Part shown: positions 1 to 64,000 of the stretch, piece after piece
Layout of the letters: the number at the start of each line of letters is the position of its first letter
Numbering within the stretch: position 1 is the stretch's first letter
Assembly (NCBI GenBank): GCA_019359375.1
Contig: JAHHHL010000015.1
Coordinates: 1-64,000 of the forward strand
Length of the DNA: 64,000 bases
Reading direction: 5' to 3'
Origin: Lyngbya sp. HA4199-MV5
Lineage (GTDB): Bacteria > Cyanobacteriota > Cyanobacteriia > Leptolyngbyales > Leptolyngbyaceae
Notes under the pieces: model-generated
The model's input: only the letters and a program-made list of their open reading frames with translations
Database searches by the model: none
Told to the model about the DNA's origin: nothing
Translations under genes and position numbers: made by a program

Positions 1-165
1 ACTACTTTGACTTGTCCATTTTTAGTGTGCAATAACGTCTGTGCTCATCCGCTAGCAAGGTCTTTGGCTCGTTACTAATTCGTCTGTGTCGCTGTCGCGA
101 CTCGACGATATGCTTGACATCTAATAAAGGTAGAAGCCGAAACCAAAGAACTGACTGCGACGAAT
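1..165. other. window start, no intact gene
   Basis: I see no intact reading frame here. The frame that leads into the ThiF-like fragment is interrupted by a TAA near 76 and a TGA near 115, so an upstream part of that gene is either deleted or has decayed. Confidence 0.5.
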
Positions 166-498
166 GTGGCTCAACTACTCAAAGAGAGTGGATTAATTGT
201 TGACGTGTTCGACAACAGTACCTCTCGCCAAGCGGTGAAGGATTACGCCGATCGTACTAGAACTCCTTGCCTCCATGCTGGACTCTCTGCCGACTATGCA
301 GAGGTTATCTGGAATGAGGTTTATCGAGTTCCATCCGATGTCAATGATGATGTCTGTGATTATCCACTCGCACGTAATTCGGTGATGTTAACGGTAGCTG
401 TGGCTTGTGAAGCGATCGTTTCTTTTGTTGCAACAGGAGAACAACGGCACTTCACGATCACCTTGAAAGATTTGAGCATTCAATCTCTCAAGCTGTAA
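166..498 (+). pseudogene. ThiF/HesA-family adenylyltransferase, C-terminal remnant
   Basis: The 110-residue product resembles the second half of the Rossmann-type adenylating domain of ThiF/MoeB/HesA (E1-like) enzymes. It shows a VDVFDNSTSR segment, corresponding to the family's 'D..DN...R' stretch, and a C-terminal part ending in strand-rich sequence. Family members are usually over 220 residues and begin with a GxGxxG nucleotide loop, which is missing here. The first usable start is a GTG at 166, but the same frame stays open back to about 118 and still looks coding. I read this as a truncated gene; a short standalone relative is possible. Confidence 0.45.
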
Positions 499-516
499 CA
501 TCCAGTGGTGACTGGA

Positions 517-933
517 TTACTCTCCGTAGACGGTCACCATCACTTTGCGCTGTCGGGCTTTGACATCACATTCCAGATGAAAAATCTGCTGCCACGTTCC
601 CAGAACTAGCTTGCCCTGTTCAATAGGTACGGTCAGAGAGGGTCCAAGCCAGGTTGCCTGAAGATGGGAGTGCCCGTTGCCATCATGCCAGGTCTGCTCA
701 TGCCCGTAATCTCGACTGGGTGGAATCAGCTTGTTCAGTAGTTCAGGTAAGTCTCGCTGTAACCCCGGCTCAAATTCAATGGCACCAATTGCGCCTGTAC
801 TGCCCACGTTAAACACATTTACCATTCCCTTTCGGATACCTGCTTTTTGGACAATTTGGCTGATCTGTTCAGTCAAATCATGCATATCCCCGTGCCCTTT
901 AGTGGGCAGGCTAAGATATTCCTGGTGAACCAT
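517..933 (-). CDS. yjbQ: YjbQ/UPF0047 family protein
   Basis: The 138-residue product is full length for the YjbQ (UPF0047) family, small trimeric proteins with weak thiamine-phosphate synthase activity whose physiological role is unclear. Visible family features are 'GMVNVFNVGSTGAI', 'HDGNGHSHLQATWLGPS' with the conserved His residues, and the end 'GTWQQIFHLECD'. I start it at the Met of MVHQEYLS; the open frame runs 83 codons further upstream but that part has no family similarity and lies across the divergent acetyltransferase gene. Neighbours do not suggest a pathway. Confidence 0.85.
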   Translation of the reverse strand: MVHQEYLSLPTKGHGDMHDLTEQISQIVQKAGIRKGMVNVFNVGSTGAIGAIEFEPGLQRDLPELLNKLIPPSRDYGHEQTWHDGNGHSHLQATWLGPSLTVPIEQGKLVLGTWQQIFHLECDVKARQRKVMVTVYGE

Positions 934-1011
934 ATGCTTATCCTCTTCAAACTGAAATTCGCCTTGCAGACATTGATTGTACTGATATACCCAATGGCGA
1001 GGCTTCGTAGA

Positions 1012-1464
1012 ATGGCACTTGAAATCCAGAGCATTCGATCTTTGCCCACACAGGAGTTTACCGAAATACTGGCAGAGAGCAAGATGGCAGGCTTCCGCGC
1101 CATCGATCGACTCGTCACTGATTGGGAAACAGGCGTAAATCGCTTCGATCGACCAGGAGAAACGTTGTTCATTGCGAGACAAGGCGATCTCATTCTTGGC
1201 GTTTGCGGGTTAAATCGTGACCCCTACATCAACTCCAGCCAAATTGGACGAGTTCGACGGTTATACGTCATGCAGGAAAATCGTCGTCAGGGAATTGGGC
1301 GAACATTAGTGCACCAGATGCTCGAAGTAGCAAAGCTCAGCTTCGATTGGCTTCACGCCCGCACAACCAATCCTGTCGCGGCTCAGTTCTATCAATCGCT
1401 TGGTTTTATGCCTTGTCATGATGAATCTGCTACCCATACCCTAAACCTGATCACGACTCATTAA
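1012..1464 (+). CDS. GNAT family N-acetyltransferase
   Basis: This gene of about 150 residues encodes a GCN5-related acetyltransferase. The acetyl-CoA binding motif A is clear: VRRLYVMQENRRQGIGRTLV contains the R-R-x-G-x-G/A pattern, followed by motif B with 'NPVAAQFYQSLGF', the usual N-x-x-A-x-x-F/Y-Y-x-x-x-G-F signature. I start it at MALEIQSIRS; an ATG at 994 is an alternative, and the longer open frame back to 847 overlaps yjbQ on the other strand and is not family-like. The substrate cannot be told from sequence. Confidence 0.8.
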   Translation: MALEIQSIRSLPTQEFTEILAESKMAGFRAIDRLVTDWETGVNRFDRPGETLFIARQGDLILGVCGLNRDPYINSSQIGRVRRLYVMQENRRQGIGRTLVHQMLEVAKLSFDWLHARTTNPVAAQFYQSLGFMPCHDESATHTLNLITTH

Positions 1465-1753
1465 GATCGCTCTCTATAATCAGAACTGAATGATCGGCAA
1501 TTGTAGCCATTGAGGTAAGAGCCCAATGTCTGCATCGCTTGTGGAAAGGCATATTGTAGCAATGGGTGGCAGAGGGACTCCTGCCAGATGGGTATGCAGC
1601 CGATAATGGCGTTGGCTTGCATTTCATCAATGGGACACTGGTGAAGCTTGTGAGTTCTCGACCCCATGAAAAAGCCTACCGTGTGGAAGGGCAGGATGAG
1701 AGTGTTCAGGAAACAGTATTGGAGCCGACTTATCTTGGAGGCTGAAACGGTTA
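1465..1753. other. intergenic, nothing recognised
   Basis: About 290 bases without a gene I can support. A 68-codon minus-strand frame (1461-1667) has no recognisable features and no convincing start. Confidence 0.4.
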
Positions 1754-3109
1754 ATGAAAGCGATTCCAGACCAGACTAATGATCGGGACGTTGTCAACGA
1801 AATGGCAGCCTATCTCGAAGCATCTTTGGAAACAGGATTCTTCATGGGATCGGTTCTGATTGCCCGTGCTGGAGAAGTGCTACTGAGTCAGGGCTACGGG
1901 ATGGCAAATCTGGAACATGGCGTTGCCAATTCGCCTCAGACCAAATTCCGTCTCGGTTCTGTCACCAAGCAATTTACAGCCGCCGCCATGCTGCAACTTC
2001 AAGAGCAGAGCTTACTGAAGGTCGATAGTTCCATCTCAACTTATCTACCCGCTTATCCTCAAGGTGGAGCAATCACCGTTCATCATTTACTAACTCATAC
2101 GGCTGGCATCCCAAACTACACCAGCTTTCCTGATTATGTCCAGAAGCAGCGAACCGTTATGACCCTGGATGAAATCATGACCTGGTTCAGCGAGCAGCCA
2201 TTAGAGTTCACACCAGGCGATCGCTACAGCTATAGCAACTCCGGTTATACTCTGCTGACGAAGCTGATTGAAGTTGTTTCAGGTCAGTCCTATGTTGACC
2301 ACCTGCAACAGCACATTTTCGAGCCGCTTGGGATGACCCATTCAGGCTATGACCAGTCAGCACTAATGCTGCCTCATCGAGCTTCAGGTTACGCACCCGC
2401 AGAAGAGGGTTACCAGAATGCGGCATTCATCGATATGACCATTCCTTTAGGAGCAGGGGGACTGTACTCCACCGTTGAAGACCTGTACAGGTGGGATCAG
2501 GCGCTTTATAGCGATGCCGTTCTGAGTAAGTCTTCTCGGCAGTTGATGTTTGCACCAGCAGTCGGGATGGGTGAAGCGAGTGGCAAGGCTCACTATGGTT
2601 ATGGCTGGGTGATTGATCATGCCTATGAGCGCGATCGCGTCGGTCATGGAGGACGCATTGATGGCTTCACCACCACTATTGCCAGATATCCCCATGAGCA
2701 GGTGGCGATCATTGTGCTCAGCAATCTGGAAACAGCTCCAGTCGCCAGGATTGGCAATGACTTAGCCGCAATTCTGTTTGGCAAAGCGTATCAATTGCCC
2801 CAGAAACGACAGGCGATCGCCCTTGATCCTGCCATTTATGAAACCTATATTGGAGCTTACGAATTAGCTCCTGGCATCATCTTGTCAGTCACAACTGAAT
2901 CTCAACGCATCTTTGTGCAGTTGACAGGACAGAACCGGGTCGAGCTTTTTCCAGAAGCGGCAACTCAATTCTTTGTGAAAGTGGTTGATGCTCAACTGAC
3001 ATTTGTCGCGGAAGAAACAGGCAAAGCAGCGCGTGTCATCCTCCATCAAGGTGGACGAGACCAGACAGCAATCAGGGTTACTGCCGAAGAAGGGTGCTCG
3101 CAACATTAG
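1754..3109 (+). CDS. serine hydrolase, class C beta-lactamase-like
   Basis: The 451-residue product belongs to the beta-lactamase/penicillin-binding protein class C superfamily of serine hydrolases (esterases, peptidases). The nucleophile motif SxxK is S69-V-T-K72, the YxN motif is Tyr-Ser-Asn near residue 160 (GDRYSYSNSGY), and the third motif is HGG near 297, in place of KTG. After about residue 360 there is a C-terminal beta-rich domain typical of the longer stand-alone members. No signal peptide is evident. The exact substrate is unknown; true beta-lactamase activity is not implied. Confidence 0.85.
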   Translation: MKAIPDQTNDRDVVNEMAAYLEASLETGFFMGSVLIARAGEVLLSQGYGMANLEHGVANSPQTKFRLGSVTKQFTAAAMLQLQEQSLLKVDSSISTYLPAYPQGGAITVHHLLTHTAGIPNYTSFPDYVQKQRTVMTLDEIMTWFSEQPLEFTPGDRYSYSNSGYTLLTKLIEVVSGQSYVDHLQQHIFEPLGMTHSGYDQSALMLPHRASGYAPAEEGYQNAAFIDMTIPLGAGGLYSTVEDLYRWDQALYSDAVLSKSSRQLMFAPAVGMGEASGKAHYGYGWVIDHAYERDRVGHGGRIDGFTTTIARYPHEQVAIIVLSNLETAPVARIGNDLAAILFGKAYQLPQKRQAIALDPAIYETYIGAYELAPGIILSVTTESQRIFVQLTGQNRVELFPEAATQFFVKVVDAQLTFVAEETGKAARVILHQGGRDQTAIRVTAEEGCSQH

Positions 3110-3168
3110 TAGTTGTCTCGATTTCGCTATGCTGGGGCTTGGAGGGCAACCATTCTCTTCTTTGATCT

Positions 3169-3290
3169 GATGGCAACAAATATGCCAGTGTCCATCAACA
3201 AGTAACTGCCTTATTAGTGAAAAACTTTGGAGTCAAAGAATCGGTGGAACGGTTACTTAATCGTTGTTTGAGGGATTTGGCGAGGAAATA
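3169..3290 (+). pseudogene. short coding remnant upstream of the barstar-like gene
   Basis: A frame with protein-like composition reads from just after a TGA at 3163 and ends in TAA at about 3290, giving some 40 residues including 'VHQQVTALLVKNFGVKESVERL'-like sequence. It has no plausible start codon, so it looks like the tail of a lost gene. It overlaps the proposed start of the barstar-like gene. A toxin partner would be the obvious guess in this position, but nothing in the remnant identifies one. Confidence 0.3.
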
Positions 3291-3296
3291 AGGGAG

Positions 3297-3725
3297 TTGA
3301 AACCAGAGTACATTCTTGATGGTCGTCGCACCACAACACTTGAAGCGTTCTGCAACGAAGTCGGAGAAGTTTTGCTGGCAGGGCAACCCTGGGATGAGAA
3401 CCTCGATGGTTTCCAGGCTGTACTTCGTGGTGATTATGGGTGCTTACCTGAGGCGTTCCGCTTAGTGTGGCGCGAAGTGGCTTATGCAAGAGCGGCTTTA
3501 GGCTATGACGAGACTGTTCGCCAACTGCTGCAACAGTTGCAGGATTGTCCTCCGACTACATTAATCAAAACCGCCTGGGCACTACGAGCAGCCTTGAGAA
3601 GACAAGGACCAACGGTTTTCGACTGGTTAGTAAACGCGATAAACAATCATCCAAACGTCGAGTTGGTGCTGGTCGAAACGACGGATGCTGTTGAGCCGCT
3701 ACCGCTTGTGAGCGATCGCACCTAA
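3297..3725 (+). CDS. barstar family protein with C-terminal extension
   Basis: The first 80 or so residues match the barstar (RNase inhibitor) fold: strand-like LDGRR, helix 'TTLEAFCNEVGEVLL' and the characteristic 'WDENLDGFQAVLRGDYG' segment that in barstar covers the RNase active site. A C-terminal part of about 60 residues, ending ELVLVETTDAVEPLP, is longer than in classic barstar (about 90 residues). I prefer a TTG start at 3297, which follows an AGGG ribosome site; an ATG in frame at 3264 is the alternative. In other systems barstar neutralises a barnase-type RNase; no intact RNase is encoded next door. Confidence 0.6.
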   Translation: MKPEYILDGRRTTTLEAFCNEVGEVLLAGQPWDENLDGFQAVLRGDYGCLPEAFRLVWREVAYARAALGYDETVRQLLQQLQDCPPTTLIKTAWALRAALRRQGPTVFDWLVNAINNHPNVELVLVETTDAVEPLPLVSDRT

Positions 3726-4126
3726 TCAATCCACTGCTGCTGATCCAAATACTCCAGTACCCGTTGCGTGGCTGGAGCGCATTGGTCTAAATCCCTATAC
3801 TTTAGCCATGCGATCGCTTCGATTTCAGAGGTGGCGATGATCTCACCCGTGAAGTCCGCCTGGAAGCAGCGCATCATCACCTGAGTTGGCTCTGTATAGC
3901 CATGAGCGACTTCCTGCACGACCATCACCTCAGTGAAGGTTTCAGCAATCAGGCTGACATTGAGTTCTTCCTGAACCTCTCGGCGCAATGCTTCCCAGTC
4001 AGATTCACCCTTCTCCCGTTTGCCACCGGGGACATAGAACACATCCTTACCTGTTGTCCGGGCACACAAAACCTGTCTATCCCTGATACAAATCCAGGCA
4101 ACGACATCAATAAGCGTGCTGTTCAT
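3722..4126 (-). CDS. Nudix hydrolase
   Basis: A 134-residue Nudix hydrolase. The Nudix box is readable as GKREKGESDWEALRREVQEE, matching Gx5Ex7REuxEE with the following usual Gly replaced by Leu. 'VVAWICIRDRQVLCART' forms the first beta strands. I start it at MNSTLID; the frame is open 44 codons further upstream but that part has no domain similarity. The family hydrolyses nucleoside diphosphates linked to another moiety; the substrate here is unknown. It ends four bases inside the barstar-like gene, tail to tail. Confidence 0.85.
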   Translation of the reverse strand: MNSTLIDVVAWICIRDRQVLCARTTGKDVFYVPGGKREKGESDWEALRREVQEELNVSLIAETFTEVMVVQEVAHGYTEPTQVMMRCFQADFTGEIIATSEIEAIAWLKYRDLDQCAPATQRVLEYLDQQQWID

Positions 4127-4278
4127 CACTAACCTATGGGATTTCAGCCTCGATAGAATATCATGCGATGTGTCCAAAGAATGGAGCCTTCCTCGTTTGC
4201 AGCAGTCATCCTCAAGCGAAAGGCGAAAGCACTTTTTCCTGAGCAGGACGAGCCACAATCGCTGCTGTGACTGGGCAC

Positions 4279-4621
4279 GTAAAATGGCGCAATTTGCAAA
4301 TAGATGGGCAATTTTCTAAGGGGTAAGACCGCTGCTCAGAAGAGCCTTCAGTGTTTTCACCCCTTTAAAGCCCTGAAAACCCTCATTAGCAAATGAGTAG
4401 CGCAAAATTATTCTTCCAAAACGAAAGTCCTATGGATGAAAATTTTCCTTAAAAGGTGCTAGTAAATGAGCAGCGCAGAATCTCGATCACAAAAGTGCCT
4501 CCTATATCCTTATAAGGAATTCAGGATCTGTTCTACTTGCACTACCAACTTGATAGTGCAAAACCTTGTTTGCAATAAAAATCTCTGTTTGAAAGTTCTA
4601 GCAAATGAGTGGCGCAAACTT
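4279..4621. repeat. iterons resembling a Tn7-like transposon end
   Basis: Three close copies of a 22-base element with core AAATGAGTRGCGCAAA lie in the same direction at 4388-4409, 4461-4482 and 4600-4621. Two looser copies sit side by side at 4279-4295 and 4295-4315. Arrays of this shape, with tight outer sites and wider spaced inner sites, are what TnsB-type transposases bind at Tn7-like ends, and a TGT trinucleotide lies outside the array at 4266. The motif differs from the sites at 48.24-48.38 kb, so this would be another element or an old remnant. This is an inference from arrangement only. Confidence 0.4.
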
Positions 4622-4740
4622 TCCAAGCTTGAAGCCTCCAGATAAACCAATCTTTCACCCTTTCCACCCCCCTCTAACGGCACGATCGATGCCTGCCCTG
4701 ATCTGAATCACCCTGTACACTTGTTATCCAAAGCTTGAAA

Positions 4741-4926
4741 GTCGCAATGGCTGATTTGCGTGAAATGGAATGAAAGCTCAAGGTTGGCGGGAACCCGGAG
4801 CAGACCGGGAAGTGATGGGTCGCAATGACTGATTTGCGTGAAATGGAATGAAAGCAGAGCTTTTATCGCATTCCAGCGCCCATTGAAAAGTCGCAATGAC
4901 CGATTTGACGTGAGATGAATGAAAAG
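4741..4926 (+). CRISPR. orphan CRISPR array, three repeats and two spacers
   Basis: Two near-identical 36-base repeats at 4741-4776 and 4819-4854 differ at one position. A third, degenerate copy at 4890-4926 has several changes, as is usual at the distal end of an array. Each copy ends in GAAAG. The spacers are 42 and 35 bases (4777-4818 and 4855-4889). The repeat is one base shorter than, and different in its middle from, the 37-base repeat of the array at 47.4 kb, so it belongs to another system. No cas gene lies nearby. Orientation is taken from the decayed copy and the GAAAG ends. Confidence 0.7.
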
Positions 4927-5323
4927 GAAGAAGTCAAGCAGTGAGACCGTCACTGGCTGAAAGACACTGAGGAGCTAGCTCTGCGTGTCTATAGTGAAGA
5001 CACGAGTAAAGCCTGAGACCGCTAAAGATGTGTCAATGCGATTTGTCTAAAATACTCTCTCAGAATTCTTAAAGGGCAATTCTAGGGTTTGCTCATCTAA
5101 GCGATCGCCAAAAGCGATCGAAGGTATTTGTCTTGTAGTGTTCCCAATCATATGTATAAATGGAATTAATTCCACTACAATCAGGTTATCGAGAAGGATG
5201 AAAGAGGCAGGGGTCTGCAAACTTCTGCAAGCACTGGAGAATGGCAACAAGAGGGCTGAACATTGGCCCTCTCGTGCTTCAAGTTGTTAGCTGAAAGCAC
5301 ATTGTCTTTTGAATCAACGAGTG
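4927..5323. other. intergenic, no gene seen
   Basis: About 400 bases between the orphan CRISPR array and the IS1-family element. A 67-codon minus-strand frame (5047-5250) has no recognisable features. I see nothing else that I can support. Confidence 0.4.
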
Positions 5324-5338
5324 TTTGATTCGGTAGTC

Positions 5339-5760
5339 CTAAACGGGTAAGGATGCGTTGTAGTCATGAACAAAGTACCAGATTGCTCCAATGTGATTGT
5401 CTAACTTCTTGGAAAACGACAATGTTTTTCGCACCAGGCGCGAGACTCGCTGACGTAAAGTGCAGTTGAATCGTTCAATTCGATTGGTCAATCCACTCTC
5501 CTTGCCGACTGCCCGGTGCCGTTGACTCGGTAGAACTGCCGCATAAGCCCTCCAAAAATCGGTCTAGCACAAGGCACATTGCCGATAGACCGGGGGCAAG
5601 GATTGCCATAAGGCTTTGGCTCCCGCTTCCGAACGGTCGCCAATGTGCACCCCGACAATCTCCCGTGTCTTGACATCAAGGGCTAGCCAAACCCACTGCT
5701 TGTTCCCTTTGTGGTTCACAAATGACCACAACTCATCACACTGAATCGTTAAGCGCCCTT
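5339..5760 (-). pseudogene. IS1-family transposase second frame (InsB-like), nonsense-interrupted
   Basis: Downstream of insA, in the next frame, the minus strand encodes the catalytic DDE part of an IS1 transposase: CDELWSFVNHKG with the first Asp, then WLALDVKTREIVG, TDFWRAY, and an ESGLTNRIERFN segment with the Glu. An in-frame TAG at 5564-5566 splits it just before TDFW. The run of eight A on the minus strand near 5758-5765 is the expected programmed frameshift site that fuses InsA and InsB. With the TAG in place the copy is probably unable to move by itself. Confidence 0.8.
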
Positions 5761-6051
5761 TTTTTTAGCGCTCACCGTCACTGGTCGAGGCACAGACGCA
5801 TCTTTCGCATTCACGTAGCGTTGCAGCCAAAGCTCAGAAACCCCAGTTACTCTGGCGATTCCTGCCAAAGACAGTCGCTCCAGCAACAGTTTGTCAATTA
5901 AATCCTTTGTGGCTTGGTCAATCACTTTGGTTTGCGGGTCTTGCACAAATTGGCGACCGCAGTCCCGACAGCGATAGTTCTGTTTGCCATTGTGAATTCT
6001 GCCGTTCTTAACGGTACGTTGCGACTCACAGCTTGGACAAGCAACCATCAC
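5749..6051 (-). CDS. IS1-family InsA-like protein
   Basis: A 100-residue protein with the IS1 InsA layout: an N-terminal zinc finger (CPSCESQRTVKNG followed by CRDCGRQF) and a helix-turn-helix near residues 55-80 (LSLAGIARVTGVSELWLQRY). In IS1, InsA alone represses transposition, while frameshifting in an A-run at its 3' end makes the InsAB transposase. The A-run is present here at the codons for the final KKK. Confidence 0.85.
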   Translation of the reverse strand: MMVACPSCESQRTVKNGRIHNGKQNYRCRDCGRQFVQDPQTKVIDQATKDLIDKLLLERLSLAGIARVTGVSELWLQRYVNAKDASVPRPVTVSAKKKGA

Positions 6052-6160
6052 TGCTACCTCCAGAGTGAACTAAACATTCCTATCATTCTATCCTTACCCG
6101 TTTAGGACTACCTTTGATTCTAATACCCAAAGCATTTTCCTTTTTCTCGTCTCTAATTAA

Positions 6161-6787
6161 TTAGAGTCCAGAAACTGCTTCTGTAGGTTCACACCAACAC
6201 ACAAAAGCTCTTGCATAAGGATCGCTTGCTGGTACTGTAAGCCGCATTTCTGCAACTGGGAAGTAAGGCACAACTTGACGCATGGTCCAAAATTTGGGTG
6301 GATCATAGATAATCATGGCTTCGTCCATTGGATCAATATCGCTTTCCACTTGGTCACCGACCTTGGGTAGACGCGAACCTCCAAGGGCGCCGAGTGCTAA
6401 TTCTGCTTCGCCGATGGCCACAACTTCAAGATAAAGACCACGCTCTGCGTCAATGATGAGGTCACTATCCCATTCGGAATCTGGTGGCACGGAAAGCCCT
6501 ACCGGATGAACATAAGCTAAGTAGACGCTATCCACTGTTTGAGCTGTCTCGGGACGATAAACCGTGATTTTGACAACACTCCAACGCGCTTCAGCGCCCA
6601 TCGAGATCACCGTACCAAGCTGAGGCGCAATCGCGGACCACTCAAGACGATAGTCCGCTTCGACAAACTTTAGGCAATCGTTCGGCTGGCAGCAGGCATA
6701 AATAATGGGATTCATAAGCTCTAAGCACACATAGTTAAGGGAATGCATCATGCCTTGAGTGGCAAGCGATGAGCCGATCGCTCTCAC
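6161..6787 (-). CDS. hypothetical protein, 208 residues
   Basis: I do not recognise this protein. It is 208 residues at most; in-frame Met codons at 6751 (MMHSLNYV) and 6715 (MNPIIYACC) are alternative starts. It is acidic, with no membrane segment, signal peptide or obvious catalytic motif; the middle is rich in predicted strands (VVKITVYRPETAQTVDSVYLAYV). The end of the IS1 element lies 48 bases past its stop codon. Confidence 0.55.
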   Translation of the reverse strand: MRAIGSSLATQGMMHSLNYVCLELMNPIIYACCQPNDCLKFVEADYRLEWSAIAPQLGTVISMGAEARWSVVKITVYRPETAQTVDSVYLAYVHPVGLSVPPDSEWDSDLIIDAERGLYLEVVAIGEAELALGALGGSRLPKVGDQVESDIDPMDEAMIIYDPPKFWTMRQVVPYFPVAEMRLTVPASDPYARAFVCWCEPTEAVSGL

Positions 6788-6954
6788 AACGCCACTGCAA
6801 AATTTCAGCGAAAGCTTCGAAGCTTTCGCTGGTTAGCGGTCTTCTACCGATGTCACTCAATGCAGTTTCAAAGCAACTTCCACCATAGAAAAGCGACATC
6901 TGAAGGTCAATAGAAAGGAGGCATGATTTCCGGTGAGAAATTCGATGTAAAGAT

Positions 6955-7386
6955 TTATAGCTTTTTCTTCTGTTCTAAAACCGCCTCAAAAATGCTCCGC
7001 TGGCTACCAGCCGCTTCTAACATCTGCTTAATGGTGAGAGCATAGCCCAGCGTGTTCTCGTACTGAGAAGGCATGCCAGGAAAATTAAGCCCTGACCCCC
7101 AACGGTCAACGGTGTCCTCCTCTAAACCAATCACTTCCGCAAGGAGTTTAACGCACCGTCTGCGGTAACCTCGTGTTTCTTCCGCTGCCGGCGTGGCGTG
7201 GAACCAGGCGCGACAAAATTCTCTGGGCTTCATGCTTCTTGGCAAATCATTCGTGGTAAATGATCTACCTTTACTCCGCGTGTGAAACATTGAAGCGACT
7301 TCGGGGGTAAACTGTGGGGTTAATTTAGCACTATTTTTAGTTCCACACACCGGAGACTGTCCGGTATCGCTTCCGATCGTTTGCAC
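6955..7386 (-). CDS. hypothetical protein with C-terminal helical domain
   Basis: I do not recognise this protein. The open frame gives 143 residues; a start at MFHTRSKG (7290) or at the later MKPREFCRAWF would leave the more convincing part. That part is helical and basic (YRRRCVKLLAEVIGLEEDTVDRWG), suggesting a small helix-turn-helix domain in which 'GLEEDTVDRWG' would be the turn and recognition helix. This is a guess from the pattern only. It is on the same strand as the 208-residue hypothetical protein, 167 bases upstream of it. Confidence 0.5.
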   Translation of the reverse strand: MQTIGSDTGQSPVCGTKNSAKLTPQFTPEVASMFHTRSKGRSFTTNDLPRSMKPREFCRAWFHATPAAEETRGYRRRCVKLLAEVIGLEEDTVDRWGSGLNFPGMPSQYENTLGYALTIKQMLEAAGSQRSIFEAVLEQKKKL

Positions 7387-7629
7387 CCGTTTAACGGTTT
7401 AATGATATTGGGGGCATTTGCTAGCAGCTTTAAAGTGACAAGGGATGACTCTGCTGCCAACAAGATGGAGCACGACTAGAGCAAACGATCGCGGCACCGC
7501 AACCTGACAGCAATTGCACCTTCGGGGGATTAATGTGCAATCGAGGTTTGAGGGTTAGTAAAAAGGGACTAGATGGTCAGCCTTGAGCCAAAACCATCAA
7601 AACTATGAGGCAGCAGTAGAGGTAAACCA

Positions 7630-8199
7630 ATGACTAAAGCACAGCTCTATACGCTTTTGGCTGCGGATGAGCAAAAGGTGACTAGCGACGAAGACAGCAA
7701 GCTTGGTGCCGCAGCTATGCGAGCCGCTCAAGCCTCTGGACCGCGAGCGGCTGACTTCACTTTGTGGATCGGTTGGATGGCATCACTGAAGCGCCGTTTG
7801 AGAGCATGCTTGCAACACGATGCGAGCCTTGATGCCTTACTGATTGAAACGTCATCAGGGGAGACCAAGCAAGCACTTATTGTTCTGATTGAGGCGACAC
7901 AGCAGCATGGCTTGCTATCAGGTACTGGTGTAGCAAAGTTTAATTGCCTTGATGCCATGCAGCAGTTTTGTCGTCATCCTGGTCAAGCAGCACCCGCTCT
8001 AGAAGACTTTGTGGCTGATGCTTTTACCGTTGTGAGTGGCGTTTTGTATGATTCTGGACTGTTGGCATGCAGTTCTGCCTTTGAACAGGCGCTTGTGCTC
8101 AGCCGGAACATCAACGCCGTAGTTGCAACCCTGGGGCGGCGCCTTGATGCAGCAGAGCCTGTGCAAGGCCGCTCATCCATCATCATTAACTACGCTTAA
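7630..8199 (+). CDS. hypothetical protein, 189 residues
   Basis: I do not recognise this protein. It is alanine-rich and largely helical, without membrane segments or cysteines in a metal-binding pattern. A GAGGTAAA ribosome site sits just upstream of its ATG. The next gene begins 22 bases after its stop on the same strand, so the two are probably cotranscribed. Confidence 0.55.
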   Translation: MTKAQLYTLLAADEQKVTSDEDSKLGAAAMRAAQASGPRAADFTLWIGWMASLKRRLRACLQHDASLDALLIETSSGETKQALIVLIEATQQHGLLSGTGVAKFNCLDAMQQFCRHPGQAAPALEDFVADAFTVVSGVLYDSGLLACSSAFEQALVLSRNINAVVATLGRRLDAAEPVQGRSSIIINYA

Positions 8200-8221
8200 G
8201 CCTCTTTCTGAATTTTTTCTC

Positions 8222-8584
8222 ATGCCACTTTTTACGATTCTTCGTGTTGATTTTGATTATCTGCATCCTGGCAGTTGCATCCTGGTCGAGGCGAGTTCAC
8301 TGCTGGCGATCGCCCAGGATATGCTGGAGCAGCCTGACCACTGGAAACCCTTGCTGGCATACCTTTACCCAGATGATGAGGATCCTCGCAGCCTGTGGCA
8401 TCGCATGCGGGAGGAGACCATCACACCAGAGGACTTACTGTCACTGATTCACGAAACGTGGGCGGGTGAAGAGTTCTCGCTCATGGTAAGAATTCAGCCT
8501 GTGCAGGTGCAACCATTGAGCCAGTTGAGGCTTGGCAGTTTAAACCTGCCGGTTGGCGAGGACCAAGCCGAGTCTTTGGGTTAA
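8222..8584 (+). CDS. hypothetical protein, 120 residues
   Basis: I do not recognise this protein. I start it at MPLFTILRVDF; the open frame continues further upstream but overlaps the preceding gene. It is acidic, with a proline- and leucine-rich tail. Its position 22 bases after the 189-residue gene suggests one transcription unit. Confidence 0.5.
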   Translation: MPLFTILRVDFDYLHPGSCILVEASSLLAIAQDMLEQPDHWKPLLAYLYPDDEDPRSLWHRMREETITPEDLLSLIHETWAGEEFSLMVRIQPVQVQPLSQLRLGSLNLPVGEDQAESLG

Positions 8585-9323
8585 AGCCGTACTCCTCCAG
8601 TGGCGCAATTTTTTGATCTCCCAGACATCGGCTACGACAAGGCTGATAACTGTAAGGCATTGAGGTGCAAATTGATGCCTTACAGTCTTACCAACGTGGT
8701 GACGTGCCTTTGGTTTGCTCAAACTTTTATCGATCGGGAATTTAGGGTTCTAGCTTGGCTATCTGTGGTTATAATGAGTACCCATGAACCAGTTTGGGAG
8801 TATGCTCCCTACGATGTTATGAGAGTGGAGGCACTTAGAACAATTTTCACGCAGCACTTAGAACAATTCCTGCCAACAGTTAACAGCGAGAAACGGCTAG
8901 AGTCTCAGACATTTGCAGGTTCAAGGTCGCGCTTTACAGAAGCTTTTCGCTATGGATGACCACTTTGAAAGGTCACCAATTGGTTAGCAAACTGCCCGTG
9001 AGGAAAGCGACACTCAGCTCAAGCGGCATCATGGCTACCGCAAAGTTGCCTTTCGCAAAGGAGTCCTCGTTGAAGCTGGCATCAAGAAGTGTGCCTCAGT
9101 TGGCACTGTGAGGGCGACAACTGGTTGAGCCGTTGGTAGAGTCGGTGCCATGATCACCCACTGGTCACTGATGAGATCGCTCCGATCGGATTTGTAGAGA
9201 GGTGGTGCTGTCGTGGTAGCCACAGACTGAAAGGTATTTCATCAAAGCCTTCTGCTCAAACACCTTTCAATAGCCAAACAGCAGCCGGTCGTGTACAGAG
9301 TTTTCCAAGCGGAGGGGTGAAAG
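8585..9323. other. 740-base region without a supported gene
   Basis: A 119-codon frame (8600-8959) has no family features, and its likely alternative start at MSTHEPVWEY leaves little. The 15-base sequence GCACTTAGAACAATT occurs twice in direct orientation, at 8831-8845 and 8854-8868. Around 8960-9230 short coding-like stretches appear in different frames, as in a decayed gene, but I cannot name a family. Confidence 0.4.
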
Positions 9324-10637
9324 ATGGGACGAATTTTTCTCTGGGCTGGACAAGGCAGCACCATTGATGGCGAGATTGATACAGCCTGCTTGGCGCGCAT
9401 CCATCACCAAAGCGCTGGCGATCTGAAACACCAAGGCTTTCTGGTTTTCGAAGTGCCGGTGGGACTGAGTTTGCCGAAGGCGATCGCCTGGATTAATGTG
9501 CGGTCACAATCCGGCGATGTCGCCTTAGCGCTCGAAACCGCGACCTTCCCCAGTGCGAATGTGCGAGGCACCAGCGTTTTTTATCTCGCCCATAACACGG
9601 AACGGCGGACGCATGCCGAACTCCTGTTGCAGGCGCTTGTGCAGCAGGTGCCTGCGCTGGTTAACCGTGGCGTGCAGCCTGATACGGATACAGAGACTGG
9701 CAGTTTGGCGTTCACTCGCGAGATCAACATTCCGGCACTGGTCTTGAGTCTCGGCTTTGTGACTAATCTTGCAGACCGGACGCTCATGCTCGAGCGCTCC
9801 CATGAATTGGCACACGGCATTTTCAAGGGTTTGTTGCCTTGGAGTCGCCGTTTAGCCGAGCGGGGCATTGGTTTGCCCTTTCCGCCGATCCAAATCAACA
9901 TCAACGGGCAACTTTGCAGCGAGCAGGGCATCCTGGTTGAAGGCAATGCTTATATTCCTGTTGATCTGCTTGACCACTATGCCGTTGCCATCCCCCGTGC
10001 GACGACAGCGGGATGGCAACACTATGGCGGTGTTACCTACATCCGTGCGATTGAACTGCGTGAAGTTGGCGTGTTCGTTAGTTGGGATGCCGAGACGCGT
10101 ACAGCACTGTTGCAGACACTACTGTCCTTTAAACCAGAAGCTTTGGGCAACATTATCGGTCCTGGTTACCTCCTGCCTTCGGACTACGAGGCGTTTCTCA
10201 AGCAGGTAAACCCCGCAGGGTTGCAAAAGTTCCCCGACATCGCCCAACTGTATCAAGCAGAAGCGGCGATCGAAGGCGTTAATCCTGATGTCGCCTTTGC
10301 TCAAGCCTTGTTAGAAACTCACTGCTTTGCCTCTAGCAGTTTGTTGCCACCAGCTCAAAACAATTTTGGCGGTCTCGGTGTCACTAGTGGCAGTCGCGAA
10401 TTTGCTAGCTTTCCGAGTGCCCAACTTGGGGTGCGCGCCCATATTCAACATTTGAAAGCCTATGCCAATCAAGAAGCGTTGGTGCAGGCAGTGGTTGATC
10501 CACGTTTTTCCTCTATCAGCCGAGGCGTGGCTCCCAGCGTGGAGCAACTCAGTCGGCGGTGGTCAGCCGAGGCTGACTATGGCGCCAAGATTCTCGCGAT
10601 TCTCAGACGCTTGTATGGATCTGCGGGTTTATTGTAG
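9324..10637 (+). CDS. N-acetylmuramoyl-L-alanine amidase with C-terminal glucosaminidase domain
   Basis: A 437-residue protein with three parts. Residues 1-170 resemble the AmiC-type amidase_3 domain, with 'THAELLLQALVQQVPALVNRGVQPDT' and 'INIPALVLSLGFVTNLADR' matching the conserved 'P.vlvE.GFisN..e' end of that fold. Residues about 190-260 form a copper-amine-oxidase-like stalk domain (ININGQLCSEQGILVEGNAYIPV). Residues about 290-430 match a FlgJ-type glucosaminidase (AEAAIEGVNPDVAFAQALLETHCF, QNNFGGLGV). Both activities would cut peptidoglycan. No signal peptide is visible, so export needs a partner, or the true start has been lost. It lies just upstream of tnsB and could be chromosomal or cargo. 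Confidence 0.75.
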   Translation: MGRIFLWAGQGSTIDGEIDTACLARIHHQSAGDLKHQGFLVFEVPVGLSLPKAIAWINVRSQSGDVALALETATFPSANVRGTSVFYLAHNTERRTHAELLLQALVQQVPALVNRGVQPDTDTETGSLAFTREINIPALVLSLGFVTNLADRTLMLERSHELAHGIFKGLLPWSRRLAERGIGLPFPPIQININGQLCSEQGILVEGNAYIPVDLLDHYAVAIPRATTAGWQHYGGVTYIRAIELREVGVFVSWDAETRTALLQTLLSFKPEALGNIIGPGYLLPSDYEAFLKQVNPAGLQKFPDIAQLYQAEAAIEGVNPDVAFAQALLETHCFASSSLLPPAQNNFGGLGVTSGSREFASFPSAQLGVRAHIQHLKAYANQEALVQAVVDPRFSSISRGVAPSVEQLSRRWSAEADYGAKILAILRRLYGSAGLL

Positions 10638-10772
10638 TGGAGCGATCACGTGGGTTTGCTCTCATTACAAATTTTTACAACCGCACAAACTTCGGATTCA
10701 TGCACCATGAGAACAGCAGCAACGCTGCGACGGGTTCATGCTGCTATTACACATTCTTCTGGGATAAAGTTA

Positions 10773-10800
10773 TTCAGATTTTTCTGAACCCTACTACAAT
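10773..10800 (+). promoter_or_regulatory. tnsB promoter with candidate operator
   Basis: A perfect inverted repeat TTCAGATTTTTCTGAA (10773-10788) lies seven bases upstream of a good -10 hexamer TACAAT (10795-10800), 36 bases before the tnsB start. No clear -35 box is visible. A protein bound to the palindrome would cover the promoter, so it is a candidate operator for the tnsBC-tniQ operon. Confidence 0.4.
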
Positions 10801-10835
10801 ACAAACTTACTAATAGACTGAGGACGAAGGGAGTT

Positions 10836-13064
10836 ATGAACCTGCTTGAAGCCAGCGAGTTCTCTGATCAGCAGGACGATAGAGATTTCTCTCTAATCTA
10901 TGAGGAAGAGGATACTAGTATTGAGGAGCCTCCAATTGCTGATGAGATAGAAGGATTGGGAACAGGTAAGCCAGAAACTACATACCAACCATCTGAACAG
11001 TCCATCGCTTGCTATGGCGTACCTGAAGACGATACAGCAGTCGAGTTTTTAGATCGACGCTACGCGCTGGAAGATGAAATCATACTTGAAAACGGAGAGA
11101 AAGTCAGACTTCAACTAACCGAGGAACAGAAGCTAAAACGTGAAGTCATTCGCAGTCTGCTAGAAGTACGTCACAATCGTAAACTGTTTAGCGAACAACT
11201 CAAAGAGGGAGCAAAAAAGCTAAATCTCTCTACACGTCAGGTCAGACGCATTTTCCAGGACTGGGTTGATCTGGGCATAACTTCACTTCAGAAAGCTCCA
11301 AGGAGCGACCGTGGAAAACCTCGTCGGAATAAATACTGGTATGACCTGAGCGTCAAAATCTACAAAGATGGGAACAAAGGTAACCGGTCAATGACCCGTA
11401 CACAGGTTGCCGATCGCATTCAAGACCAGATTTATGAATATGTGAAGCCGGAATTGCCTTCAGAGGTTTCAAAGTTACAAGAGGCTGGATTTTCTGGAGA
11501 GGCACTTGATCAGGAACTATCTAGATTAATCGAAGAGCGTCAAGAAACTTGTCAACAGCAACAGCAAGAGAAACAGGAAGAGATTGCAGAACTCAAAACT
11601 AAAGTTTCTGAGCTACGGAAGCGGAAGCTTGATACACAAGCAGCCCATAGTCGCATTAAGCAACTTAAAGAACAAAAGCAAGCGATCGTGGCGTTCGAGT
11701 TTTGGCGAACATACGGTCAACCACCTTGCACGAGGACTGTGGAAATCTGGTTGAAGCCAATCGAAGAGAAAAATCACAAAGCAAATACCAGTCGCAATCC
11801 CGGCTGGCATGGCGATACACTGATTCTTCGCACTCGTAAGGGAGAAGCGATCTCAGTGACGCGCAGCAATCAAGTTTGGCAGATTGACCATACGAAAGCG
11901 GATGTTTTACTCGTTGACGAGGATGGGGTGGAGATCGGTCGTCCCATCTTGACAACAGTCATTGACTGCCACTCTAGATGCATTGTCGGTTATCGCCTGG
12001 GACTGAAAGCACCTAGTTCTTTAGTGGTCGCCTTGGCGCTACGACACGCTATGCTACCCAAGCAATACGGTCCAGAGTACGAGATGCGATGTCAATGGAT
12101 TACACATGGCTCTCCTCGATACATTTACACTGATGGTGCTGCCGACTTCAATTTCCTAGAACATGTGGGCGATCAACTCGGTTTTAAGGCAGAACGTCGA
12201 GAGCAACCTTCGCAAGGTGGCATCGTAGAGCGTCCTTTTCGCACCCTAAGCGAGCTTTTGAGTGAGGCTCCCGGTTATACCGGTCCCAATGTGCAAAAGC
12301 GCCCTAAAGATGTTGCAAAAGTCGTCAAAATGACGCTGCGAGAATTAGACATGATGCTGGCAGGTTACTTTGCGGACAACTACAATCAGGCTGCTGATCC
12401 GCGTACCCGTGCCAACCCTTTCGTGCCAGAACAAAGCCGTATGGCACGATGGGAAGCTGGATTAAAGACACCACCTGCCGTCATCAAACCACGCGAACTC
12501 GATATTTGTCTCATGCAGACGGATGAGCGAGTTGTTTACGATAATGGCTATGTGAGGTTTGCGAACCTCCTTTACAAGGGGGAGAACTTAGGGAAGCACG
12601 CTAAAGACCCTGTGTTTCTGAGATTTGATCCCAGAGACATCACCCTGTTGTTGGTGTACAGTCGCCAAGACGGTCGAGAAAAGTTTATCGCTCGTGCGTA
12701 TGCGGTAGGACTGGAAGCAGATCAGTTATCCCTTGAAGAAGTCAAGCACTCTGCCAAAAAGCTCGAAAAAGCTGGTAAGCAGATCAATAACATAGCCATT
12801 CGGGAAGAGACTATTCGTCGTCGAAAACTCTTTGCAAGCAAGCAGAATATCACCAGGACAGATCGTCGCAATGCTGAGGAAGCAAAGGCGAATCCCGTTC
12901 CAGAGCGTTATGAGGAGGATCAGCACAAGCGTGTGCTGAAGCCACCCGTGGAGGAGCAACCTCGTCCAGTTGATGTCCCAATTGACGTATCAATCGCTCT
13001 ACCAGAACCATTTATCGACGATGATGACGACAGTGAGGATTACGCGATCGAAGTGGATGACTAA
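10836..13064 (+). CDS. tnsB: transposase TnsB (DDE)
   Basis: A 742-residue DDE transposase that cuts and joins the transposon ends. N-terminal helix-turn-helix DNA-binding domains occupy about residues 85-270 (LNLSTRQVRRIFQDWVDLG). The catalytic core has Asp351 in VWQIDHTKAD, Asp433 in YTDGAADF and Glu465 in GGIVERPF. A Mu-transposase-like C-terminal domain and a charged tail ending in acidic residues follow. The tail is the part that contacts TnsC in related systems. No TnsA-like endonuclease gene is present, as is normal for V-K elements, which therefore make cointegrates. A GGGAG ribosome site precedes the ATG. Confidence 0.97.
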   Translation: MNLLEASEFSDQQDDRDFSLIYEEEDTSIEEPPIADEIEGLGTGKPETTYQPSEQSIACYGVPEDDTAVEFLDRRYALEDEIILENGEKVRLQLTEEQKLKREVIRSLLEVRHNRKLFSEQLKEGAKKLNLSTRQVRRIFQDWVDLGITSLQKAPRSDRGKPRRNKYWYDLSVKIYKDGNKGNRSMTRTQVADRIQDQIYEYVKPELPSEVSKLQEAGFSGEALDQELSRLIEERQETCQQQQQEKQEEIAELKTKVSELRKRKLDTQAAHSRIKQLKEQKQAIVAFEFWRTYGQPPCTRTVEIWLKPIEEKNHKANTSRNPGWHGDTLILRTRKGEAISVTRSNQVWQIDHTKADVLLVDEDGVEIGRPILTTVIDCHSRCIVGYRLGLKAPSSLVVALALRHAMLPKQYGPEYEMRCQWITHGSPRYIYTDGAADFNFLEHVGDQLGFKAERREQPSQGGIVERPFRTLSELLSEAPGYTGPNVQKRPKDVAKVVKMTLRELDMMLAGYFADNYNQAADPRTRANPFVPEQSRMARWEAGLKTPPAVIKPRELDICLMQTDERVVYDNGYVRFANLLYKGENLGKHAKDPVFLRFDPRDITLLLVYSRQDGREKFIARAYAVGLEADQLSLEEVKHSAKKLEKAGKQINNIAIREETIRRRKLFASKQNITRTDRRNAEEAKANPVPERYEEDQHKRVLKPPVEEQPRPVDVPIDVSIALPEPFIDDDDDSEDYAIEVDD

Positions 13065-13154
13065 ATAGAACAAGTGAACTATAATAGCTTGCGTGAACAC
13101 GGTCTAGGCTTCTAGCAGTAATTCATGCCAGAAGCGAAAATGCTATAGCAAGAG

Positions 13155-14306
13155 ATGCTGATGCAGAATCAACTGTCGGAAGGGATCGCAACGCTCTCGC
13201 AAGCAAAAGAATCAGTGCCGCAGGAAAAGTTACTACCAGCACTTGATATTCTTTCTCAGCCTAAAGCGCTGACACAAGATTTATTACTATCGCTCATTGC
13301 TGCCCTATCAAACCCCCAGGAGCAAGTAGATGATTTAATCGCCATTGCAAAAGAAATGTTTGCAGCAATGGCATGTATTGCTGAACCTGAACCAAATATT
13401 TTGAGGCTTGATCAAGTCTCAAGCTTTATTGATTGGATACAAGGACGATTAAAGCTCAGGAAGCCTGGTAAGGCAATTGGAGAGACAGGTCTCGGTAAAA
13501 CGTGTGCTTGTCACGCTTGTTTAGAGGAGTTTGAACCAGTCCAACACCCAAACCAACCCTCTGAACGTCCCTTTGTTTATGTTCAGATCGATGAGAATAG
13601 ATGTGCTCCTGGAAGGTTTCTTCAATTAATTCTGATTGCACTTAGAAAACCTACCAGTGGAAATCTTCATCAATTAAAACAGCGTGTCAAGAAATTTTTT
13701 AAGCAATATAAAGTTCAGATATTGCTCGTTGATGAAGCTCACTGTCTACATTTTGATGCACTCAAAACTGCAAGAAGCTTCTATGACGATAAAGATTTAG
13801 GGGTTATTCCTATTTTGATTGGCACAAGCAATCGTTTAGATACTTTGATGGAAAAGGATGAGCAGGTGAATAACCGCTTTGCAAATACCTTTGTTTTTGA
13901 GGAATTAGCTGGTGATAAATTCAGCGGAGTTGTTAAAATCTGGGGCGAAAAGATCATCAGAATGCAAGATCCTCTCATTTCCAAAGATCCTTCAAAAGCA
14001 GGCGGCAAAAAGAGAATTATTTCTCTGTTAAAGACAGGCAAAGCAGGAATTAATAAGGATTTGGCTTCTACCCTGGAAGAAATGACTTCAGGAGAGCTTA
14101 GACTATTAGACAATATTTTGAGGGATGCTGCTGTTAGACTGCTTGAGAAAAAGCTCGGCGAAATCTATAGTTTAGTACTTCAAGCGTTGAAGACCGACAG
14201 CAAAGTATTAGCTTTCGATGCTAAAAAGATTTTGAAAGAAATAAGAATAGATAAATCTTTTCTCCAAAGTATGAAAGGAGAGTATTTAAGAGGAAGAAGC
14301 ATGTAG
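13155..14306 (+). CDS. tnsC: transposition ATPase TnsC
   Basis: A 383-residue AAA+ ATPase. Walker A is GETGLGKT (residues 109-116) and Walker B is LLVDEA with Asp193-Glu194, followed by a sensor region 'PILIGTSNRLDTL'. In V-K systems TnsC forms a filament on the target DNA that links Cas12k-TniQ to TnsB. It lies 90 bases after tnsB on the same strand. The protein is longer than the roughly 280 residues of the best-studied V-K TnsC, with about 80 extra N-terminal residues before the AAA+ core; an internal start is possible but I see no reason to prefer it. Confidence 0.95.
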   Translation: MLMQNQLSEGIATLSQAKESVPQEKLLPALDILSQPKALTQDLLLSLIAALSNPQEQVDDLIAIAKEMFAAMACIAEPEPNILRLDQVSSFIDWIQGRLKLRKPGKAIGETGLGKTCACHACLEEFEPVQHPNQPSERPFVYVQIDENRCAPGRFLQLILIALRKPTSGNLHQLKQRVKKFFKQYKVQILLVDEAHCLHFDALKTARSFYDDKDLGVIPILIGTSNRLDTLMEKDEQVNNRFANTFVFEELAGDKFSGVVKIWGEKIIRMQDPLISKDPSKAGGKKRIISLLKTGKAGINKDLASTLEEMTSGELRLLDNILRDAAVRLLEKKLGEIYSLVLQALKTDSKVLAFDAKKILKEIRIDKSFLQSMKGEYLRGRSM

Positions 14307-14452
14307 CAACACATTAAATAACTATGAGTGTATGTATGGCGCAAAGAGTTCAGTAATGCAAGATTGCAGTAAAATGAATCCAAACGTACAAACTCACGCT
14401 ATTACGGTGAAACCGGAAGATGCATAATTTCTAGTCATAAAGGTAGAGATGT

Positions 14453-14974
14453 ATGCAATTTGAACCTCACCGAATTGAGCTGGAACGAGTCGAACCTTTT
14501 CCGGGTGAAAGCATTAGCCACTTTTTGGGTCGTTTTGAAAGAGCCAATGTTTGGACAACTTATCAAATTGGACGAGTAACTGGCATTAAAGCCGGAGTTT
14601 CACGTTGGAAAAAACTGTATTTAAGCCCATTGTTTCCTACTAAGCAGGAGTTAGAAGTCTTAGCAGAACTTGTTGAGGTTAGTGCTGATAGACTAGCTGA
14701 GATGCTGCCGTCAGAGTCTCAAGCTATGAAACCTCCAGGAACAATCTATCTCTGTGCTGCTTGTTACACAGAAATGCCTTGCCACCTGATTCAGTGGCAA
14801 TTTAAGGGAGTTAATGCCTGCGATCGCCATAGATTATATTTATTATCGAAATGTCCGAAATGTAAAAAAACTTTTAGTGCGCCAGCAGACTGGGAAGAAG
14901 GCATATGTTTCCACTGTGGCAAATCATTCTTTGAGATGGTAGTACATCAAGGACGAGTCAAGAACGCGAAGTAA
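14453..14974 (+). CDS. tniQ: target-selection protein TniQ
   Basis: A 173-residue protein, the short form of TniQ typical of V-K elements. The N-terminal helix-turn-helix includes 'FEPHRIELERVEPFPGESISHFLGRFERAN'-like sequence typical of the family start. Two zinc-binding modules follow: CAACYTEMPCHL with later CDRHR, and CPKCKKTF with CFHCGKSF. TniQ joins Cas12k to TnsC at the target. It follows tnsC after 146 bases. Confidence 0.95.
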   Translation: MQFEPHRIELERVEPFPGESISHFLGRFERANVWTTYQIGRVTGIKAGVSRWKKLYLSPLFPTKQELEVLAELVEVSADRLAEMLPSESQAMKPPGTIYLCAACYTEMPCHLIQWQFKGVNACDRHRLYLLSKCPKCKKTFSAPADWEEGICFHCGKSFFEMVVHQGRVKNAK

Positions 14975-15344
14975 TTTCTGCTGGCTGTTGAAAAAGTTTC
15001 CAATCGTAATCTCTATTTTAAGACTTCAAGAAAGCGCAATCTCGTAGGATTAAGGTTTTTGTTTCAGATCGTCACCTAAAAGACTATTTTCTTTTGTCAA
15101 TGACCCTATGTCAGAAACTACTTGCCGCTCACTGTATCTATTAGAAATCAGATCTGAATTAAGCTCTAAACGACCAATATCTGCGATCACGCAAAGATGA
15201 CGCGGAAATTAAAAATTGAAGGCTGAAACTCTATGGTCCTGGCTGAACCAAAGTGCTACTGTGATTGCAAAAAGTGACGCTAACCGTGCATCCAAGAGCC
15301 ATTGATCGTTGCTCGAAGCTCTATTTTTCTCATTACCTTCGCCT
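14975..15344. other. intergenic between tniQ and the umuD'-like gene
   Basis: About 370 bases. I see no gene, no clear LexA-type box and no repeat that I can support. Confidence 0.4.
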
Positions 15345-15692
15345 ATGTCTTTCCCAGCACCGTCTGACCATGCGGTTGATACCAGCTTAGACCTGAATCA
15401 ACTGGTCAAAAATCCCTCTGCCACCTTCTTTTTCAGGGTGAGTGGCGATGCGATGGCAGCAGATTGCATCCACTCCGAAGACCTTTTGCTTGTAGATCGT
15501 TCCCTCGACCCGGTTCAGGGCTGTCTGGTTGTGGCAGCAATGGAGGGCGAACTGCTTGTGAGACGGGTCTATCAAAGAGACGGTCAGTGGCGGCTCAAAC
15601 AACCTGGAGGCGAGTCCTATCACGCCGGAGACTTTGAAGTGTGGGGTGTCGTTACAACTGTGATCCACTCGGTTTTGGGTAGGTTAAGCTGA
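15345..15692 (+). CDS. umuD: UmuD'-like subunit, pre-truncated and without catalytic residues
   Basis: A 115-residue S24/LexA-fold protein that aligns with E. coli UmuD from just after its self-cleavage site (Cys24-Gly25). 'FPAPSDHAVDTSLDLNQL' matches the start of UmuD', and the length equals that of UmuD'. The catalytic serine motif SGDSM is SGDAM here, so Ala36 sits at the place of Ser60. The lysine motif VKK is VRR, so Arg73 sits at the place of Lys97. A TTG 12 codons upstream is possible, but a stop in frame at 15303 rules out a hidden N-terminal arm. The protein should be a ready-made partner for UmuC without RecA-driven cleavage. umuC follows after 22 bases. Confidence 0.85.
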   Translation: MSFPAPSDHAVDTSLDLNQLVKNPSATFFFRVSGDAMAADCIHSEDLLLVDRSLDPVQGCLVVAAMEGELLVRRVYQRDGQWRLKQPGGESYHAGDFEVWGVVTTVIHSVLGRLS

Positions 15693-15714
15693 ACTCACTC
15701 AACCTCCTTTAGGT

Positions 15715-16986
15715 ATGCGTCAGAAGATTATCGCTTTGGTAGACGCCAACGCGTTTTTTGTCTCCTGTGAGGTGGTGTTTAACCCAGCACTGGCAGGGAA
15801 ACCCGTGGTCGTGCTCAGCGGGAATGATGCCTGTGTGATTAGCCGCTCACCCGAAGCCAAAGCGATCGGCATCAAGATGCAGGCGATGGGGTCTGCGGTG
15901 AAGCGCTATATCCACAGCCACGGACTGACCATCTTCTCGACCAATCCCCCCCTTTACCGTGATCTGTCACGCCGGGTGATGCAGACGCTCTCCCATTTCT
16001 GCCCCAGTGTAGAAGTCTATTCGGTCGATGAAGCCTTTCTCGATTTGACTGGCTTTGGCGAGCGCAACTTGCTGGACTATGGGCAGCAGATCCGCCACAC
16101 AGTCAAACAGTGGACAGGTATTCCCGTCTCGATCGGCATTGCTCCCACCAAAACTCTGGCAAAGATCGCCAACCACATGGCAAAGGCGCGCCTGAGTACG
16201 GAAGGGGTCGTTGATTTAACGAACGAACCTCGTTTAGACGCTGTGCTCTCAGCAGTCGAAGTTGGCGACGTCTGGGGGATTGGCAGACAAACGGCTGACA
16301 AACTACAGTCCCGTGGCATCCGCACAGTGCTGCAACTGAGGCAGGCAGACCCGGATTGGATCAGGCGGAAATTCAATGTCATCACTCTTAGAACGTTGCT
16401 GGAACTGGGCGGGATGTCCTGTTTACCTGTAGAAAAGAGCGCAGACGCTCAAAAGGGCATGATGGTGACTCGCTGCTTTGGTCGTCCGGTCACGGCACTG
16501 GCAGAGATGCAAGAAGCTGTGGCGACCCATACGACTCGACTCGCTGAAAAACTGCGACAAGAGGGGTTAGCGACAAAAATGATTCTGGTGTCAATGCGGA
16601 CAAATCGCTTTACAGACATTCCCCAGTATGAGGCGAGCCGATCAGTGCCATTGGCAGCGCCCACCAATAGCACCGATCGGCTCTTGCCCCAGGCACTACA
16701 GGCCACAGCAGCGCTCTTTCGACCCGGCTTCCAGTACTACAAAGCGGGGGTTTCTGCCTCTGAGTTAATCGAGGTAAACCAGGTGCAGATTGGCTTGTTT
16801 GATGATCCCACGTCTGCCAAGAGTCAACGCTTAATGCAGGCCGTAGACAGCATTAAGCAAAAGCTGGGCACAGGCAGTATCAAATATGCGGCAGTAGGGT
16901 TGAAGCAGGAGTGGCGAACGCGGTTATCCTACCCCTCCAAACGGTACACCACTTGCTGGGAAGAGTTGCCTATAGCCAAGGCATAG
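15715..16986 (+). CDS. umuC: Y-family translesion DNA polymerase UmuC
   Basis: A 423-residue DNA polymerase V catalytic subunit of normal length (E. coli UmuC has 422). Catalytic residues are present: Asp near residue 9 in LVDANAFFVSCE, and the Asp-Glu pair in YSVDEAFLDL. The steric-gate region and the little-finger domain look complete. With the UmuD'-like protein just upstream it would make an error-prone polymerase for damage bypass. Such pairs are common on plasmids and integrative elements, where they raise survival and mutation after DNA damage. Confidence 0.95.
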   Translation: MRQKIIALVDANAFFVSCEVVFNPALAGKPVVVLSGNDACVISRSPEAKAIGIKMQAMGSAVKRYIHSHGLTIFSTNPPLYRDLSRRVMQTLSHFCPSVEVYSVDEAFLDLTGFGERNLLDYGQQIRHTVKQWTGIPVSIGIAPTKTLAKIANHMAKARLSTEGVVDLTNEPRLDAVLSAVEVGDVWGIGRQTADKLQSRGIRTVLQLRQADPDWIRRKFNVITLRTLLELGGMSCLPVEKSADAQKGMMVTRCFGRPVTALAEMQEAVATHTTRLAEKLRQEGLATKMILVSMRTNRFTDIPQYEASRSVPLAAPTNSTDRLLPQALQATAALFRPGFQYYKAGVSASELIEVNQVQIGLFDDPTSAKSQRLMQAVDSIKQKLGTGSIKYAAVGLKQEWRTRLSYPSKRYTTCWEELPIAKA

Positions 16987-17120
16987 AAGAGCGCTCCTCC
17001 AGTGTCTTTTGCGAGGCTCTACTTGGCGCACTCAACCTACAAGGCTAGTGGTGATCGTACTGCAACACTCGACTCAACCCAACTTTTAGCTGTCGTTTAC
17101 CTGCCATCCTCATTGGGCTC

Positions 17121-17276
17121 ATGAACCCTTCATTGTCATCTGATACCAACCAAGTGATGGCTGAGGTGGAAACTCAAATTCAACGCTTGACGGGTCTGGT
17201 CGTCAATGACGAAGAACTCAATTTAGGCAAATGGTTTGTCGATATTTTGCATCATCCAAAGCTGGAAACGGAATGA
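17121..17276 (+). CDS. small hypothetical protein, 51 residues
   Basis: An ATG-started frame of 51 residues (MNPSLSSDTNQVMAEVETQI...) ending LHHPKLETE. The amphipathic composition and the clean start suggest it may be real, but I do not recognise it. It lies between umuC and the M15-like gene. Confidence 0.35.
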   Translation: MNPSLSSDTNQVMAEVETQIQRLTGLVVNDEELNLGKWFVDILHHPKLETE

Positions 17277-17414
17277 TTTTTGTCTGGAATCCCCTAAAAC
17301 TTTACATCACGGAAGATACAGGGTTTAAGCTGTTAGTAGAGCAATCGCATGACGTAACCTGCTGGAACTGCTTCCAAAATTGCGTTTTCACCTGGGCGTT
17401 AACCAGAATCCGTC

Positions 17415-17996
17415 ATGGAACCGCACACGCTACGACTGGGGCGATACTTGTCTTTGGCGGATTTTTGCACCTGTACGCAGACTTACCGGAAGTATGTGGA
17501 CAAGGTTGACCCGTATCCTCAAAACCTAGGGGAGACGCTTCCAGCGTTGGAGGCTCTGTGTCAGTACATCGTTGACCCAGTGATTGATCACTTTGGCAGG
17601 GAGCGGTTCCAGTTGACCTACGGGTTTTGCTCAAAAGATTTGAAGCGGCTCTTGAGCCAGAAAGATCCGGAGGCGGGGATCAAAAACGGGCGGGTTGATC
17701 CGAGTCGAGACCAGCATATGGCGCATGAGGTGAATCGGAATGGGAAGTATTACTGCGATCGCCTCGGTGCTGCCTGCGACTTCCGGGTTGTGGGTTTACT
17801 AAGCGATCGCCTCATAGAGTGGATTCTAGAACAGCGATTGCCGTTTGATTCGCTGTACTACTATGGGAGCGATCGACCTATCCATATCAGCTACGCTCCT
17901 CAGCAAAGGCAGAATATATGGAAGTTTACAGACGGAGGAGTGCCTACGAGAAAAGGTATTGAGAAATGGATAGAGTCAGCGAAGCGGTTGAACTGA
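17415..17996 (+). CDS. peptidase M15-like protein, probably frameshifted at the N terminus
   Basis: The 193-residue frame resembles zinc D-Ala-D-Ala carboxypeptidases of family M15. Candidate zinc ligands are His in 'DQHMAHEVN', Asp in 'GAACDFRVVG' and His in 'PIHISYAP'. 'LTYGFCSKDLKR' and 'SLADFCTCTQTYRKY' look like family sequence. The frame before it, at about 17350-17440, encodes 'GVNQNPSWNRTRYDWG', which should continue into RYLSLADFC but is shifted by one base. The complete protein therefore seems to have been split near 17440, and the ATG at 17415 may not be the real start. The M15 fold assignment is moderate. Confidence 0.55.
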   Translation: MEPHTLRLGRYLSLADFCTCTQTYRKYVDKVDPYPQNLGETLPALEALCQYIVDPVIDHFGRERFQLTYGFCSKDLKRLLSQKDPEAGIKNGRVDPSRDQHMAHEVNRNGKYYCDRLGAACDFRVVGLLSDRLIEWILEQRLPFDSLYYYGSDRPIHISYAPQQRQNIWKFTDGGVPTRKGIEKWIESAKRLN

Positions 17997-18000
17997 ATTT

Positions 18001-21000
18001 CTAATGTTCGATCGCTCCTAGCGCCTTAAGCGTAGCTTTCTCTGCTTCAGTCAAACCTTTGACTCCGCTAATATTCATGCCTTCGTAGAGTCTTTCCTTT
18101 CTAAATGTTTTGATGCATTCACCCGTCTGAATATTCCATAATTTTGATGTTTCATCTCCACTAGCAGTAGCAACAGTTTCGCCGTTGGGATGGAAAGCAA
18201 CTGAGCGGAGCCAAGAAGTATGTCCTTGCAAGACTTTGATGCACTCACCTGTTTGGACATTCCAAAGCCTTGCCGTTGAGTCATCACTACCACTAAGCAG
18301 TAACTCTCCTGATGGACTAAAGGCAGTTGAGACTACTGGCTTGCTGTGCCCTTCGTAAGTTCTGATGCATTCCCCGGTATGAACATCCCACAAAGATAGC
18401 AGTCCATCATTGCCTCCAACAGCAATAACTTCATTAGAGAAGCTGAAAGCGACTGAGCGAATTCGACTACCATTGTTCAGTATTTTAAGACATTGCCCTG
18501 TGTGAGTATCCCAAAGTCTTACAAAGGTGTCGCTACTACCACTAGCAAGAATTGTTCCAGTACGATTGAAGGCAATCGATCGTACAGAATTGCTATGCCC
18601 TTGCAAGATCTTGCATTCGCTTGTATCCATGTTCCAAAGTTTTATTGTCTTATCTCCGGCAGCAGTGGCGAAAATGGGAGCAGAAGGCATAAAAGCAATG
18701 GAGTATATCCAATCTGTGTGCCCTTCGTATGTTCTTAAGCATCTACCACCAAAACTGTCCCACAATTTTATGATTCCTTCTGCGTCGGCAGTGGCTAGCA
18801 ATTCGCCAGAAGCATTGAAGGCAATCGATATTATCCAATTACTGTGCCCTTGAAGGACTTTGATACATTCTCCAGTTTGAATATCCCACAACAACGCTGC
18901 TTCATCACTTCCACTAGCAAGGATTTCATGGACTGGATTGAAGGCAATTGCGTTAATCCAGTCCATATATCCTTGAATCGTCCTTCTACAATCACCCGTT
19001 TGGATATCCCAAATCTTGACTGTTTTGTCAAAACTGCCACTAACTAGTTCCTCACCAGAGGAGCTAAAAGCAACGTCACTCACCAAATTACTGTGTCCTC
19101 GCAAAATCTTTAGGGGCACACCTGTAGCGGCATCCCAAAGTCTTACGGCTGAATCGATGCCGCAGCTAGCGAGAACCCTACCCATCGGGCTGAAGGCAAC
19201 AGAAAAAACATTGCCATCGTAGTTAGACAGAACCTTTGTGCACTCCCCCGTGCTAATATTCCAAAGCCTAATTGATCTATCATCGCTACCGCTAGCAAGA
19301 ATTTGTCCATCAGGAGCGAAAGTAATTGAGGTTATGGCTTCGTCATGCCCCCGTAAAATTCTCAAACATTCACCCGTTTTAAAATTCCAAAGTCTTACCG
19401 TTGTATCACTACTACCACTTACCAATATCTCATCATCTGGAGAAAACGCTACTGCTTGAACTCCAAGTGTATGTCCTTGCAGTGTTCTAATGCATTTACC
19501 AGTTTGAACGTTCCACAATTGCACCAATCCATTACTACTACCACTAGCTAAAATTTGACCATCAGCGTTAAAAGCAGTTTCACGTACTGCATCCGATTGT
19601 TCTTGTAAAACCTTCAAACACTTGCCTGTCGCTATATTCCAGAGTCTTATGGTTTGGTCATAGCTGCTACTAGCGAGAATTTTCCCATCAGGACTAAAAG
19701 TGGTTGAGAGAATTCCACTAGCATGTTCTTTGTAAATTGCAATTTCTCGACCACTATCCATGTCCCAAAGATGAACTAAACCATCACCATCACCCCCTGC
19801 TATCAGCCTACTGCTTGGAGCAACAGCGATTGTAAAAACCGCACCGAGAATGTTTGCAAAAAGGCAATGGGTCAAATTTGCTTCGGCAAAGTTAACATGA
19901 CGTAAACTAGCATTTGCAAAGTCTGCACCGAGAATGACACTACCAGAAAGATTCTTGTTTGTAAGTGCAGCTCGGTCTATTCTTGTTAGAAGTGTTGCTG
20001 TATTCCCACCAACGAAACCAACTGTCTCCTCAGTTCTGTCACGAGTTGCTTCAAGCACCCCTATCAGAGGGTGCTTAAAATTTTCTGAAAATGGTAGCAA
20101 TGTTGGCATTAGCAAATCCAAAATAGCTTTCGTTAAGGGTGCTTGTCCTACTGTCAAGCAGAGCTTTTCCATTGGCTGACTTGTAAAAGTCTTAAGTGGT
20201 GCGATCGCCACACTCTTCCCTGTCATATCTAACGTTCGCTGAAAGTAAGCAGACCAAGTGTAATCCTGTGGTGCTGCACTTGAATCTAAACAGGACTGCA
20301 TCTGTGCTAGTTCTAGAAAATCAGGAGCTAAAGCGCCCAACTCAGCCGCAAACTTGTAGGCAACAAAAAACTCTAGGAGCGATCGATGGGCGGGCATATA
20401 ATCGCCATCGGCATTGCGAATCAGCATCGTCTGCCCCATCATGTCGTAGTGCCAGTGATCCAGATCTTTCTCCTCTTGAACTACTGAACCAAACAAGCGA
20501 CGAATACGATCGGGAAACTCCCGGTAGTTGAGGCTCATGCGATCGCTACTCAACATCTCCCACGACAACTCACACAAGAAATAGAGCTTCTCTGCTAATG
20601 AGGTAAACGTGCGCTCCTCCTTGATGTCGCGCTCCATCTTGCGCCGCACGGCATAGAGATAAACCCGTGACATATCCACAGGTTTGCCCGCTTCAATATC
20701 TGGCAATGCCTCCAGGATTAACTCTGTCATCACCGGACGACGCGCCAAATCCAAAAGCTGCGGGTTGCTCATCACCTGTTCTACGGTGGCAACCTCTGCT
20801 TGCTGAGACATCACCTGCCGAATTTGCTCATCGTTGAACTTCTCCAGTTCCAGCACCTCAAACTGGGGCATTTCTCCAGTCAAGCTGGCAGTCGAGGCTT
20901 GCAATTGGGCATTGAGCAGTGCCCGTCCTTCCTTGGCTTCTGGGAAATGTTCGGTGCGGCACGTCAGGATTACCTTTGCCCCTGGCACCACCACCTTTGC

Positions 21001-22482
21001 CAATTCCCAGAAATTGTTGATCATCTCCTGGCGATCGACTCGTGCTGCCATCTCATCAAAGCCATCGAAAATCAGCAGCAGTTTGCCCATCCGATTGAGT
21101 TGCTCAAACGCAGAATAGGTGAGCGATCGCACCTCATGCTTGCGGAAGAAGAACTCGGAAAACAGCGATTCCACGCTGACGGCTTTGGCATAGTCACGCA
21201 GGGGAATCACCAGCGGCAAACGCGGACGTTCCACACCGCGCTGTTGTGCCTCCCGATAGCGTTTCAGGGCTTGACTGGCATAGTGCAACGCAAACCAGGT
21301 TTTGCCCGTACCAAATTCTCCCAGCACTGAGATGTGTTCTTTCGCTGGGTCATCCAGCCACAGGTCAATGTAGCCATCAATCCAGCCATCGAGATCGTCG
21401 TAGCGGCTCACCCCTAGACGCTGCTTCGTGTCCGGATCAATCTCCTCTTTCGTGCAAGCCAGCGGCACGTATTTCTGGTCAATGCCCCGTCGCCCAATTT
21501 CAGCTTCTAGCCAGTCCAGGTAGCCACCAAAGTCTGCATCCTGATCCAGCAGTTCATCAAAGGTATAGCAGCCGAGGTCGTGATTCTCCTCCTGCTCCAC
21601 AACCTCCCGTGCGGCTCGACTGATGCGCCGCGCCGTCACTAGCCAGCCCTCGTCCGCTCGTTGCGTTTCAACTGACTGCCGTAGTGCCTTAATATCACTC
21701 AGACCGACCTCACCGTCAATCCCGCGTACCAGGATGCGATCGTACCGTCCACGCCGTACCGGGATGTCGATGATCCACTCAAAATAATCGTCCTGCCACA
21801 CCTCGTAGGACTCAAAGCGGTAGCCCAACGTCTCAAACCAACCTTTCATCTGTTGGGCAAGGGCAAAGGCTCGGCACTGACGTTCTTGCAACTGGTGTTC
21901 TTGCGCTAAGGCGGGAGTGGCGATCGCTCCAGGTAGCATGGGATAGCCCTGAGCCGCCAACCGTGCCATCTCAGTCCGCATGGCTTCCAACGTGGGCAAC
22001 CGATGCAGACGCTCTTGCATACTGCCAATCTGTCGATGCAGAGACTCCAAGCGTTGGTTTGACAGGACTTCAGCCGGAGTGCGAGTGCGTTTGGCAACTT
22101 CGATGAACACCGCTGCAAACTGATAAAACTCTTGCCGTGCATCAATCCCTAACGCCTGGATCTGGTCTCCCAGACTATGCCCAGCAAGAAAGGTCTCGCC
22201 TTCTTGGAGCAACAAGCTCGGATGATTCTGATCCAGCGCTTTGCGGAAAAGGGCTTGAATTTCTGCTTGTCGGAACATCTCCAACACGGGCTTGGGCTTG
22301 CCGATCCCGTATTCCACCAGGGTGTACTGATAAACTGCCGTAAAGTCAGCAGACGGATGGTCTGGGTCCAGGTGCAGTTGCTTGAGCAGTTTAATGACAA
22401 GCTCACTGCGCTGGAGCTTACTTTGCACCATTGGACTCGCGAAACCGACAATCAGGTCAATCAGTTTAGCCAACTCAAGCAC
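18001..22482 (-). CDS. NACHT ATPase with 14 WD40 repeats, NLR-like defence protein
   Basis: A 1493-residue protein built like a bacterial NLR. Residues about 225-330 resemble a restriction-endonuclease-like fold (YDRILVRG, DGEVGLSDIKAL, ADEGWLVTARRIS). The NACHT/STAND module follows, with Walker A GEFGTGKT at about 386-393 and Walker B LLLIFDGFDE at about 463-472. A helical part leads to a short pentapeptide stretch (about 840-880) and then to 14 WD40 repeats, counted by their LWD/LWN endings, enough for two seven-bladed propellers. Many NACHT proteins of this layout act in antiphage defence, with the C-terminal repeats sensing and the N-terminal domain executing. The nuclease call for the N terminus is tentative. 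Confidence 0.88.
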   Translation of the reverse strand: MLELAKLIDLIVGFASPMVQSKLQRSELVIKLLKQLHLDPDHPSADFTAVYQYTLVEYGIGKPKPVLEMFRQAEIQALFRKALDQNHPSLLLQEGETFLAGHSLGDQIQALGIDARQEFYQFAAVFIEVAKRTRTPAEVLSNQRLESLHRQIGSMQERLHRLPTLEAMRTEMARLAAQGYPMLPGAIATPALAQEHQLQERQCRAFALAQQMKGWFETLGYRFESYEVWQDDYFEWIIDIPVRRGRYDRILVRGIDGEVGLSDIKALRQSVETQRADEGWLVTARRISRAAREVVEQEENHDLGCYTFDELLDQDADFGGYLDWLEAEIGRRGIDQKYVPLACTKEEIDPDTKQRLGVSRYDDLDGWIDGYIDLWLDDPAKEHISVLGEFGTGKTWFALHYASQALKRYREAQQRGVERPRLPLVIPLRDYAKAVSVESLFSEFFFRKHEVRSLTYSAFEQLNRMGKLLLIFDGFDEMAARVDRQEMINNFWELAKVVVPGAKVILTCRTEHFPEAKEGRALLNAQLQASTASLTGEMPQFEVLELEKFNDEQIRQVMSQQAEVATVEQVMSNPQLLDLARRPVMTELILEALPDIEAGKPVDMSRVYLYAVRRKMERDIKEERTFTSLAEKLYFLCELSWEMLSSDRMSLNYREFPDRIRRLFGSVVQEEKDLDHWHYDMMGQTMLIRNADGDYMPAHRSLLEFFVAYKFAAELGALAPDFLELAQMQSCLDSSAAPQDYTWSAYFQRTLDMTGKSVAIAPLKTFTSQPMEKLCLTVGQAPLTKAILDLLMPTLLPFSENFKHPLIGVLEATRDRTEETVGFVGGNTATLLTRIDRAALTNKNLSGSVILGADFANASLRHVNFAEANLTHCLFANILGAVFTIAVAPSSRLIAGGDGDGLVHLWDMDSGREIAIYKEHASGILSTTFSPDGKILASSSYDQTIRLWNIATGKCLKVLQEQSDAVRETAFNADGQILASGSSNGLVQLWNVQTGKCIRTLQGHTLGVQAVAFSPDDEILVSGSSDTTVRLWNFKTGECLRILRGHDEAITSITFAPDGQILASGSDDRSIRLWNISTGECTKVLSNYDGNVFSVAFSPMGRVLASCGIDSAVRLWDAATGVPLKILRGHSNLVSDVAFSSSGEELVSGSFDKTVKIWDIQTGDCRRTIQGYMDWINAIAFNPVHEILASGSDEAALLWDIQTGECIKVLQGHSNWIISIAFNASGELLATADAEGIIKLWDSFGGRCLRTYEGHTDWIYSIAFMPSAPIFATAAGDKTIKLWNMDTSECKILQGHSNSVRSIAFNRTGTILASGSSDTFVRLWDTHTGQCLKILNNGSRIRSVAFSFSNEVIAVGGNDGLLSLWDVHTGECIRTYEGHSKPVVSTAFSPSGELLLSGSDDSTARLWNVQTGECIKVLQGHTSWLRSVAFHPNGETVATASGDETSKLWNIQTGECIKTFRKERLYEGMNISGVKGLTEAEKATLKALGAIEH

Positions 22483-22576
22483 AGGCTTTCTCCTACCGTT
22501 AATCCGATCGACTGAGCACTTAATCGCTATTATCCAGACACTTCAGAGTAGATGGTCAAATTACCAGATTTGCGTT

Positions 22577-23089
22577 TCAATCCCACCAGTAGGAAATGAT
22601 GACCGCATCACGATCGTTCTCAAATGACTCACCCCACAGCGCTTCTTTTAGACGCATGGCTACGTAGTCTCGAAACTTCCAATCTGCTGCTTCGCTAGTG
22701 CCATCACAGACATCCACCACATCAGCACGCCACTTCTTCCCAAGATCCATCAACTGAGCCACAATCATGTCCTGATTTTCAGCCAAAACATAGAGTGTAT
22801 CGGCTGGGTAGGGAATGAAATGCATGACGCTGGTTTCTGGCATGGGGCGATAGTTTGCCATTGCCAGCAGCGTGTCTAACACCCCATTAAAGCTCAAGCC
22901 ATGCTTATCAGGCGCATAGATGGGCTTTGAGAAGAGGAAGCTTTGCCATAGATCAGGATGATGGGCAAGATCTGTAATCACCTCCTGCCCATCAAACTCA
23001 TTGAACCGACGCTGCCAAACGAGAGCCGCAAAAAGCTCTTGAGGCGAATGGGACTGAGCAATTTGTTCAATTTTGCCTAGATCAAGCAT
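22577..23089 (-). CDS. hypothetical protein downstream of the phosphorothioation-linked methyltransferase
   Basis: A 170-residue protein that I do not recognise. It starts inside the last codons of the methyltransferase gene (eight-base overlap, 23082-23089), so the two are translationally coupled and probably work together. The sequence is acidic, with 'WRADVVDVCDGTSEAADWKFRDYVAMRL' near the end and no metal-binding or membrane motif. Confidence 0.65.
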   Translation of the reverse strand: MLDLGKIEQIAQSHSPQELFAALVWQRRFNEFDGQEVITDLAHHPDLWQSFLFSKPIYAPDKHGLSFNGVLDTLLAMANYRPMPETSVMHFIPYPADTLYVLAENQDMIVAQLMDLGKKWRADVVDVCDGTSEAADWKFRDYVAMRLKEALWGESFENDRDAVIISYWWD

Positions 23090-25244
23090 CTTTATTCCTC
23101 ACCTTGTTCGTCCTATCTGCTTTGCCCGAATCGCCGTTCGCGCAGCGCATCCTTCGGGAGGCTCGCACCAGTTTCATCTTGTATGGGTCAGCATCCTTCT
23201 GCCACACCACTCGATACCCCTTCAATTCTGCACAGTGGTCTTCCAGGCACTTTTGCCAACCTCGCCTATGACTGATCTGCTCCCAATCTCCCAACAAGCC
23301 CCAATCCGCCTCTTGCCGACTCAGTTTGGCAAACTTCTCATAGAGAGGATAGTCTGCCATCACCAGCAAATCTTTCTGGTGCAGCACGGGTGGATTGTCT
23401 TCTGGGTCATAGTCGCGGTAGCTAACGTGCAAATCTCGTAGGTCAACTCGCATACTCGTGTAGAGGGCAGGGTGAGGTTCAGCATCGAACTCTGGGTAAA
23501 CCAGGTAAGAGATTTTGGGTTTGCGGCAATGGAACTTGATCACGTTTGCCTCTTCAGGACGACCGATCGTGCGAGAGGCACACCCTTCGTAGAGTCGCAG
23601 CAAGGGATCAAGGGCATCGATCGCCGACACATGCACCCAAAGCGAATGGGGCAGCTTCTTGCCAACGGCGCTAGTTTGGCAGCGAGTGCTCATAATCTCT
23701 AGATTGCCGAGACTCAATAGCATTAGATCGGCGGCGGTGCAGGCTTGCTGATAGCCACTAAAGAGGGCTTTGATGTCGTTCTGCACGATTGAGTTAAACT
23801 CTCGCAGTTTAGGGCGACGGCTGAAATGGCTAAGGGCAAGGTAGACCAACAAATCTTGGCGGCGTTTGTCGGCGATCGCATCCCACTCTTGAACATTGGT
23901 CGCCTGCAACACGACCTGAAAGGCTTTGCGAAGCGTCCCAAATTCTGTCTGAAGTGAAGCGAAGTCTTGTGTTTCCTCAGCGGTAGGTAAGCGTCCGCGA
24001 TCGCTGACAAACGCCATGAGTGGAGCCAACAGTTCCTTATACTCCTCAAAGCGTCGGACGCTAGCTTTAACTCTGGGTGTAGTGGTGCGCGATCGAAACC
24101 GGGAAGCCCGAAAGCTCTGTGCCTGTGTCTCATCCCGAAACACAAAATAAATACCCAATGCCACCGGAATCGCATCGACTGCTAAAACCTGATCAATGTA
24201 AACCTTTAGTTCTTCCTGCTCATAGTTTTTCTGAAACGTATTGCGGCGCGTAATCACGCCATCGCCATAGATGACCGTGCCGCGAATGCGATCCTCAATC
24301 AGAACCTGTGCCGCGACAATGAGCACTCTCCGGGTCAGCGCCCAGGCATTGACCAATGCCTCGCGTCGTTCTACTGGGTCTTCGATCACATTGATGACAT
24401 AGCCCAGATTGACCACATCGGCAGCAACATGAGGGGTATCAGGCTGATAGTGTGGGTCCCAACCAGAACCGTCAAACCCCTGTTCAGCCATGCGTTGAAC
24501 ATCACCGCCATGCCCACAGCCATAGTCAAAGAACGTGGTGCCTGCTGTGAACAGTCCTGCTTCTAGTGCCGATCGGACAGGTTTAGAAAGCGCGGTCCGC
24601 ACCAGAGCCGCTTTGTGGCGATCGATCTTGGGTGGAGTGCGATTCGATGAAGCCCTCACCGGACAAGCCAGCCAATGACCATGCAGTTCAATTTGGTGGG
24701 CTGCTAGGCGCTGCTGCCAGCTAAAACGGGTGCCAATCTCACGCGAGTTAGTCAGGAGACCCAGACGATCCTGCTGACGTGTCAGTTCGGCAAATTCGCT
24801 GTAGTGGGGATGGCTGGGCGCAATAAAGGTCTCTTTGCGATGGAGTATGGGTGGATTGTCAGTGTCCCGATAGTCGCGCCTGCTAACCTGTCCTGTACTC
24901 AGGTCTACTTGAATACTTTGCTCAAGCACGGGATGAGGGTCAATCTCAAAGTTCGGGTAGAACAAGTAAGAGAGCTTAGGCTGAGCCGTGCTGAATTTAA
25001 TCAGCGTTGGTGTCATCGGGTTTGGAAGATAGCGGCGAGCCGCTTGCTCATAGGTTTGCAGCGTTGGATCAAGGCTTGGCAGGGCAGAAATGTGCACATA
25101 AAAGGCACCCAAGAGCCGCTTACCGATCGGACTCTGATCGCAACACGCTACCATTTCAGCGAATTGCTGCTTGATCGTTTCGGCAGCGCACGTTGCCAGT
25201 TCGACACGTTCCATCATGCTTACCCAGCCGCTTAAAACCAGCAT
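23082..25244 (-). CDS. DNA phosphorothioation-associated putative methyltransferase with duplicated domain
   Basis: A 720-residue protein matching the methyltransferase family that accompanies dnd loci. The central part has a SAM-binding motif FFDYGCGHGGDVQRMAEQGF near residue 230 and VVNLGYVINVIEDPVERRE after it. About 160 residues at the N terminus (IGKRLLGAFYVHISAL to RDYRDTDNPPILHRKE) are repeated at the C terminus (VGKKLPHSLWVHVSAI to RDYDPEDNPPVLHQKD). The last 25 codons contain an arginine-rich stretch encoded by a GC-rich cyanobacterial dispersed repeat. Its target in DNA modification is not known. The start at MLVLSGWV may be two to ten codons early; MMERVE is an alternative. Confidence 0.8.
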   Translation of the reverse strand: MLVLSGWVSMMERVELATCAAETIKQQFAEMVACCDQSPIGKRLLGAFYVHISALPSLDPTLQTYEQAARRYLPNPMTPTLIKFSTAQPKLSYLFYPNFEIDPHPVLEQSIQVDLSTGQVSRRDYRDTDNPPILHRKETFIAPSHPHYSEFAELTRQQDRLGLLTNSREIGTRFSWQQRLAAHQIELHGHWLACPVRASSNRTPPKIDRHKAALVRTALSKPVRSALEAGLFTAGTTFFDYGCGHGGDVQRMAEQGFDGSGWDPHYQPDTPHVAADVVNLGYVINVIEDPVERREALVNAWALTRRVLIVAAQVLIEDRIRGTVIYGDGVITRRNTFQKNYEQEELKVYIDQVLAVDAIPVALGIYFVFRDETQAQSFRASRFRSRTTTPRVKASVRRFEEYKELLAPLMAFVSDRGRLPTAEETQDFASLQTEFGTLRKAFQVVLQATNVQEWDAIADKRRQDLLVYLALSHFSRRPKLREFNSIVQNDIKALFSGYQQACTAADLMLLSLGNLEIMSTRCQTSAVGKKLPHSLWVHVSAIDALDPLLRLYEGCASRTIGRPEEANVIKFHCRKPKISYLVYPEFDAEPHPALYTSMRVDLRDLHVSYRDYDPEDNPPVLHQKDLLVMADYPLYEKFAKLSRQEADWGLLGDWEQISHRRGWQKCLEDHCAELKGYRVVWQKDADPYKMKLVRASRRMRCANGDSGKADRTNKVRNKDA

Positions 25245-25300
25245 AGGGCATTAGCCTGAACAAGGCAGAGAGAAAGCGTTTCAGTATGTTTATACTAGAG

Positions 25301-25321
25301 CCAGGTGTCAAGCTTACCTGG
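25301..25321. promoter_or_regulatory. inverted repeat in the divergent methyltransferase/PAPS-reductase region
   Basis: CCAGGT and ACCTGG are separated by nine bases in the space between the two divergent genes, just after a TATACT sequence (25291-25296) that could be a -10 box reading rightward. It may be a binding site controlling both genes. Support is from position and symmetry only. Confidence 0.3.
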
Positions 25322-25422
25322 TGTACAACCAGCCACCACCACTCTCCTAGCCGCTAAACCTGGTGTGAGATTCAAGATCTCTGCTATGGTTAGGAGCCAC
25401 TGGGAAGATAAGAGCGCCAGCG

Positions 25423-26661
25423 ATGAGAACTCTGAGTTTGTTTGAAGAGGAGCGCCTGACGCTGCCGAAAAGCATTGAGCTATCGGTCGAATCGTTGCGT
25501 CACTATGGTGCCTTCTACAAGCATTGGGCGATCGCGTTCTCCGGTGGTAAAGACTCAGCCGCAACCGTTACGCTCGTCGCTCATCTGCTTGAAACAGAGC
25601 AGATTCCTAAACCTGAGAGCCTGACGATTCTTTATGCTGACACTCGCCAGGAATTGCCGCCACTACACACGAGTGCGCTTAATATTTTGGCTGCCTTGCG
25701 TGATCGCCTCCAACCCCTCTTCAACGAAGGCTGTTTGGAAACTCGCGTTGTGCTGCCCGACCTTGATCATCGTTATTTTGTCTACATTCTGGGTCGAGGC
25801 GTGCCGCCGCCCTCAAACACCTTTCGCTGGTGTACGCCTAAGCTGAAGGTGATGAGCATGGAGCGAGAACTGGAAGCATTACGCCAGGAGCGAGGCGAAA
25901 AATTTCTGATGCTGACAGGTGTGCGGATTGGGGAAAGTGCTGCTCGCGATCAGCGCATTGCAGTTAGCTGCACGAAAGACGGTGGCGAATGTGGGCAGGG
26001 CTGGTTTCAAAATTCGTCTTCAGGCGCGATCGCGGATAAACTGGCTCCGATCGTTCATTGGCGAGTCTGTCATGTTTGGGACTGGTTGCTTCAGGCAGAC
26101 CTAGAGCTTGGGTTCCCGACGTTAGAGATCGCGAAAGTTTACGGGCAGGATGTCAGTGATGGGGAAGAACCGATCAATGCCAGAACGGGTTGCATTGGCT
26201 GTCCCCTTGTACAGAGAGATGCGGCGCTTGATCGCGTCATTGCTCAACCAGAGTGGGCGTACCTGAAACCCTTGGCAAAACTACGACCGTTATACTGGGA
26301 AATTAAGAAGCCGCAGTATCGCCATCGTAAGCATGGCGAGGTCAATAAAGATGGTTCGCTGGCAGCCAAACAGAACCGTTTGGGACCACTTAAGATGGAT
26401 GCTCGTCGCTGGATGCTGAAGCAGGTTTTAGGCATTCAGGCAGAGGTGAATGATACAGCAAGATCGCTCGGCAAGCCAGAACTTAGCCTCATCAACGATG
26501 AAGAACTGGCGCGGATTGAAGAACTGATCGCGGCAAACACTTATCCTGAGCGCTGGGATGGGACAGAACACCGAGGCGATGAATGGCTGCCAGAAATTTT
26601 GCCAGATGGTAGTATTCAGAACCTACTGTTTGATGATTCTGAGTTCGATCGCGTTGACTAA
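25423..26661 (+). CDS. PAPS reductase-like (DndC-related) protein
   Basis: A 412-residue protein of the phosphoadenosine-phosphosulfate reductase/ATP-pyrophosphatase superfamily. The PP-loop is FSGGKDSAATVTL near residues 40-52. 'LYADTRQELPP', 'FRWCTPKLKV' and 'LTGVRIGESAARDQR' follow the DndC pattern, and a cysteine pair GCIGCP lies near residue 260. It is distinct from the dndC gene at 31.2 kb and divergent from the phosphorothioation-linked methyltransferase. It may bring a second sulfur- or nucleotide-activating activity to DNA modification. That role is inferred from context. Confidence 0.82.
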   Translation: MRTLSLFEEERLTLPKSIELSVESLRHYGAFYKHWAIAFSGGKDSAATVTLVAHLLETEQIPKPESLTILYADTRQELPPLHTSALNILAALRDRLQPLFNEGCLETRVVLPDLDHRYFVYILGRGVPPPSNTFRWCTPKLKVMSMERELEALRQERGEKFLMLTGVRIGESAARDQRIAVSCTKDGGECGQGWFQNSSSGAIADKLAPIVHWRVCHVWDWLLQADLELGFPTLEIAKVYGQDVSDGEEPINARTGCIGCPLVQRDAALDRVIAQPEWAYLKPLAKLRPLYWEIKKPQYRHRKHGEVNKDGSLAAKQNRLGPLKMDARRWMLKQVLGIQAEVNDTARSLGKPELSLINDEELARIEELIAANTYPERWDGTEHRGDEWLPEILPDGSIQNLLFDDSEFDRVD

Positions 26662-26667
26662 GTTTCT

Positions 26668-27148
26668 ATGCCCCGTCTTTACTTGGATGTTTGCTGCTTC
26701 AACCGCCCGTTTGACGACCAAACACAGGCACGGATTCGGGTAGAAGCTGAAGCTGTCCTGTCAATTTTGGAGCGCTGCGAGACTGGTGTCTGGGAACTGA
26801 TCATCAGTGAGATAGTTGAAACGGAAGTGGCTCAAATTGCTGATCAGGAGCGGCGGCAAAGGATTGAGGAGCCTTCCTGACAGCACGATCGCACATTAGG
26901 GTCAATGACACGGTTGAGAGTCGAGGCGAAGAACTGTAAAACTTGGGTTTCCAAGGCTTTGCTGCTCTCCATCTTGCCTGTGCTGAAATTGCTTAAGCAG
27001 ATGCTTTTTTATCAACAGATGATCGATTATTAAGGAGAGCAGCTCGGTATTGCCACACCCTTACCGTATCTGTGGATAATCTCGCTATCTGGCTGATTGC
27101 AACACTTCAAGCAGGAGACTCGGACAATGACCCCAATGGAGCTTAGAC
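26668..27148 (+). pseudogene. PIN-domain toxin, broken
   Basis: The first 70 codons (26668-26880) read as the start of a PIN ribonuclease: [14 protein letters not shown] with the first acidic residue, then '[10 protein letters not shown]'. They end in a stop. The rest is found downstream in other frames: GFQGFAALHLACAEIA, a stop, then ADAFLSTDDRLLRRA with the late acidic residues, ending near 27148. At least one frameshift and one nonsense codon separate the parts, so no active toxin is expected. A broken antitoxin-like gene overlaps its end. Confidence 0.75.
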
Positions 27149-27321
27149 GAAAAGGTTTGGCAGCACTACGCAAGAAACTTGGCTACGTCGGCATGGTACG
27201 CTTTCTCAACCAGACCGATGCAGGAAGCGGCGACTATACGAAAGAGCGTCACCAGTAGCAAGAGGGGCTAACTGTAGCGGATATAGTGGCGCAGATTAAA
27301 GAACGTCGTAAGCAAGCGTAA
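27127..27321 (+). pseudogene. antitoxin-like gene with premature stop
   Basis: A 65-codon frame (MTPMELRRKGLAALRKKLGY... to IKERRKQA) of a small cyanobacterial family that pairs with PIN toxins. A TAG at 27256-27258 stops it after GDYTKERHQ, where family members usually have Trp, so a single TGG-to-TAG change probably killed it. It overlaps the tail of the broken PIN gene. Confidence 0.6.
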
Positions 27322-27348
27322 TTTATTACAAGGTGTAAGGGGAAATCT

Positions 27349-27594
27349 ATGGAGAAGCGAACTATTGCTCAGGTGGCGCTCGAAGTTCTGAAGGAAGCAA
27401 AACAACCGATGACAGCAGCCGAAATTACGCAGGTGATTCTTGATAAAGGGCTTTATAGCTTCAATACGAAAGATCCAAGGGCAATGGTGCGAGGGGCGAT
27501 CAAGCGGCGCTCTGAGGGGGTCGATCGTAAAAATTCAACTGAAATCAAATTATTTAAGAAGCTTCCTGATAGCAAGTATCAGTTAAAGGCGTGA
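27349..27594 (+). CDS. HARE-HTH domain protein
   Basis: An 81-residue protein that is almost entirely one HARE-HTH winged-helix domain: 'AQVALEVLKEAKQPMTAAEITQVILDKGLY' followed by 'DPRAMVRGAIKRRSEG'. HARE-HTH domains are found in chromatin, polymerase and restriction-linked proteins and are thought to bind DNA, possibly modified DNA. A GGGGAAA ribosome site precedes the start. The convergent gene next to it carries the same type of domain at its N terminus. Confidence 0.78.
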   Translation: MEKRTIAQVALEVLKEAKQPMTAAEITQVILDKGLYSFNTKDPRAMVRGAIKRRSEGVDRKNSTEIKLFKKLPDSKYQLKA

Positions 27595-27608
27595 TACAAA
27601 GATCGATA

Positions 27609-28748
27609 CTACCTCAATTGTTTGTCTACCTCTCGAATGAAAGCAGTAACTTCTTTCAGCAGAAGATCAATGTCATTGCTGGTAATATTTAGCGCGCTTC
27701 CATCTTTTCGCTTTCCATTTCTGTGAACAATATCATGTCGATTTAATATTGCTTTGAAGATTATTGAAAGATTCTTTGGAAAGTCAATACTCAAAGTATG
27801 GTAGTAAAGCTCCCGTACTTTATCTAGCCTGTGATAAACCAAATCCATTAAGTATATTTGAACTTCATCCTTCAAAGAATCGAACCGCAGAAATATCTCA
27901 CCTAAATTTAAGGTTCTGGCTCGTAATTCTGGTGCTTTCTCTACCAATGTCCTCACACTTTCCTCATTAGAGAGTACTGTAGTAATGAATGCATCTGACA
28001 AATAACTTTCCATTGCCGTGATGATGTGCCCATACAGCATTCGATTAAGCGCTTGCTCTAATTCGTCCTTCAAGTTTGGGGATTGCTTACTTAATTTTTC
28101 TATACTCTTAACTGCTGCTTCAAAGTTTTTATAGAACTCTGTGTTCAGATTTTCTATAAAGTACTCATCTATATCATCATCCTTGGGAATTTTAGACCAT
28201 TCTTTACAGGAAAAGTTATCTTCTATCTCTTTAGCAATCTTGAGAATAATAGTGGATGACAAAATGTCAGAAAATTCGTTGCTTAGAACATCTAATGCCT
28301 CATAGGGACCATCTAGGACCGATACGGAGTTCCCTTCTACACTACTTGCGGGTTTATACTCTGATAAGAACCACTCTTTTAATGCTCTAACTTGATACTC
28401 TAAGTCGCCTCCAGCAATATCTTGCAATGACACTAGTTTAACGCTGTCAATTTTTGGAAGATAATATTTTCTTTGAGTCTTACCCTTGTTGTTTTGGATT
28501 CTTTCTGGTGGCTCTAAAAAATAATATCGGTTACCTTCAGTTGAGATGAAATGTTTTGTCCTAGAGTACGACTTCTGTTCAGAAATTCCTTTACAGTGTT
28601 TCCTGATTTGACCATTTACGATGTGGACTGGATCAGCAGCTTTGAACTCATAAAAGTTGTTTTTCACGATTTGCTGATAAGCTTCCTTTGCAGTCATAGG
28701 CTGACCTTTAATTCTCATAACTTCTTTGATAGCTTCAACAATGATCAT
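27609..28748 (-). CDS. HARE-HTH protein with C-terminal HEPN-like domain
   Basis: A 379-residue protein. Residues 1-75 form a HARE-HTH domain (MTAKEAYQQIVKNNFYEFKAADPVHIVNGQI). The C-terminal half is helical, like the HEPN superfamily, with the RNase-type motif R-x4-H in LNRHDIVHRNG near residue 345. It follows dndE after 23 bases on the same strand and is the last gene of the dnd run. A sensor for modified DNA coupled to an RNase would fit the layout, but this role is inferred. HEPN assignment is by motif and helical pattern only. Confidence 0.68.
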   Translation of the reverse strand: MIIVEAIKEVMRIKGQPMTAKEAYQQIVKNNFYEFKAADPVHIVNGQIRKHCKGISEQKSYSRTKHFISTEGNRYYFLEPPERIQNNKGKTQRKYYLPKIDSVKLVSLQDIAGGDLEYQVRALKEWFLSEYKPASSVEGNSVSVLDGPYEALDVLSNEFSDILSSTIILKIAKEIEDNFSCKEWSKIPKDDDIDEYFIENLNTEFYKNFEAAVKSIEKLSKQSPNLKDELEQALNRMLYGHIITAMESYLSDAFITTVLSNEESVRTLVEKAPELRARTLNLGEIFLRFDSLKDEVQIYLMDLVYHRLDKVRELYYHTLSIDFPKNLSIIFKAILNRHDIVHRNGKRKDGSALNITSNDIDLLLKEVTAFIREVDKQLR

Positions 28749-28771
28749 GCCTAGTTCTTTTGAAGAATAAA

Positions 28772-29191
28772 TTAGTTCGGATCTTCATACTGAATAACTT
28801 CAGTAGATGTAAGACCTGTGGTTGTTATTAAGTCTTCGCTACTTTTAATGCTTGGATTGGCTGCTAGATAGCCGATGCCTCGATGCAAATGGAGGCGAAA
28901 CTGTGTTGCTAAAGTCTCATTGTCTAGGTTTAAGTCATCAGTATGGCAACGCTGTTTGAGAGCCACAATGAGTAAGTCCCCGATCGCTCCTCCAAATACC
29001 TGCCAGGTCATCTCCACATTACTATCAGCAGGGATTGCTACAGGCGATGGTAAAGTGGGTTCTACTAAAGAGCGGCAAAATGCCCATCGACAAAGGATAT
29101 TCCACTGATCAATCTTGGTAACGCGCTTGAGTTTGATCAGTTGATCTTTGGCAGCTTGGGAAATACGGACTCGCTCAACAGGGGGTTCCAT
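28772..29191 (-). CDS. dndE: DNA sulfur modification protein DndE
   Basis: A 139-residue DndE homologue: 'PVERVRISQAAKDQLIKLKRVTKIDQWNILCRWAFCRSL' is the conserved first half of the family. DndE is a small nicked-DNA-binding protein needed for phosphorothioate incorporation. It starts five bases after the end of dndD, so it is part of the same operon. Confidence 0.9.
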   Translation of the reverse strand: MEPPVERVRISQAAKDQLIKLKRVTKIDQWNILCRWAFCRSLVEPTLPSPVAIPADSNVEMTWQVFGGAIGDLLIVALKQRCHTDDLNLDNETLATQFRLHLHRGIGYLAANPSIKSSEDLITTTGLTSTEVIQYEDPN

Positions 29192-29196
29192 AGGCT

Positions 29197-31158
29197 TTAC
29201 CAGAAGTAACCAGATTTCACTTGGGTTTGGTGCTTGCTGCGATCGTACTTCAACAAATACTCACGGGCAATCGCCCCATTCTCCCGCAACCGTTTGACCT
29301 CTGCTTTGCCAATCTCAGTATCGGTTGAGAGCAAAAGCACCTGATGGCTGGCTTGGGGGAAGTAGCGATCGACCAAGTTATTACGGTGGGAAGAGTCCAA
29401 CCGTCCGAGAGGCGTATCGATCGCCACGGGTAACTGCCGACCAGAGGCACGGGCTAATCCCCAGAGCAGAGAAATCGCCAAAAGCTGCTTTTCACCAGCC
29501 GACAGGCGATGTTTGGGCACGGATTGTCCCTCGTAGTCAAAGAGAGAAAGGCTAAAGGTTTCAGTGTCGATTTGAACGCGATGCACCAGGTTGGACTTGT
29601 GCAGCAAGTAGAGGAAGCACTCTGTCACCAGGGTTTCAAGCTGGTTGAGCTTTCGGAGCTTCAGCTTTTGCTTAAACACTTTGAGCGTCTCTTGCACTTT
29701 GTTGATCGCGCTGAGGGTATGTTCATCATCTTTGCGATCGATCGCCAGCTTGCCATAGTCCATCAGTGCTTGCTTCGTGCGTTCGATCGTCTGTTCGGTT
29801 TGATCTAAAAGCCGCTGACTCTGTTCGCGATCGGCTTTGAGCTGCACCAGTTCAGTCTGCGCCTGTCTGACCCGTTGCACTAACTTGGCGTAGATTTCTG
29901 GAGCAGCAGCAGTGGCAAGGTAGCGCTCGATCGTCTCAATCTCTTCCTGACAGGCTTGAAGCTGCTTTAGCTGTGCTTCTGCCACTTGAAGCTGATGCGG
30001 TAGGGCATACTCTAGCGTGTTTGTGAGTTGCTGGAGGGTGCCCACATCCGCATCGAGCCAAGCCGCATTAGCGCCCTGTGCGGTTTCCTTGTCCTGTTGC
30101 GCCAAAAACGTTTGAATTTGCTTGACTTGCTTCGCCTCCAGATCGAGCGATTTGACAAACTTCAGCAGGCGTTGGCTGCGCTCTTGCAGCAAGGCTTTAG
30201 CAACCTCAAACTGTTGTTGTTGGACTTCCTGCTGTGCCTGACTTTGGGCTTGTTGGAGCAAGGGCTGGATGAGTGCTAGTGGCAAGACTTCGGCTGCAAG
30301 CTCTCGCAAGGCAGCCCGATGTGCTTCAGCTTGCGTTCTCGCTTGCTGCAACTGAGCTTCTTGCTGAGTTTGCTCTGCTGCAATCTTGCCACCTTCAGAC
30401 AGAAAACGTTCTTCTGCTTGCCGCAATTTTTCCTCTGACTGCTCCAGTTTTTGCTGGCTAGCAGCCATTTTCTTTTTGATGGCGCGGCGTTCCTGTTCTT
30501 GAGCGTCCAGGCGTTGCTCAATGGCTTCTAACTGCGCCTGCTCTTGGGTCGTTGCCAAAGCCTTACGCTTGCGGGTCGTCAGCACATCGAGATCGGCAGC
30601 AAGGCGATCGGGCAGTTCGAGTCCGAGGAGCGATCGCATGGCACTGGTCACAGACAGCGGTAGGGTGTCCTGGTCGGCTAAGGCACCCACCTGCTCCCCG
30701 TCAAACAGAAACAGGCGAGAAATCCCCAGGGGTAGCAAATCCTCAATGCGTTCGTCCCACTTCTGTGCTAAATCAGGAGACACTTCGCTATTCGTGAGAA
30801 TTTTCAGGGTATCTCGCTGGCTAATTTGCTCGTTCCAGGTGCGGCAAATCCTGAATGCTGTGGGTTGCGGTTCGTTATTCAAGGTTTGCTGAAAACTTAA
30901 CTCTATAGTGGCATCCTGTGCCTGCCGATTGATGCACTGCTTGAGAAATTCCGGGTAGCTCAGATTGCCACGAGTCGAGCAAGGAGCGCGATGACCATAA
31001 AGCGCTAAACGAATTGCGTCCATAAGCGTCGTTTTGCCGCCGCCGTTCATTCCCCCGAACAGAATAATCTTGCGCTGCTCCTCGTCAGGGCGTAAGTCGA
31101 ACACTTGCCGTCCTTTATAGGGACCAAAGTTCTCCAACACAAGTTCTTGGAAAATCAT
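29197..31158 (-). CDS. dndD: DNA sulfur modification ATPase DndD
   Basis: A 653-residue SMC/Rad50-like ATPase. Walker A is GGMNGGGKTT at residues 35-44, followed by the DndD-typical 'LMDAIRLALYG'. A long coiled coil covers about residues 200-500. The C-terminal lobe has the signature LSAGEKQLLAISLLWGLARA and a D-loop/Walker B region VAIDTPLGRLD. It provides the ATPase activity of the DndCDE complex. Its ATG overlaps the dndC stop by four bases. Confidence 0.95.
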   Translation of the reverse strand: MIFQELVLENFGPYKGRQVFDLRPDEEQRKIILFGGMNGGGKTTLMDAIRLALYGHRAPCSTRGNLSYPEFLKQCINRQAQDATIELSFQQTLNNEPQPTAFRICRTWNEQISQRDTLKILTNSEVSPDLAQKWDERIEDLLPLGISRLFLFDGEQVGALADQDTLPLSVTSAMRSLLGLELPDRLAADLDVLTTRKRKALATTQEQAQLEAIEQRLDAQEQERRAIKKKMAASQQKLEQSEEKLRQAEERFLSEGGKIAAEQTQQEAQLQQARTQAEAHRAALRELAAEVLPLALIQPLLQQAQSQAQQEVQQQQFEVAKALLQERSQRLLKFVKSLDLEAKQVKQIQTFLAQQDKETAQGANAAWLDADVGTLQQLTNTLEYALPHQLQVAEAQLKQLQACQEEIETIERYLATAAAPEIYAKLVQRVRQAQTELVQLKADREQSQRLLDQTEQTIERTKQALMDYGKLAIDRKDDEHTLSAINKVQETLKVFKQKLKLRKLNQLETLVTECFLYLLHKSNLVHRVQIDTETFSLSLFDYEGQSVPKHRLSAGEKQLLAISLLWGLARASGRQLPVAIDTPLGRLDSSHRNNLVDRYFPQASHQVLLLSTDTEIGKAEVKRLRENGAIAREYLLKYDRSKHQTQVKSGYFW

Positions 31159-32822
31159 TGCCGTCCCTTAAATTTCAGGTCTGCCCAGGACGGCGCTGGC
31201 TGATTCTCAGGAGAGGGTGCTTCAACGGTTAGTTGCTTGACGGTTTCTACATCCCCAGCTTGGGCGGCTTTCTTGATGCTCCAGTCAAGTTTGGCATTTA
31301 TGACCGCCTCTAGTTGCTTGACGGCTTCTACATCCCCAGCTTGGGCGGCTTTTTTGATATTCCAATCGAGTTCGGCGTTGTCGATCGCCGCTTTTTTGAC
31401 ACGGGAACTGGTGTCAAAGTGTCTTTCCAGTGCATCGATAATCCCAATGCGTCGCGACATGGTTTGAAACTTGCGCTCGGTGCTGAGGAGTCGAGTCATG
31501 AGTTCAAAGTGCATCGGGTCATCGCAGATTTCCTCCAGGATGCTCCATTCGTCCAAGCCAAGCTGAGTGCTACCAGCATTGGGGCGGGGATCAATAAAGT
31601 CTTGTCCTGTCACCTCTTTGTAAATTGATGGCAGAACGTCATCGAACTCGTGAAACTCCTCCAGCCAGATTCGGCGAATCTCGCTAATTTCATCGATTGC
31701 GATCAGTTCAATAGTCTGCATCTCGGTAGGTGCATTCTTCCGCACTTCAGTCTGAGCCTGAAGCACTCGCCGCAGCCACTCTTCTCGCCATTGCTTGGTG
31801 TAAGGACCTGGAATATTGACAATCTCTTTAGCATCCAGCCCGTCTACGTTACGCTCGTAAAGTTGCACCTGCCCTTGTCGTCGCCGAAAATCCCGGCGAT
31901 CGAGGTCATCTTCAACGTCCAACTCATTTCGTAGATCCAGCAGCGGCTGCATCCACTCCTTTTCTTCATCATTTTGGATCATTGCCTCCATCGACTTGTC
32001 CGCGCTTACCAACGTGCAGACCCAGCAGCCAAAGCGAGAGCTACCGCAGCTTGGTGTAGACGTATCAACTACTAAGGGACACTCGTTATCTGCTGTCGCC
32101 CCTCGATACATGGCAAACAGGTCTTTGTTGTTATTGCCCCACGGATTTTGCCACTGCATCAAGTACAGCCAAACTTCATCGGTGCGCCAGTCTTCGATCG
32201 GGGTGTAGATAAGGGAGTTGGGGCGACTGGGGTTGTAGTTGAGGTGAGAAAAGACACGCCAGTTGCGGTGCTTCTCCATCAGGGCTGCCCGTGAGGAGCT
32301 TTCAGCCTTACGTGTTCCTAGAACTAAGATAACCTCGCCGCTTTCGCGGATTTTTTCGCGGATGTAGTTATCAGACGGTTTGATCTTGAGACGTTCAGTA
32401 CACCAGCGAAAGCCTTGCCGTGGAGCAGGATAGCCTTTACCAATGAGGTTGACCCAAAAGGTATCTTTAACAGCAGGCTTGAGCAAAATTGGCTCAATGG
32501 GCATGTTCTTCTCTTTCGCAACCGCCCCCATTACAGTGAGCGATTGACCGACCCAGGCAGATACCACCGGGTTTTCGACCATTGTGTCTGTGGTGATGAC
32601 ATGAATAGTCTTAGTCCGTTTTTCAGGGGGGAGAGAGGCGATCGCATTCCACACTAGCTGAAGCACCGCTGTCGAATCCTTGCCACCAGAGTAACCGACG
32701 ATCCAGGGCAACTGGTCTTGGCAGTAAAGTTCCTGAATTTCGATCGTCAGAGCTTTTAATTCCTCGACAAGCTCAGGAACCGATCGTTGAGAGGTTTCTA
32801 ATTTTTTTACTGTTTCAGTCAT
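31155..32822 (-). CDS. dndC: DNA sulfur modification protein DndC with tandem-repeat tail
   Basis: A 555-residue PAPS-reductase-like ATP pyrophosphatase. The PP-loop is GYSGGKDSTAVLQL near residues 43-56. Cysteines for a 4Fe-4S cluster lie in FRWCTERLK and in the CPLVVDTSTPSCGSSRFGCWVC stretch, split here into its motifs for length: CPLV, SCGSS and GCWVC. The last 80 residues carry two near-identical 27-residue units (LDWNIKKAAQAGDVEAVKQL and LDWSIKKAAQAGDVETVKQL), ankyrin-like, which I do not know from typical DndC. I start it at MTETVKK; six more codons are open upstream. DndC activates sulfur for insertion into the DNA backbone. Confidence 0.93.
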   Translation of the reverse strand: MTETVKKLETSQRSVPELVEELKALTIEIQELYCQDQLPWIVGYSGGKDSTAVLQLVWNAIASLPPEKRTKTIHVITTDTMVENPVVSAWVGQSLTVMGAVAKEKNMPIEPILLKPAVKDTFWVNLIGKGYPAPRQGFRWCTERLKIKPSDNYIREKIRESGEVILVLGTRKAESSSRAALMEKHRNWRVFSHLNYNPSRPNSLIYTPIEDWRTDEVWLYLMQWQNPWGNNNKDLFAMYRGATADNECPLVVDTSTPSCGSSRFGCWVCTLVSADKSMEAMIQNDEEKEWMQPLLDLRNELDVEDDLDRRDFRRRQGQVQLYERNVDGLDAKEIVNIPGPYTKQWREEWLRRVLQAQTEVRKNAPTEMQTIELIAIDEISEIRRIWLEEFHEFDDVLPSIYKEVTGQDFIDPRPNAGSTQLGLDEWSILEEICDDPMHFELMTRLLSTERKFQTMSRRIGIIDALERHFDTSSRVKKAAIDNAELDWNIKKAAQAGDVEAVKQLEAVINAKLDWSIKKAAQAGDVETVKQLTVEAPSPENQPAPSWADLKFKGRQ

Positions 32823-32870
32823 CACGCTCACCCTTAACACAAATCAGCCAACGTCCCAGATACGCATGGA

Positions 32871-33248
32871 TTACTCAGCCTCTTCTTCTGCCAAACGCTT
32901 GTAGGCTTCAAACATCTGATGCAACATCTCCCGTTCTGAAGTCAGATTCATGGCTTCAACAATTTCCCTTGCCTGCATGACTCGCTGCACCAACTTATCG
33001 GTCTCTTGCTTCACTGCCTTCTGGTTTCTGGCATAGGCAAGGACAACGCCCATCTCATCCGCAATCCGCTGAAGCTGCTTGGGTGAGTAGCGCGTCACTC
33101 CAAATCCATAGCATTCCTGCTTTTCGGTCGGAGTGCCCACGTTATACTCCCATTCCTCAATATTCACATCATCAGCCTGCACTGCTTCCATGAATTGCTG
33201 GGCTTCCTTCTCGGTCTCTGAAACAATTTGAAACTCAAACATCGGCAT
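32871..33248 (-). CDS. small protein between dndB and dndC
   Basis: A 125-residue acidic protein that I do not recognise. It starts at MPMFEFQIVS, right after the dndB stop; the longer open frame overlaps dndB and looks like a shadow. Two helical segments are visible, the second long and charged (TDKLVQRVMQAREIVEAMNL). Its place inside the operon suggests a role with the Dnd proteins. Confidence 0.65.
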   Translation of the reverse strand: MPMFEFQIVSETEKEAQQFMEAVQADDVNIEEWEYNVGTPTEKQECYGFGVTRYSPKQLQRIADEMGVVLAYARNQKAVKQETDKLVQRVMQAREIVEAMNLTSEREMLHQMFEAYKRLAEEEAE

Positions 33249-33250
33249 GG

Positions 33251-34327
33251 CTACCTCCCCGCCAGAGCATAGGCTTTCTCTAGGCGTTCTTCCTCTGTAG
33301 TCAAAGGCAACTTCATTGCATTTTTTAGATACGCTGTCATGAAACTGACGCAGGCTCTTGATTTTGACAATCTCCCCCCATACATGACGCGACCTTCCCA
33401 ATCGGGATTAGAACGTGACCAGTCAATTTTTCGCAAGACTTTTAATTGAGCTTCCCACTTATCCGGTTGAACAGACAGCAAAGTTGCCCCTGCGCCTCCA
33501 ATCCCTGCTAGCGTAACGGCGTGGCTGTGGATGTATTCTCGACGAATTTCGCCAGGGCTGACTTTTTTATCAAACACTTGCTGCCAGTCTGGAATGTTGC
33601 TGCTGACTGCCCTCCAGAAACGTACACTAATCTCAACCTGCTTCTCAATCTCTTCGTCCTTATGGTTGGCTAGAAGCGCTTGAGTCGCACTGTAGATGCT
33701 GCTAAGTGTGAAAAGCTTACTGGAGCGGGCTGGCAAGTTGCTCCGCTCCATATCCGTGAGCCTATCGAAAAGCTTGACTTCTTTAACCACTGATTTGGAC
33801 AGGATCGATTTGCGATCACGGCTATCATAGAGAATATTCAGCGAGGGATCAGGATGAACTGAGTACCGATTTAGATCGGTAAACATCTGCTGCGATCGCT
33901 TCAACCCGATATCCAGAAAGAAAACAACAGCGATCGTCTCGTCTCCTATGTCAGGATTTTCCTTCAATGCTTGCTCAAATGCGGCTCGGCGATGCTGTCC
34001 GTCATTTATAACAAACCGAGCATCCATCGGAATGGTTAACTTGCCAATATCCTCTGAACCAATGGGTTCAAAGGCAATGTCGGCATTAATGGAAACAGTG
34101 ATTGCCGAGAAAACGTAGCTCGTTGGATTACCCACAATATAACGAGCGATCTCAGGCACTCGGCTCCGGTTAAGAATCCGCTGCGCCCGCATTTCAGGCG
34201 GAATCTCCTCGTCATCAAACGAGAAAATTTTCGGGATCAGGCGCACTGGGCACATCGAAACGTAGTATTCGCGCCCTGCTTGAATCCCTCTGATTGCCGG
34301 GAAAACGTACTCAAATGGGAGAGCCAT
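33251..34327 (-). CDS. dndB: DNA sulfur modification regulator DndB
   Basis: A 358-residue protein with the DGQHR motif at residues 109-113 (INDGQHRRAAFEQA), and 'NRSRVPEIARYIVGNPTSYVFSAI' before it, as in DndB. In characterised systems DndB represses the dnd operon and limits modification. A palindrome lies upstream in the gap before the next gene and could be its operator. Confidence 0.93.
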   Translation of the reverse strand: MALPFEYVFPAIRGIQAGREYYVSMCPVRLIPKIFSFDDEEIPPEMRAQRILNRSRVPEIARYIVGNPTSYVFSAITVSINADIAFEPIGSEDIGKLTIPMDARFVINDGQHRRAAFEQALKENPDIGDETIAVVFFLDIGLKRSQQMFTDLNRYSVHPDPSLNILYDSRDRKSILSKSVVKEVKLFDRLTDMERSNLPARSSKLFTLSSIYSATQALLANHKDEEIEKQVEISVRFWRAVSSNIPDWQQVFDKKVSPGEIRREYIHSHAVTLAGIGGAGATLLSVQPDKWEAQLKVLRKIDWSRSNPDWEGRVMYGGRLSKSRACVSFMTAYLKNAMKLPLTTEEERLEKAYALAGR

Positions 34328-34366
34328 AGAACAGGTCTGAGACTTTTCAAGTAATTTATCATTAAA

Positions 34367-34396
34367 TTGACATACTGTATGCTAAAAATTACATAC
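34367..34396. promoter_or_regulatory. palindrome and promoter-like sequence upstream of dndB
   Basis: The 11-base palindrome CATACTGTATG (34371-34381), with another CATAC half-site at 34392-34396, lies in the 72-base gap between the HNH gene and dndB. On the plus strand TTGACA (34367-34372) and TACATA (34390-34395) are 17 bases apart, a near-consensus promoter pointing into the HNH gene in antisense. The palindrome is a candidate DndB operator. None of this is shown experimentally. Confidence 0.3.
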
Positions 34397-34399
34397 AAT

Positions 34400-35368
34400 T
34401 CACTTCTTCCACATCTGCCCTCCCACTAATCTGCTGACGAGTCGTGCGGAACCAATTGAATCGTGCTCAATGCAAGTCACCCGTAAATTAGTAGGATTCA
34501 TTGAACCATCTGGATGCCTTGGTGTAACCGTAAGTTCAGAGTTCTCCAAAGCTTTGCTACAGCCTTTTTCATGCTCGCAGTGTCTACGCAACGATAAAAC
34601 CCGGACAACCCAGAAGGGATGGGGAATACTAACCGTTCCTTTTTGAGGATGTAGTGCTATGAGAGGTTGGGCTGCCACATCATAAATTGATAATCTTCCA
34701 GCTTTATGAGAGTTACACCAGCCGCAAGCTAGACGCAGATTTTCTGGTTTTTCATCTCCACCTTCAGCAAAAGGAAAAACGTGATCAATTTCGATCTGGA
34801 AATCTCGTTTATTAAGCCCATGAGGTTTAAGGTAGTCAATAAATTGCGGTATGCGAAGTTCTTCTGAAATAGTACGTTCTAAAAACTTGTCTATCGCCCA
34901 TCTTGAAAACTGATAACCACAAATCCAGCATCGATGCTCAGAGCCATAAACATCCCAGAGATACTGCTTAATTCGCAGATCAAATGCTGTTCTTTTTCTG
35001 CTTTGCCTTCTTCTAACCTCGTCATTAATTAAACGTGAAATTTGTTTTACAAGTTCTTCACGTTTATTAATGTCTACGGTTGCGAATATAAGTGGAGCTT
35101 CGGCATTTACAGCATGAACAATATGTGAATAGCATGGATATCGCTCCACAAACCTTTCTGGGTCACAAATCGATTCTAAAAACCACTGCGTCCACAGTGT
35201 AGTCATATCAGCACGCAGTAAGGTATCTTGTATACCTGTTACCACATCTGGGATACGATGGTTTGCGATAGCGCTCAGGCTGTTTAATTGCCAAACATTT
35301 TCCCCTCTCCCAGCAGATTTTTCGAGAAATGAACTAATTGCGTCAAAATCCATGACAAATAGGCTCAA
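34400..35368 (-). CDS. HNH endonuclease
   Basis: A 322-residue protein with an HNH nuclease core in the middle. A first zinc pair lies in HRCWICGYQF near residue 145. The catalytic part IEIDHVFPFAEGGD, then ENLRLACGWCNSHKAGR, lies near residues 198-230. Its ATG overlaps the stop of the DGQHR gene by four bases, so the two are coupled. In this context a nuclease that acts on unmodified or phosphorothioated DNA is likely, but that is inferred. Confidence 0.82.
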   Translation of the reverse strand: MSLFVMDFDAISSFLEKSAGRGENVWQLNSLSAIANHRIPDVVTGIQDTLLRADMTTLWTQWFLESICDPERFVERYPCYSHIVHAVNAEAPLIFATVDINKREELVKQISRLINDEVRRRQSRKRTAFDLRIKQYLWDVYGSEHRCWICGYQFSRWAIDKFLERTISEELRIPQFIDYLKPHGLNKRDFQIEIDHVFPFAEGGDEKPENLRLACGWCNSHKAGRLSIYDVAAQPLIALHPQKGTVSIPHPFWVVRVLSLRRHCEHEKGCSKALENSELTVTPRHPDGSMNPTNLRVTCIEHDSIGSARLVSRLVGGQMWKK

Positions 35369-37122
35369 TCCTTAATTTCTAAGCGATAAAGATTAGCTTT
35401 AGGAAGCGACTTTGGATTTTTTCGATAGTCTGTCCATATTTTCGCCCACTGCTTTCGCCGCGCTGGTGCATCTTTCCTAACGCCCTTAAGCTGCCAATCT
35501 TTATTGAAATAGCTAGGGTCTACGCCGTCTAACCAATCATCAACCAACTTAGACACATGCTGAATGTCATCTATGCTGTAACGACGATCGCAAAGAACTT
35601 GGAAGAAATCTGCCACCAGTATTGTCAATGACACTTTATTGAAAATATTGGAACTTTTGGGAGATCCCCAGTAATTGCTTGCTCCTTCATCATTAGTGTT
35701 AGCGAATTTGTCTCGAATCTTTTTCCAGAATTCACTGAACACATCACGCCAAGGGCCATCAAGTTGCCGCCAATATTCAAAGGGGGTTGAAAACCCATGA
35801 GTTTCATAATCTGCGACGAGTCCAGACCGTTCCAGATGATTTTCTTTCCAAATTTGAGCGTAGTCGTTTTTTTCTCCAAAAAGCTTGCCACCCTTCAAGT
35901 CTTGAAAGATTTGGACAAGCTGGAGAAGCACACTCCATTGAAGTAAATCTTTATTCTCAGAAGTTGCAGAAGTTAGTCCACGTTCAACTTTATTGAAGAA
36001 TGGGCTGTCTGGATTTCTTGTAAAATATGCTACCGCTCTCGATTCTTCTAGCTGAATACCAGCATCTTCTAACCGCTTAGAAACTCTTGCCAATTCATCG
36101 TTTGATAAGCTAGTTGAGACAATTGTACCTAGAAGAGCCTTGCCAATTGGAGTTGCTTTCTGGTTAACAACTACGAACTGAAAAACATGTTCTGCTGGAT
36201 CATCTGTAATTAACAAGGAAATTGGTAATCGTCGGGCAATTTTTGCTTCAATTTGTTGTTGGGCTTGATTGGGATCTGCACCACTAATCACAGCTTGCTC
36301 AAGCTCCTCACTGTAAGGAGGCTTTTCAGCCAAAAACTTTGCAGAATTAACTGCTCCTCGTAGGCGATGCTGTCCGTCTACTACTACGATCGGACGTAGG
36401 AATGAGATCATTGCATCCTTAGAGTATTCGAGAAATTGCTCACCTTCAAAAGAACTACCAATTTCCTCTAAAATCTTTACCCTCGCAGCAACTTCCTCCC
36501 AGAAGTCAAGAATATGAGACTCGTCTGAAAATACAACACCTGTTGGTTCCTGGATATCAGAATTATCGCTAAATTCTGATGCTTCTAATTCCTCCTCCTC
36601 AGCGAAATCGATATCTGTTTCTGCATCTTGAGACGTAACAATAAAATTAGTTCGTTGTTTTAATTCAACAAGTAATCGGTCTGAAGGTTTTTGTGTTGTG
36701 AGGCTGGGAACTCGCTGTTCAAGATCCGCCTTCACTCTTCTAAGCAGCTCAAGTAAGGTCAGTTGTTTAAGAGGCTCAATTTGAATTGATAGGGTTCCGG
36801 TTTCAGCAAATGGAGATTGATTAGCCTCAGGGTCAGGTTCAAAATGCACAACTTCTGGATTAGCTACGCGAGTCGCACATAGCAATGGATTCTGAATGAC
36901 ATTCTTATCACTGCTATAAAACTCGACCAATTCATTAATCCGCTTTCCGTTCTCCTCACGTTGGAAGCCTGTAGTTTCCTGGCTTCCAATTTCTTTTTTC
37001 TGAGGGATGCCAGCCCAAGCGTCAATTTCGGTTGCTGGGGCAGCAAAAAGAATTAACCAGCCTCCTGCATCGGTTTGCCGGATACGAACTGCCCTGTATG
37101 ATACTGACTCTAATTTTGTCAT
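35365..37122 (-). CDS. DGQHR-domain protein, second copy
   Basis: A 585-residue protein with a DGQHR motif (IVVVDGQHRLRGAV) near residue 248. It shares with DndB the following QKATPIGKALLGTIVSTSL-type region of the superfamily, but is much longer and has an acidic insert before the motif. DGQHR proteins act in DNA phosphorothioation and related modification systems. Its coupling to the HNH gene suggests a two-component unit. Function is not known. Confidence 0.75.
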   Translation of the reverse strand: MTKLESVSYRAVRIRQTDAGGWLILFAAPATEIDAWAGIPQKKEIGSQETTGFQREENGKRINELVEFYSSDKNVIQNPLLCATRVANPEVVHFEPDPEANQSPFAETGTLSIQIEPLKQLTLLELLRRVKADLEQRVPSLTTQKPSDRLLVELKQRTNFIVTSQDAETDIDFAEEEELEASEFSDNSDIQEPTGVVFSDESHILDFWEEVAARVKILEEIGSSFEGEQFLEYSKDAMISFLRPIVVVDGQHRLRGAVNSAKFLAEKPPYSEELEQAVISGADPNQAQQQIEAKIARRLPISLLITDDPAEHVFQFVVVNQKATPIGKALLGTIVSTSLSNDELARVSKRLEDAGIQLEESRAVAYFTRNPDSPFFNKVERGLTSATSENKDLLQWSVLLQLVQIFQDLKGGKLFGEKNDYAQIWKENHLERSGLVADYETHGFSTPFEYWRQLDGPWRDVFSEFWKKIRDKFANTNDEGASNYWGSPKSSNIFNKVSLTILVADFFQVLCDRRYSIDDIQHVSKLVDDWLDGVDPSYFNKDWQLKGVRKDAPARRKQWAKIWTDYRKNPKSLPKANLYRLEIKD

Positions 37123-37166
37123 CTGCGATACTCAATGGAGGTTGACCAGTTAAAAACATTTTTAAT

Positions 37167-37670
37167 TTAGGGTACAGGCTCTTGCCAGCTTGAATTTTGT
37201 TCGATCGCCCCCCTCAATAATTTTGCATAGGTTCTGAGAAATTCTTCCACATGATAGGGTCTTGAGTCGAGCTTTTCTGCCAAGTAGTCGTAGCCGCCGC
37301 TGGAATACTCATTAAGCCTATCCATTCCTGCATCAGTCAGGTTGGTTGGGTTTTGAGGGTTCACCAAATCGACAAAGAGCTTGCGAACCTCATCCTTTTC
37401 CGTCACACTGATCCCTGACCGGGAAAGCTCTGCCCTAATCAGCAGTCCAATGATTAACCTCTGATAAGGTTTATAATCGCTTACAAAGTTATCTGTAAAG
37501 TCCGTGACTTCAGAGCCGCGCTTAGTTGGTTCGCTTCTGCGCCCCGTTGCTAGACCCACCATGAGACAAAAATAGTAGAGATCAAATTTAGTCTTGATTG
37601 GCTTCTGATCTCGGATGTTAGAGAACCAATTTTCGGCATCTTGCCGCATTCTGAAGTTTTTAAATGCCAT
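37167..37670 (-). CDS. small helical protein of the putative Dnd restriction set
   Basis: A 167-residue helical protein (FKNFRMRQDAENWFSNIRDQ, then YYFCLMVGLATGRRSE). The 'F.LYYFCLMVGLA..R' pattern is like small proteins found next to dnd genes and loosely like DndE. I cannot assign a family with confidence. It starts five bases after the SMC-like ATPase gene ends. Confidence 0.65.
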   Translation of the reverse strand: MAFKNFRMRQDAENWFSNIRDQKPIKTKFDLYYFCLMVGLATGRRSEPTKRGSEVTDFTDNFVSDYKPYQRLIIGLLIRAELSRSGISVTEKDEVRKLFVDLVNPQNPTNLTDAGMDRLNEYSSGGYDYLAEKLDSRPYHVEEFLRTYAKLLRGAIEQNSSWQEPVP

Positions 37671-37675
37671 AAACC

Positions 37676-39649
37676 TTAACCCTCTGCCTCATCCAAATCA
37701 AAACGATCGAAATACGCTTTTCCTTCAACCAGAACAGCATTTGGGGTTTTGGTAACACCTGAAGCTGGCAGAGATTGCACCAATGTCTCGGTGCCTGCTG
37801 TACGCCTAAACAGAGTCAGAAATTTCGTCTTATTTTCAGAACTTGTATGGATTACATCTGTAAATCCAGCCCGTTCCGACGAAATTGTAAACGCCACGAA
37901 TTGCTTGCAAAGGCTCGGAATCAGCTTAGCAATCTCTCGCCGCACCTCCATCGAGAGCGGGTTCGCTGGGCTATCTACAATGAGTGGGAACTGATGCTGC
38001 CCCCGACTTAGCAGGGTTGTCAGAAACGTATAACCAACCGATAAGGTTTGACCAACACTGGACCCCTCCTGATTCCGGAGCTTAAGAGAGCGATCGATTT
38101 TTTCAATCCGAATTGGATCACGCGCCAGCACCTTTTCCAGTCGCTGGTTGCATTCATCGGCGATCGCTACCCGCAAATTTGCCTGGGCTTTTTTCAAGGC
38201 TAGATCGGCGATCGCCAACAAAACATCCGTTTTAGCTCGAAGCTCCAGTGTGCCTGTGATTTCTGCCAGATCCTTCTCCGACTCCTTCAGAAGCTTTCTA
38301 AGCGATGCCAAACAGCATGTTTTTTCATCATCACTAGAACTGGCGGGACGGTCGATGTCCCTAAGCAAATTCTCCAGCACCTCTTTGCGTTTGGTTTTCA
38401 GATCACGCTCCTCGGTCCACCCCCTTAACTCGTCATCCCCCTTGTCGATTAGCTCTTGTTCCAGAACCCTAACGGCAGTCTCCGCTAATTTACTCGCTGA
38501 AACTGCTTGCTCCAACTGCTCCAGTTTCTGGGTTAAATCTGCCGCTGTCTCATTTCCATCCTGTCGCACCTGGACATCAATATCCTGCTTCAACGCATTC
38601 AGAATGCCCGATGTATCTTCAGCCAGATAAAGTTCGCGTCGTTTACCAATTACCTCACGCGAATGGCTGTCCAGCGGGCGACCACAAATACATTCCTCCT
38701 CTTCTAAAAGCTCGCTGAAAAATTGACTAGAGGTGCTGGCAGGCAGTCGCAGACGGTCTAGCTGAAGCTTTAGTTCACTCAGCGATCGGGCAAAAGCCTC
38801 ATGCAGTAGGTGCGGCTGGCGAATTCGAGACATGACCTCCAATGCCGAACTCTCAACCTGATTGCGAGCGTTGATTTCATACTGCTTTTTCTCCCCAAGT
38901 TCCTCACGCAAACTCTCATCAGTCCCAATCCGTTCACTAATTCTCTGTTCTAGTCCGTCTATTTCGGGTTGTAAAACGTCTAATTCTGCGATCGCTTTAT
39001 CGCGTGCCTCTGTTACTTGAGCGACGCGGTTCTTTAACGTATCAACTTTTTTCCTGCGCTGGCTTAGCCCCTTCTCAGCTTTCGCAGTTTTATTTTTAGT
39101 GGCTGTCTTCCAGGCATTTTCTGCAATTCGCTGAATGTCTTGGAGCAGGTAGAGTTGAAATAATGCATCGATCGCCTTGGATGCCTCTGATTCATTAGAG
39201 TCCAGTAGCTTGTCGGCAAATTCGCCATCAAAGACAAACAGTTGGACGAATCGGGGATCGAGAAACCGCTTAACCTCTGGTGGTGGTTCCCAACCTGAGC
39301 TGATGCCTCCACTGCCGACTGAGGTCGTTCGATATTCAGCCTTTCCGACATCAAAATTTAGCGCCAATTCAAACGTCAGAGGCTGGTCGTCAACCCTCAG
39401 ATTCAGGATAAATTTACCCTCTGAATGTGATTCACCGGGACGGCGCAGGCTTTTGATTCTCCCTGGAGTCCACCCTTGAGCTTCGCCATTCATCGCAGCT
39501 CGAATCATCGTTAGGGTTGTGGTTTTACCTGTGCCATTGGGCATCTGAATCAGCGACACGGGCGCGATCCTATCACCAGTCATTAATTCAATTTCAACAT
39601 CGGGACAGCGCAGCCCTTCACTGCTCCAACCTGCTAACTCAATCTTCAT
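37676..39649 (-). CDS. SMC-like ATPase, DndD-related
   Basis: A 657-residue ABC-type ATPase. Walker A is MPNGTGKTTTL near residues 37-47. Two coiled-coil stretches flank a zinc-hook-like centre (EEEECICGRPLD near residue 322). The C-terminal lobe has 'EGSSVGQTLSVGYTFLTTLL' as signature and 'LIVDSPANPLS' as Walker B/D-loop. It differs from dndD in the hook and in a conserved 'VQLFVFDGEFADKLL'. It forms a unit with the helicase gene and the small gene between them. Comparable ATPase-helicase pairs accompany non-DptFGH dnd systems. Confidence 0.8.
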   Translation of the reverse strand: MKIELAGWSSEGLRCPDVEIELMTGDRIAPVSLIQMPNGTGKTTTLTMIRAAMNGEAQGWTPGRIKSLRRPGESHSEGKFILNLRVDDQPLTFELALNFDVGKAEYRTTSVGSGGISSGWEPPPEVKRFLDPRFVQLFVFDGEFADKLLDSNESEASKAIDALFQLYLLQDIQRIAENAWKTATKNKTAKAEKGLSQRRKKVDTLKNRVAQVTEARDKAIAELDVLQPEIDGLEQRISERIGTDESLREELGEKKQYEINARNQVESSALEVMSRIRQPHLLHEAFARSLSELKLQLDRLRLPASTSSQFFSELLEEEECICGRPLDSHSREVIGKRRELYLAEDTSGILNALKQDIDVQVRQDGNETAADLTQKLEQLEQAVSASKLAETAVRVLEQELIDKGDDELRGWTEERDLKTKRKEVLENLLRDIDRPASSSDDEKTCCLASLRKLLKESEKDLAEITGTLELRAKTDVLLAIADLALKKAQANLRVAIADECNQRLEKVLARDPIRIEKIDRSLKLRNQEGSSVGQTLSVGYTFLTTLLSRGQHQFPLIVDSPANPLSMEVRREIAKLIPSLCKQFVAFTISSERAGFTDVIHTSSENKTKFLTLFRRTAGTETLVQSLPASGVTKTPNAVLVEGKAYFDRFDLDEAEG

Positions 39650-39845
39650 CGCTGCCTCCAGCCACGTTTACGGTAATCGCAGCCCGGACATTTTCTAAAT
39701 ACCCTTGCTCATCATTGGCGCTGAGTTCAGATGCACTCATCGCGTTCAACCATGCTTCGATTCGCTTGGCAACTTTTTCTGTCTGCCCAGCCTCACGAAC
39801 GGACTCTTGAATTGCCCTTACTACCTCATGATCCAAATTAGACAT
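39639..39845 (-). CDS. small acidic protein between helicase and ATPase genes
   Basis: A 68-residue helical, acidic protein (MSNLDHEVVRAIQESV... NVAGGSDED). I do not recognise it. It overlaps the ATPase start by 11 bases and begins two bases after the helicase stop, so translation of all three is probably coupled. Confidence 0.6.
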   Translation of the reverse strand: MSNLDHEVVRAIQESVREAGQTEKVAKRIEAWLNAMSASELSANDEQGYLENVRAAITVNVAGGSDED

Positions 39846-39847
39846 TT

Positions 39848-41878
39848 CTACTCCACCCTCCTGATTTGAGAAAGTTCAGATAGCCAGATACGGCGATCGT
39901 CATCCGCATTAAACTCACTCTCGTCATCCTCTACTGATCGCACGAAATCGATGACCATTGCCCGTTTATCAGGAGAATTAGGGTCAGAACGGAGGCAGCG
40001 ACCAATCCGTTGAATAGTCTCAAGTCGTGCCCGCGCTGATGAAAATAAAATGACGGTTTTAAGATTTCGGATATCAATGCCTTGCGAAATACGATGGCAA
40101 GTAATCAAGCAATCAATTTTGCCCCTTGCAAACTCGACCAAATTACGCCGATCGTCCTCTGCATAATAGGTTCGATAGCGATGGGTGTAGCCATGAAGTG
40201 TTTCTAAAATTGGCTCCCCAAAGGCTTTATCTTCCACAAACAGAATGGCGGACTCAATAATTTGAGGATTAGTTTGTAAAAATTCAGCAAAGACTTCCGG
40301 CTTCTTCTCAGCCGTTTTATACACCCGCGCAAGCTCTGTCCACAACTCCTGCTTTGTCATAGGTCTACCCTCCCGCTGTCGTGCCGAGCGTTTAGCGTAG
40401 ACCTGCCGCAGTCGTTGGCGATCGCCCTCCGTCAATGGATAGGTCAGCGGAATATAGTCAAACTCACACAAGATGCCGCGTTCGATCGCGTCCTTTAGCC
40501 CAAACTCAAAGAAAACATTGCCAATCTCATCAAAAATAAATTTTGTTCCTTCCTGGTCATACTCCCGCTCAGGCGTGGCGCTTAACCCCAAGCGATAACC
40601 AAAGGCTTGATGTTGTCCTGCCAGTTGCGATCGTAGGGATGGGCTTCCTAGGCCATGCACCTCATCGTGAATAATAATCAGCCGCTCTTTTTGGTCGGGT
40701 TCAAGACGGCTAAATAGAGAAGCCAGTTGTTCGCGAGATATCACCAAAACAGCCCGCTTCGGATTGAGGGCAAACTCTCCCAGTTCATGATGCTGAGCAT
40801 AATGTCTCAGCACCCGATAAGGCTGACGACGCTTGATTGCCCAGGATTCAATTTCCTTTCGCCATTGATCTAGCAAATCTGTGCCGTCAGTGCTGATAAT
40901 AATCCCATCAATTCGCCCCTGTTCGTCTAAAACTGACAGAGCTTTAATCGCTGTACGAGTTTTCCCCGTTCCCGTTGCCATCTCCAAAACACCATGCCGG
41001 ACTTCGAGGAACTTAGCGATCGCCTCATCCTGGTGTCGCCACTGATGTTCAACTTGTCCCTCATTTAGAGATTTTTCTGACTCATGCCCGTAGCCAGTTG
41101 GTTTCTCCTTTACAGTTGGTAGGTTGAAGCCATTTTTGGGGGTGATTACTGGCTTCTCATCCGGTGCTTTACTGCGAATCAGTGCAGCCAATTCAGGAGA
41201 CAGTGGTAACACCTTCAGCCCAACAGCCCTGGCTGACCAGGCTTCCTCAAACTGTTCTTGCTTAATTTGAACCCGCTCTTCATCTCCAGCCATCCAGCTT
41301 CGGTAGACATCGATCGACTCATAATTACGTTCATAGCCATGCTCTGACTCATTGGCTGAGCCAGTAAACGCAACCTGATCACCCCAAGGGAATTGAAAGA
41401 TGCCAATCTTTTCATGGAAAATTCCGGGTTGCTCAATGTGCTCTGGAAAAGCAAACCGCAGAATGAGATGATCGTTTGCTACCATCCAGGCAAACAAGCG
41501 CACCCTCGCTTTGACATCATTGGGTAAGGAGTCCGCTAAAATCTCCTGTACCAGGCAGTCAACTGAAACTTGCCGCAGTTGCTGACGCTCTTCTTCGTTG
41601 AGTGCTTTTTCCAAAGCCTCACGATCGTCGTCGGAAAGCTCAGGAGAAATGAGCAAATGAATGGTTACGGATTCTGTAGCAAAGCGAGGCAACGCTTCCA
41701 ACCAGGCAACTAATGCCTTGCTAGAAAAATAACCAACGGCTCGCCGGTATTCTGAGCAGTACTTTAGACAGGGGGCAAAAAACTCTTTGCCAAGACTAGA
41801 AGCTCCACTGCGGTAGTGACTGGATAGCCCCCGTATAACTTCCTGCCCCTCTGAATGGTTGTTTATCCTTTCAGTCAT
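39848..41878 (-). CDS. PLD-domain DEAD/DEAH-box helicase
   Basis: A 676-residue protein. Residues 1-230 look like a phospholipase-D-type nuclease domain: SSHYRSGASSLGKEFFAPCL, then 'IHLLISPELS' and FHEKIGIFQF followed by FTGSANESEHG, the HxK...N...E part. The helicase has Walker A MATGTGKTRTA near residue 293, motif II as HDEVH near 390, motif III GLSATPERE, and motif VI QRIGRCLRSDP. This layout is found in several restriction systems, where the helicase moves along DNA and the PLD domain cuts it. Here it would be the restriction arm. Confidence 0.85.
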   Translation of the reverse strand: MTERINNHSEGQEVIRGLSSHYRSGASSLGKEFFAPCLKYCSEYRRAVGYFSSKALVAWLEALPRFATESVTIHLLISPELSDDDREALEKALNEEERQQLRQVSVDCLVQEILADSLPNDVKARVRLFAWMVANDHLILRFAFPEHIEQPGIFHEKIGIFQFPWGDQVAFTGSANESEHGYERNYESIDVYRSWMAGDEERVQIKQEQFEEAWSARAVGLKVLPLSPELAALIRSKAPDEKPVITPKNGFNLPTVKEKPTGYGHESEKSLNEGQVEHQWRHQDEAIAKFLEVRHGVLEMATGTGKTRTAIKALSVLDEQGRIDGIIISTDGTDLLDQWRKEIESWAIKRRQPYRVLRHYAQHHELGEFALNPKRAVLVISREQLASLFSRLEPDQKERLIIIHDEVHGLGSPSLRSQLAGQHQAFGYRLGLSATPEREYDQEGTKFIFDEIGNVFFEFGLKDAIERGILCEFDYIPLTYPLTEGDRQRLRQVYAKRSARQREGRPMTKQELWTELARVYKTAEKKPEVFAEFLQTNPQIIESAILFVEDKAFGEPILETLHGYTHRYRTYYAEDDRRNLVEFARGKIDCLITCHRISQGIDIRNLKTVILFSSARARLETIQRIGRCLRSDPNSPDKRAMVIDFVRSVEDDESEFNADDDRRIWLSELSQIRRVE

Positions 41879-41883
41879 AGATG

Positions 41884-42207
41884 TTATTCTTCCGAAAAAT
41901 CTATAAGTGACCTCAAGGTTTGTTCCAAAGCAGTTTCCCTCACCTGCTGTTGATACTGGTTCAACAATTCATCTAGCGAAGATTGCTCCTGTTCTATTGC
42001 AAAAGGTAGGGAGAGCTGCTCCTGACTCGGCGACGATTTCAGCATCCAGCGGTATTGCGGGTCTTGGGTGACCAATGGTTGCAGCGAACTGTACAGGTAA
42101 TGATTCACTTCCCTACGGCTTATGCCTAGGACGTTGGCGATCGCTCTAGATCGAAGTGGCACACCCTGTCTCAGCACATTGATAATCCTAGACTCGACCT
42201 TATTCAT
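41884..42207 (-). CDS. small HTH protein at the head of the restriction set
   Basis: A 107-residue protein. The first half is a winged-helix-type DNA-binding domain: 'RIINVLRQGVPLRSRAIANVLGISRREVNHYLYSSL' followed by a wing-like 'LVTQDPQYRWML'. The C-terminal half is a glutamine/leucine-rich helix that could dimerise. It ends five bases before the helicase start and is the first gene of the minus-strand run, so it may regulate the operon or act as an accessory subunit. Confidence 0.7.
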   Translation of the reverse strand: MNKVESRIINVLRQGVPLRSRAIANVLGISRREVNHYLYSSLQPLVTQDPQYRWMLKSSPSQEQLSLPFAIEQEQSSLDELLNQYQQQVRETALEQTLRSLIDFSEE

Positions 42208-42516
42208 GGAGCAGCTTCTGCCAACTGTTCCCTAAGTCTTGACACTGTACAACTAAGTAAGTATTCCCATTTGATAGAGTAATCCCCAAAGCCAGCAGAA
42301 AGATCAGTATTCTTTATAGAAATTTTATTTTTACTAAATTTTTAATGAACGTCTCCGCCGCAAGCGGACGGAATATCACTTCGCTATGCCTCACACGCTT
42401 CGCCGCTCGGCTGCGCTCAACAGCGCCCATTCGGACTGCTGTGCCTCATGCGCCCCAAGGGGCGAATTGACCCGTAGTGATTAAAGTAGCCGACTCGTCT
42501 GGCGATTTTCTAAAAT
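42208..42516. other. intergenic with GC-rich dispersed repeats
   Basis: About 310 bases. 42350-42470 holds imperfect GC-rich inverted repeats (for example GTCCGCTTGCGGCGGA-type and CTGCGCTCAACAGCGCCC sequences) of the kind scattered through cyanobacterial genomes. TTGACACTGTACAAC lies near 42238. No gene is seen. Confidence 0.45.
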
Positions 42517-42843
42517 TTACTCAGTTTCAACCCAAAGTAAGCGAAGACGTTCGTTGAAGCCACCCCGTTCAGCTCTACGTTCTTCCTGGATTTTAACCAC
42601 CGCTTCGCGATCAACGTGGTAGACAAGCATCAGTCCATCAATAACCTCATAAAGGTCAGTAAGTTCTTTGATGAGATCATCACCGATTGCAGTCGCAGCT
42701 TCATGCGCTTCTTCAATCAGCTTTTGACGCAGAGCTTGCTGATAGTCCTCTTCAGATAACACCTCCGCCGCACACTGCTTTCCTGCCGCCCGAATGATTT
42801 CAGGGATGCGATCGCGCACTAGCTTATTGAAAGCCATTTTCAT
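42517..42843 (-). CDS. MazG-like nucleotide pyrophosphohydrolase
   Basis: A 108-residue all-alpha NTP pyrophosphohydrolase: 'FNKLVRDRIPEII' at the start, and the EExxE-type metal site as 'LIEEAHEAATA' followed by 'ELTDLYEVIDGLM' giving the second acidic pair. Such proteins hydrolyse nucleoside triphosphates, house-clean damaged ones or act in stress responses. MAFNKLV, two codons in, is the likely start. Confidence 0.8.
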   Translation of the reverse strand: MKMAFNKLVRDRIPEIIRAAGKQCAAEVLSEEDYQQALRQKLIEEAHEAATAIGDDLIKELTDLYEVIDGLMLVYHVDREAVVKIQEERRAERGGFNERLRLLWVETE

Positions 42844-43027
42844 TAGTTAACCTTTGTCACTCCGAGCATGCAGAGCACATTACACCAGTTTTGTCAGTTA
42901 CTACCAATTCCCACGAGACTCAATAATCTCTGCTCACACTTTCCTGACGCAGAGTATAGTGTATACCCTGCATCAGATGGGAGAATTTTAGAGAAAGTAT
43001 CTAGCAATAACCTTCTTGATACAAATA

Positions 43028-43933
43028 CTACTGTTTACTTATTAAAGATTCTAAGGCTTGCTTAGCAACCGTCTCTGCTCTTTGAGAAGTAACCTTTTGG
43101 TAGCGCAGGGTTGTCTGAATATTTTGGTGTCCCATTAATGCTCTTAGTTCCTCGATCCCCATTAAACCAACCCGTTCTGTCGCAAAGGTATGGCGCAAGT
43201 CGTGGATTCGGATGCCTTTCAGTGCTGGTTCCTGCGAAATCGAATCTGACCAAGAGTCATGAGCAGTACGATAACTGAGCCGCGAAACTTCTAGGGTAAA
43301 AGGCTGCTGTGCGGTAAACAGAGCAGGGCAACCCTGATGTCGCTCATATTTGAGATACTTCTCCAGAGTTTGAGCAACATCCTGACTATAGAAACACCAC
43401 CTCTGCTTATTTCCCTTGCCCAAAACTTGAAACTTGCGTTGGGCAAAATTAAGGTCATTCAGGTCTAAAGCCAAAAGCTCTGAAATTCTTGCACCTGTTC
43501 GATGCAATAGGTTGGTGAGAGCATTAATCCGAAAATCTGGAGCAACGAGTTGATACAAAACTGTAAGTTGCTCTGGAGTCAGATAACGAATCACCGTGTC
43601 AGTTGCATGTTCACCCTTAGCGGGATCGGGTTTACGACGCTTTAAGCGTGCGATCGGGTTTGATCTAATGTGTCCCTGCTCAACCGCAAAATTGAACAGT
43701 GCTTGAATGATTGCCTGATGTCGATGATGGGTAGTGTACGTAATGTCAGTCAGGCTATTGAGATACTCTTCGATTGCCTGTCGAGTCAAAATCTCGATCG
43801 GCATTTGACCGTACTCCCGTAGAAAAGGCATTAAGGTCGATTCGTAAGAGCGCGTAGTACTTTGAGCTAGCCCCAACCGACTGAGAAACGCTGTAGTGAC
43901 AGTAGCAACAGAAATAGCGATTTGACTTGTCAT
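43028..43933 (-). CDS. tyrosine recombinase, XerC/D-like
   Basis: A 301-residue tyrosine recombinase of normal length. An N-terminal SAM-like core-binding domain is followed by the catalytic domain with the first Arg in RTGARISELLAL, HDLRHTFAT with His and Arg, GHQNIQTTLRY with His and the nucleophile Tyr. V-K transposons lack TnsA and insert as cointegrates, so a recombinase inside the element would be a natural resolvase. This role is inferred; it could also serve another mobile unit in the cargo. It is divergent from the XRE regulator gene, with a palindromic site between them. Confidence 0.88.
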   Translation of the reverse strand: MTSQIAISVATVTTAFLSRLGLAQSTTRSYESTLMPFLREYGQMPIEILTRQAIEEYLNSLTDITYTTHHRHQAIIQALFNFAVEQGHIRSNPIARLKRRKPDPAKGEHATDTVIRYLTPEQLTVLYQLVAPDFRINALTNLLHRTGARISELLALDLNDLNFAQRKFQVLGKGNKQRWCFYSQDVAQTLEKYLKYERHQGCPALFTAQQPFTLEVSRLSYRTAHDSWSDSISQEPALKGIRIHDLRHTFATERVGLMGIEELRALMGHQNIQTTLRYQKVTSQRAETVAKQALESLISKQ

Positions 43934-43971
43934 AGCAGGAAACTCTTTGAAGACAAAGACTTGTTAACTTA

Positions 43972-43996
43972 TACTTTTATGCAAGGTTTAAAAGTA
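43972..43996. promoter_or_regulatory. palindrome between recombinase and regulator genes
   Basis: A perfect inverted repeat TACTTTT / AAAAGTA with an 11-base centre lies 8 bases upstream of the regulator start and 39 bases upstream of the recombinase start. It fits an operator for autoregulation by the XRE protein, also acting on the recombinase gene. It could alternatively be part of a recombination site. Confidence 0.4.
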
Positions 43997-44003
43997 GCGT
44001 TTA

Positions 44004-44489
44004 ATGACTACTTCTACAAGGAATGCTGCCCCAGATCCCCAAGAGTCGTTGGCAGACTACGTCCGACGAGTGCGTACTGCCTTGGGGTTGAGCCAAAAGG
44101 AACTGGCAGAAAGAGCAGGTATTCATTTACAGAGTGTAGGCAAGATTGAGCGTGGGCAAACAACACGGTTGAAGCAGCAGCCTAAAAGTGGCCTAGCACA
44201 CGCCCTAAACATTCCAGTAGATTACCTGGATGCAGTCTGTAGAGGCGTTGCGGTGGAAGCGGGCGCAACTCTAAAGTTCTGCCCGCATTGCTGGGTACCT
44301 GGAACGATCCCAGATGCAATGTGGGCAAATATGCGTGCTCAGTACTGTTATTTATGTGGGAGTTTACTACGAGATCGCTGTACAGGATGTGAACAACCGA
44401 TAGAATCGCTCAGATTCCGATTCTGCCCACACTGCGGGAAGCCCTACAAAAACGCAGAGCCTAGAGTTCTTGAAGTACCCTGCAATTAG
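44004..44489 (+). CDS. XRE-family regulator with zinc-ribbon tail
   Basis: A 161-residue protein. Residues 18-75 are a Cro/C1-type helix-turn-helix (VRTALGLSQKELAERAGIHLQSVGKIERGQ). The C-terminal half has two or three CxxC pairs (FCPHCWVPG, YCYLCGSLL, CTGCEQPI, FCPHCGKPY) that form zinc ribbons. V-K elements usually have a small repressor next to cas12k, the MerR-type CvkR in the best-studied case; this protein sits in the same place but is of another family, so it is a candidate replacement. That is inferred from location. Confidence 0.82.
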   Translation: MTTSTRNAAPDPQESLADYVRRVRTALGLSQKELAERAGIHLQSVGKIERGQTTRLKQQPKSGLAHALNIPVDYLDAVCRGVAVEAGATLKFCPHCWVPGTIPDAMWANMRAQYCYLCGSLLRDRCTGCEQPIESLRFRFCPHCGKPYKNAEPRVLEVPCN

Positions 44490-44755
44490 TTGGATGTATC
44501 CTTCCAATCCCATGCTGGTGCGTTTGTGCTTGATATGGCTCCTTTCCGTACTGCATTAACCACTCTACCTTTGCCTAGTAGAGCGATACTCGATTGCAAT
44601 GGACTAAATGGTATTTTCGTACTATAAACTTTTAAGAAGCTTTCAGAGTTGCTGAACTGCTAGAGATGACAAACTGTCTTTTGCTCACATGTGGCTTTGA
44701 GAAGCTGTCTGCGGAACTGTTCACAAATCATAGCTAGGAGCGCAAGGCACGCATT
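44490..44755. other. intergenic upstream of cas12k
   Basis: About 265 bases. TACTATAAAC near 44618 could be a -10 region. I see no strong palindrome. The cas12k promoter must lie here unless it is read through from the regulator gene. Confidence 0.35.
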
Positions 44756-46870
44756 ATGAGCAAATCCACATTTCTCTTCCGGTTAGATGCGTTGGGGGAC
44801 GCAAGCCAAATCAGAGAAGAGAATCGGCGCTACTACTGGGAACTGATGACGCAGCAGCATACTCCATTAATCAATCAGTTAAATCTCAAGGTGGCTCAAC
44901 ACCCTAACTTTGCTGATTGGCAAATTAATAATGCGGTGAATGCTGACGAGTTGAAAAGTTTATGGCGATCGTTTAAAGAACATCCACAATTTGAAACGAT
45001 GCCTGAACGTGCTTTTGTCTCAGCACGGCTGGTCGTCGGCGATACGTACGAATCTTGGCTAGCTCTACAAGGAGATCGACAAGAAGAACTGGCAAAGCTA
45101 TCCAATTCCCTTGAAGTCCTTAAAACAGATGCTGAGCTGGTAGCGATCAGTGGTTGCAGCCTGGATGCGATTTGTAGCAAAGCCAGAGAAATTTTGAGCC
45201 AGGCAAATACCCAAGTTGCTGGCGAGAGCAAGAAGAAAAGTAAGAAGGCAATTAACGGCGGCATTTACAAGGTTTTGTATGAGAAGCACCGTATTGCAGA
45301 CGATCCACTAAAGAAGTGTGCAGCGGCATATCTGATTAAAAACAGATTTGAAATCAAAGGTGATGAAACTGAGGAAGACATCGAGCATCTGAAAAATCGC
45401 ATCCATTGCAAGGAAAAGCAGATTGAGCTGCTTCTGAAGCAGTTGCAAAGCCGTCTACCCAAAGGTCGCCCTTGGGTTGGAGATGGCATTCTAGATGAGA
45501 TTAAGTCCATTGGCGTTGTTGAAGATGAGGCTGAGTGGAATTTAGTCGAATCAGCACTGCTCAAACAGCAGACTTTTCTGCCACATCCAATGTTGTTTCA
45601 TAGTAGTGATGATTTGATCTGGTTTGAGCATGAAAGACCCCCTTCTCAAGATTCAACAACTGAGGATGAACGAAAGCCCAACGCTGAATCTAGCAGGCGA
45701 GTCTGTGTCCGCTTCAAAAGCTTTGATGAGAAATATGCGTTTGAAATCTCTGGTGATCGTCGTCACCTCCACATCCTTCAACAGGCACTGAGGGAGCGTA
45801 TGATTTATGACAGCGATATAGATGGCAACACATCTAAGTTATTTTTGGTGCGATCAGCAACCTTGATCTGGAAAGAGTACAGGAAAAATGAGAATAGGAT
45901 TATACGTCGCCGAAAAGCTGCAAACAAGCGAGCGAAGCGGATAGTTCAATCTATCGATAAAGCTCCTGAGATACAATCTGCTCCTGCATTTTACAATCCA
46001 GAGTTTCCCTGGAATCGCTACCAACTGTTTCTACATTGCACCGTTGAAACTGAGTTCTTGAGCCAGGAGGGCACTGAACTCGTTATTCAACAGCAGAGGA
46101 AGCCTATTATCAAGGCGCTTCAAACTTTAGAAGAAAGAATGGCTGAGTCGGAAAACAAAGGCGAATCAACACAAACTCGCAAAGCGAATCATAGTCGTAA
46201 GACAGGAACCCTGAGACGAATTGACAGTTACGATAATAACTATGATCGTCCGAGCAAACCACTCTACGCAGGGATCCCCCATATTCTCACTGGCGTTGCT
46301 CTTGGCTCTGGTGGACTAGTAACAGTAACGATCGTAGATGCTACTTCAGGTAAAATTCTGGGCTGTCGGGGGCTCAAGGCTCTGCTAGGCGATAACTACA
46401 GACTCGTGAATCGTAGACAGTTCCAACGGCAGCTAAACTTGCGTCGCCGTACTGAACGACAGAAACGGGGTGCAAGTAGCCAATCTGGAGAATCGAACTT
46501 AGGTGACGCTATAGATCAACACACTGCCAATGCGGTGCTTGACTTCGCTAAAAAGCATCATTCAGGCTGTATTGTCTTACCTGACATGAAGGATTACAGA
46601 GTACGACAACAAAGCGAAATTGCGGCGCTTGCAGAGCGAGAGTGTTCTGGTTGGAAAGGCATTGAAAAGCGCTTTGCTAAGGCTCAGAATATGAAAATCC
46701 ATGCGTGGAGCTATGGGCGATTGATGGAATACATCCGCAATCAAGCTCACAAAGGGGGGATTTTGGTCAAGATTGGTCAGCAGCCGCTCTACGGCAGTTC
46801 CCAGGAACAGGCGGGAAAGATGGCGATCGATGCGTACCAGAATAAAACAGTTCCAAAAAACTCGCCCTAA
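44756..46870 (+). CDS. cas12k: Cas12k effector, RuvC-inactive
   Basis: A 704-residue type V-K effector. It guides transposition by binding the crRNA-tracrRNA and target DNA without cutting. The RuvC remnants are visible: 'LTGVALGSGGLVTVTIVDATSGKIL' has Ala at the place of the first catalytic Asp, and 'GCIVLPDMKD' has Asp at the second site, so no cleavage is expected. The C-terminal 'AQNMKIHAWSYGRLMEYI' is well conserved in the family. It is about 60 residues longer than the 640 or so of the best-studied Cas12k proteins, with a charged middle insert (ENRIIRRRKAANKRAKR). Confidence 0.96.
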   Translation: MSKSTFLFRLDALGDASQIREENRRYYWELMTQQHTPLINQLNLKVAQHPNFADWQINNAVNADELKSLWRSFKEHPQFETMPERAFVSARLVVGDTYESWLALQGDRQEELAKLSNSLEVLKTDAELVAISGCSLDAICSKAREILSQANTQVAGESKKKSKKAINGGIYKVLYEKHRIADDPLKKCAAAYLIKNRFEIKGDETEEDIEHLKNRIHCKEKQIELLLKQLQSRLPKGRPWVGDGILDEIKSIGVVEDEAEWNLVESALLKQQTFLPHPMLFHSSDDLIWFEHERPPSQDSTTEDERKPNAESSRRVCVRFKSFDEKYAFEISGDRRHLHILQQALRERMIYDSDIDGNTSKLFLVRSATLIWKEYRKNENRIIRRRKAANKRAKRIVQSIDKAPEIQSAPAFYNPEFPWNRYQLFLHCTVETEFLSQEGTELVIQQQRKPIIKALQTLEERMAESENKGESTQTRKANHSRKTGTLRRIDSYDNNYDRPSKPLYAGIPHILTGVALGSGGLVTVTIVDATSGKILGCRGLKALLGDNYRLVNRRQFQRQLNLRRRTERQKRGASSQSGESNLGDAIDQHTANAVLDFAKKHHSGCIVLPDMKDYRVRQQSEIAALAERECSGWKGIEKRFAKAQNMKIHAWSYGRLMEYIRNQAHKGGILVKIGQQPLYGSSQEQAGKMAIDAYQNKTVPKNSP

Positions 46871-46939
46871 AATAGTTTCTACACAGTGAGATTTTCTAGG
46901 ATTTTATAGTACAATCCTACCAACGGCGAACCAAGCTGG

Positions 46940-47215
46940 TGTTGCACACGACGCAAGTCTTAGGAAATGGGACAGGTTTGTTGCTTTCCGTCCCTGTTAC
47001 TGCCCGCTTACTCACGCTACCCCTAAGCAAGGTAGGACAATTTGCCGATATGGTGAGTTTGCGAATCTCTACTGTTGTCAATAAGCATTTGTTTATGGCG
47101 TCAGTACAGCAAGATTATGTATCAGACCAAGTAATGGCGAAGATATGTGGCAGTCCGAATCGCCCGGTGAATCCACCGGGACTTCCCCTAAATTTTTGGC
47201 AAATCAAAGCGGGGT
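46940..47215 (+). ncRNA. tracrRNA region of the V-K system
   Basis: The 500 bases between cas12k and the array hold no convincing gene but have the layout of known V-K tracrRNAs. There is an early hairpin (GGGACAGG ... TTTCCGTCCCTGTTACTG), a middle part with several paired segments, and a late hairpin GAATCGCCCGGTGAATCCACCGGGACTT followed by CCCC, here split as CCCGGTG / CACCGGG for its stem. Bounds are approximate. A GCGGGGTGAAAAA sequence at about 47208-47220 resembles the 3' half of the repeat. A 92-codon frame over this region (46939-47217) is very likely spurious. Confidence 0.65.
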
Positions 47216-47227
47216 GAAAAATCCCAG

Positions 47228-47343
47228 TGCTTTTGCCAAAACGCTGAAATCTCTATCAGATCAACGATTTAGCAGTATAAGCAAGGTCTAAATTGAGAGT
47301 GACAGAACCTCTTTGAAGGCTTTCATATTGCTTTTGCCAAAAC
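47228..47343 (+). repeat. direct repeat in the array leader
   Basis: The 15-base sequence TGCTTTTGCCAAAAC occurs at 47228-47242 and again at 47329-47343, flanking the stretch just before the first CRISPR repeat. It may be part of the leader or of RNA structure linking tracrRNA and array. I know of no assigned role. Confidence 0.5.
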
Positions 47344-47385
47344 TGCCGATGCAATTGAGGCTGGTAAAGAGTTTTAGCGCATGGA

Positions 47386-47931
47386 GGCGCAATAGCCTTC
47401 CTAGACGCGGGTAAGCTGAAAGTTCAGAATTTTGGAGTCGATCGCCAGATTCCCGATAGGCGCAATAGCCTTCCTAGACGCGGGTAAGCTGAAAGAACTG
47501 GAGTTTGCGATACTCCCAGAACAGGGCAAAGGCGCAATAGCCTTCCTAGACGCGGGTAAGCTGAAAGATAACAGCAGCACCGTCGGCAAAAAGCTGGTTC
47601 ACGGGCGCAATAGCCTTCCTAGACGCGGGTAAGCTGAAAGATCATCCCGTCCATGCGTGTTAGTCCTCCAGTTCAAGGCGCAATAGCCTTCCTAGACGCG
47701 GGTAAGCTGAAAGAGATACCAGGTCCAGCTTCCGACTGGGTTGAAGATTGGCGCAATAGCCTTCCTAGACGCGGGTAAGCTGAAAGAATGTTTGTGACCG
47801 TGTACCAAATGCCTGGTACAGGGCGCAATAGCCTTCCTAGACACGGATAAGCTGAAAGATTGGTACTATGACGAATTTCAAAAGCTGATTAACAGGCGCA
47901 ATAGCTTTCTTAGATGCGGGTAAGCTGAAAG
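47386..47931 (+). CRISPR. V-K CRISPR array, 8 repeats and 7 spacers
   Basis: Eight 37-base repeats start at 47386, 47459, 47531, 47604, 47677, 47750, 47822 and 47895. Each begins GGCGCAATAG and ends GGGTAAGCTGAAAG. The first six are identical; the seventh and eighth carry changes (ACACGGATAAG and TTTCTTAGATG versions), so the leader is on the cas12k side and the right end is the oldest. Spacers are 35 or 36 bases. The repeat length and GAAAG end agree with V-K systems. The array is transcribed in the same direction as cas12k. None of the seven spacers resembles the tRNA-Cys sequence. Confidence 0.95.
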
Positions 47932-48049
47932 ATGTACAGAATCATTTCCCCGTTTTTACAAATTACGTGGCTCAGTAGCCTTTAGATATAGCAACGTATA
48001 CGGATACTTCTTACATCCATACCCTAAAACTGCTCCGCAACATCTAACA

Positions 48050-48102
48050 TTTGCAGACCCTTGCCTCTTTCACTTCCCCTGGGCTCATTGTAGGGGAAAT
48101 CG
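48050..48102 (-). ncRNA. delocalised crRNA unit aimed at tRNA-Cys
   Basis: On the minus strand a degenerate repeat (48102-48067) ends AGGGGAAGTGAAAG, resembling the canonical GGGTAAGCTGAAAG, and is followed by the 17-base spacer AGGCAAGGGTCTGCAAA (48066-48050). The same 17 bases occur in the anticodon arm of tRNA-Cys at 48428-48444, next to a GTA PAM. Short truncated repeat-spacer units outside the array that send V-K elements to tRNA genes are known. This unit has the expected short spacer, PAM and placement beside the transposon end. Confidence 0.88.
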
Positions 48103-48241
48103 GTCAGTTTTTCTACCATGTTGTACAACAACCATAAGACCAGACAATTTCTGCCAGTCCGCAGTTAAAATTACATGGAAGGCTAATTTTTTTTTGCATG
48201 AGCCTTAATGCTCATCCATCAAGTTGCTTAACTTCACGAGT

Positions 48242-48382
48242 TGACATGCAATCCTCCGTTTTTACATACGGATTGACATCAATGCTTTTTCGTTGTGGAC
48301 ATTAAGTGCTTCGTTCTGGACAAAGTATCCTTCGCTATGACATTTAATTCTTCGCCACGGACACTTATTGCTTCGCTCTACA
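48242..48382. repeat. TnsB-type binding sites at the transposon right end
   Basis: Six sites in one orientation. The outer four, KGACAnnnATnnCTTCGC-like 18-mers, start at 48297, 48318, 48338 and 48359, that is every 20-21 bases, two turns of the helix. Looser inner copies start at 48242 and 48274. The last is followed by TCTACA ending at 48382, the expected terminal TACA. Five bases after it read GAAAC, then tRNA-Cys begins 11 bases on. The end sits 62 nt from the PAM, in the known 60-66 nt window for V-K insertion. Confidence 0.88.
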
Positions 48383-48393
48383 GAAACTTCGGA

Positions 48394-48464
48394 AGGCGGC
48401 ACCCGGATTTGAACCGGGGATGAGGATTTTGCAGACCCTTGCCTTACCACTTGGCGATGCCGCC
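48394..48464 (-). tRNA. tRNA-Cys (GCA)
   Basis: A 71-base tRNA on the minus strand beginning GGCGGCATCGCCAAGTGGTA. The acceptor stem GGCGGCA pairs with TGCCGCC, the anticodon loop has GCA in CTGCAAA, and the T arm contains GGTTCAAAT. The base after the stem is T, the usual Cys discriminator. It appears intact. The protospacer of the delocalised guide covers its D-stem/anticodon part, so the tRNA gene remains whole after insertion behind its 3' end. Confidence 0.96.
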
Positions 48465-48639
48465 GAAATCAAGAAGGATTTACCAGAATTAGACTATACC
48501 AAATTTTATGCAATTCTGTTCCATTGGTGCGTCGCTAAATTGAGGCAAACGCACATGTTTCTTCATCTTTTAGAAACCAACCTGGTAAAGATAACACCTT
48601 GAGCAGATAGTGACCATCCCAACCCACGGCACTGTTCCT

Positions 48640-48892
48640 CTAATGGAGGATAGCATCAAAGCTACGAGAGATCAGGAGTCCATGGATTGAGACAGGGCGA
48701 TCGCACAATCCCATCGCCACCGCTGGAGTGATACCTCTGGCTAACCCCCAATGCGGACGAACCCAGTGATGGATCAAGCGTTGGACATCCAACACTCGTT
48801 GTAAGCCCTGGACATGCTTGGCGTAAAGGTTCTGTCGTCTACGATAAGCACTACAGCGTCGTCTGAGCGCACTGTTTTGAGCCTCGTCATCG
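48640..48892 (-). pseudogene. IS transposase, C-terminal remnant
   Basis: An 83-codon minus-strand frame with stop at 48640-48642 reads NSALRRRCSAYRRRQNLYAK, then LQRVLDVQRLIHHWVRPHWGL and VSIHGLLISRSFDAILH. This is the end of a DDE transposase common in cyanobacterial insertion sequences. No start and no catalytic Asp residues are present. It lies just outside the CAST, beside tRNA-Cys. Confidence 0.65.
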
Positions 48893-49158
48893 TTTTAGAA
48901 ACTTGATGAAGTTTTGTCTGCTTTACGCCTGCGTCTGTCTACAATTTTTAAGGTGAACCTTTGTACCTGCCGTCTGTCTACTGCTTCATTTAGTACGCAT
49001 GAAGCATATTCAAGCGCCAGGTGTAAGTATGGAGCGGCTGAGATTGACAGGCACACCTGCCCATAGAAATCGTTGCGGGCTTCCCCTAACCATGTACGAT
49101 TAAATTTTGTTACAGTCATCGCAGAACACCTTAACCCGACTTTTTCTGGAGATTCCCC

Positions 49159-50877
49159 ATGTTGCGACTGGAGCACGTCAGCAAAATTTATCCCACTGGC
49201 GAAGTGCTGAAAGACATCAACTGGGAAGTCAAACCCGGCGATCGCATTGGTTTAGTGGGTGTCAACGGTGCGGGCAAGTCGACGCAACTGAAAATCATTG
49301 CAGGCGAAACCGAGCCTACCGCAGGCGAAATCATCCGCCCTGCCAGCCTGCATATTGCCTACCTGACGCAGGAATTTGAGGTCGATCCAACTCGCACCGT
49401 CCGCGAAGAATTTTGGCGGGCTTTTGGCGAAGCGAACGATGTCCATGTCGCGCTCTCAGACGTGCATCGCAACATGGAAACCGCAAGCCCCGAAGCATTG
49501 GACGATCTCATCCACGCAATGGATCGCTTGCAGCGGCAGTTTGAGGCAATGGATGGCTATGGGTTAGATGCTCGCATTGAGAAAATCATGCCCGATCTGG
49601 GTTTTGACCTGGAGGATGGCGATCGTCTCGTGAGTGCCTTCAGCGGTGGCTGGCAGATGCGGATGAGTTTGGGCAAGATTCTGCTACAAAAGCCCGATTT
49701 ATTGCTGCTGGACGAGCCGACCAACCATTTGGATCTGGAAACCATCGAGTGGCTGGAAACCTACCTGAAAGGGCTTTCGACCCCGATGGTGATTGTCTCC
49801 CATGACCGCGAGTTTCTCGATCGCCTCTGCACCCAAATTGTGGAAACCGAGCGCGGCGTTTCCACCACCTATTTAGGCAACTACTCCGCCTACCTTCAGC
49901 AGAAAGAAGAAATGCGGGATGCTCAACTGAGCGCTTACGAACGGCAGCAGAAAGAACTGGAGAAGCAACAGGCGTTTGTCGATCGCTTCCGTGCCAGCGC
50001 GACCCGCAGCACCCAGGCAAAGAGCCGCGAAAAGCAACTCGATAAAATTGAGCGTCTTGAGGCTCCTGATGGTGGTATGAGAACCCTTCATTTCCGCTTT
50101 CCACCCGCACCTCGGAGTGGTCGCGAAGTGGTGGAAATCAGAAATATGACCCACGCCTACGGTGACAAGATTCTGTTTTTAGACGCGAACCTGCTGCTTG
50201 AGCGGGGCGATCGCGTGGCGTTTTTAGGTCCCAACGGTGCGGGTAAATCCACCCTGCTGCACCTGATGATGGGGATGGAAAAGCCCACTGAGGGCACGGT
50301 CACGATCGGCGATCACAACGTCCTCCCTGGCTACTTTGAACAAAACCAGGCAGAAGCGCTCGACTTGCAAAAAACGGTCATCGAAACCATCCACGACGAA
50401 GTGCCCAAATGGACAAATGAAGAAGTCCGCACCCTATTAGGACGCTTTCTCTTCAGTGGTGACAGTGCCTTCAAGAAAGTCGAATCCCTCAGCGGTGGCG
50501 AAAAAGCACGTCTTGCCCTTGCCAAAATGCTCCTCCAACCCGCGAATCTCTTGATTCTGGATGAGCCAACGAACCATCTGGATATTCCCGCCAAAGAGAT
50601 GCTGGAAGAAGCACTTCAGCACTACGATGGCACCGTGATTATCGTGTCGCACGATCGCTATTTTATCTCCCAGGTCGCCAACAAAATTGTCGAAATTCGT
50701 GATGGTGAACTCATCCTCTATCGCGGCGATTATCACTACTACTTAGACAAGATTGCTGAAGAAAAAGATAAGGCGAAACTAGCGGCGATCGAAGCCGAAA
50801 AAGAAGCAAAAGCTGCCGAAAAACGCGCCAAGCAAAAGGAAAAAGAAAAGGCGAAGAAAGCGCAATCAAAAGCTTAA
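49159..50877 (+). CDS. ABC-F family ATPase
   Basis: A 572-residue protein of two fused ABC domains without membrane parts. Walker A motifs are GVNGAGKST near residue 35 and GPNGAGKST near residue 358. The signatures are FSGGWQMRMSLG and LSGGEKARLALAK, each followed by LLLDEPTNHLD or LILDEPTNHLD. An arginine-rich linker lies between, and the C terminus is a lysine/glutamate-rich coil. ABC-F proteins act on the ribosome (translation control or antibiotic protection); this has the layout of the Uup/EttA group. A GGAG ribosome site precedes its ATG. Confidence 0.95.
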   Translation: MLRLEHVSKIYPTGEVLKDINWEVKPGDRIGLVGVNGAGKSTQLKIIAGETEPTAGEIIRPASLHIAYLTQEFEVDPTRTVREEFWRAFGEANDVHVALSDVHRNMETASPEALDDLIHAMDRLQRQFEAMDGYGLDARIEKIMPDLGFDLEDGDRLVSAFSGGWQMRMSLGKILLQKPDLLLLDEPTNHLDLETIEWLETYLKGLSTPMVIVSHDREFLDRLCTQIVETERGVSTTYLGNYSAYLQQKEEMRDAQLSAYERQQKELEKQQAFVDRFRASATRSTQAKSREKQLDKIERLEAPDGGMRTLHFRFPPAPRSGREVVEIRNMTHAYGDKILFLDANLLLERGDRVAFLGPNGAGKSTLLHLMMGMEKPTEGTVTIGDHNVLPGYFEQNQAEALDLQKTVIETIHDEVPKWTNEEVRTLLGRFLFSGDSAFKKVESLSGGEKARLALAKMLLQPANLLILDEPTNHLDIPAKEMLEEALQHYDGTVIIVSHDRYFISQVANKIVEIRDGELILYRGDYHYYLDKIAEEKDKAKLAAIEAEKEAKAAEKRAKQKEKEKAKKAQSKA

Positions 50878-51009
50878 TGCAACCTTCTTCATGGGGCATA
50901 ACCACCTGGATGATGAAGTGATGAGTCAAAAGCTGAGTAGGTATTGTTTACCCAACCAACCAACGTTAAGAAGAGTAGACAACGTTCCTTGACAGGCAGA
51001 AAGTTCCCT

Positions 51010-51240
51010 ATGCGTAAACAAATTATTGAATATACTTCCCCTTTGGATGCTTTAATTGAGCTTGCTAAGCAGCTCAACGCCTATGAAACTGAGTACAGAA
51101 TGGACTCCGCAGAGTTTTTCACCCAGTACACTCAAGGCGAAACCGCCGATGATGAGGTCTTTATTGAGTGGGCTGGTAACTATCAGCACTATCTGGCACT
51201 GCATCAGGAATTAGAGACAAAGCTGAAAAATGTCGCGTGA
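51010..51240 (+). CDS. small antitoxin-like protein
   Basis: A 76-residue acidic protein (MRKQIIEYTSPLDALIELAK...). It overlaps the TumE-like toxin start by 11 bases. This pairing and its size suggest it is the antitoxin. I do not know a named family for it. Start at MRKQ; the upstream open frame is not supported. Confidence 0.6.
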   Translation: MRKQIIEYTSPLDALIELAKQLNAYETEYRMDSAEFFTQYTQGETADDEVFIEWAGNYQHYLALHQELETKLKNVA

Positions 51241-51622
51241 AGCTTTGAATGCTTACTTTGATCACGTTGAGCAACGATTGTTGACACTACCTAACACGTA
51301 TGTTGAGCAATTTAATGCCGTTATTTTGACATCAGAACGAGCAAATCTAAAGCTGAGAGTGCGCTTCAAGGGGAAATACCTGCTGGCAATCAGTGAAGCG
51401 TTAGTCGTAATTGGCGATCAGATTTCACAAATTGACTATCGCTACCATTTTCAAGACGAGAAAAACAAGTTAATCTTACGCTACGATAGCACTCCACATT
51501 TTCCCAAATTATCCAGTTTTCCTCATCACAAACATCTGCCCGATGCCGTTATTGCTGTCGATAAGCCTGATATTGTGCAGGTATTGCAAGAAGCAAGTGA
51601 CTTTTCAGAAACAGCAGACTAA
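51230..51622 (+). CDS. TumE-family toxin
   Basis: A 130-residue protein resembling TumE-type toxins (DUF6516): 'LKLRVRFKGKYLLAISEALVVIGDQISQIDYRYHFQDEKNKLILRYDSTPHFP' gives the beta-rich middle with 'YRYHFQ' and 'RYDSTPHFPKL', and 'FPHHKHLPD' the conserved His run. These are toxins of type II toxin-antitoxin modules. It overlaps the small upstream gene by 11 bases, and its stop codon overlaps the start of the next gene. Confidence 0.75.
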   Translation: MSREALNAYFDHVEQRLLTLPNTYVEQFNAVILTSERANLKLRVRFKGKYLLAISEALVVIGDQISQIDYRYHFQDEKNKLILRYDSTPHFPKLSSFPHHKHLPDAVIAVDKPDIVQVLQEASDFSETAD

Positions 51623-51873
51623 TGGCTTTTCACACTATGCAAAGCATTATATTAACTGGAAAAATTGATGCGGATGGACATCTTCGTTTGGATGTCCTCA
51701 CTTCCCTTGTATCAGGCGATGTTGAAGTCAAGATGACCATTCAGCCAATCCAGTCAGAACAAAGCTTTGCTGCGACGTACGACTTTTCAGATCTGGCTGG
51801 TACACTCAATTGGCAAGGCGATTCAGTAGTGGCTCAGCGAAATTTACGCGATGAATGGGGAACGGTACTTTGA
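51622..51873 (+). CDS. small antitoxin-like protein, second
   Basis: An 83-residue protein. 'SIILTGKIDADGHLRLDV' gives a small beta fold, and 'YDFSDLAGTLNWQGDSVVAQRNLRDEW' is the conserved C-terminal part of a cyanobacterial family often next to toxin genes. Its ATG shares bases with the toxin's TAA (TAATG), so it is coupled to it. No separate toxin follows. Confidence 0.55.
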   Translation: MAFHTMQSIILTGKIDADGHLRLDVLTSLVSGDVEVKMTIQPIQSEQSFAATYDFSDLAGTLNWQGDSVVAQRNLRDEWGTVL

Positions 51874-51895
51874 GTTAAGGCACATTCCCTACTCC

Positions 51896-52459
51896 CTACT
51901 CCCCACTCCCCCCATTCTGTCGCTGTTGATTGCGAAATTCTGCCGGACTCACCCGCATTGGCTGTTTAGGGTTCCAAAGACCGAGCCCTAACACTCTGGC
52001 CTGTTCTTGAGCCTGGGCAAGCCGTCGATCGTACTTGCTGTTGGGTGGATGAGGTGTGACGATCGCATACCCTGCTGCTACCAGCGCTTCATTCAACAAG
52101 CGATCGCCCTGCCACACATACGCCAGTCGTCGCCCAAAGGCATCTCGTGGTTCGGCATCGGTTTCTAGTAGCACCGATCGTTGCTGGAGGTAGGTTTCGA
52201 GCAGGCTTTTGGCGGCTTTACCCCAGGGTTCTTGCCGCACATCGGGGACATCCACGCCTTCTAGCCGTACCCGCTCGGTGATATCGGGCGCAGTGGCGAT
52301 CCCAGCCACTTCAAACTCGCGCCCACTTAGTACCCGTTGAACGTCGATCGTCAGCCCTTGCAGCGGCGCATTCGACTGGCACCCCGCTAGAAGCACGAAA
52401 AAGACAACCAACCCCAGCCCTTTCAGCCAATGCCCAAGGCGATCGCGCGTCTCTTTCAT
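51896..52459 (-). CDS. SNase-like (thermonuclease family) lipoprotein
   Basis: A 187-residue protein with a lipobox signal: a basic start, hydrophobic 'GLGLVVFFVLLAGC' and Cys near residue 27. The rest is the OB-fold of staphylococcal nuclease: 'VRLEGVDVPDVRQEPWGKAA', 'AEPRDAFGRRLAYVW', 'LLNEALVAAGYA' and 'LAQAQEQARVLGLGLW'. In the active site the second Arg/Glu pair is readable as 'E.RDAFGR'. It would be an outer, membrane-anchored nuclease. The gene is close to and same-strand as the ferredoxin gene, nine bases apart. Confidence 0.88.
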   Translation of the reverse strand: MKETRDRLGHWLKGLGLVVFFVLLAGCQSNAPLQGLTIDVQRVLSGREFEVAGIATAPDITERVRLEGVDVPDVRQEPWGKAAKSLLETYLQQRSVLLETDAEPRDAFGRRLAYVWQGDRLLNEALVAAGYAIVTPHPPNSKYDRRLAQAQEQARVLGLGLWNPKQPMRVSPAEFRNQQRQNGGSGE

Positions 52460-52468
52460 ACTGTTCTC

Positions 52469-52837
52469 CTAATCTTCGTCTAGCGGTAGTCCTACTTTTA
52501 TTTTTCCCTTGCCGAAGTAACGACCAAACTGAAGCTCATAGACTTCATCTTCATCCTGCGTTTCGACCTCCAGATCCGATCGGGGATAGCTCACGCATAA
52601 CAGCGCATACCCTCGCTGCTGGAGTTTGGGCGACAGACCCATCGCTTCTGGCTGGTAGAGGTCTCCAGACAGCACGCGCACCGCACAGGTCGTACAGGCA
52701 CCGTTACGGCAAGCAAACGGGAGAGCCACACCTTGAGTTTCAGCGGTTTGTAGAATGTAGCGATCGTCCGGAACCTTGACCGTGCGAATGTGGTTGGTAC
52801 GGCGATCGTGAATGCGGACAGTGTAAGAATGCGGCAT
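52469..52837 (-). CDS. 2Fe-2S plant-type ferredoxin with C-terminal extension (FdC2-like)
   Basis: A 122-residue ferredoxin. Cys residues for the cluster lie in FACRNGACTTCAVRV and, after about 30 residues, in ALLCVSYP. A C-terminal extension of about 20 residues, 'YELQFGRYFGKGKIKVG', marks the FdC2-type ferredoxins of cyanobacteria and chloroplasts, whose partners differ from those of photosynthetic ferredoxin. Confidence 0.9.
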   Translation of the reverse strand: MPHSYTVRIHDRRTNHIRTVKVPDDRYILQTAETQGVALPFACRNGACTTCAVRVLSGDLYQPEAMGLSPKLQQRGYALLCVSYPRSDLEVETQDEDEVYELQFGRYFGKGKIKVGLPLDED

Positions 52838-52989
52838 AGCTTAACGGGGGATGCGTCGCGAATGAGCGATCGAGCGTGCAAGGTTGGACAATTAACTTCA
52901 AAGTCCCTTGCCTAAAGTCTACCTGCTTCTGCTAGGATGTTTATTCTGTGATTGTTGAAACAACATAGGACTTGAAACAACACAGACCT

Positions 52990-53074
52990 GGAGAGATGGC
53001 CGAGTGGTTGAAGGCGCAGCACTGGAAATGCTGTTTAGGGCAACTTAACGAGGGTTCGAATCCCTCTCTCTCCG
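52990..53074 (+). tRNA. tRNA-Ser (GGA)
   Basis: An 85-base type II tRNA with the acceptor stem GGAGAGA paired with TCTCTCC, a G discriminator, anticodon loop CTGGAAA with anticodon GGA, a long variable arm (TTTAGGGCAACTTAACG region) and the T-loop GGTTCGAATCC. It reads codons UCC and UCU. Confidence 0.96.
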
Positions 53075-53131
53075 TTCCAACGCTCTAACCAAAACCTCGG
53101 AGGCGAGGCTGCTGTGTTGGTCGGCAGGCAG

Positions 53132-53151
53132 GGGCGAACGGCCGTTCGCCC
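53132..53151. repeat. 20-base perfect palindrome
   Basis: GGGCGAACGGCCGTTCGCCC is perfectly self-complementary and lies downstream of tRNA-Ser. The same type of palindrome is scattered in cyanobacterial genomes. It could end transcription or be a small dispersed repeat. Confidence 0.6.
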
Positions 53152-53180
53152 GTACGAGAAAGATTTGCGATCGCTCTGAA

Positions 53181-54071
53181 CTAGAGTGCAGTTGTCACCC
53201 ACGATCGCAGCAACTCATTGACCTGATTGGGCACCTCATCATGAGGGCAATGACCCGCCCGCAAGTAATATTCAGTCAATTTGGGATGGTACTGCCGAAA
53301 CTTTGCGCCTCGCTCTCTAGCGTTAATCCAGGGGTCAGCTTCGCCCCAGAGCATCAGCAGCGGACGGGTGAGTTGCCCCAGCAGGACATCAACCTTTTCA
53401 CCCTGAGGCGTGGTGAACACCGACGCAAAGACCTTCGGCGCACCCGGATCGCAAGACGGCTGATAAATTTCGTCTACAAGCTGGTCTGTAACTGCCGTTT
53501 GGTCTAAATAGACTTTTTCTAACGTCTTGCGGATAAGCGATTTCTGACGCACATATTGAAAGAGCAAAAAGCTTGCCCACTCTTGACGAAAGAGCGTTTG
53601 CACGACTTTACCCATCACTTCGCGCACCGGATCTGGTTTGGTGGTGCCCTGGATGTCCGTAAACGGTCCTGCACTGTTCACCAATACCAATCCGGCTGCT
53701 GATTCTGGACGCTGGGCTGCAACGCAAAGAGCCGCATAGCCTCCAAGAGAATTGCCCACCAAAACCGCAGGCTGACCAATGATCTGCGTAATAAACTCAT
53801 GGAGCTGGTCGCGCCATAGATCGCCGCTGTAGGCTCGATCGGGTTTCGCCGATCGCCCAAACCCCAACAGATCGATCGCCCAAACTTCAAATTCTTCACT
53901 CAAGCCCGCGATCGTCTTCCGCCAGTGGTCTGTAGACGCACCAAACCCATGAATTAACAAGAGTGGAGGGCGCTGCGCCTGACGAGTTCCTGCTTTGACG
54001 TAATAAATGGGCTGCTGCTGCCATTGCCAATACTGACCAGGCTTGGGCAGCGAACTAAAAGGAGCTTGCAT
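53181..54071 (-). CDS. alpha/beta hydrolase
   Basis: A 296-residue alpha/beta hydrolase fold protein. The oxyanion sequence is LLIHGFGASTDHWR, the nucleophile elbow GNSLGG near residue 107, the Asp in GEADPWI and the His in 'AGHCPHDE'. It is full length. Such proteins in cyanobacteria include lipases and haloalkane dehalogenase-like enzymes; the substrate is unknown. Confidence 0.85.
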   Translation of the reverse strand: MQAPFSSLPKPGQYWQWQQQPIYYVKAGTRQAQRPPLLLIHGFGASTDHWRKTIAGLSEEFEVWAIDLLGFGRSAKPDRAYSGDLWRDQLHEFITQIIGQPAVLVGNSLGGYAALCVAAQRPESAAGLVLVNSAGPFTDIQGTTKPDPVREVMGKVVQTLFRQEWASFLLFQYVRQKSLIRKTLEKVYLDQTAVTDQLVDEIYQPSCDPGAPKVFASVFTTPQGEKVDVLLGQLTRPLLMLWGEADPWINARERGAKFRQYHPKLTEYYLRAGHCPHDEVPNQVNELLRSWVTTAL

Positions 54072-54168
54072 GAACAGAGTCCGTAAGTCGCCTTCGGTAT
54101 TCTAACGTAATGCTTACGGGTGAAGGGGCAGAGGGTCAGAGAGGGGAATTAAATGGGTAAAAGCGCAT

Positions 54169-54618
54169 TCATTGGGTTGCTTTTGCGTTAAGTGCATACT
54201 GTCGAAAGCGTTCTAAATCGGCATGCAAAGTGGACTCTACAACACGTCCAATAAAAAGGTTGTCGAGAAGTTGACCGAGAAAGCCAGGAATGGCGTAGCC
54301 AACGGACATTTTGACGATGCTGCCTTTGTCACCCCGATCGTAAAAGCGAATGGCACCTCGATTGGGCAACCCATCCACCGATTCCCATTGAATAATTTGA
54401 TGCTCGACGACTTTGAGAATCCGCGAGAGCCAGGTAAACTCAAAGCCTCCCGTTGCTAGCTTCCAGCGCGACAGTTCCGGCTTGTCTTCTAAGACCGTCA
54501 CCGAATCGATCCACTTCATCCAGCGGGGCATTTGCTCTAGATCAGACCAGAGGCTCCAGACCAGTTCGATCGGGGCATCAACTTCTACTTGGACACTGTG
54601 TTCGAGCCAGTTGGACAT
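54169..54618 (-). CDS. SRPBCC-family protein next to zds
   Basis: A 149-residue START/Bet v1-like (polyketide cyclase/dehydrase) fold: SVQVEVDAPIELVWSLWSDLEQMPRWMKWIDSV is the typical first strand and helix, split here: VDAPIELVWSLWSD then MPRWMKWI. 'GFLGQLLDNLFIGRVVESTL' forms the last helix. A homologue lies next to the zeta-carotene desaturase gene in other cyanobacteria. It may bind a hydrophobic ligand; the role is unknown. Confidence 0.82.
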   Translation of the reverse strand: MSNWLEHSVQVEVDAPIELVWSLWSDLEQMPRWMKWIDSVTVLEDKPELSRWKLATGGFEFTWLSRILKVVEHQIIQWESVDGLPNRGAIRFYDRGDKGSIVKMSVGYAIPGFLGQLLDNLFIGRVVESTLHADLERFRQYALNAKATQ

Positions 54619-54637
54619 GGGAAGGAAGGGAGTAGGG

Positions 54638-54742
54638 AGTGGGGAGTCGGGAGTCGGGTGAAGAAGTAAAGGGGGAGTGGGGAGTCGGGAGTCGGGTGAA
54701 GAAGTAAAGGGGGAGTGGGGAGTCGGGAGTCGGGTGAAGATT
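54638..54742. repeat. tandem repeat, 38-base unit, about 2.8 copies
   Basis: A 38-base unit starting AGTGGGGAGTCGGGAGTCGG is repeated at 54638, 54676 and 54714, the last copy being partial. It separates the SRPBCC gene from the next gene. Similar purine-rich short repeats occur in many cyanobacteria. Confidence 0.8.
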
Positions 54743-55104
54743 TAGCTCTTGGGTTGTAGTGAGCAAATGAGGGCGCGGAGTAATTTTCCGACTGATTCAC
54801 ATTGCTTTAGAGTGAGGTCTGCACTTTCTGTGGTCAGTAAGTCTACTCGTTGTGTTAGCAGCAGATGCGTTTCTAGTTCTTTGAGGGAGCCTTGGGCAAT
54901 GCGTAAGAACTGAATATATTCTTGGCGATATTCTCGTCCATAGCCTTCCGCAATATTGGCTGGAACTGAGGTTGCTGCTCTACGAATCTGTGAAGTCATG
55001 CCATAGATTTCTTCTTTTGGAAAAGTCTTGGTTGTCTTATAGCAAACCTCTGCCAGATTCATGCTCTCTTGCCATACCTTCAAATCCCGATAAGACTCAA
55101 TCAA
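54742..55104 (-). CDS. four-helix bundle protein (S23-type)
   Basis: A 120-residue helical protein of the S23/four-helix bundle family, first found as intervening sequences in 23S rRNA genes: 'YRDLKVWQESMNLAEVCYKTTKTFPKEE', then 'LTSQIRRAATSVPANIAEGYGR' and 'FLRIAQGSLKELETHLL'. It is full length. Here it sits alone in a chromosomal gap. Function is unknown. Confidence 0.85.
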   Translation of the reverse strand: MIESYRDLKVWQESMNLAEVCYKTTKTFPKEEIYGMTSQIRRAATSVPANIAEGYGREYRQEYIQFLRIAQGSLKELETHLLLTQRVDLLTTESADLTLKQCESVGKLLRALICSLQPKS

Positions 55105-55133
55105 AACCCCACTCCCGACTCCCCACTCCCTAG

Positions 55134-56603
55134 TTAGTAATTAAACAATCCCACGCCCTGTACCCTATACCCCGTCGGTTCTAGGATGGCTTGCGCGGCT
55201 TGTCTGCCAGAAATGGTGGCTCCTTCCATGCTGTCGATGTAGTCTTGCTGGGTGTAGCTGCCTGCGAGGAAGAAGTTGGCGATCGGGGTCTTCTGGGCGG
55301 GACGATAAAAATCCATGCCAGGGGCTTCGCGGTAGAGGGATTGGGCGAGTTTGACGACACTGTACCACGTCATGTTGAGGTCGCGGGAGGAAGGGAAGAG
55401 ATCGTGAACTTGTTTGAGAACGTGTTGGGCGATCGCCTCATTACTCTGTTTGATAAACGGATCGCCAGGAGTCAACACCAGTTGCATTAACGAGCCTTCA
55501 CCTTCACGGTAATAGTTGCTGGGGCTAGTGAGCGCCATATCCGCAAAGCAGGAAAAATCTGCATCGGGTGTATAGAGCAGGTTATCGATGCCCGCAGCCT
55601 GAGTCAGTTGCTTACGCTGCGCTGAGTCTTGTAACTCTGTGACCCAGCCATCAAACCGAAGTTGTACGGTTGCGACGGGCACTGCATCCAGCTTGTAGAT
55701 CTTGTCAAACTCTTTCCAGGTGCGCCATTCGGCAGGCAGCAGACGTTGAATGCCAGGAATATCACAGGCGGCAAGGTAGGCATCCGCCGCGATCGTCTCT
55801 TCTGAGTCGTCTTTGGCAACAATTAAGCCTGTGACATGGGTTTGGTCGCCTTCACCGTCAAAAAGCACCTGACGAATCCGACGACGGGTATGGATCTTGG
55901 TGCCGCGTGCTTCGAGATAGTCCACGATCGGCTTATGCAGATATTCGTGAGGCGATCCTTCCAGCATTCGCAGTACCGACGCTTCCGTTTTGGCGGCGAA
56001 GAGCTGGAAGATGGTGAGCATACAGCGGGCAGAGATATTCTCGGTGTCAATGAAACCCAGAGCGTAGGCGATCGGGTTCCACATGCGCTTCAGGCTACCG
56101 TTTGAGCCGCCCTGCTTGCGAAACCAGTCGGCAAAGCTAATGCCATCCAGGTTGCGAATGCTTTTCATTGCGCCGTCAAAGTCTACGAGACCGCGCACGA
56201 TCGGGCTGGTGCCAAGGGCGATCGCGTTCTGCATTTTGTCCTGCACTGAAAGCTGAGACGTGGTAAAGAATGCTTTCAGCCCATTAAACGGCGCACCTGT
56301 GAGAAAGCGAAAATCCAGCATTCCCATCTGCCCACCGCGATTGATGAAGGTATGGGTGTGCTCTTTTAGTAAAAGGCTCTCAAACGCACCGACCTTTTTC
56401 ATCAGGTCAAACAGGTTGTAGTAGCAGCCAAAAAACACATGCAGACCCATTTCCAGATGGTTACCGTCTGCATCGACCCAACTGCCAACTTTGCCGCCCA
56501 CAAACGGACGAGACTCAAAGATTTCGACCTCGTGCCCAGCATCGGCTAACTCTACCGCTGCTGCCAAGCCTGCCAGCCCCGCACCCACGATCGCAACTCG
56601 CAT
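55134..56603 (-). CDS. crtQ: 9,9'-di-cis-zeta-carotene desaturase
   Basis: A 489-residue FAD-dependent desaturase of the plant/cyanobacterial type. The FAD-binding motif is [18 protein letters not shown] near residues 6-23, then '[20 protein letters not shown]' and the zds-like '[16 protein letters not shown]'. The C-terminal '[20 protein letters not shown]' is the conserved flavin-binding end. It converts zeta-carotene to lycopene (as the cis isomer) in carotenoid synthesis at the thylakoid. The gene is also called zds. Confidence 0.95.
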
Positions 56604-56899
56604 TCTGTCCTTCTCGCTTAGATTGCTTTACACGCTGTTAGATTTCTAATTGTAAAGGAATGTGCGGTAGATGCGCGATCAACGCTCAGGGCAAAAAAAG
56701 AGGCTTGTTGTAACCCCTTGAAAACAGTAGCTTACAGCGCTTTTAAGGTGTGTGAGGTACACGTTCTATCGTCCACCAGCCTTTTAGCCTGTAACCTTTA
56801 GCCTGTAAACTGAGAAGAGATGGAGCCAGTAGATTTGTCGATCGCACAACAGCTTTTTTCCAACCATTGGGTTCTACCGCTCCAGAATGCTGCACATAG
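56604..56899. other. intergenic between zds and the TerB-like gene
   Basis: About 300 bases that should hold the divergent promoters for zds (minus) and the next gene. I see no repeat or operator. A minus-strand frame (56743-56949) is not supported. Confidence 0.35.
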
Positions 56900-57403
56900 A
56901 TGTTAGAGCAGGAGCTTATGATGCTACACGTTCCCACCCCCCCTTCCATTACGCCACGTCAAATGAATTTGCTGCGGATTGTTGCGGCAATGGCGTGGTC
57001 TGACGGTCATCTTGCTGCCGAAGAAGTCACCGTCATGTTAGAGCGCCTCAGCCGCATTTTTGCAACCGACTCTGCCCAGCAGCAAGCCTTGCAGCACGAG
57101 TTACGCGAGTACTTGATGCAGCATCTTCCTCTTAGCGAACTGGTGTCCAAATTAGAAACCAATGCTGAGCGGGAGCTTGTGTTGCGTTTGGGCTATGAAG
57201 TCATCTACTGTAGTGCCCGCACGCCTGATGAAGCCACCATTAATGCTGAGGAAGCCGCTGCTTACCAAACATTAGTGCAGCTTTTAGGGTTGCCGCCCGA
57301 AACGGTGCAGCAGATTGAGGCAGCCGTCATTGCTGAAACAGCGCCACCAGAAGGGTTAGCAGGCTGGCTCACCCATACGCTAGAAGACTTTGTGCATCGG
57401 TAG
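56900..57403 (+). CDS. TerB-like protein
   Basis: A protein of up to 167 residues; MMLHVPTP, seven codons in, is a likely start. It has the helical TerB/tellurite-resistance fold: 'NLLRIVAAMAWSDGHLAAEEVTVMLERLS' has the conserved DGHL...E metal-site-like pattern, repeated loosely near 'ATINAEEAAAYQTL'. The name describes the fold; tellurite resistance is not implied. Confidence 0.75.
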   Translation: MLEQELMMLHVPTPPSITPRQMNLLRIVAAMAWSDGHLAAEEVTVMLERLSRIFATDSAQQQALQHELREYLMQHLPLSELVSKLETNAERELVLRLGYEVIYCSARTPDEATINAEEAAAYQTLVQLLGLPPETVQQIEAAVIAETAPPEGLAGWLTHTLEDFVHR

Positions 57404-57459
57404 TGGATGTCAGGGTTGAAATGTCAAAGTAGCGCGACTGTTTGATGCACATTCAAACC

Positions 57460-57500
57460 GACTGAAACAGCCTACCTTTACAATGAGGGCTGTTTCAGTC
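57460..57500 (+). promoter_or_regulatory. hairpin just upstream of the YnfA-family gene
   Basis: GACTGAAACAGCC (57460-57472) and GGCTGTTTCAGTC (57488-57500) are perfectly complementary 13-base arms separated by 15 bases, ending 11 bases before the start codon. It may be an attenuator, a terminator without a U-run, or a protein-binding site. Confidence 0.5.
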
Positions 57501-57511
57501 GATACAAAACC

Positions 57512-57841
57512 ATGATCGGTAGATCGTTATTGCTCTTCGTTCTGGCTGGGCTGTGTGAAATTAGCGGCGGCTATTTGTTTTGGCTGTGGCTGCGTGAGGG
57601 CAAAAGCGTTTGGCTCGCGGTGCTGGGAGTCGCGGTATTGGCGATCTATGGAGTTTTGCCAACACTGCAACCCGTTAGTTTTGGACGTGCCTATGCCGCA
57701 TATGGTGGGATCTTTATCGTGCTGTCCATCTTGTGGGGGTGGGGAATCGATCGCGTCACGCCTGACAAATACGACTGGCTGGGAGGCTGGATTGCTTTGT
57801 TGGGTGTTTTAGTCATTATGTATGCGCCTCGCCACCCCTAA
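57512..57841 (+). CDS. ynfA: YnfA/UPF0060 family membrane protein
   Basis: A 109-residue protein of four membrane helices ([72 protein letters not shown]). The family features 'AGLCEI.GG', 'AYGG' and 'DKYDWLGG' are all present. It resembles small multidrug-resistance transporters in size; the role is unclear. Confidence 0.93.
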
Positions 57842-58109
57842 TTTGGTCTCGGTGTTGGCTTGTGAGGAGATTTCTGAGAAAGAAGATGCCCCTACGAGAT
57901 GCGGGTATAAACGTTTCGGGAAATCGCCTTAGACAAAATGGCACCTTCAGCAGCGGAGATGAAACGAGGCTAAATGAGAATAATTGACAATAAGCTTCAG
58001 TGACTTTTATACTGAAAGGCTGTTAGACTCTTTTTGCCAGTGATCTGTACTCAGACCGCTTTGCAAGTTCATTCTGTTCGATCTTGAGTCAGAAATCGCT
58101 GGTTGCCGT

Positions 58110-59117
58110 ATGTCCGATCGCTCTGCTCTGCATAAAACCCAACGTTGGAGTCGGCGGCATGTGTTGAAGGTTGGTTTAGCAGGCGTTGGGATAGCGGGTG
58201 GCGCGATCGGGCTGCGGGCACTTTGGCAACCGCGATCGTCTCACGTCCACATCCCACCAGCGACAAACCAGACGGCTACAGAACCCAAAGGCTTTACTCC
58301 GCTGACAACGCTTCGTCAGTTTGACTATGGCACTGTCACCACCGAAAACGGGCGCACGGTGCGTGAGTTTCGCGTTGAGGCACGCACGACCGCAGTACAA
58401 CTCAATAGCGCCACCTCCTTCATTACCTGGAATCTCAATGGGCATGTTCCAGGACCAACCTTTCGTGCCACCGAGGGCGATCGGATTCGAGTCATTTTTT
58501 ACAATCGTGCGGGGCATTCCCATTCGCTCCACTTTCATGGCGTGCATCCATCTGGCATGGATGGGGTAAAGCCCGTTCGTAATGGCAGTGTCTTTATTTA
58601 CGAATTTGATGCGGAACCCTTTGGGATACATCTCTATCACTGCCATATTGCTCCTGTCACCCGCCATATTGGTAAGGGACTGTACGGCATGTTTATCATC
58701 GACCCGCCCACTCCACGACCACCTGCCGATGAGATGGTGTTAATTATGGCGGGCTATGATGTCAATGGCGACCAGAAAAACGAACTTTACGCGTTTAATG
58801 GTAAGCCTCATTACTATATGCAGCACCCCATTGCTATTCAGAAAGATCAACTCATTCGGCTCTATGTGCTGAATATGATTGAGTTTGATCCAGTCGCAAC
58901 CTTTCACCTCCATGCCAATTTATTTCGCGTGTTTCGCACCGGACGACATCTGGAGCCTGATGAAGAGACGGATGTAATCACGATGGGAACCGCAGAACGC
59001 CATATTTTAGAGTTTTCTTACCCCTATCCTGGCAAGTTTATGTTTCATCCCCATCAGGATGCGATCGCGGAAGCGGGTTGCATGGGGCTGTTTGAAGTCA
59101 TTGAGCAACGCGCTTAG
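58110..59117 (+). CDS. two-domain multicopper oxidase, Tat-exported
   Basis: A 335-residue protein with a Tat signal (RRHVLKVGLAGVGIAGGAIG). The copper ligands fall in four groups: HSLHFHGVHPSG, HLYHCHIAP, FHLHANLF, and MFHPHQD. There are two cupredoxin domains, as in small laccases and copper nitrite reductases. It would act in the periplasm; the substrate is unknown. Confidence 0.9.
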   Translation: MSDRSALHKTQRWSRRHVLKVGLAGVGIAGGAIGLRALWQPRSSHVHIPPATNQTATEPKGFTPLTTLRQFDYGTVTTENGRTVREFRVEARTTAVQLNSATSFITWNLNGHVPGPTFRATEGDRIRVIFYNRAGHSHSLHFHGVHPSGMDGVKPVRNGSVFIYEFDAEPFGIHLYHCHIAPVTRHIGKGLYGMFIIDPPTPRPPADEMVLIMAGYDVNGDQKNELYAFNGKPHYYMQHPIAIQKDQLIRLYVLNMIEFDPVATFHLHANLFRVFRTGRHLEPDEETDVITMGTAERHILEFSYPYPGKFMFHPHQDAIAEAGCMGLFEVIEQRA

Positions 59118-59179
59118 GCTTCCTGACTAACATTCACCGGATGCTGGTTTTCTCCCCTTCACTCATACTCCCTAGCAAC

Positions 59180-59995
59180 ATGAGCGTTTCGTTCGATCGC
59201 GTCTCGACCATTTACGATGCCACACGAGGCTTGCCGCCTGAAGTCTCTGAGCAGGTGACAGACTGTATTTTGCGCCTCACGGCTGCCACACCGAAGACTC
59301 ACTTTTTTGAACCAGGCATCGGCACAGGACGGATTGCCTTGCCCCTTGTGCAGCGTGGGTACGCCTACACAGGCATCGACATCTCAGACGAGATGATGGA
59401 TGTGCTGCGGCGTAAGCTTGAAGGTGTGCCTCATCAACTGACATTGATCAAAGGCGATGCCACCGCGCTACCGTTTGACGATCGCACTTTCGACGTGGCG
59501 CTCACGGTGCATTTACTACATTTAGTTGCCAATTGGCAGAACGTGCTGTCAGAAATCCGGCGCGTGCTCAAGCCAGAAGGGATCTTTCTCTATGTACATG
59601 GTCGAGGAAATGACGCAAAGCCTGGAGATTTTGACTTTAACCAGCCTCAGCATGAGTTCAAGCAACGCTGGGATGAGATTTTAGCCGATCATGGCGTTCA
59701 GTTGAAAGACTATGGCGCGACAGAGGCAGACGTTTTAGAGGACTTGGCTCAGCAGGGCGCAACAGTGGAGACGATCGTCGCAGCAGAATGGCGTATTGAA
59801 CAAACGATCGGCGAACTGCTGCATCGCTATCAAAACCGGATGTACAGCTCAAGCTGGCAAATTCCCAATGACATTTTTGCCGCTGCGATCCAGACTTTGA
59901 CCGCATGGTGTGAGCAACATTACCCCTCTCTGGACTTAGACGTTTCTCACAACGCCAGGTTTAAGCTTGCGATCGCCCGCCAATGGTCTCGGTAG
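59180..59995 (+). CDS. class I SAM-dependent methyltransferase
   Basis: A 271-residue methyltransferase. It begins 'VSFDRVSTIYDATRGLP', then the SAM motif 'FFEPGIGTGRIALPL' near residue 45, 'YTGIDISDEMMDVLRRKL' and 'LTLIKGDATALPFDDRTFDVALTVHLLHLV', with motif III 'EIRRVLKPEGIFLYV'. I start it at MSVSFDR; 13 codons are open upstream. The substrate is unknown. Confidence 0.85.
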   Translation: MSVSFDRVSTIYDATRGLPPEVSEQVTDCILRLTAATPKTHFFEPGIGTGRIALPLVQRGYAYTGIDISDEMMDVLRRKLEGVPHQLTLIKGDATALPFDDRTFDVALTVHLLHLVANWQNVLSEIRRVLKPEGIFLYVHGRGNDAKPGDFDFNQPQHEFKQRWDEILADHGVQLKDYGATEADVLEDLAQQGATVETIVAAEWRIEQTIGELLHRYQNRMYSSSWQIPNDIFAAAIQTLTAWCEQHYPSLDLDVSHNARFKLAIARQWSR

Positions 59996-60233
59996 GTCGG
60001 TAGGCTGACCTCAGCATCCTGTTTTGACGGTTAGCAGACATCCTCTCACGCATCGATGATTAAATTCACGATCCTTATAGCCAATGGCAGGAGGCAGAAG
60101 GCAGAGGGCAGAAGGCAAAACCTTTCCTAGCAGTGCTTTGATGATTATGATCTGTCCTAATCAACCTCTCGACTGCTATGGAAATCAACCGCGAACGCTA
60201 AGCCGATCGCCTCAATGGTTTTATCCTCAATGA
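59996..60233. other. intergenic with short purine-rich repeat
   Basis: About 240 bases. GGCAGAAGGCAGA-like sequence is repeated near 60087-60118, a short tandemly repeated type found in cyanobacteria. No gene is supported; a 28-codon frame with a stop inside near 60178 may be a coding remnant. Confidence 0.4.
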
Positions 60234-60527
60234 TCAGGACTGGGGTGCAATCACCGTGATCTGATTTGTGGCACGATCGCGCACAATCCACCCAATCTTT
60301 GCCTCCGCTTTAGTCGCATCTGGATCGATCGGAGCCTCTCTAACATTGAAATACACCTTGTTGCCTTCCCGCGTTTCGATCGCAAAGTCAGCATTTTGGG
60401 CATAGACCACCTTGAAGCCACGATCGCGCAAGCAATACATTGCCCAGCCCTTGAGCGACTGCTGCTCAGGCTTAAAGGGAATCGGTGGTTGCTGAAACAA
60501 GGCTTCGATCGTGGCAATAAACGACAT
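60234..60527 (-). CDS. hypothetical protein, 97 residues
   Basis: A basic 97-residue protein (MSFIATIEALFQQPPIPFKP... ). The middle, 'GWAMYCLRDRGFKVVYAQNADFAIETREGNKVYFNVREA', has the alternating pattern of a restriction-endonuclease-like or related fold. I do not recognise the family. It lies seven bases after the gpsA stop on the same strand, so it is probably in the gpsA operon. Confidence 0.65.
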   Translation of the reverse strand: MSFIATIEALFQQPPIPFKPEQQSLKGWAMYCLRDRGFKVVYAQNADFAIETREGNKVYFNVREAPIDPDATKAEAKIGWIVRDRATNQITVIAPQS

Positions 60528-60534
60528 GGCTTCT

Positions 60535-61464
60535 CTAAGGTGTCTCTGGTTTGTAATCTCGTAACATCAGTGCTTCGACGGCTGCCTGGGGTGTAATGTC
60601 GCCCTTGAGCAGGCGATCGACCTGATGGGAAATGGGCACCGCGATCTTTTGCTGCTCTGCCAGTTTCATCAAAACTTGAGTCGTATTCACCCCTTCCGCC
60701 GTGCCCTTGAGTTGAGCGAGCACCTCAGTCAAGGATTTCCCCTGAGCCAATCCATACCCCACCTGATAGTTACGGCTGAGGGCGCTATTGCACGTTGCCA
60801 GCAAGTCACCCAAGCCCGATAAGCCATAGAAGGTTTCTGGCTTGGCTCCCCAATAGGTTCCCACCCGAATAATTTCGGCAAGCCCGCGAGTGACCAGTGC
60901 CGCTTTCGCGTTGGTGCCCAATTGCAGACCATCGCAGGTTCCTACCGCGATCGCAATCACATTTTTCAACGTACCGCCAAGTTCCACACCCAGCACATTA
61001 TCATTGGTATAGATCCGAAACGAGTGAGATGAGAGTGTTGCTTGTACGACTTCGGCAGCGGCGAGATCGTGACTGGCAACCACCGTGGCGGCAGGCAAGC
61101 CCTGCTGAATTTCTTGCGACAGGTTGGGACCCGACAGAACCGCTACTGGATGCAACGGTAAAGCAGTCTGCCAAATTTGAGACGGCAACAACGGCATGTC
61201 GTGGCTGCTCATTGCGGCTAAGCCTTTGGTTGCGGTGACAAAAACCGTGTGAGGGGCGATCGTTGCGTGTTGTACCTGTTCTGCAACCGCTTCCACACCC
61301 TTCATGGAGACCGCAGAAAACACCAGATCCGCCCCGTCGAGAGCAGTCTGCAAGGCATCTCCGCGAGACCACACCCGGACAGCGTGACCGCTTACTTTTG
61401 CCAGTGTGGCTAAAGTTGTCCCCCAGGCTCCAGCACCGAGAATGACGATCGTGCGTTGTGACAT
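60535..61464 (-). CDS. gpsA: glycerol-3-phosphate dehydrogenase, NAD(P)+
   Basis: A 309-residue enzyme that makes sn-glycerol 3-phosphate for phospholipid synthesis. The NAD(P) loop is GAGAWGT near residues 10-16. 'VLSGPNLSQEIQQGLPAATVVAS', 'ELGGTLKNVIAIAVGTCDGLQLGTNAKAALVTRGLAE' with the catalytic Lys, and 'GLSGLGDLLATC' are all family marks. Length is normal (about 310-330). Confidence 0.96.
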   Translation of the reverse strand: MSQRTIVILGAGAWGTTLATLAKVSGHAVRVWSRGDALQTALDGADLVFSAVSMKGVEAVAEQVQHATIAPHTVFVTATKGLAAMSSHDMPLLPSQIWQTALPLHPVAVLSGPNLSQEIQQGLPAATVVASHDLAAAEVVQATLSSHSFRIYTNDNVLGVELGGTLKNVIAIAVGTCDGLQLGTNAKAALVTRGLAEIIRVGTYWGAKPETFYGLSGLGDLLATCNSALSRNYQVGYGLAQGKSLTEVLAQLKGTAEGVNTTQVLMKLAEQQKIAVPISHQVDRLLKGDITPQAAVEALMLRDYKPETP

Positions 61465-61476
61465 GACATAAAGGTA

Positions 61477-62361
61477 TCACCGATCGCCCCTTGCCCGTGG
61501 ATACCGCTCCATCAACGCCCTCACTTGTTCTGCATGGTAAGAACTGCGCGTTAAGGGAGACGACACCACTTGCAAAAAGCCCAGCGACTCGCCGTATGTC
61601 TGCCAGCCATCGAACTGCTCTGGGCGCACAAAAGCGACGACACCCAGGTGTTTCTGACTGGGTTGGAGGTACTGCCCGATCGTGAGAATATCGCAGTCCA
61701 CCGATCGCAAATCACGCATGACCTGCTTCACTTCATCATCGGTTTCGCCCAAGCCCACCATAATGCCCGTTTTGGTGTAGAGCCAGGGAGCCAGATCCCG
61801 CGATCGCTGCAATAGCTCTAGCGATCGACCATAGCTCCCCTGAGGACGAACGCGACGGTATAAGCGGGGGATCGTTTCCGTGTTGTGGTTCAGCACATCT
61901 GGAGCGGCTTGCAGAATTCTTGCCAGCGCCTCCCAGTTGCCACAGAGATCGGGGATCAAGACTTCGATCGTGGTGCCTGGAGAAGCAGCCCGAATCGCCT
62001 GGATGCAGCGATCGAACTGTGCCGCGCCACCATCCGGTAAATCATCCCGATTTACCGAGGTCACCACGACATGGTTCAACCGCATCCGGCGCACGGCTTC
62101 TGCCAAACGCTCTGGCTCTGCGGGATCAAGCGGCTTTGGCTTTTTCTCAAAGTCAATATCGCAGTAGGGGCAGGCACGGGTGCAGGCAGGTCCCATGATC
62201 AAAAAGGTAGCCGTGCCGTTGTTAAAGCACTCACCAATATTGGGACAGGAGGCTTCTTCACAAACCGTGTTTAGCTCCAGATCCCGCAAGATCTCTTTTA
62301 CCGAGCCGACCCGCTCCCATTGCGGTGCTTTCACCCGTAACCACTCTGGTTTAACAACCAC
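61477..62361 (-). CDS. lipA: lipoyl synthase
   Basis: A 294-residue radical-SAM enzyme that puts two sulfurs into octanoyl groups. The auxiliary cluster cysteines lie in [12 protein letters not shown] near residue 34, the radical-SAM motif is CTRACPYC near residue 60, and the end '[10 protein letters not shown]' has the conserved Ser that ligates the auxiliary cluster. Length is normal. It ends 12 bases before gpsA begins, so they may be in one operon. Confidence 0.96.
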
Positions 62362-62471
62362 ACTTCATCCCACGTTAAACAATTACTGTCCATCCTATCA
62401 GGCAGAAGTGGGAAGGTCGAAGCGGAGCCGCAGAACATCCAGACGCGATCGCCCATCAACGCGAACGATCG

Positions 62472-63569
62472 CTAAAGAGGGCTTGTCTCTGGAGGTGAAA
62501 CGTTAATGGGTGCTGGCGCAAGGTTGCTTTGTTGAATGTTCAACTTTGCCGTGTTTTTAGCATTTACTTTCGGGGTAGTTGGCTGGGTTGGTGCAGCTTT
62601 GGGTGAGGGTGCAACCGTTGCAGCGGTAGGAGGCGAGGCGGGTTCTGGTTGCTGCGGGATGGATTGCTGCGACACCCAGGCAATGCCACCCGCCATGAGA
62701 GCAGCATAACCCAGGTAAAGCTGCATTGAATTGATGCGTAACTGCGAGCCTGTTTTCGGTTGCTGCCACGAGGGTACGACAGCGGATGCTGACTCGATCG
62801 TGGGTAACGATGCCGCCATGTGAGCACCGTCTAACCCTAATGCATTCCCCACCTGCCGAATAAAGCCCCGCAAATAGATGTCTTCGGGTAGCCGATCGAC
62901 CCGTCCAGTTTCTAACGCTTCTAATTGATGGAGGGGAATCTGGGTTTTTAAGTGCAAGTGATACGGCGACCACAACTTTTCCTCGCGCACCTGCCGAATC
63001 ATCTGCCCCAAGTCTTGTAGATAAGCCTCCCGCGCTTCAATAACCGCCTTTTGTGCGAGTTCTCGCTTGCTGAGCTTTTTGTGAGGGGTCGTTTTTAGTG
63101 GCTTGAGGCTAGAAACCGCTGTGGCTGGATAGAGCATTTTACGTTCTCGCGCTGGCGGTGTTTGGGGTTCGGCAGGAGGAACGACCGTCAGGGCAGGAGG
63201 AGTGCGATCGGGGACGGGAGGTGCTGCTGGATTCACTGGCACCAGAGGTTGTACCCTGGGCGTAGGAACGGGGGGAGCAGTGCTGGTAAAGCTCTGGTCG
63301 GCTGCTTGCACCATGCCTAAAGGTTTTCTGCGCACCATCTTGCGGAGTGCCAGTCGAATCGCTTCTCGACCTACAGCCTTCACCATGCATTGCATTTGGC
63401 GATTTAAATCCTCTGGCAGCGCTTTCAGGCTTGAGAGCATCTGCCCATAAATTTCACTGTGATATAGCTCCGCCTCAACCTGTCCTAGAATTGCCCGCAG
63501 CCCATTTAATGAAACTTCAGCGTTGCCTCCAGGAACGCTCACGCAGTACGTAGACTCGTGTGCCAGCAT
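62472..63569 (-). CDS. RodZ-like HTH membrane protein with extended N terminus
   Basis: A 365-residue protein. Residues about 195-255 are a helix-turn-helix of the RodZ type (LGQMIRQVREEKLWSPYHLHLKTQIPLHQLEALETG then LPEDIYLRGFIRQVGNALGLD). A single membrane helix lies near residues 283-303 (LYLGYAALMAGGIAWVSQ). A proline-rich tail follows. The N-terminal 190 residues have 'AELYHSEIYGQMLSSLKALPEDLNRQM' and a proline-rich linker. RodZ proteins link membrane and MreB in cell shape; the long N terminus is a cyanobacterial feature in my reading. Confidence 0.75.
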   Translation of the reverse strand: MLAHESTYCVSVPGGNAEVSLNGLRAILGQVEAELYHSEIYGQMLSSLKALPEDLNRQMQCMVKAVGREAIRLALRKMVRRKPLGMVQAADQSFTSTAPPVPTPRVQPLVPVNPAAPPVPDRTPPALTVVPPAEPQTPPARERKMLYPATAVSSLKPLKTTPHKKLSKRELAQKAVIEAREAYLQDLGQMIRQVREEKLWSPYHLHLKTQIPLHQLEALETGRVDRLPEDIYLRGFIRQVGNALGLDGAHMAASLPTIESASAVVPSWQQPKTGSQLRINSMQLYLGYAALMAGGIAWVSQQSIPQQPEPASPPTAATVAPSPKAAPTQPTTPKVNAKNTAKLNIQQSNLAPAPINVSPPETSPL

Positions 63570-63831
63570 GATCGCCTCTCCTATCTAAAACGTTCAGCAC
63601 TCAACAGCTCTTACTGACCACAAACGTGGGCTGACCCAGCAGAAACAAACCCTGCACAACCGATGCCCAAACCTACGCTTAGAGTAAATAGTGAAGCCGT
63701 CTTCATAGCTTCATCATTCAAGGGCTGCTTGTGTCCTCCGGACGGATAAATAGCAATCTAAATGGCAATTCAAAACAAAACGGCGGAGCGATCGCCCCAC
63801 CGTTAGCAGCCAAAGCAACGGTTGGTTCAGT
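63570..63831. other. intergenic between two minus-strand genes
   Basis: About 260 bases with a GGCGGAGCGATCGCCCCACC hairpin near 63782-63801 that fits a terminator-like structure or a HIP1-containing dispersed repeat. No gene seen. Confidence 0.4.
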
Positions 63832-63999
63832 TCAATCACAGCGGCTATCTTTAGATGCGCATTCCTTAGAGAGGCAGCGCTCTAACAGCGATACTTGATG
63901 AAACCGCCAAAAGCGACGAGGGTTGAGAACCACTTGAAATTTGGAGTCAAAAACTGGCTGACTAAGAAACTGCCAGACGGGAAACGTAAGCTTGGTGTG
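63832..63999 (-). CDS. partial gene at the window edge, C terminus
   Basis: A minus-strand frame open to the window end gives 55 residues up to a TGA at 63832-63834: 'HTKLTFPVWQFLSQPVFDSKF', then 'LNPRRFWRFHQVSLLERCLSKE'. The codon pattern looks coding, but I do not recognise the family. It enters from beyond the window. Confidence 0.45.
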   Translation of the reverse strand, partial: HTKLTFPVWQFLSQPVFDSKFQVVLNPRRFWRFHQVSLLERCLSKECASKDSRCD

Positions 64000-64000
64000 T

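What the first reader, a model, noticed from the sequence alone, without database searches (positions are those of the whole stretch)
48050..48464. Delocalised 17-nt guide, PAM and insertion distance all agree with RNA-guided homing to tRNA-Cys
On the minus strand a decayed repeat ending GAAGTGAAAG is followed by the spacer AGGCAAGGGTCTGCAAA. The identical 17 bases lie in tRNA-Cys (48428-48444) next to GTA, which satisfies the GTN PAM of Cas12k. The transposon end at 48382 leaves 62 nt between PAM and end, inside the 60-66 nt window reported for V-K systems. The main array has no matching spacer. The tRNA choice and short spacer fit the known use of truncated units for attachment-site homing, and this gives a complete readable example.
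Basis: partly seen in the sequence, partly recalled or inferred. Interest (0 to 1): 0.85.

Follow-up and report, generated by a model that had tools for sequence, protein, structure and literature searches.

The report
Transposon homing guide written backwards
A cyanobacterial jumping element sits beside a tRNA-Cys gene and carries a 17-letter copy of part of that gene that likely serves as the guide RNA sending it there; in this element and two relatives the guide is written in the opposite direction to the 37 comparable ones found, so it would need its own start of transcription.

Summary
Minus strand 48050-48066 is identical to tRNA-Cys 48428-48444, follows a truncated repeat ending GAAAG, and has a GTA PAM at the target; the transposon end TGTAGAGCG begins 62 nt past that PAM. 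Cas12k, TnsB, TnsC and TniQ match ShCAST proteins. This is a type V-K CAST and the unit is its attachment-site ("anchor") guide.

Published V-K anchors read toward the transposon left end, as do 37 of the 40 anchors that two scans of 57 loci located. This one reads away from it, on the tRNA strand. The other two inverted anchors belong to the nearest Cas12k relatives (66-69% identity; one 100/100 group). The repeat is not decayed: it is predicted to pair better with the predicted tracrRNA than array repeats do. The same left end abuts tRNA-Cys in 9 genomes, 58-76 nt past the PAM. Units with other truncated repeats, in this genome and relatives, carry the same 17-nt guide.

Expression is untested; evidence for a separate promoter is weak. 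No right end was found, so present mobility is unknown.

The parts
48050..48066 (-). 17-nt anchor spacer, identical to part of tRNA-Cys; reads away from the transposon end
48067..48079 (-). Truncated repeat R* (GGGGAAGTGAAAG); bases 48080-48072 predicted to pair 9 of 9 with the predicted tracrRNA anti-repeat
   Evidence: pairing is a prediction
48087..48115 (-). Promoter-like site TAGAAA-17-TACAAT just upstream of R*; weak, not above the shuffled expectation
   Evidence: 1 found, mean 1.6 in shuffles
48428..48444 (-). Protospacer inside tRNA-Cys, PAM GTA at 48445-48447
48394..48464 (-). tRNA-Cys (GCA), the attachment gene, directed toward the transposon
48289..48382 (-). Transposon left end: TGTAGAGCG terminus at 48382 and repeated TnsB-site-like motifs TGTC-N-CGAAG
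47386..47931 (+). CRISPR array, 8 repeats, pointing toward the left end
47181..47189 (+). Predicted tracrRNA anti-repeat ACTTCCCCT inside a block conserved downstream of cas12k in three relatives
   Evidence: prediction
44756..46870 (+). cas12k (704 aa)
   Evidence: NF038191 538 bits; ShCAST Cas12k 338 bits
10836..13064 (+). tnsB (742 aa)
   Evidence: PF09299; ShCAST TnsB 489 bits; FACHB-471 homologue 78% over residues 1-481
13155..14306 (+). tnsC (383 aa)
   Evidence: PF05621/PF13401; ShCAST TnsC 109 bits
14453..14974 (+). tniQ (173 aa)
   Evidence: PF06527; ShCAST TniQ 164 bits
4740..5221 (+). Remnant of another CAST: array-like repeats and a unit GATGAAAG + AGGCAGGGGTCTGCAAA (5205-5221), both on the plus strand; the unit has 1 mismatch to the window tRNA-Cys

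Best explanation
The minus-strand unit at 48050-48079 is a truncated repeat plus a 17-nt spacer identical to part of the neighbouring tRNA-Cys gene; it likely encodes a short guide RNA that, with Cas12k and the predicted tracrRNA, would direct this type V-K CRISPR-associated transposon to insert 62 nt past the GTA PAM, and unlike the 37 canonical units found in the comparison it is inverted, reading away from the transposon end. Shown: the identity, PAM, spacing, V-K proteins, orientation, and the same inverted orientation in two relatives of one Cas12k group. Inferred: that the unit is transcribed, either from its own start just upstream of R* or by read-through from tRNA-Cys, which lies upstream on the same strand; that R* pairs with tracrRNA; that Cas12k binds the tRNA gene and TnsC, TniQ and TnsB join the left end there. 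Because array and unit lie on opposite strands, they cannot share one sense transcript, so in this group the homing guide is likely expressed separately from the array guides.
For: 17-nt identity with GAAAG before it and GTA at the target. V-K proteins. Left end at tRNA-Cys in 9 genomes, 58-76 nt past the PAM; of 8 ends with the left-end type second site (TGTCCG), 7 are at tRNA-Cys, and of 9 with the other type (TGTCAC), 0 are at a tRNA. Inverted unit in G010 and FACHB-471 with the same left end. R* pairs better with the predicted anti-repeat than the array repeat in 3 of 3.
Against: No transcript evidence. The promoter-like site is not above shuffles. In FACHB-471 and G010 the guide differs from the local tRNA-Cys at one position. 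For FACHB-471 the R* pairing is matched by 79 of 500 shuffled R*. No right end in the window. Only three inverted units are known, two of them near-identical upstream, so the inversion may reflect one event inherited without selection.
Confidence: 0.8

Rival explanations
1. The inverted unit is a relic: one inversion flipped a working anchor, and the element now rests at tRNA-Cys by inheritance or was put there by another CAST's machinery, without this unit being used.
For: No right end found; weak promoter evidence; other CAST remnants with the same guide exist in this genome. Other elements of the group have lost the anchor (L099 by our scans) or are left-end stumps.
Against: R* and all 17 guide bases are intact and the guide matches its own tRNA exactly; inverted units persist in three genomes whose Cas12k are only 66-69% identical to the window's; cas12k, tnsB, tnsC and tniQ are open.
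Confidence: 0.15
2. The 17-nt match is a duplicated piece of tRNA-Cys, like an attachment core left by an integrase, and not a guide. A tyrosine recombinase gene lies nearby at 43028-43933.
For: A tyrosine recombinase is encoded in the element and tRNA genes are common integrase targets (established knowledge; also PMC11406308).
Against: The match begins exactly after GAAAG at 11 places in 9 of 58 genomes (up to 1 mismatch) and ends at 17 nt; it does not include the tRNA 3' end, where integrase cores usually lie (recalled); the transposon end carries TnsB-site-like repeats.
Confidence: 0.03
3. Chance match.
For: None found.
Against: 0 of 100 shuffles reach the observed 3 matches even with 3 mismatches allowed; the same unit recurs in relatives.
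Confidence: 0.01

Closest known systems
Type V-K CAST with anchor spacer (PMC9938897, passages seen; review PMC11406308, passages and its section 3.4.2)
   Same: Cas12k, TnsB, TnsC, TniQ; truncated repeat of about 12 nt plus 17-nt spacer near the left end; GTN PAM; protospacer in a tRNA directed toward the element; PAM to left end within the reported 46-82 nt; array pointing to the left end.
   Different: The anchor unit is on the opposite strand and reads away from the left end. tnsB has other genes upstream and no right end was found there.
ShCAST (solved structures)
   Same: TnsB 489, TnsC 109, TniQ 164 and Cas12k 338 bits.
   Different: Window TnsB is 742 aa against 584, and TnsC 383 against 276; the Cas12k group sits on a long branch (1.18 changes per column).

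Membership tests
Type V-K CAST | Cas12k effector | tested here: met
   NF038191, 538 bits against a cut-off of 150; ShCAST Cas12k 338 bits. Loss of nuclease residues was not examined.
Type V-K CAST | TnsB, TnsC and TniQ of V-K type | tested here: met
   ShCAST chains are the best PDB matches.
Type V-K CAST | No TnsA | not tested
   No dedicated TnsA search was made; only part of the window's ORFs were searched against families.
Type V-K CAST | CRISPR array pointing to the left end, with tracrRNA between cas12k and array | tested here: met
   Array direction; conserved block downstream of cas12k in three relatives. The tracrRNA itself is predicted.
Type V-K CAST | Left end with repeated TnsB sites next to a tRNA gene | tested here: met
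Type V-K CAST | Right end next to tnsB | tested here: inconclusive
   No end motif found near tnsB in the window or in the FACHB-471 stretches scanned; the window starts at contig base 1.
V-K anchor unit | Truncated repeat plus 17-nt spacer matching a protospacer outside the left end with GTN PAM | tested here: met
V-K anchor unit | PAM to left end 46-82 nt (PMC9938897) | tested here: met
   62 nt.
V-K anchor unit | Unit read toward the left end (usual layout in PMC9938897; a description of arrangement, not of mechanism) | tested here: not met
   Unit and tRNA are both on the minus strand; the same in G010 and FACHB-471. I therefore file it as a variant.
V-K anchor unit | Transcribed and used to guide transposition | not testable with these tools
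   Needs RNA and transposition assays.

The most novel reading that the evidence does not exclude
One clade of V-K CASTs has put its homing guide under separate control by flipping it: an independent promoter, or read-through from the very tRNA gene it targets, makes the guide, so homing is switched separately from array-guided jumps onto other DNA, and the truncated repeat is tuned to win the tracrRNA over the array repeats.
Probability: 0.3. Interest if true: 0.72.

Novelty: new variant of a known kind. Interest (0 to 1): 0.52.

Why it matters
How V-K elements keep homing guides apart from array guides is open. In the usual layout anchor and array lie on one strand and could share a transcript; here they cannot. 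This group is therefore a natural test of whether an anchor guide needs its own promoter and whether R* pairing decides which guide Cas12k loads. The arrival of several CAST lineages with the same 17-nt guide makes tRNA-Cys in this genus a good place to study competition between CASTs for one site.

Tried and rejected
Right end. Motif scans of the window and of three stretches of the FACHB-471 contig (L152, L157, L158; bases 14001-60983) plus L098 found no right end there. A right-end-like sequence on contig C52 of the same genome shows no contig-end overlap with the window contig, and the bases outside it (GATAG) differ from those outside 48382 (GAAAC), so I did not treat them as one element.

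A shared promoter upstream of canonical anchors: no position stood out in 39 units. A TACAAT-like hexamer at -26 is in 3 of 3 inverted units if CACAAT is accepted, and in 1 of 39 canonical units at up to 1 mismatch; two of the three inverted units are near-identical there.

R* pairing stronger than array repeat as a general rule: rejected. Of 29 canonical loci, 3 had no repeated array repeat; in the other 26, R* was stronger in 10, equal in 2 and weaker in 14.

Target of the conserved second unit (ACTAAGCGTGACGATCC) in relatives: 5 of 386 genomes match PAM plus spacer at up to 2 mismatches; 3 of those 5 have a changed PAM and none is convincing.

Array spacers against the loci held at that point: two hits at 2 mismatches, neither with a GTN PAM.

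Survey hits not counted. Relaxed 3-mismatch hits in L119 (one canonical, one inverted) and L170 (one inverted) were taken as chance. L139 was counted as canonical though it rests on 2 mismatches. Units found by pattern only and not counted: G018, G004, G002 C24, C84 and window 5205; none of them is in the inverted sense.

The empty-site idea could not be tested: flanks past tRNA-Cys aligned only briefly.

Full report
Observation. The 17-mer, its GAAAG-ended truncated repeat, the tRNA-Cys target with GTA PAM and the transposon end at 48382 are present as stated. The PAM-to-end distance is 62 nt. The array has 8 repeats, and the first 17 nt of its spacers match nothing in the window at up to 2 mismatches.

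Identity. The window encodes Cas12k and TnsB, TnsC and TniQ, each matching ShCAST chains. In FACHB-471 (L098, JACJOC010000036.1) a TnsB 78% identical over residues 1-481 lies on the contig that carries its cas12k, which ties the window's tnsB to this kind of element. So this is a type V-K CAST and the unit is an anchor guide as described in PMC9938897 (passages only) and the review PMC11406308 (passages; section 3.4.2).

Orientation. PMC9938897 describes the anchor as read toward the left end. I scanned 50 loci downstream of cas12k for a GAAAG-led 17-mer with a partner flanked by GTN (up to 2 mismatches): 34 canonical, 3 inverted (window, G010, FACHB-471), 13 with none found. A relaxed scan of 18 loci (11 of those 13 plus 7 new) added 3 canonical ones; its 3-mismatch hits in L119 and L170 I took as chance. 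That makes 37 canonical and 3 inverted among 57 loci. Forty of the loci come from a search of 386 genomes of the phylum, 45 of which matched the Cas12k model; I chose 40 of its matches by hand, so the sample is not random, and near-copies are among them. In a tree of 41 Cas12k proteins the three inverted elements and L099, in which I found no tRNA-Cys anchor, form one group at 100/100 on a long branch (the program warns that its nearest neighbours are unsure). The genome-contig scan found 2 close relatives, L098 and L099. A search of 42 genomes of the order found, besides the window, three matches of 67-72% identity (G010, G437, which is L099's contig by length, and a fragment in G008) and three of 34-37%; two of these last three belong to loci with canonical anchors and so does the third.

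Is the unit likely to work? Nine bases (48080-48072) are predicted to pair 9 of 9 with a conserved block downstream of cas12k, which I take as the tracrRNA anti-repeat. Predicted duplex energies for R* are -16.5 (window), -13.8 (FACHB-471) and -16.5 (G010) kcal/mol, against -9.3, -9.3 and -9.5 for the array repeats; over the longer tracrRNA stretch they are -16.5, -17.2 and -17.2 against -12.3, -11.6 and -13.0. Shuffled R* did as well in 3, 79 and 13 of 500, so the effect is clear in two of three. A promoter-like site ends 7 nt before the paired stretch, but such sites are as frequent in shuffles (1 found, mean 1.6). No terminator-like site was found in 47800-48700, so read-through from tRNA-Cys is possible. 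Neither route is shown.

Repeated use of the site. tRNA-Cys was found in 54 of 58 genomes. The same left end follows it in 9 genomes at 58-76 nt (FACHB-471 is one and lies outside the 58). A scan of the 58 for this end gave 26 places in 15 genomes: 8 within 400 nt of tRNA-Cys, 1 near tRNA-Ala, 17 near no tRNA found. Ends whose second site begins TGTCCG number 8, 7 at tRNA-Cys. Ends with a TGTCAC second site number 9, none at a tRNA, and are probably right ends. GAAAG plus this 17-mer (up to 1 mismatch) occurs at 11 places in 9 of 58 genomes, with several different R* forms, so several CAST lineages use one protospacer. This genome has three such units: the window's, 5205-5221, and contig C84 near a broken cas12k. 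It also has a CAST on contig C89 with a canonical anchor to tRNA-Ala.

Limits. The right end is missing. A block at 1565-4265 is partly shared (88% over 183 nt; 83% over 1005 nt) with the stretch just upstream of FACHB-471's tnsB, which suggests cargo between right end and tnsB and a right end beyond the contig start; this is inference. Literature: searches and 77 of the held library listed no report of an inverted anchor that I could see, but I opened only two papers; the preprint of Hsieh and Peters 2021 (cited in PMC11406308) is outside the library and Saito et al. 2021 (recalled) was not looked up, so I cannot say that the inversion is unreported.

Verdict. The inversion, shared by one Cas12k group, is a new variant worth a test at the RNA level.

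Noticed in passing
window 4267-5221: End-like repeats (4267-4640, the kind seen at the tRNA-Cys left end in G006), an array-like stretch (4740-4930) and a unit with the same 17-nt guide (5205-5221, 1 mismatch): remnant of one or more other CASTs.
   Followed up: partly
L016 / L001 (G000:C84, 1812-4593): Broken cas12k in several pieces with an array and a unit carrying the exact 17-nt tRNA-Cys guide, in the same direction as its array; no tRNA found in the 20 kb held.
   Followed up: partly
L015 (G000:C52, 473-2239): A right-end-like sequence of this element type appears to interrupt another Cas12k reading frame.
   Followed up: partly
L015 15136-19138: Cluster of 32 ARAGORN tRNA genes in about 4 kb on the same contig, like the cyanobacterial L-array named in PMC9938897.
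   Followed up: no
L174, L175, L176 (FACHB-471, G010, G024): A second isolated unit at the array end, in the usual direction, with conserved R* GGGAAGTTGAAAG and spacer ACTAAGCGTGACGATCC (1 mismatch in G024); no target found in 386 genomes. It is not in the window's genome at up to 2 mismatches.
   Followed up: partly
G022:C241:4427-4661, G022:C223:2738-2972, G003:C36:71293-71528: Pairs of opposed transposon ends of this type 235-236 bp apart: possible miniature non-autonomous elements.
   Followed up: no
L064 (G004) 129-1584: A left end of this type at tRNA-Cys, with a different CAST's canonical unit 1.4 kb behind it: stacked insertions at one site.
   Followed up: partly
L098 9400-9725: A small helix-turn-helix-like reading frame upstream of cas12k on the opposite strand in FACHB-471, the place where known CAST regulators lie; its family was not searched.
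   Followed up: no
window 34400-42207: Cargo with matches to PLD/helicase, DndD-like, DGQHR-domain and HNH proteins: possibly a defence island.
   Followed up: no
window 5332-6112: Insertion sequence with inverted ends and a flanking TTTGATTC duplication, seen by eye.
   Followed up: no
window 50628-50727: ARAGORN tRNA-Ser(CGA) call inside a 572-aa reading frame and not found by Rfam: probably false.
   Followed up: no
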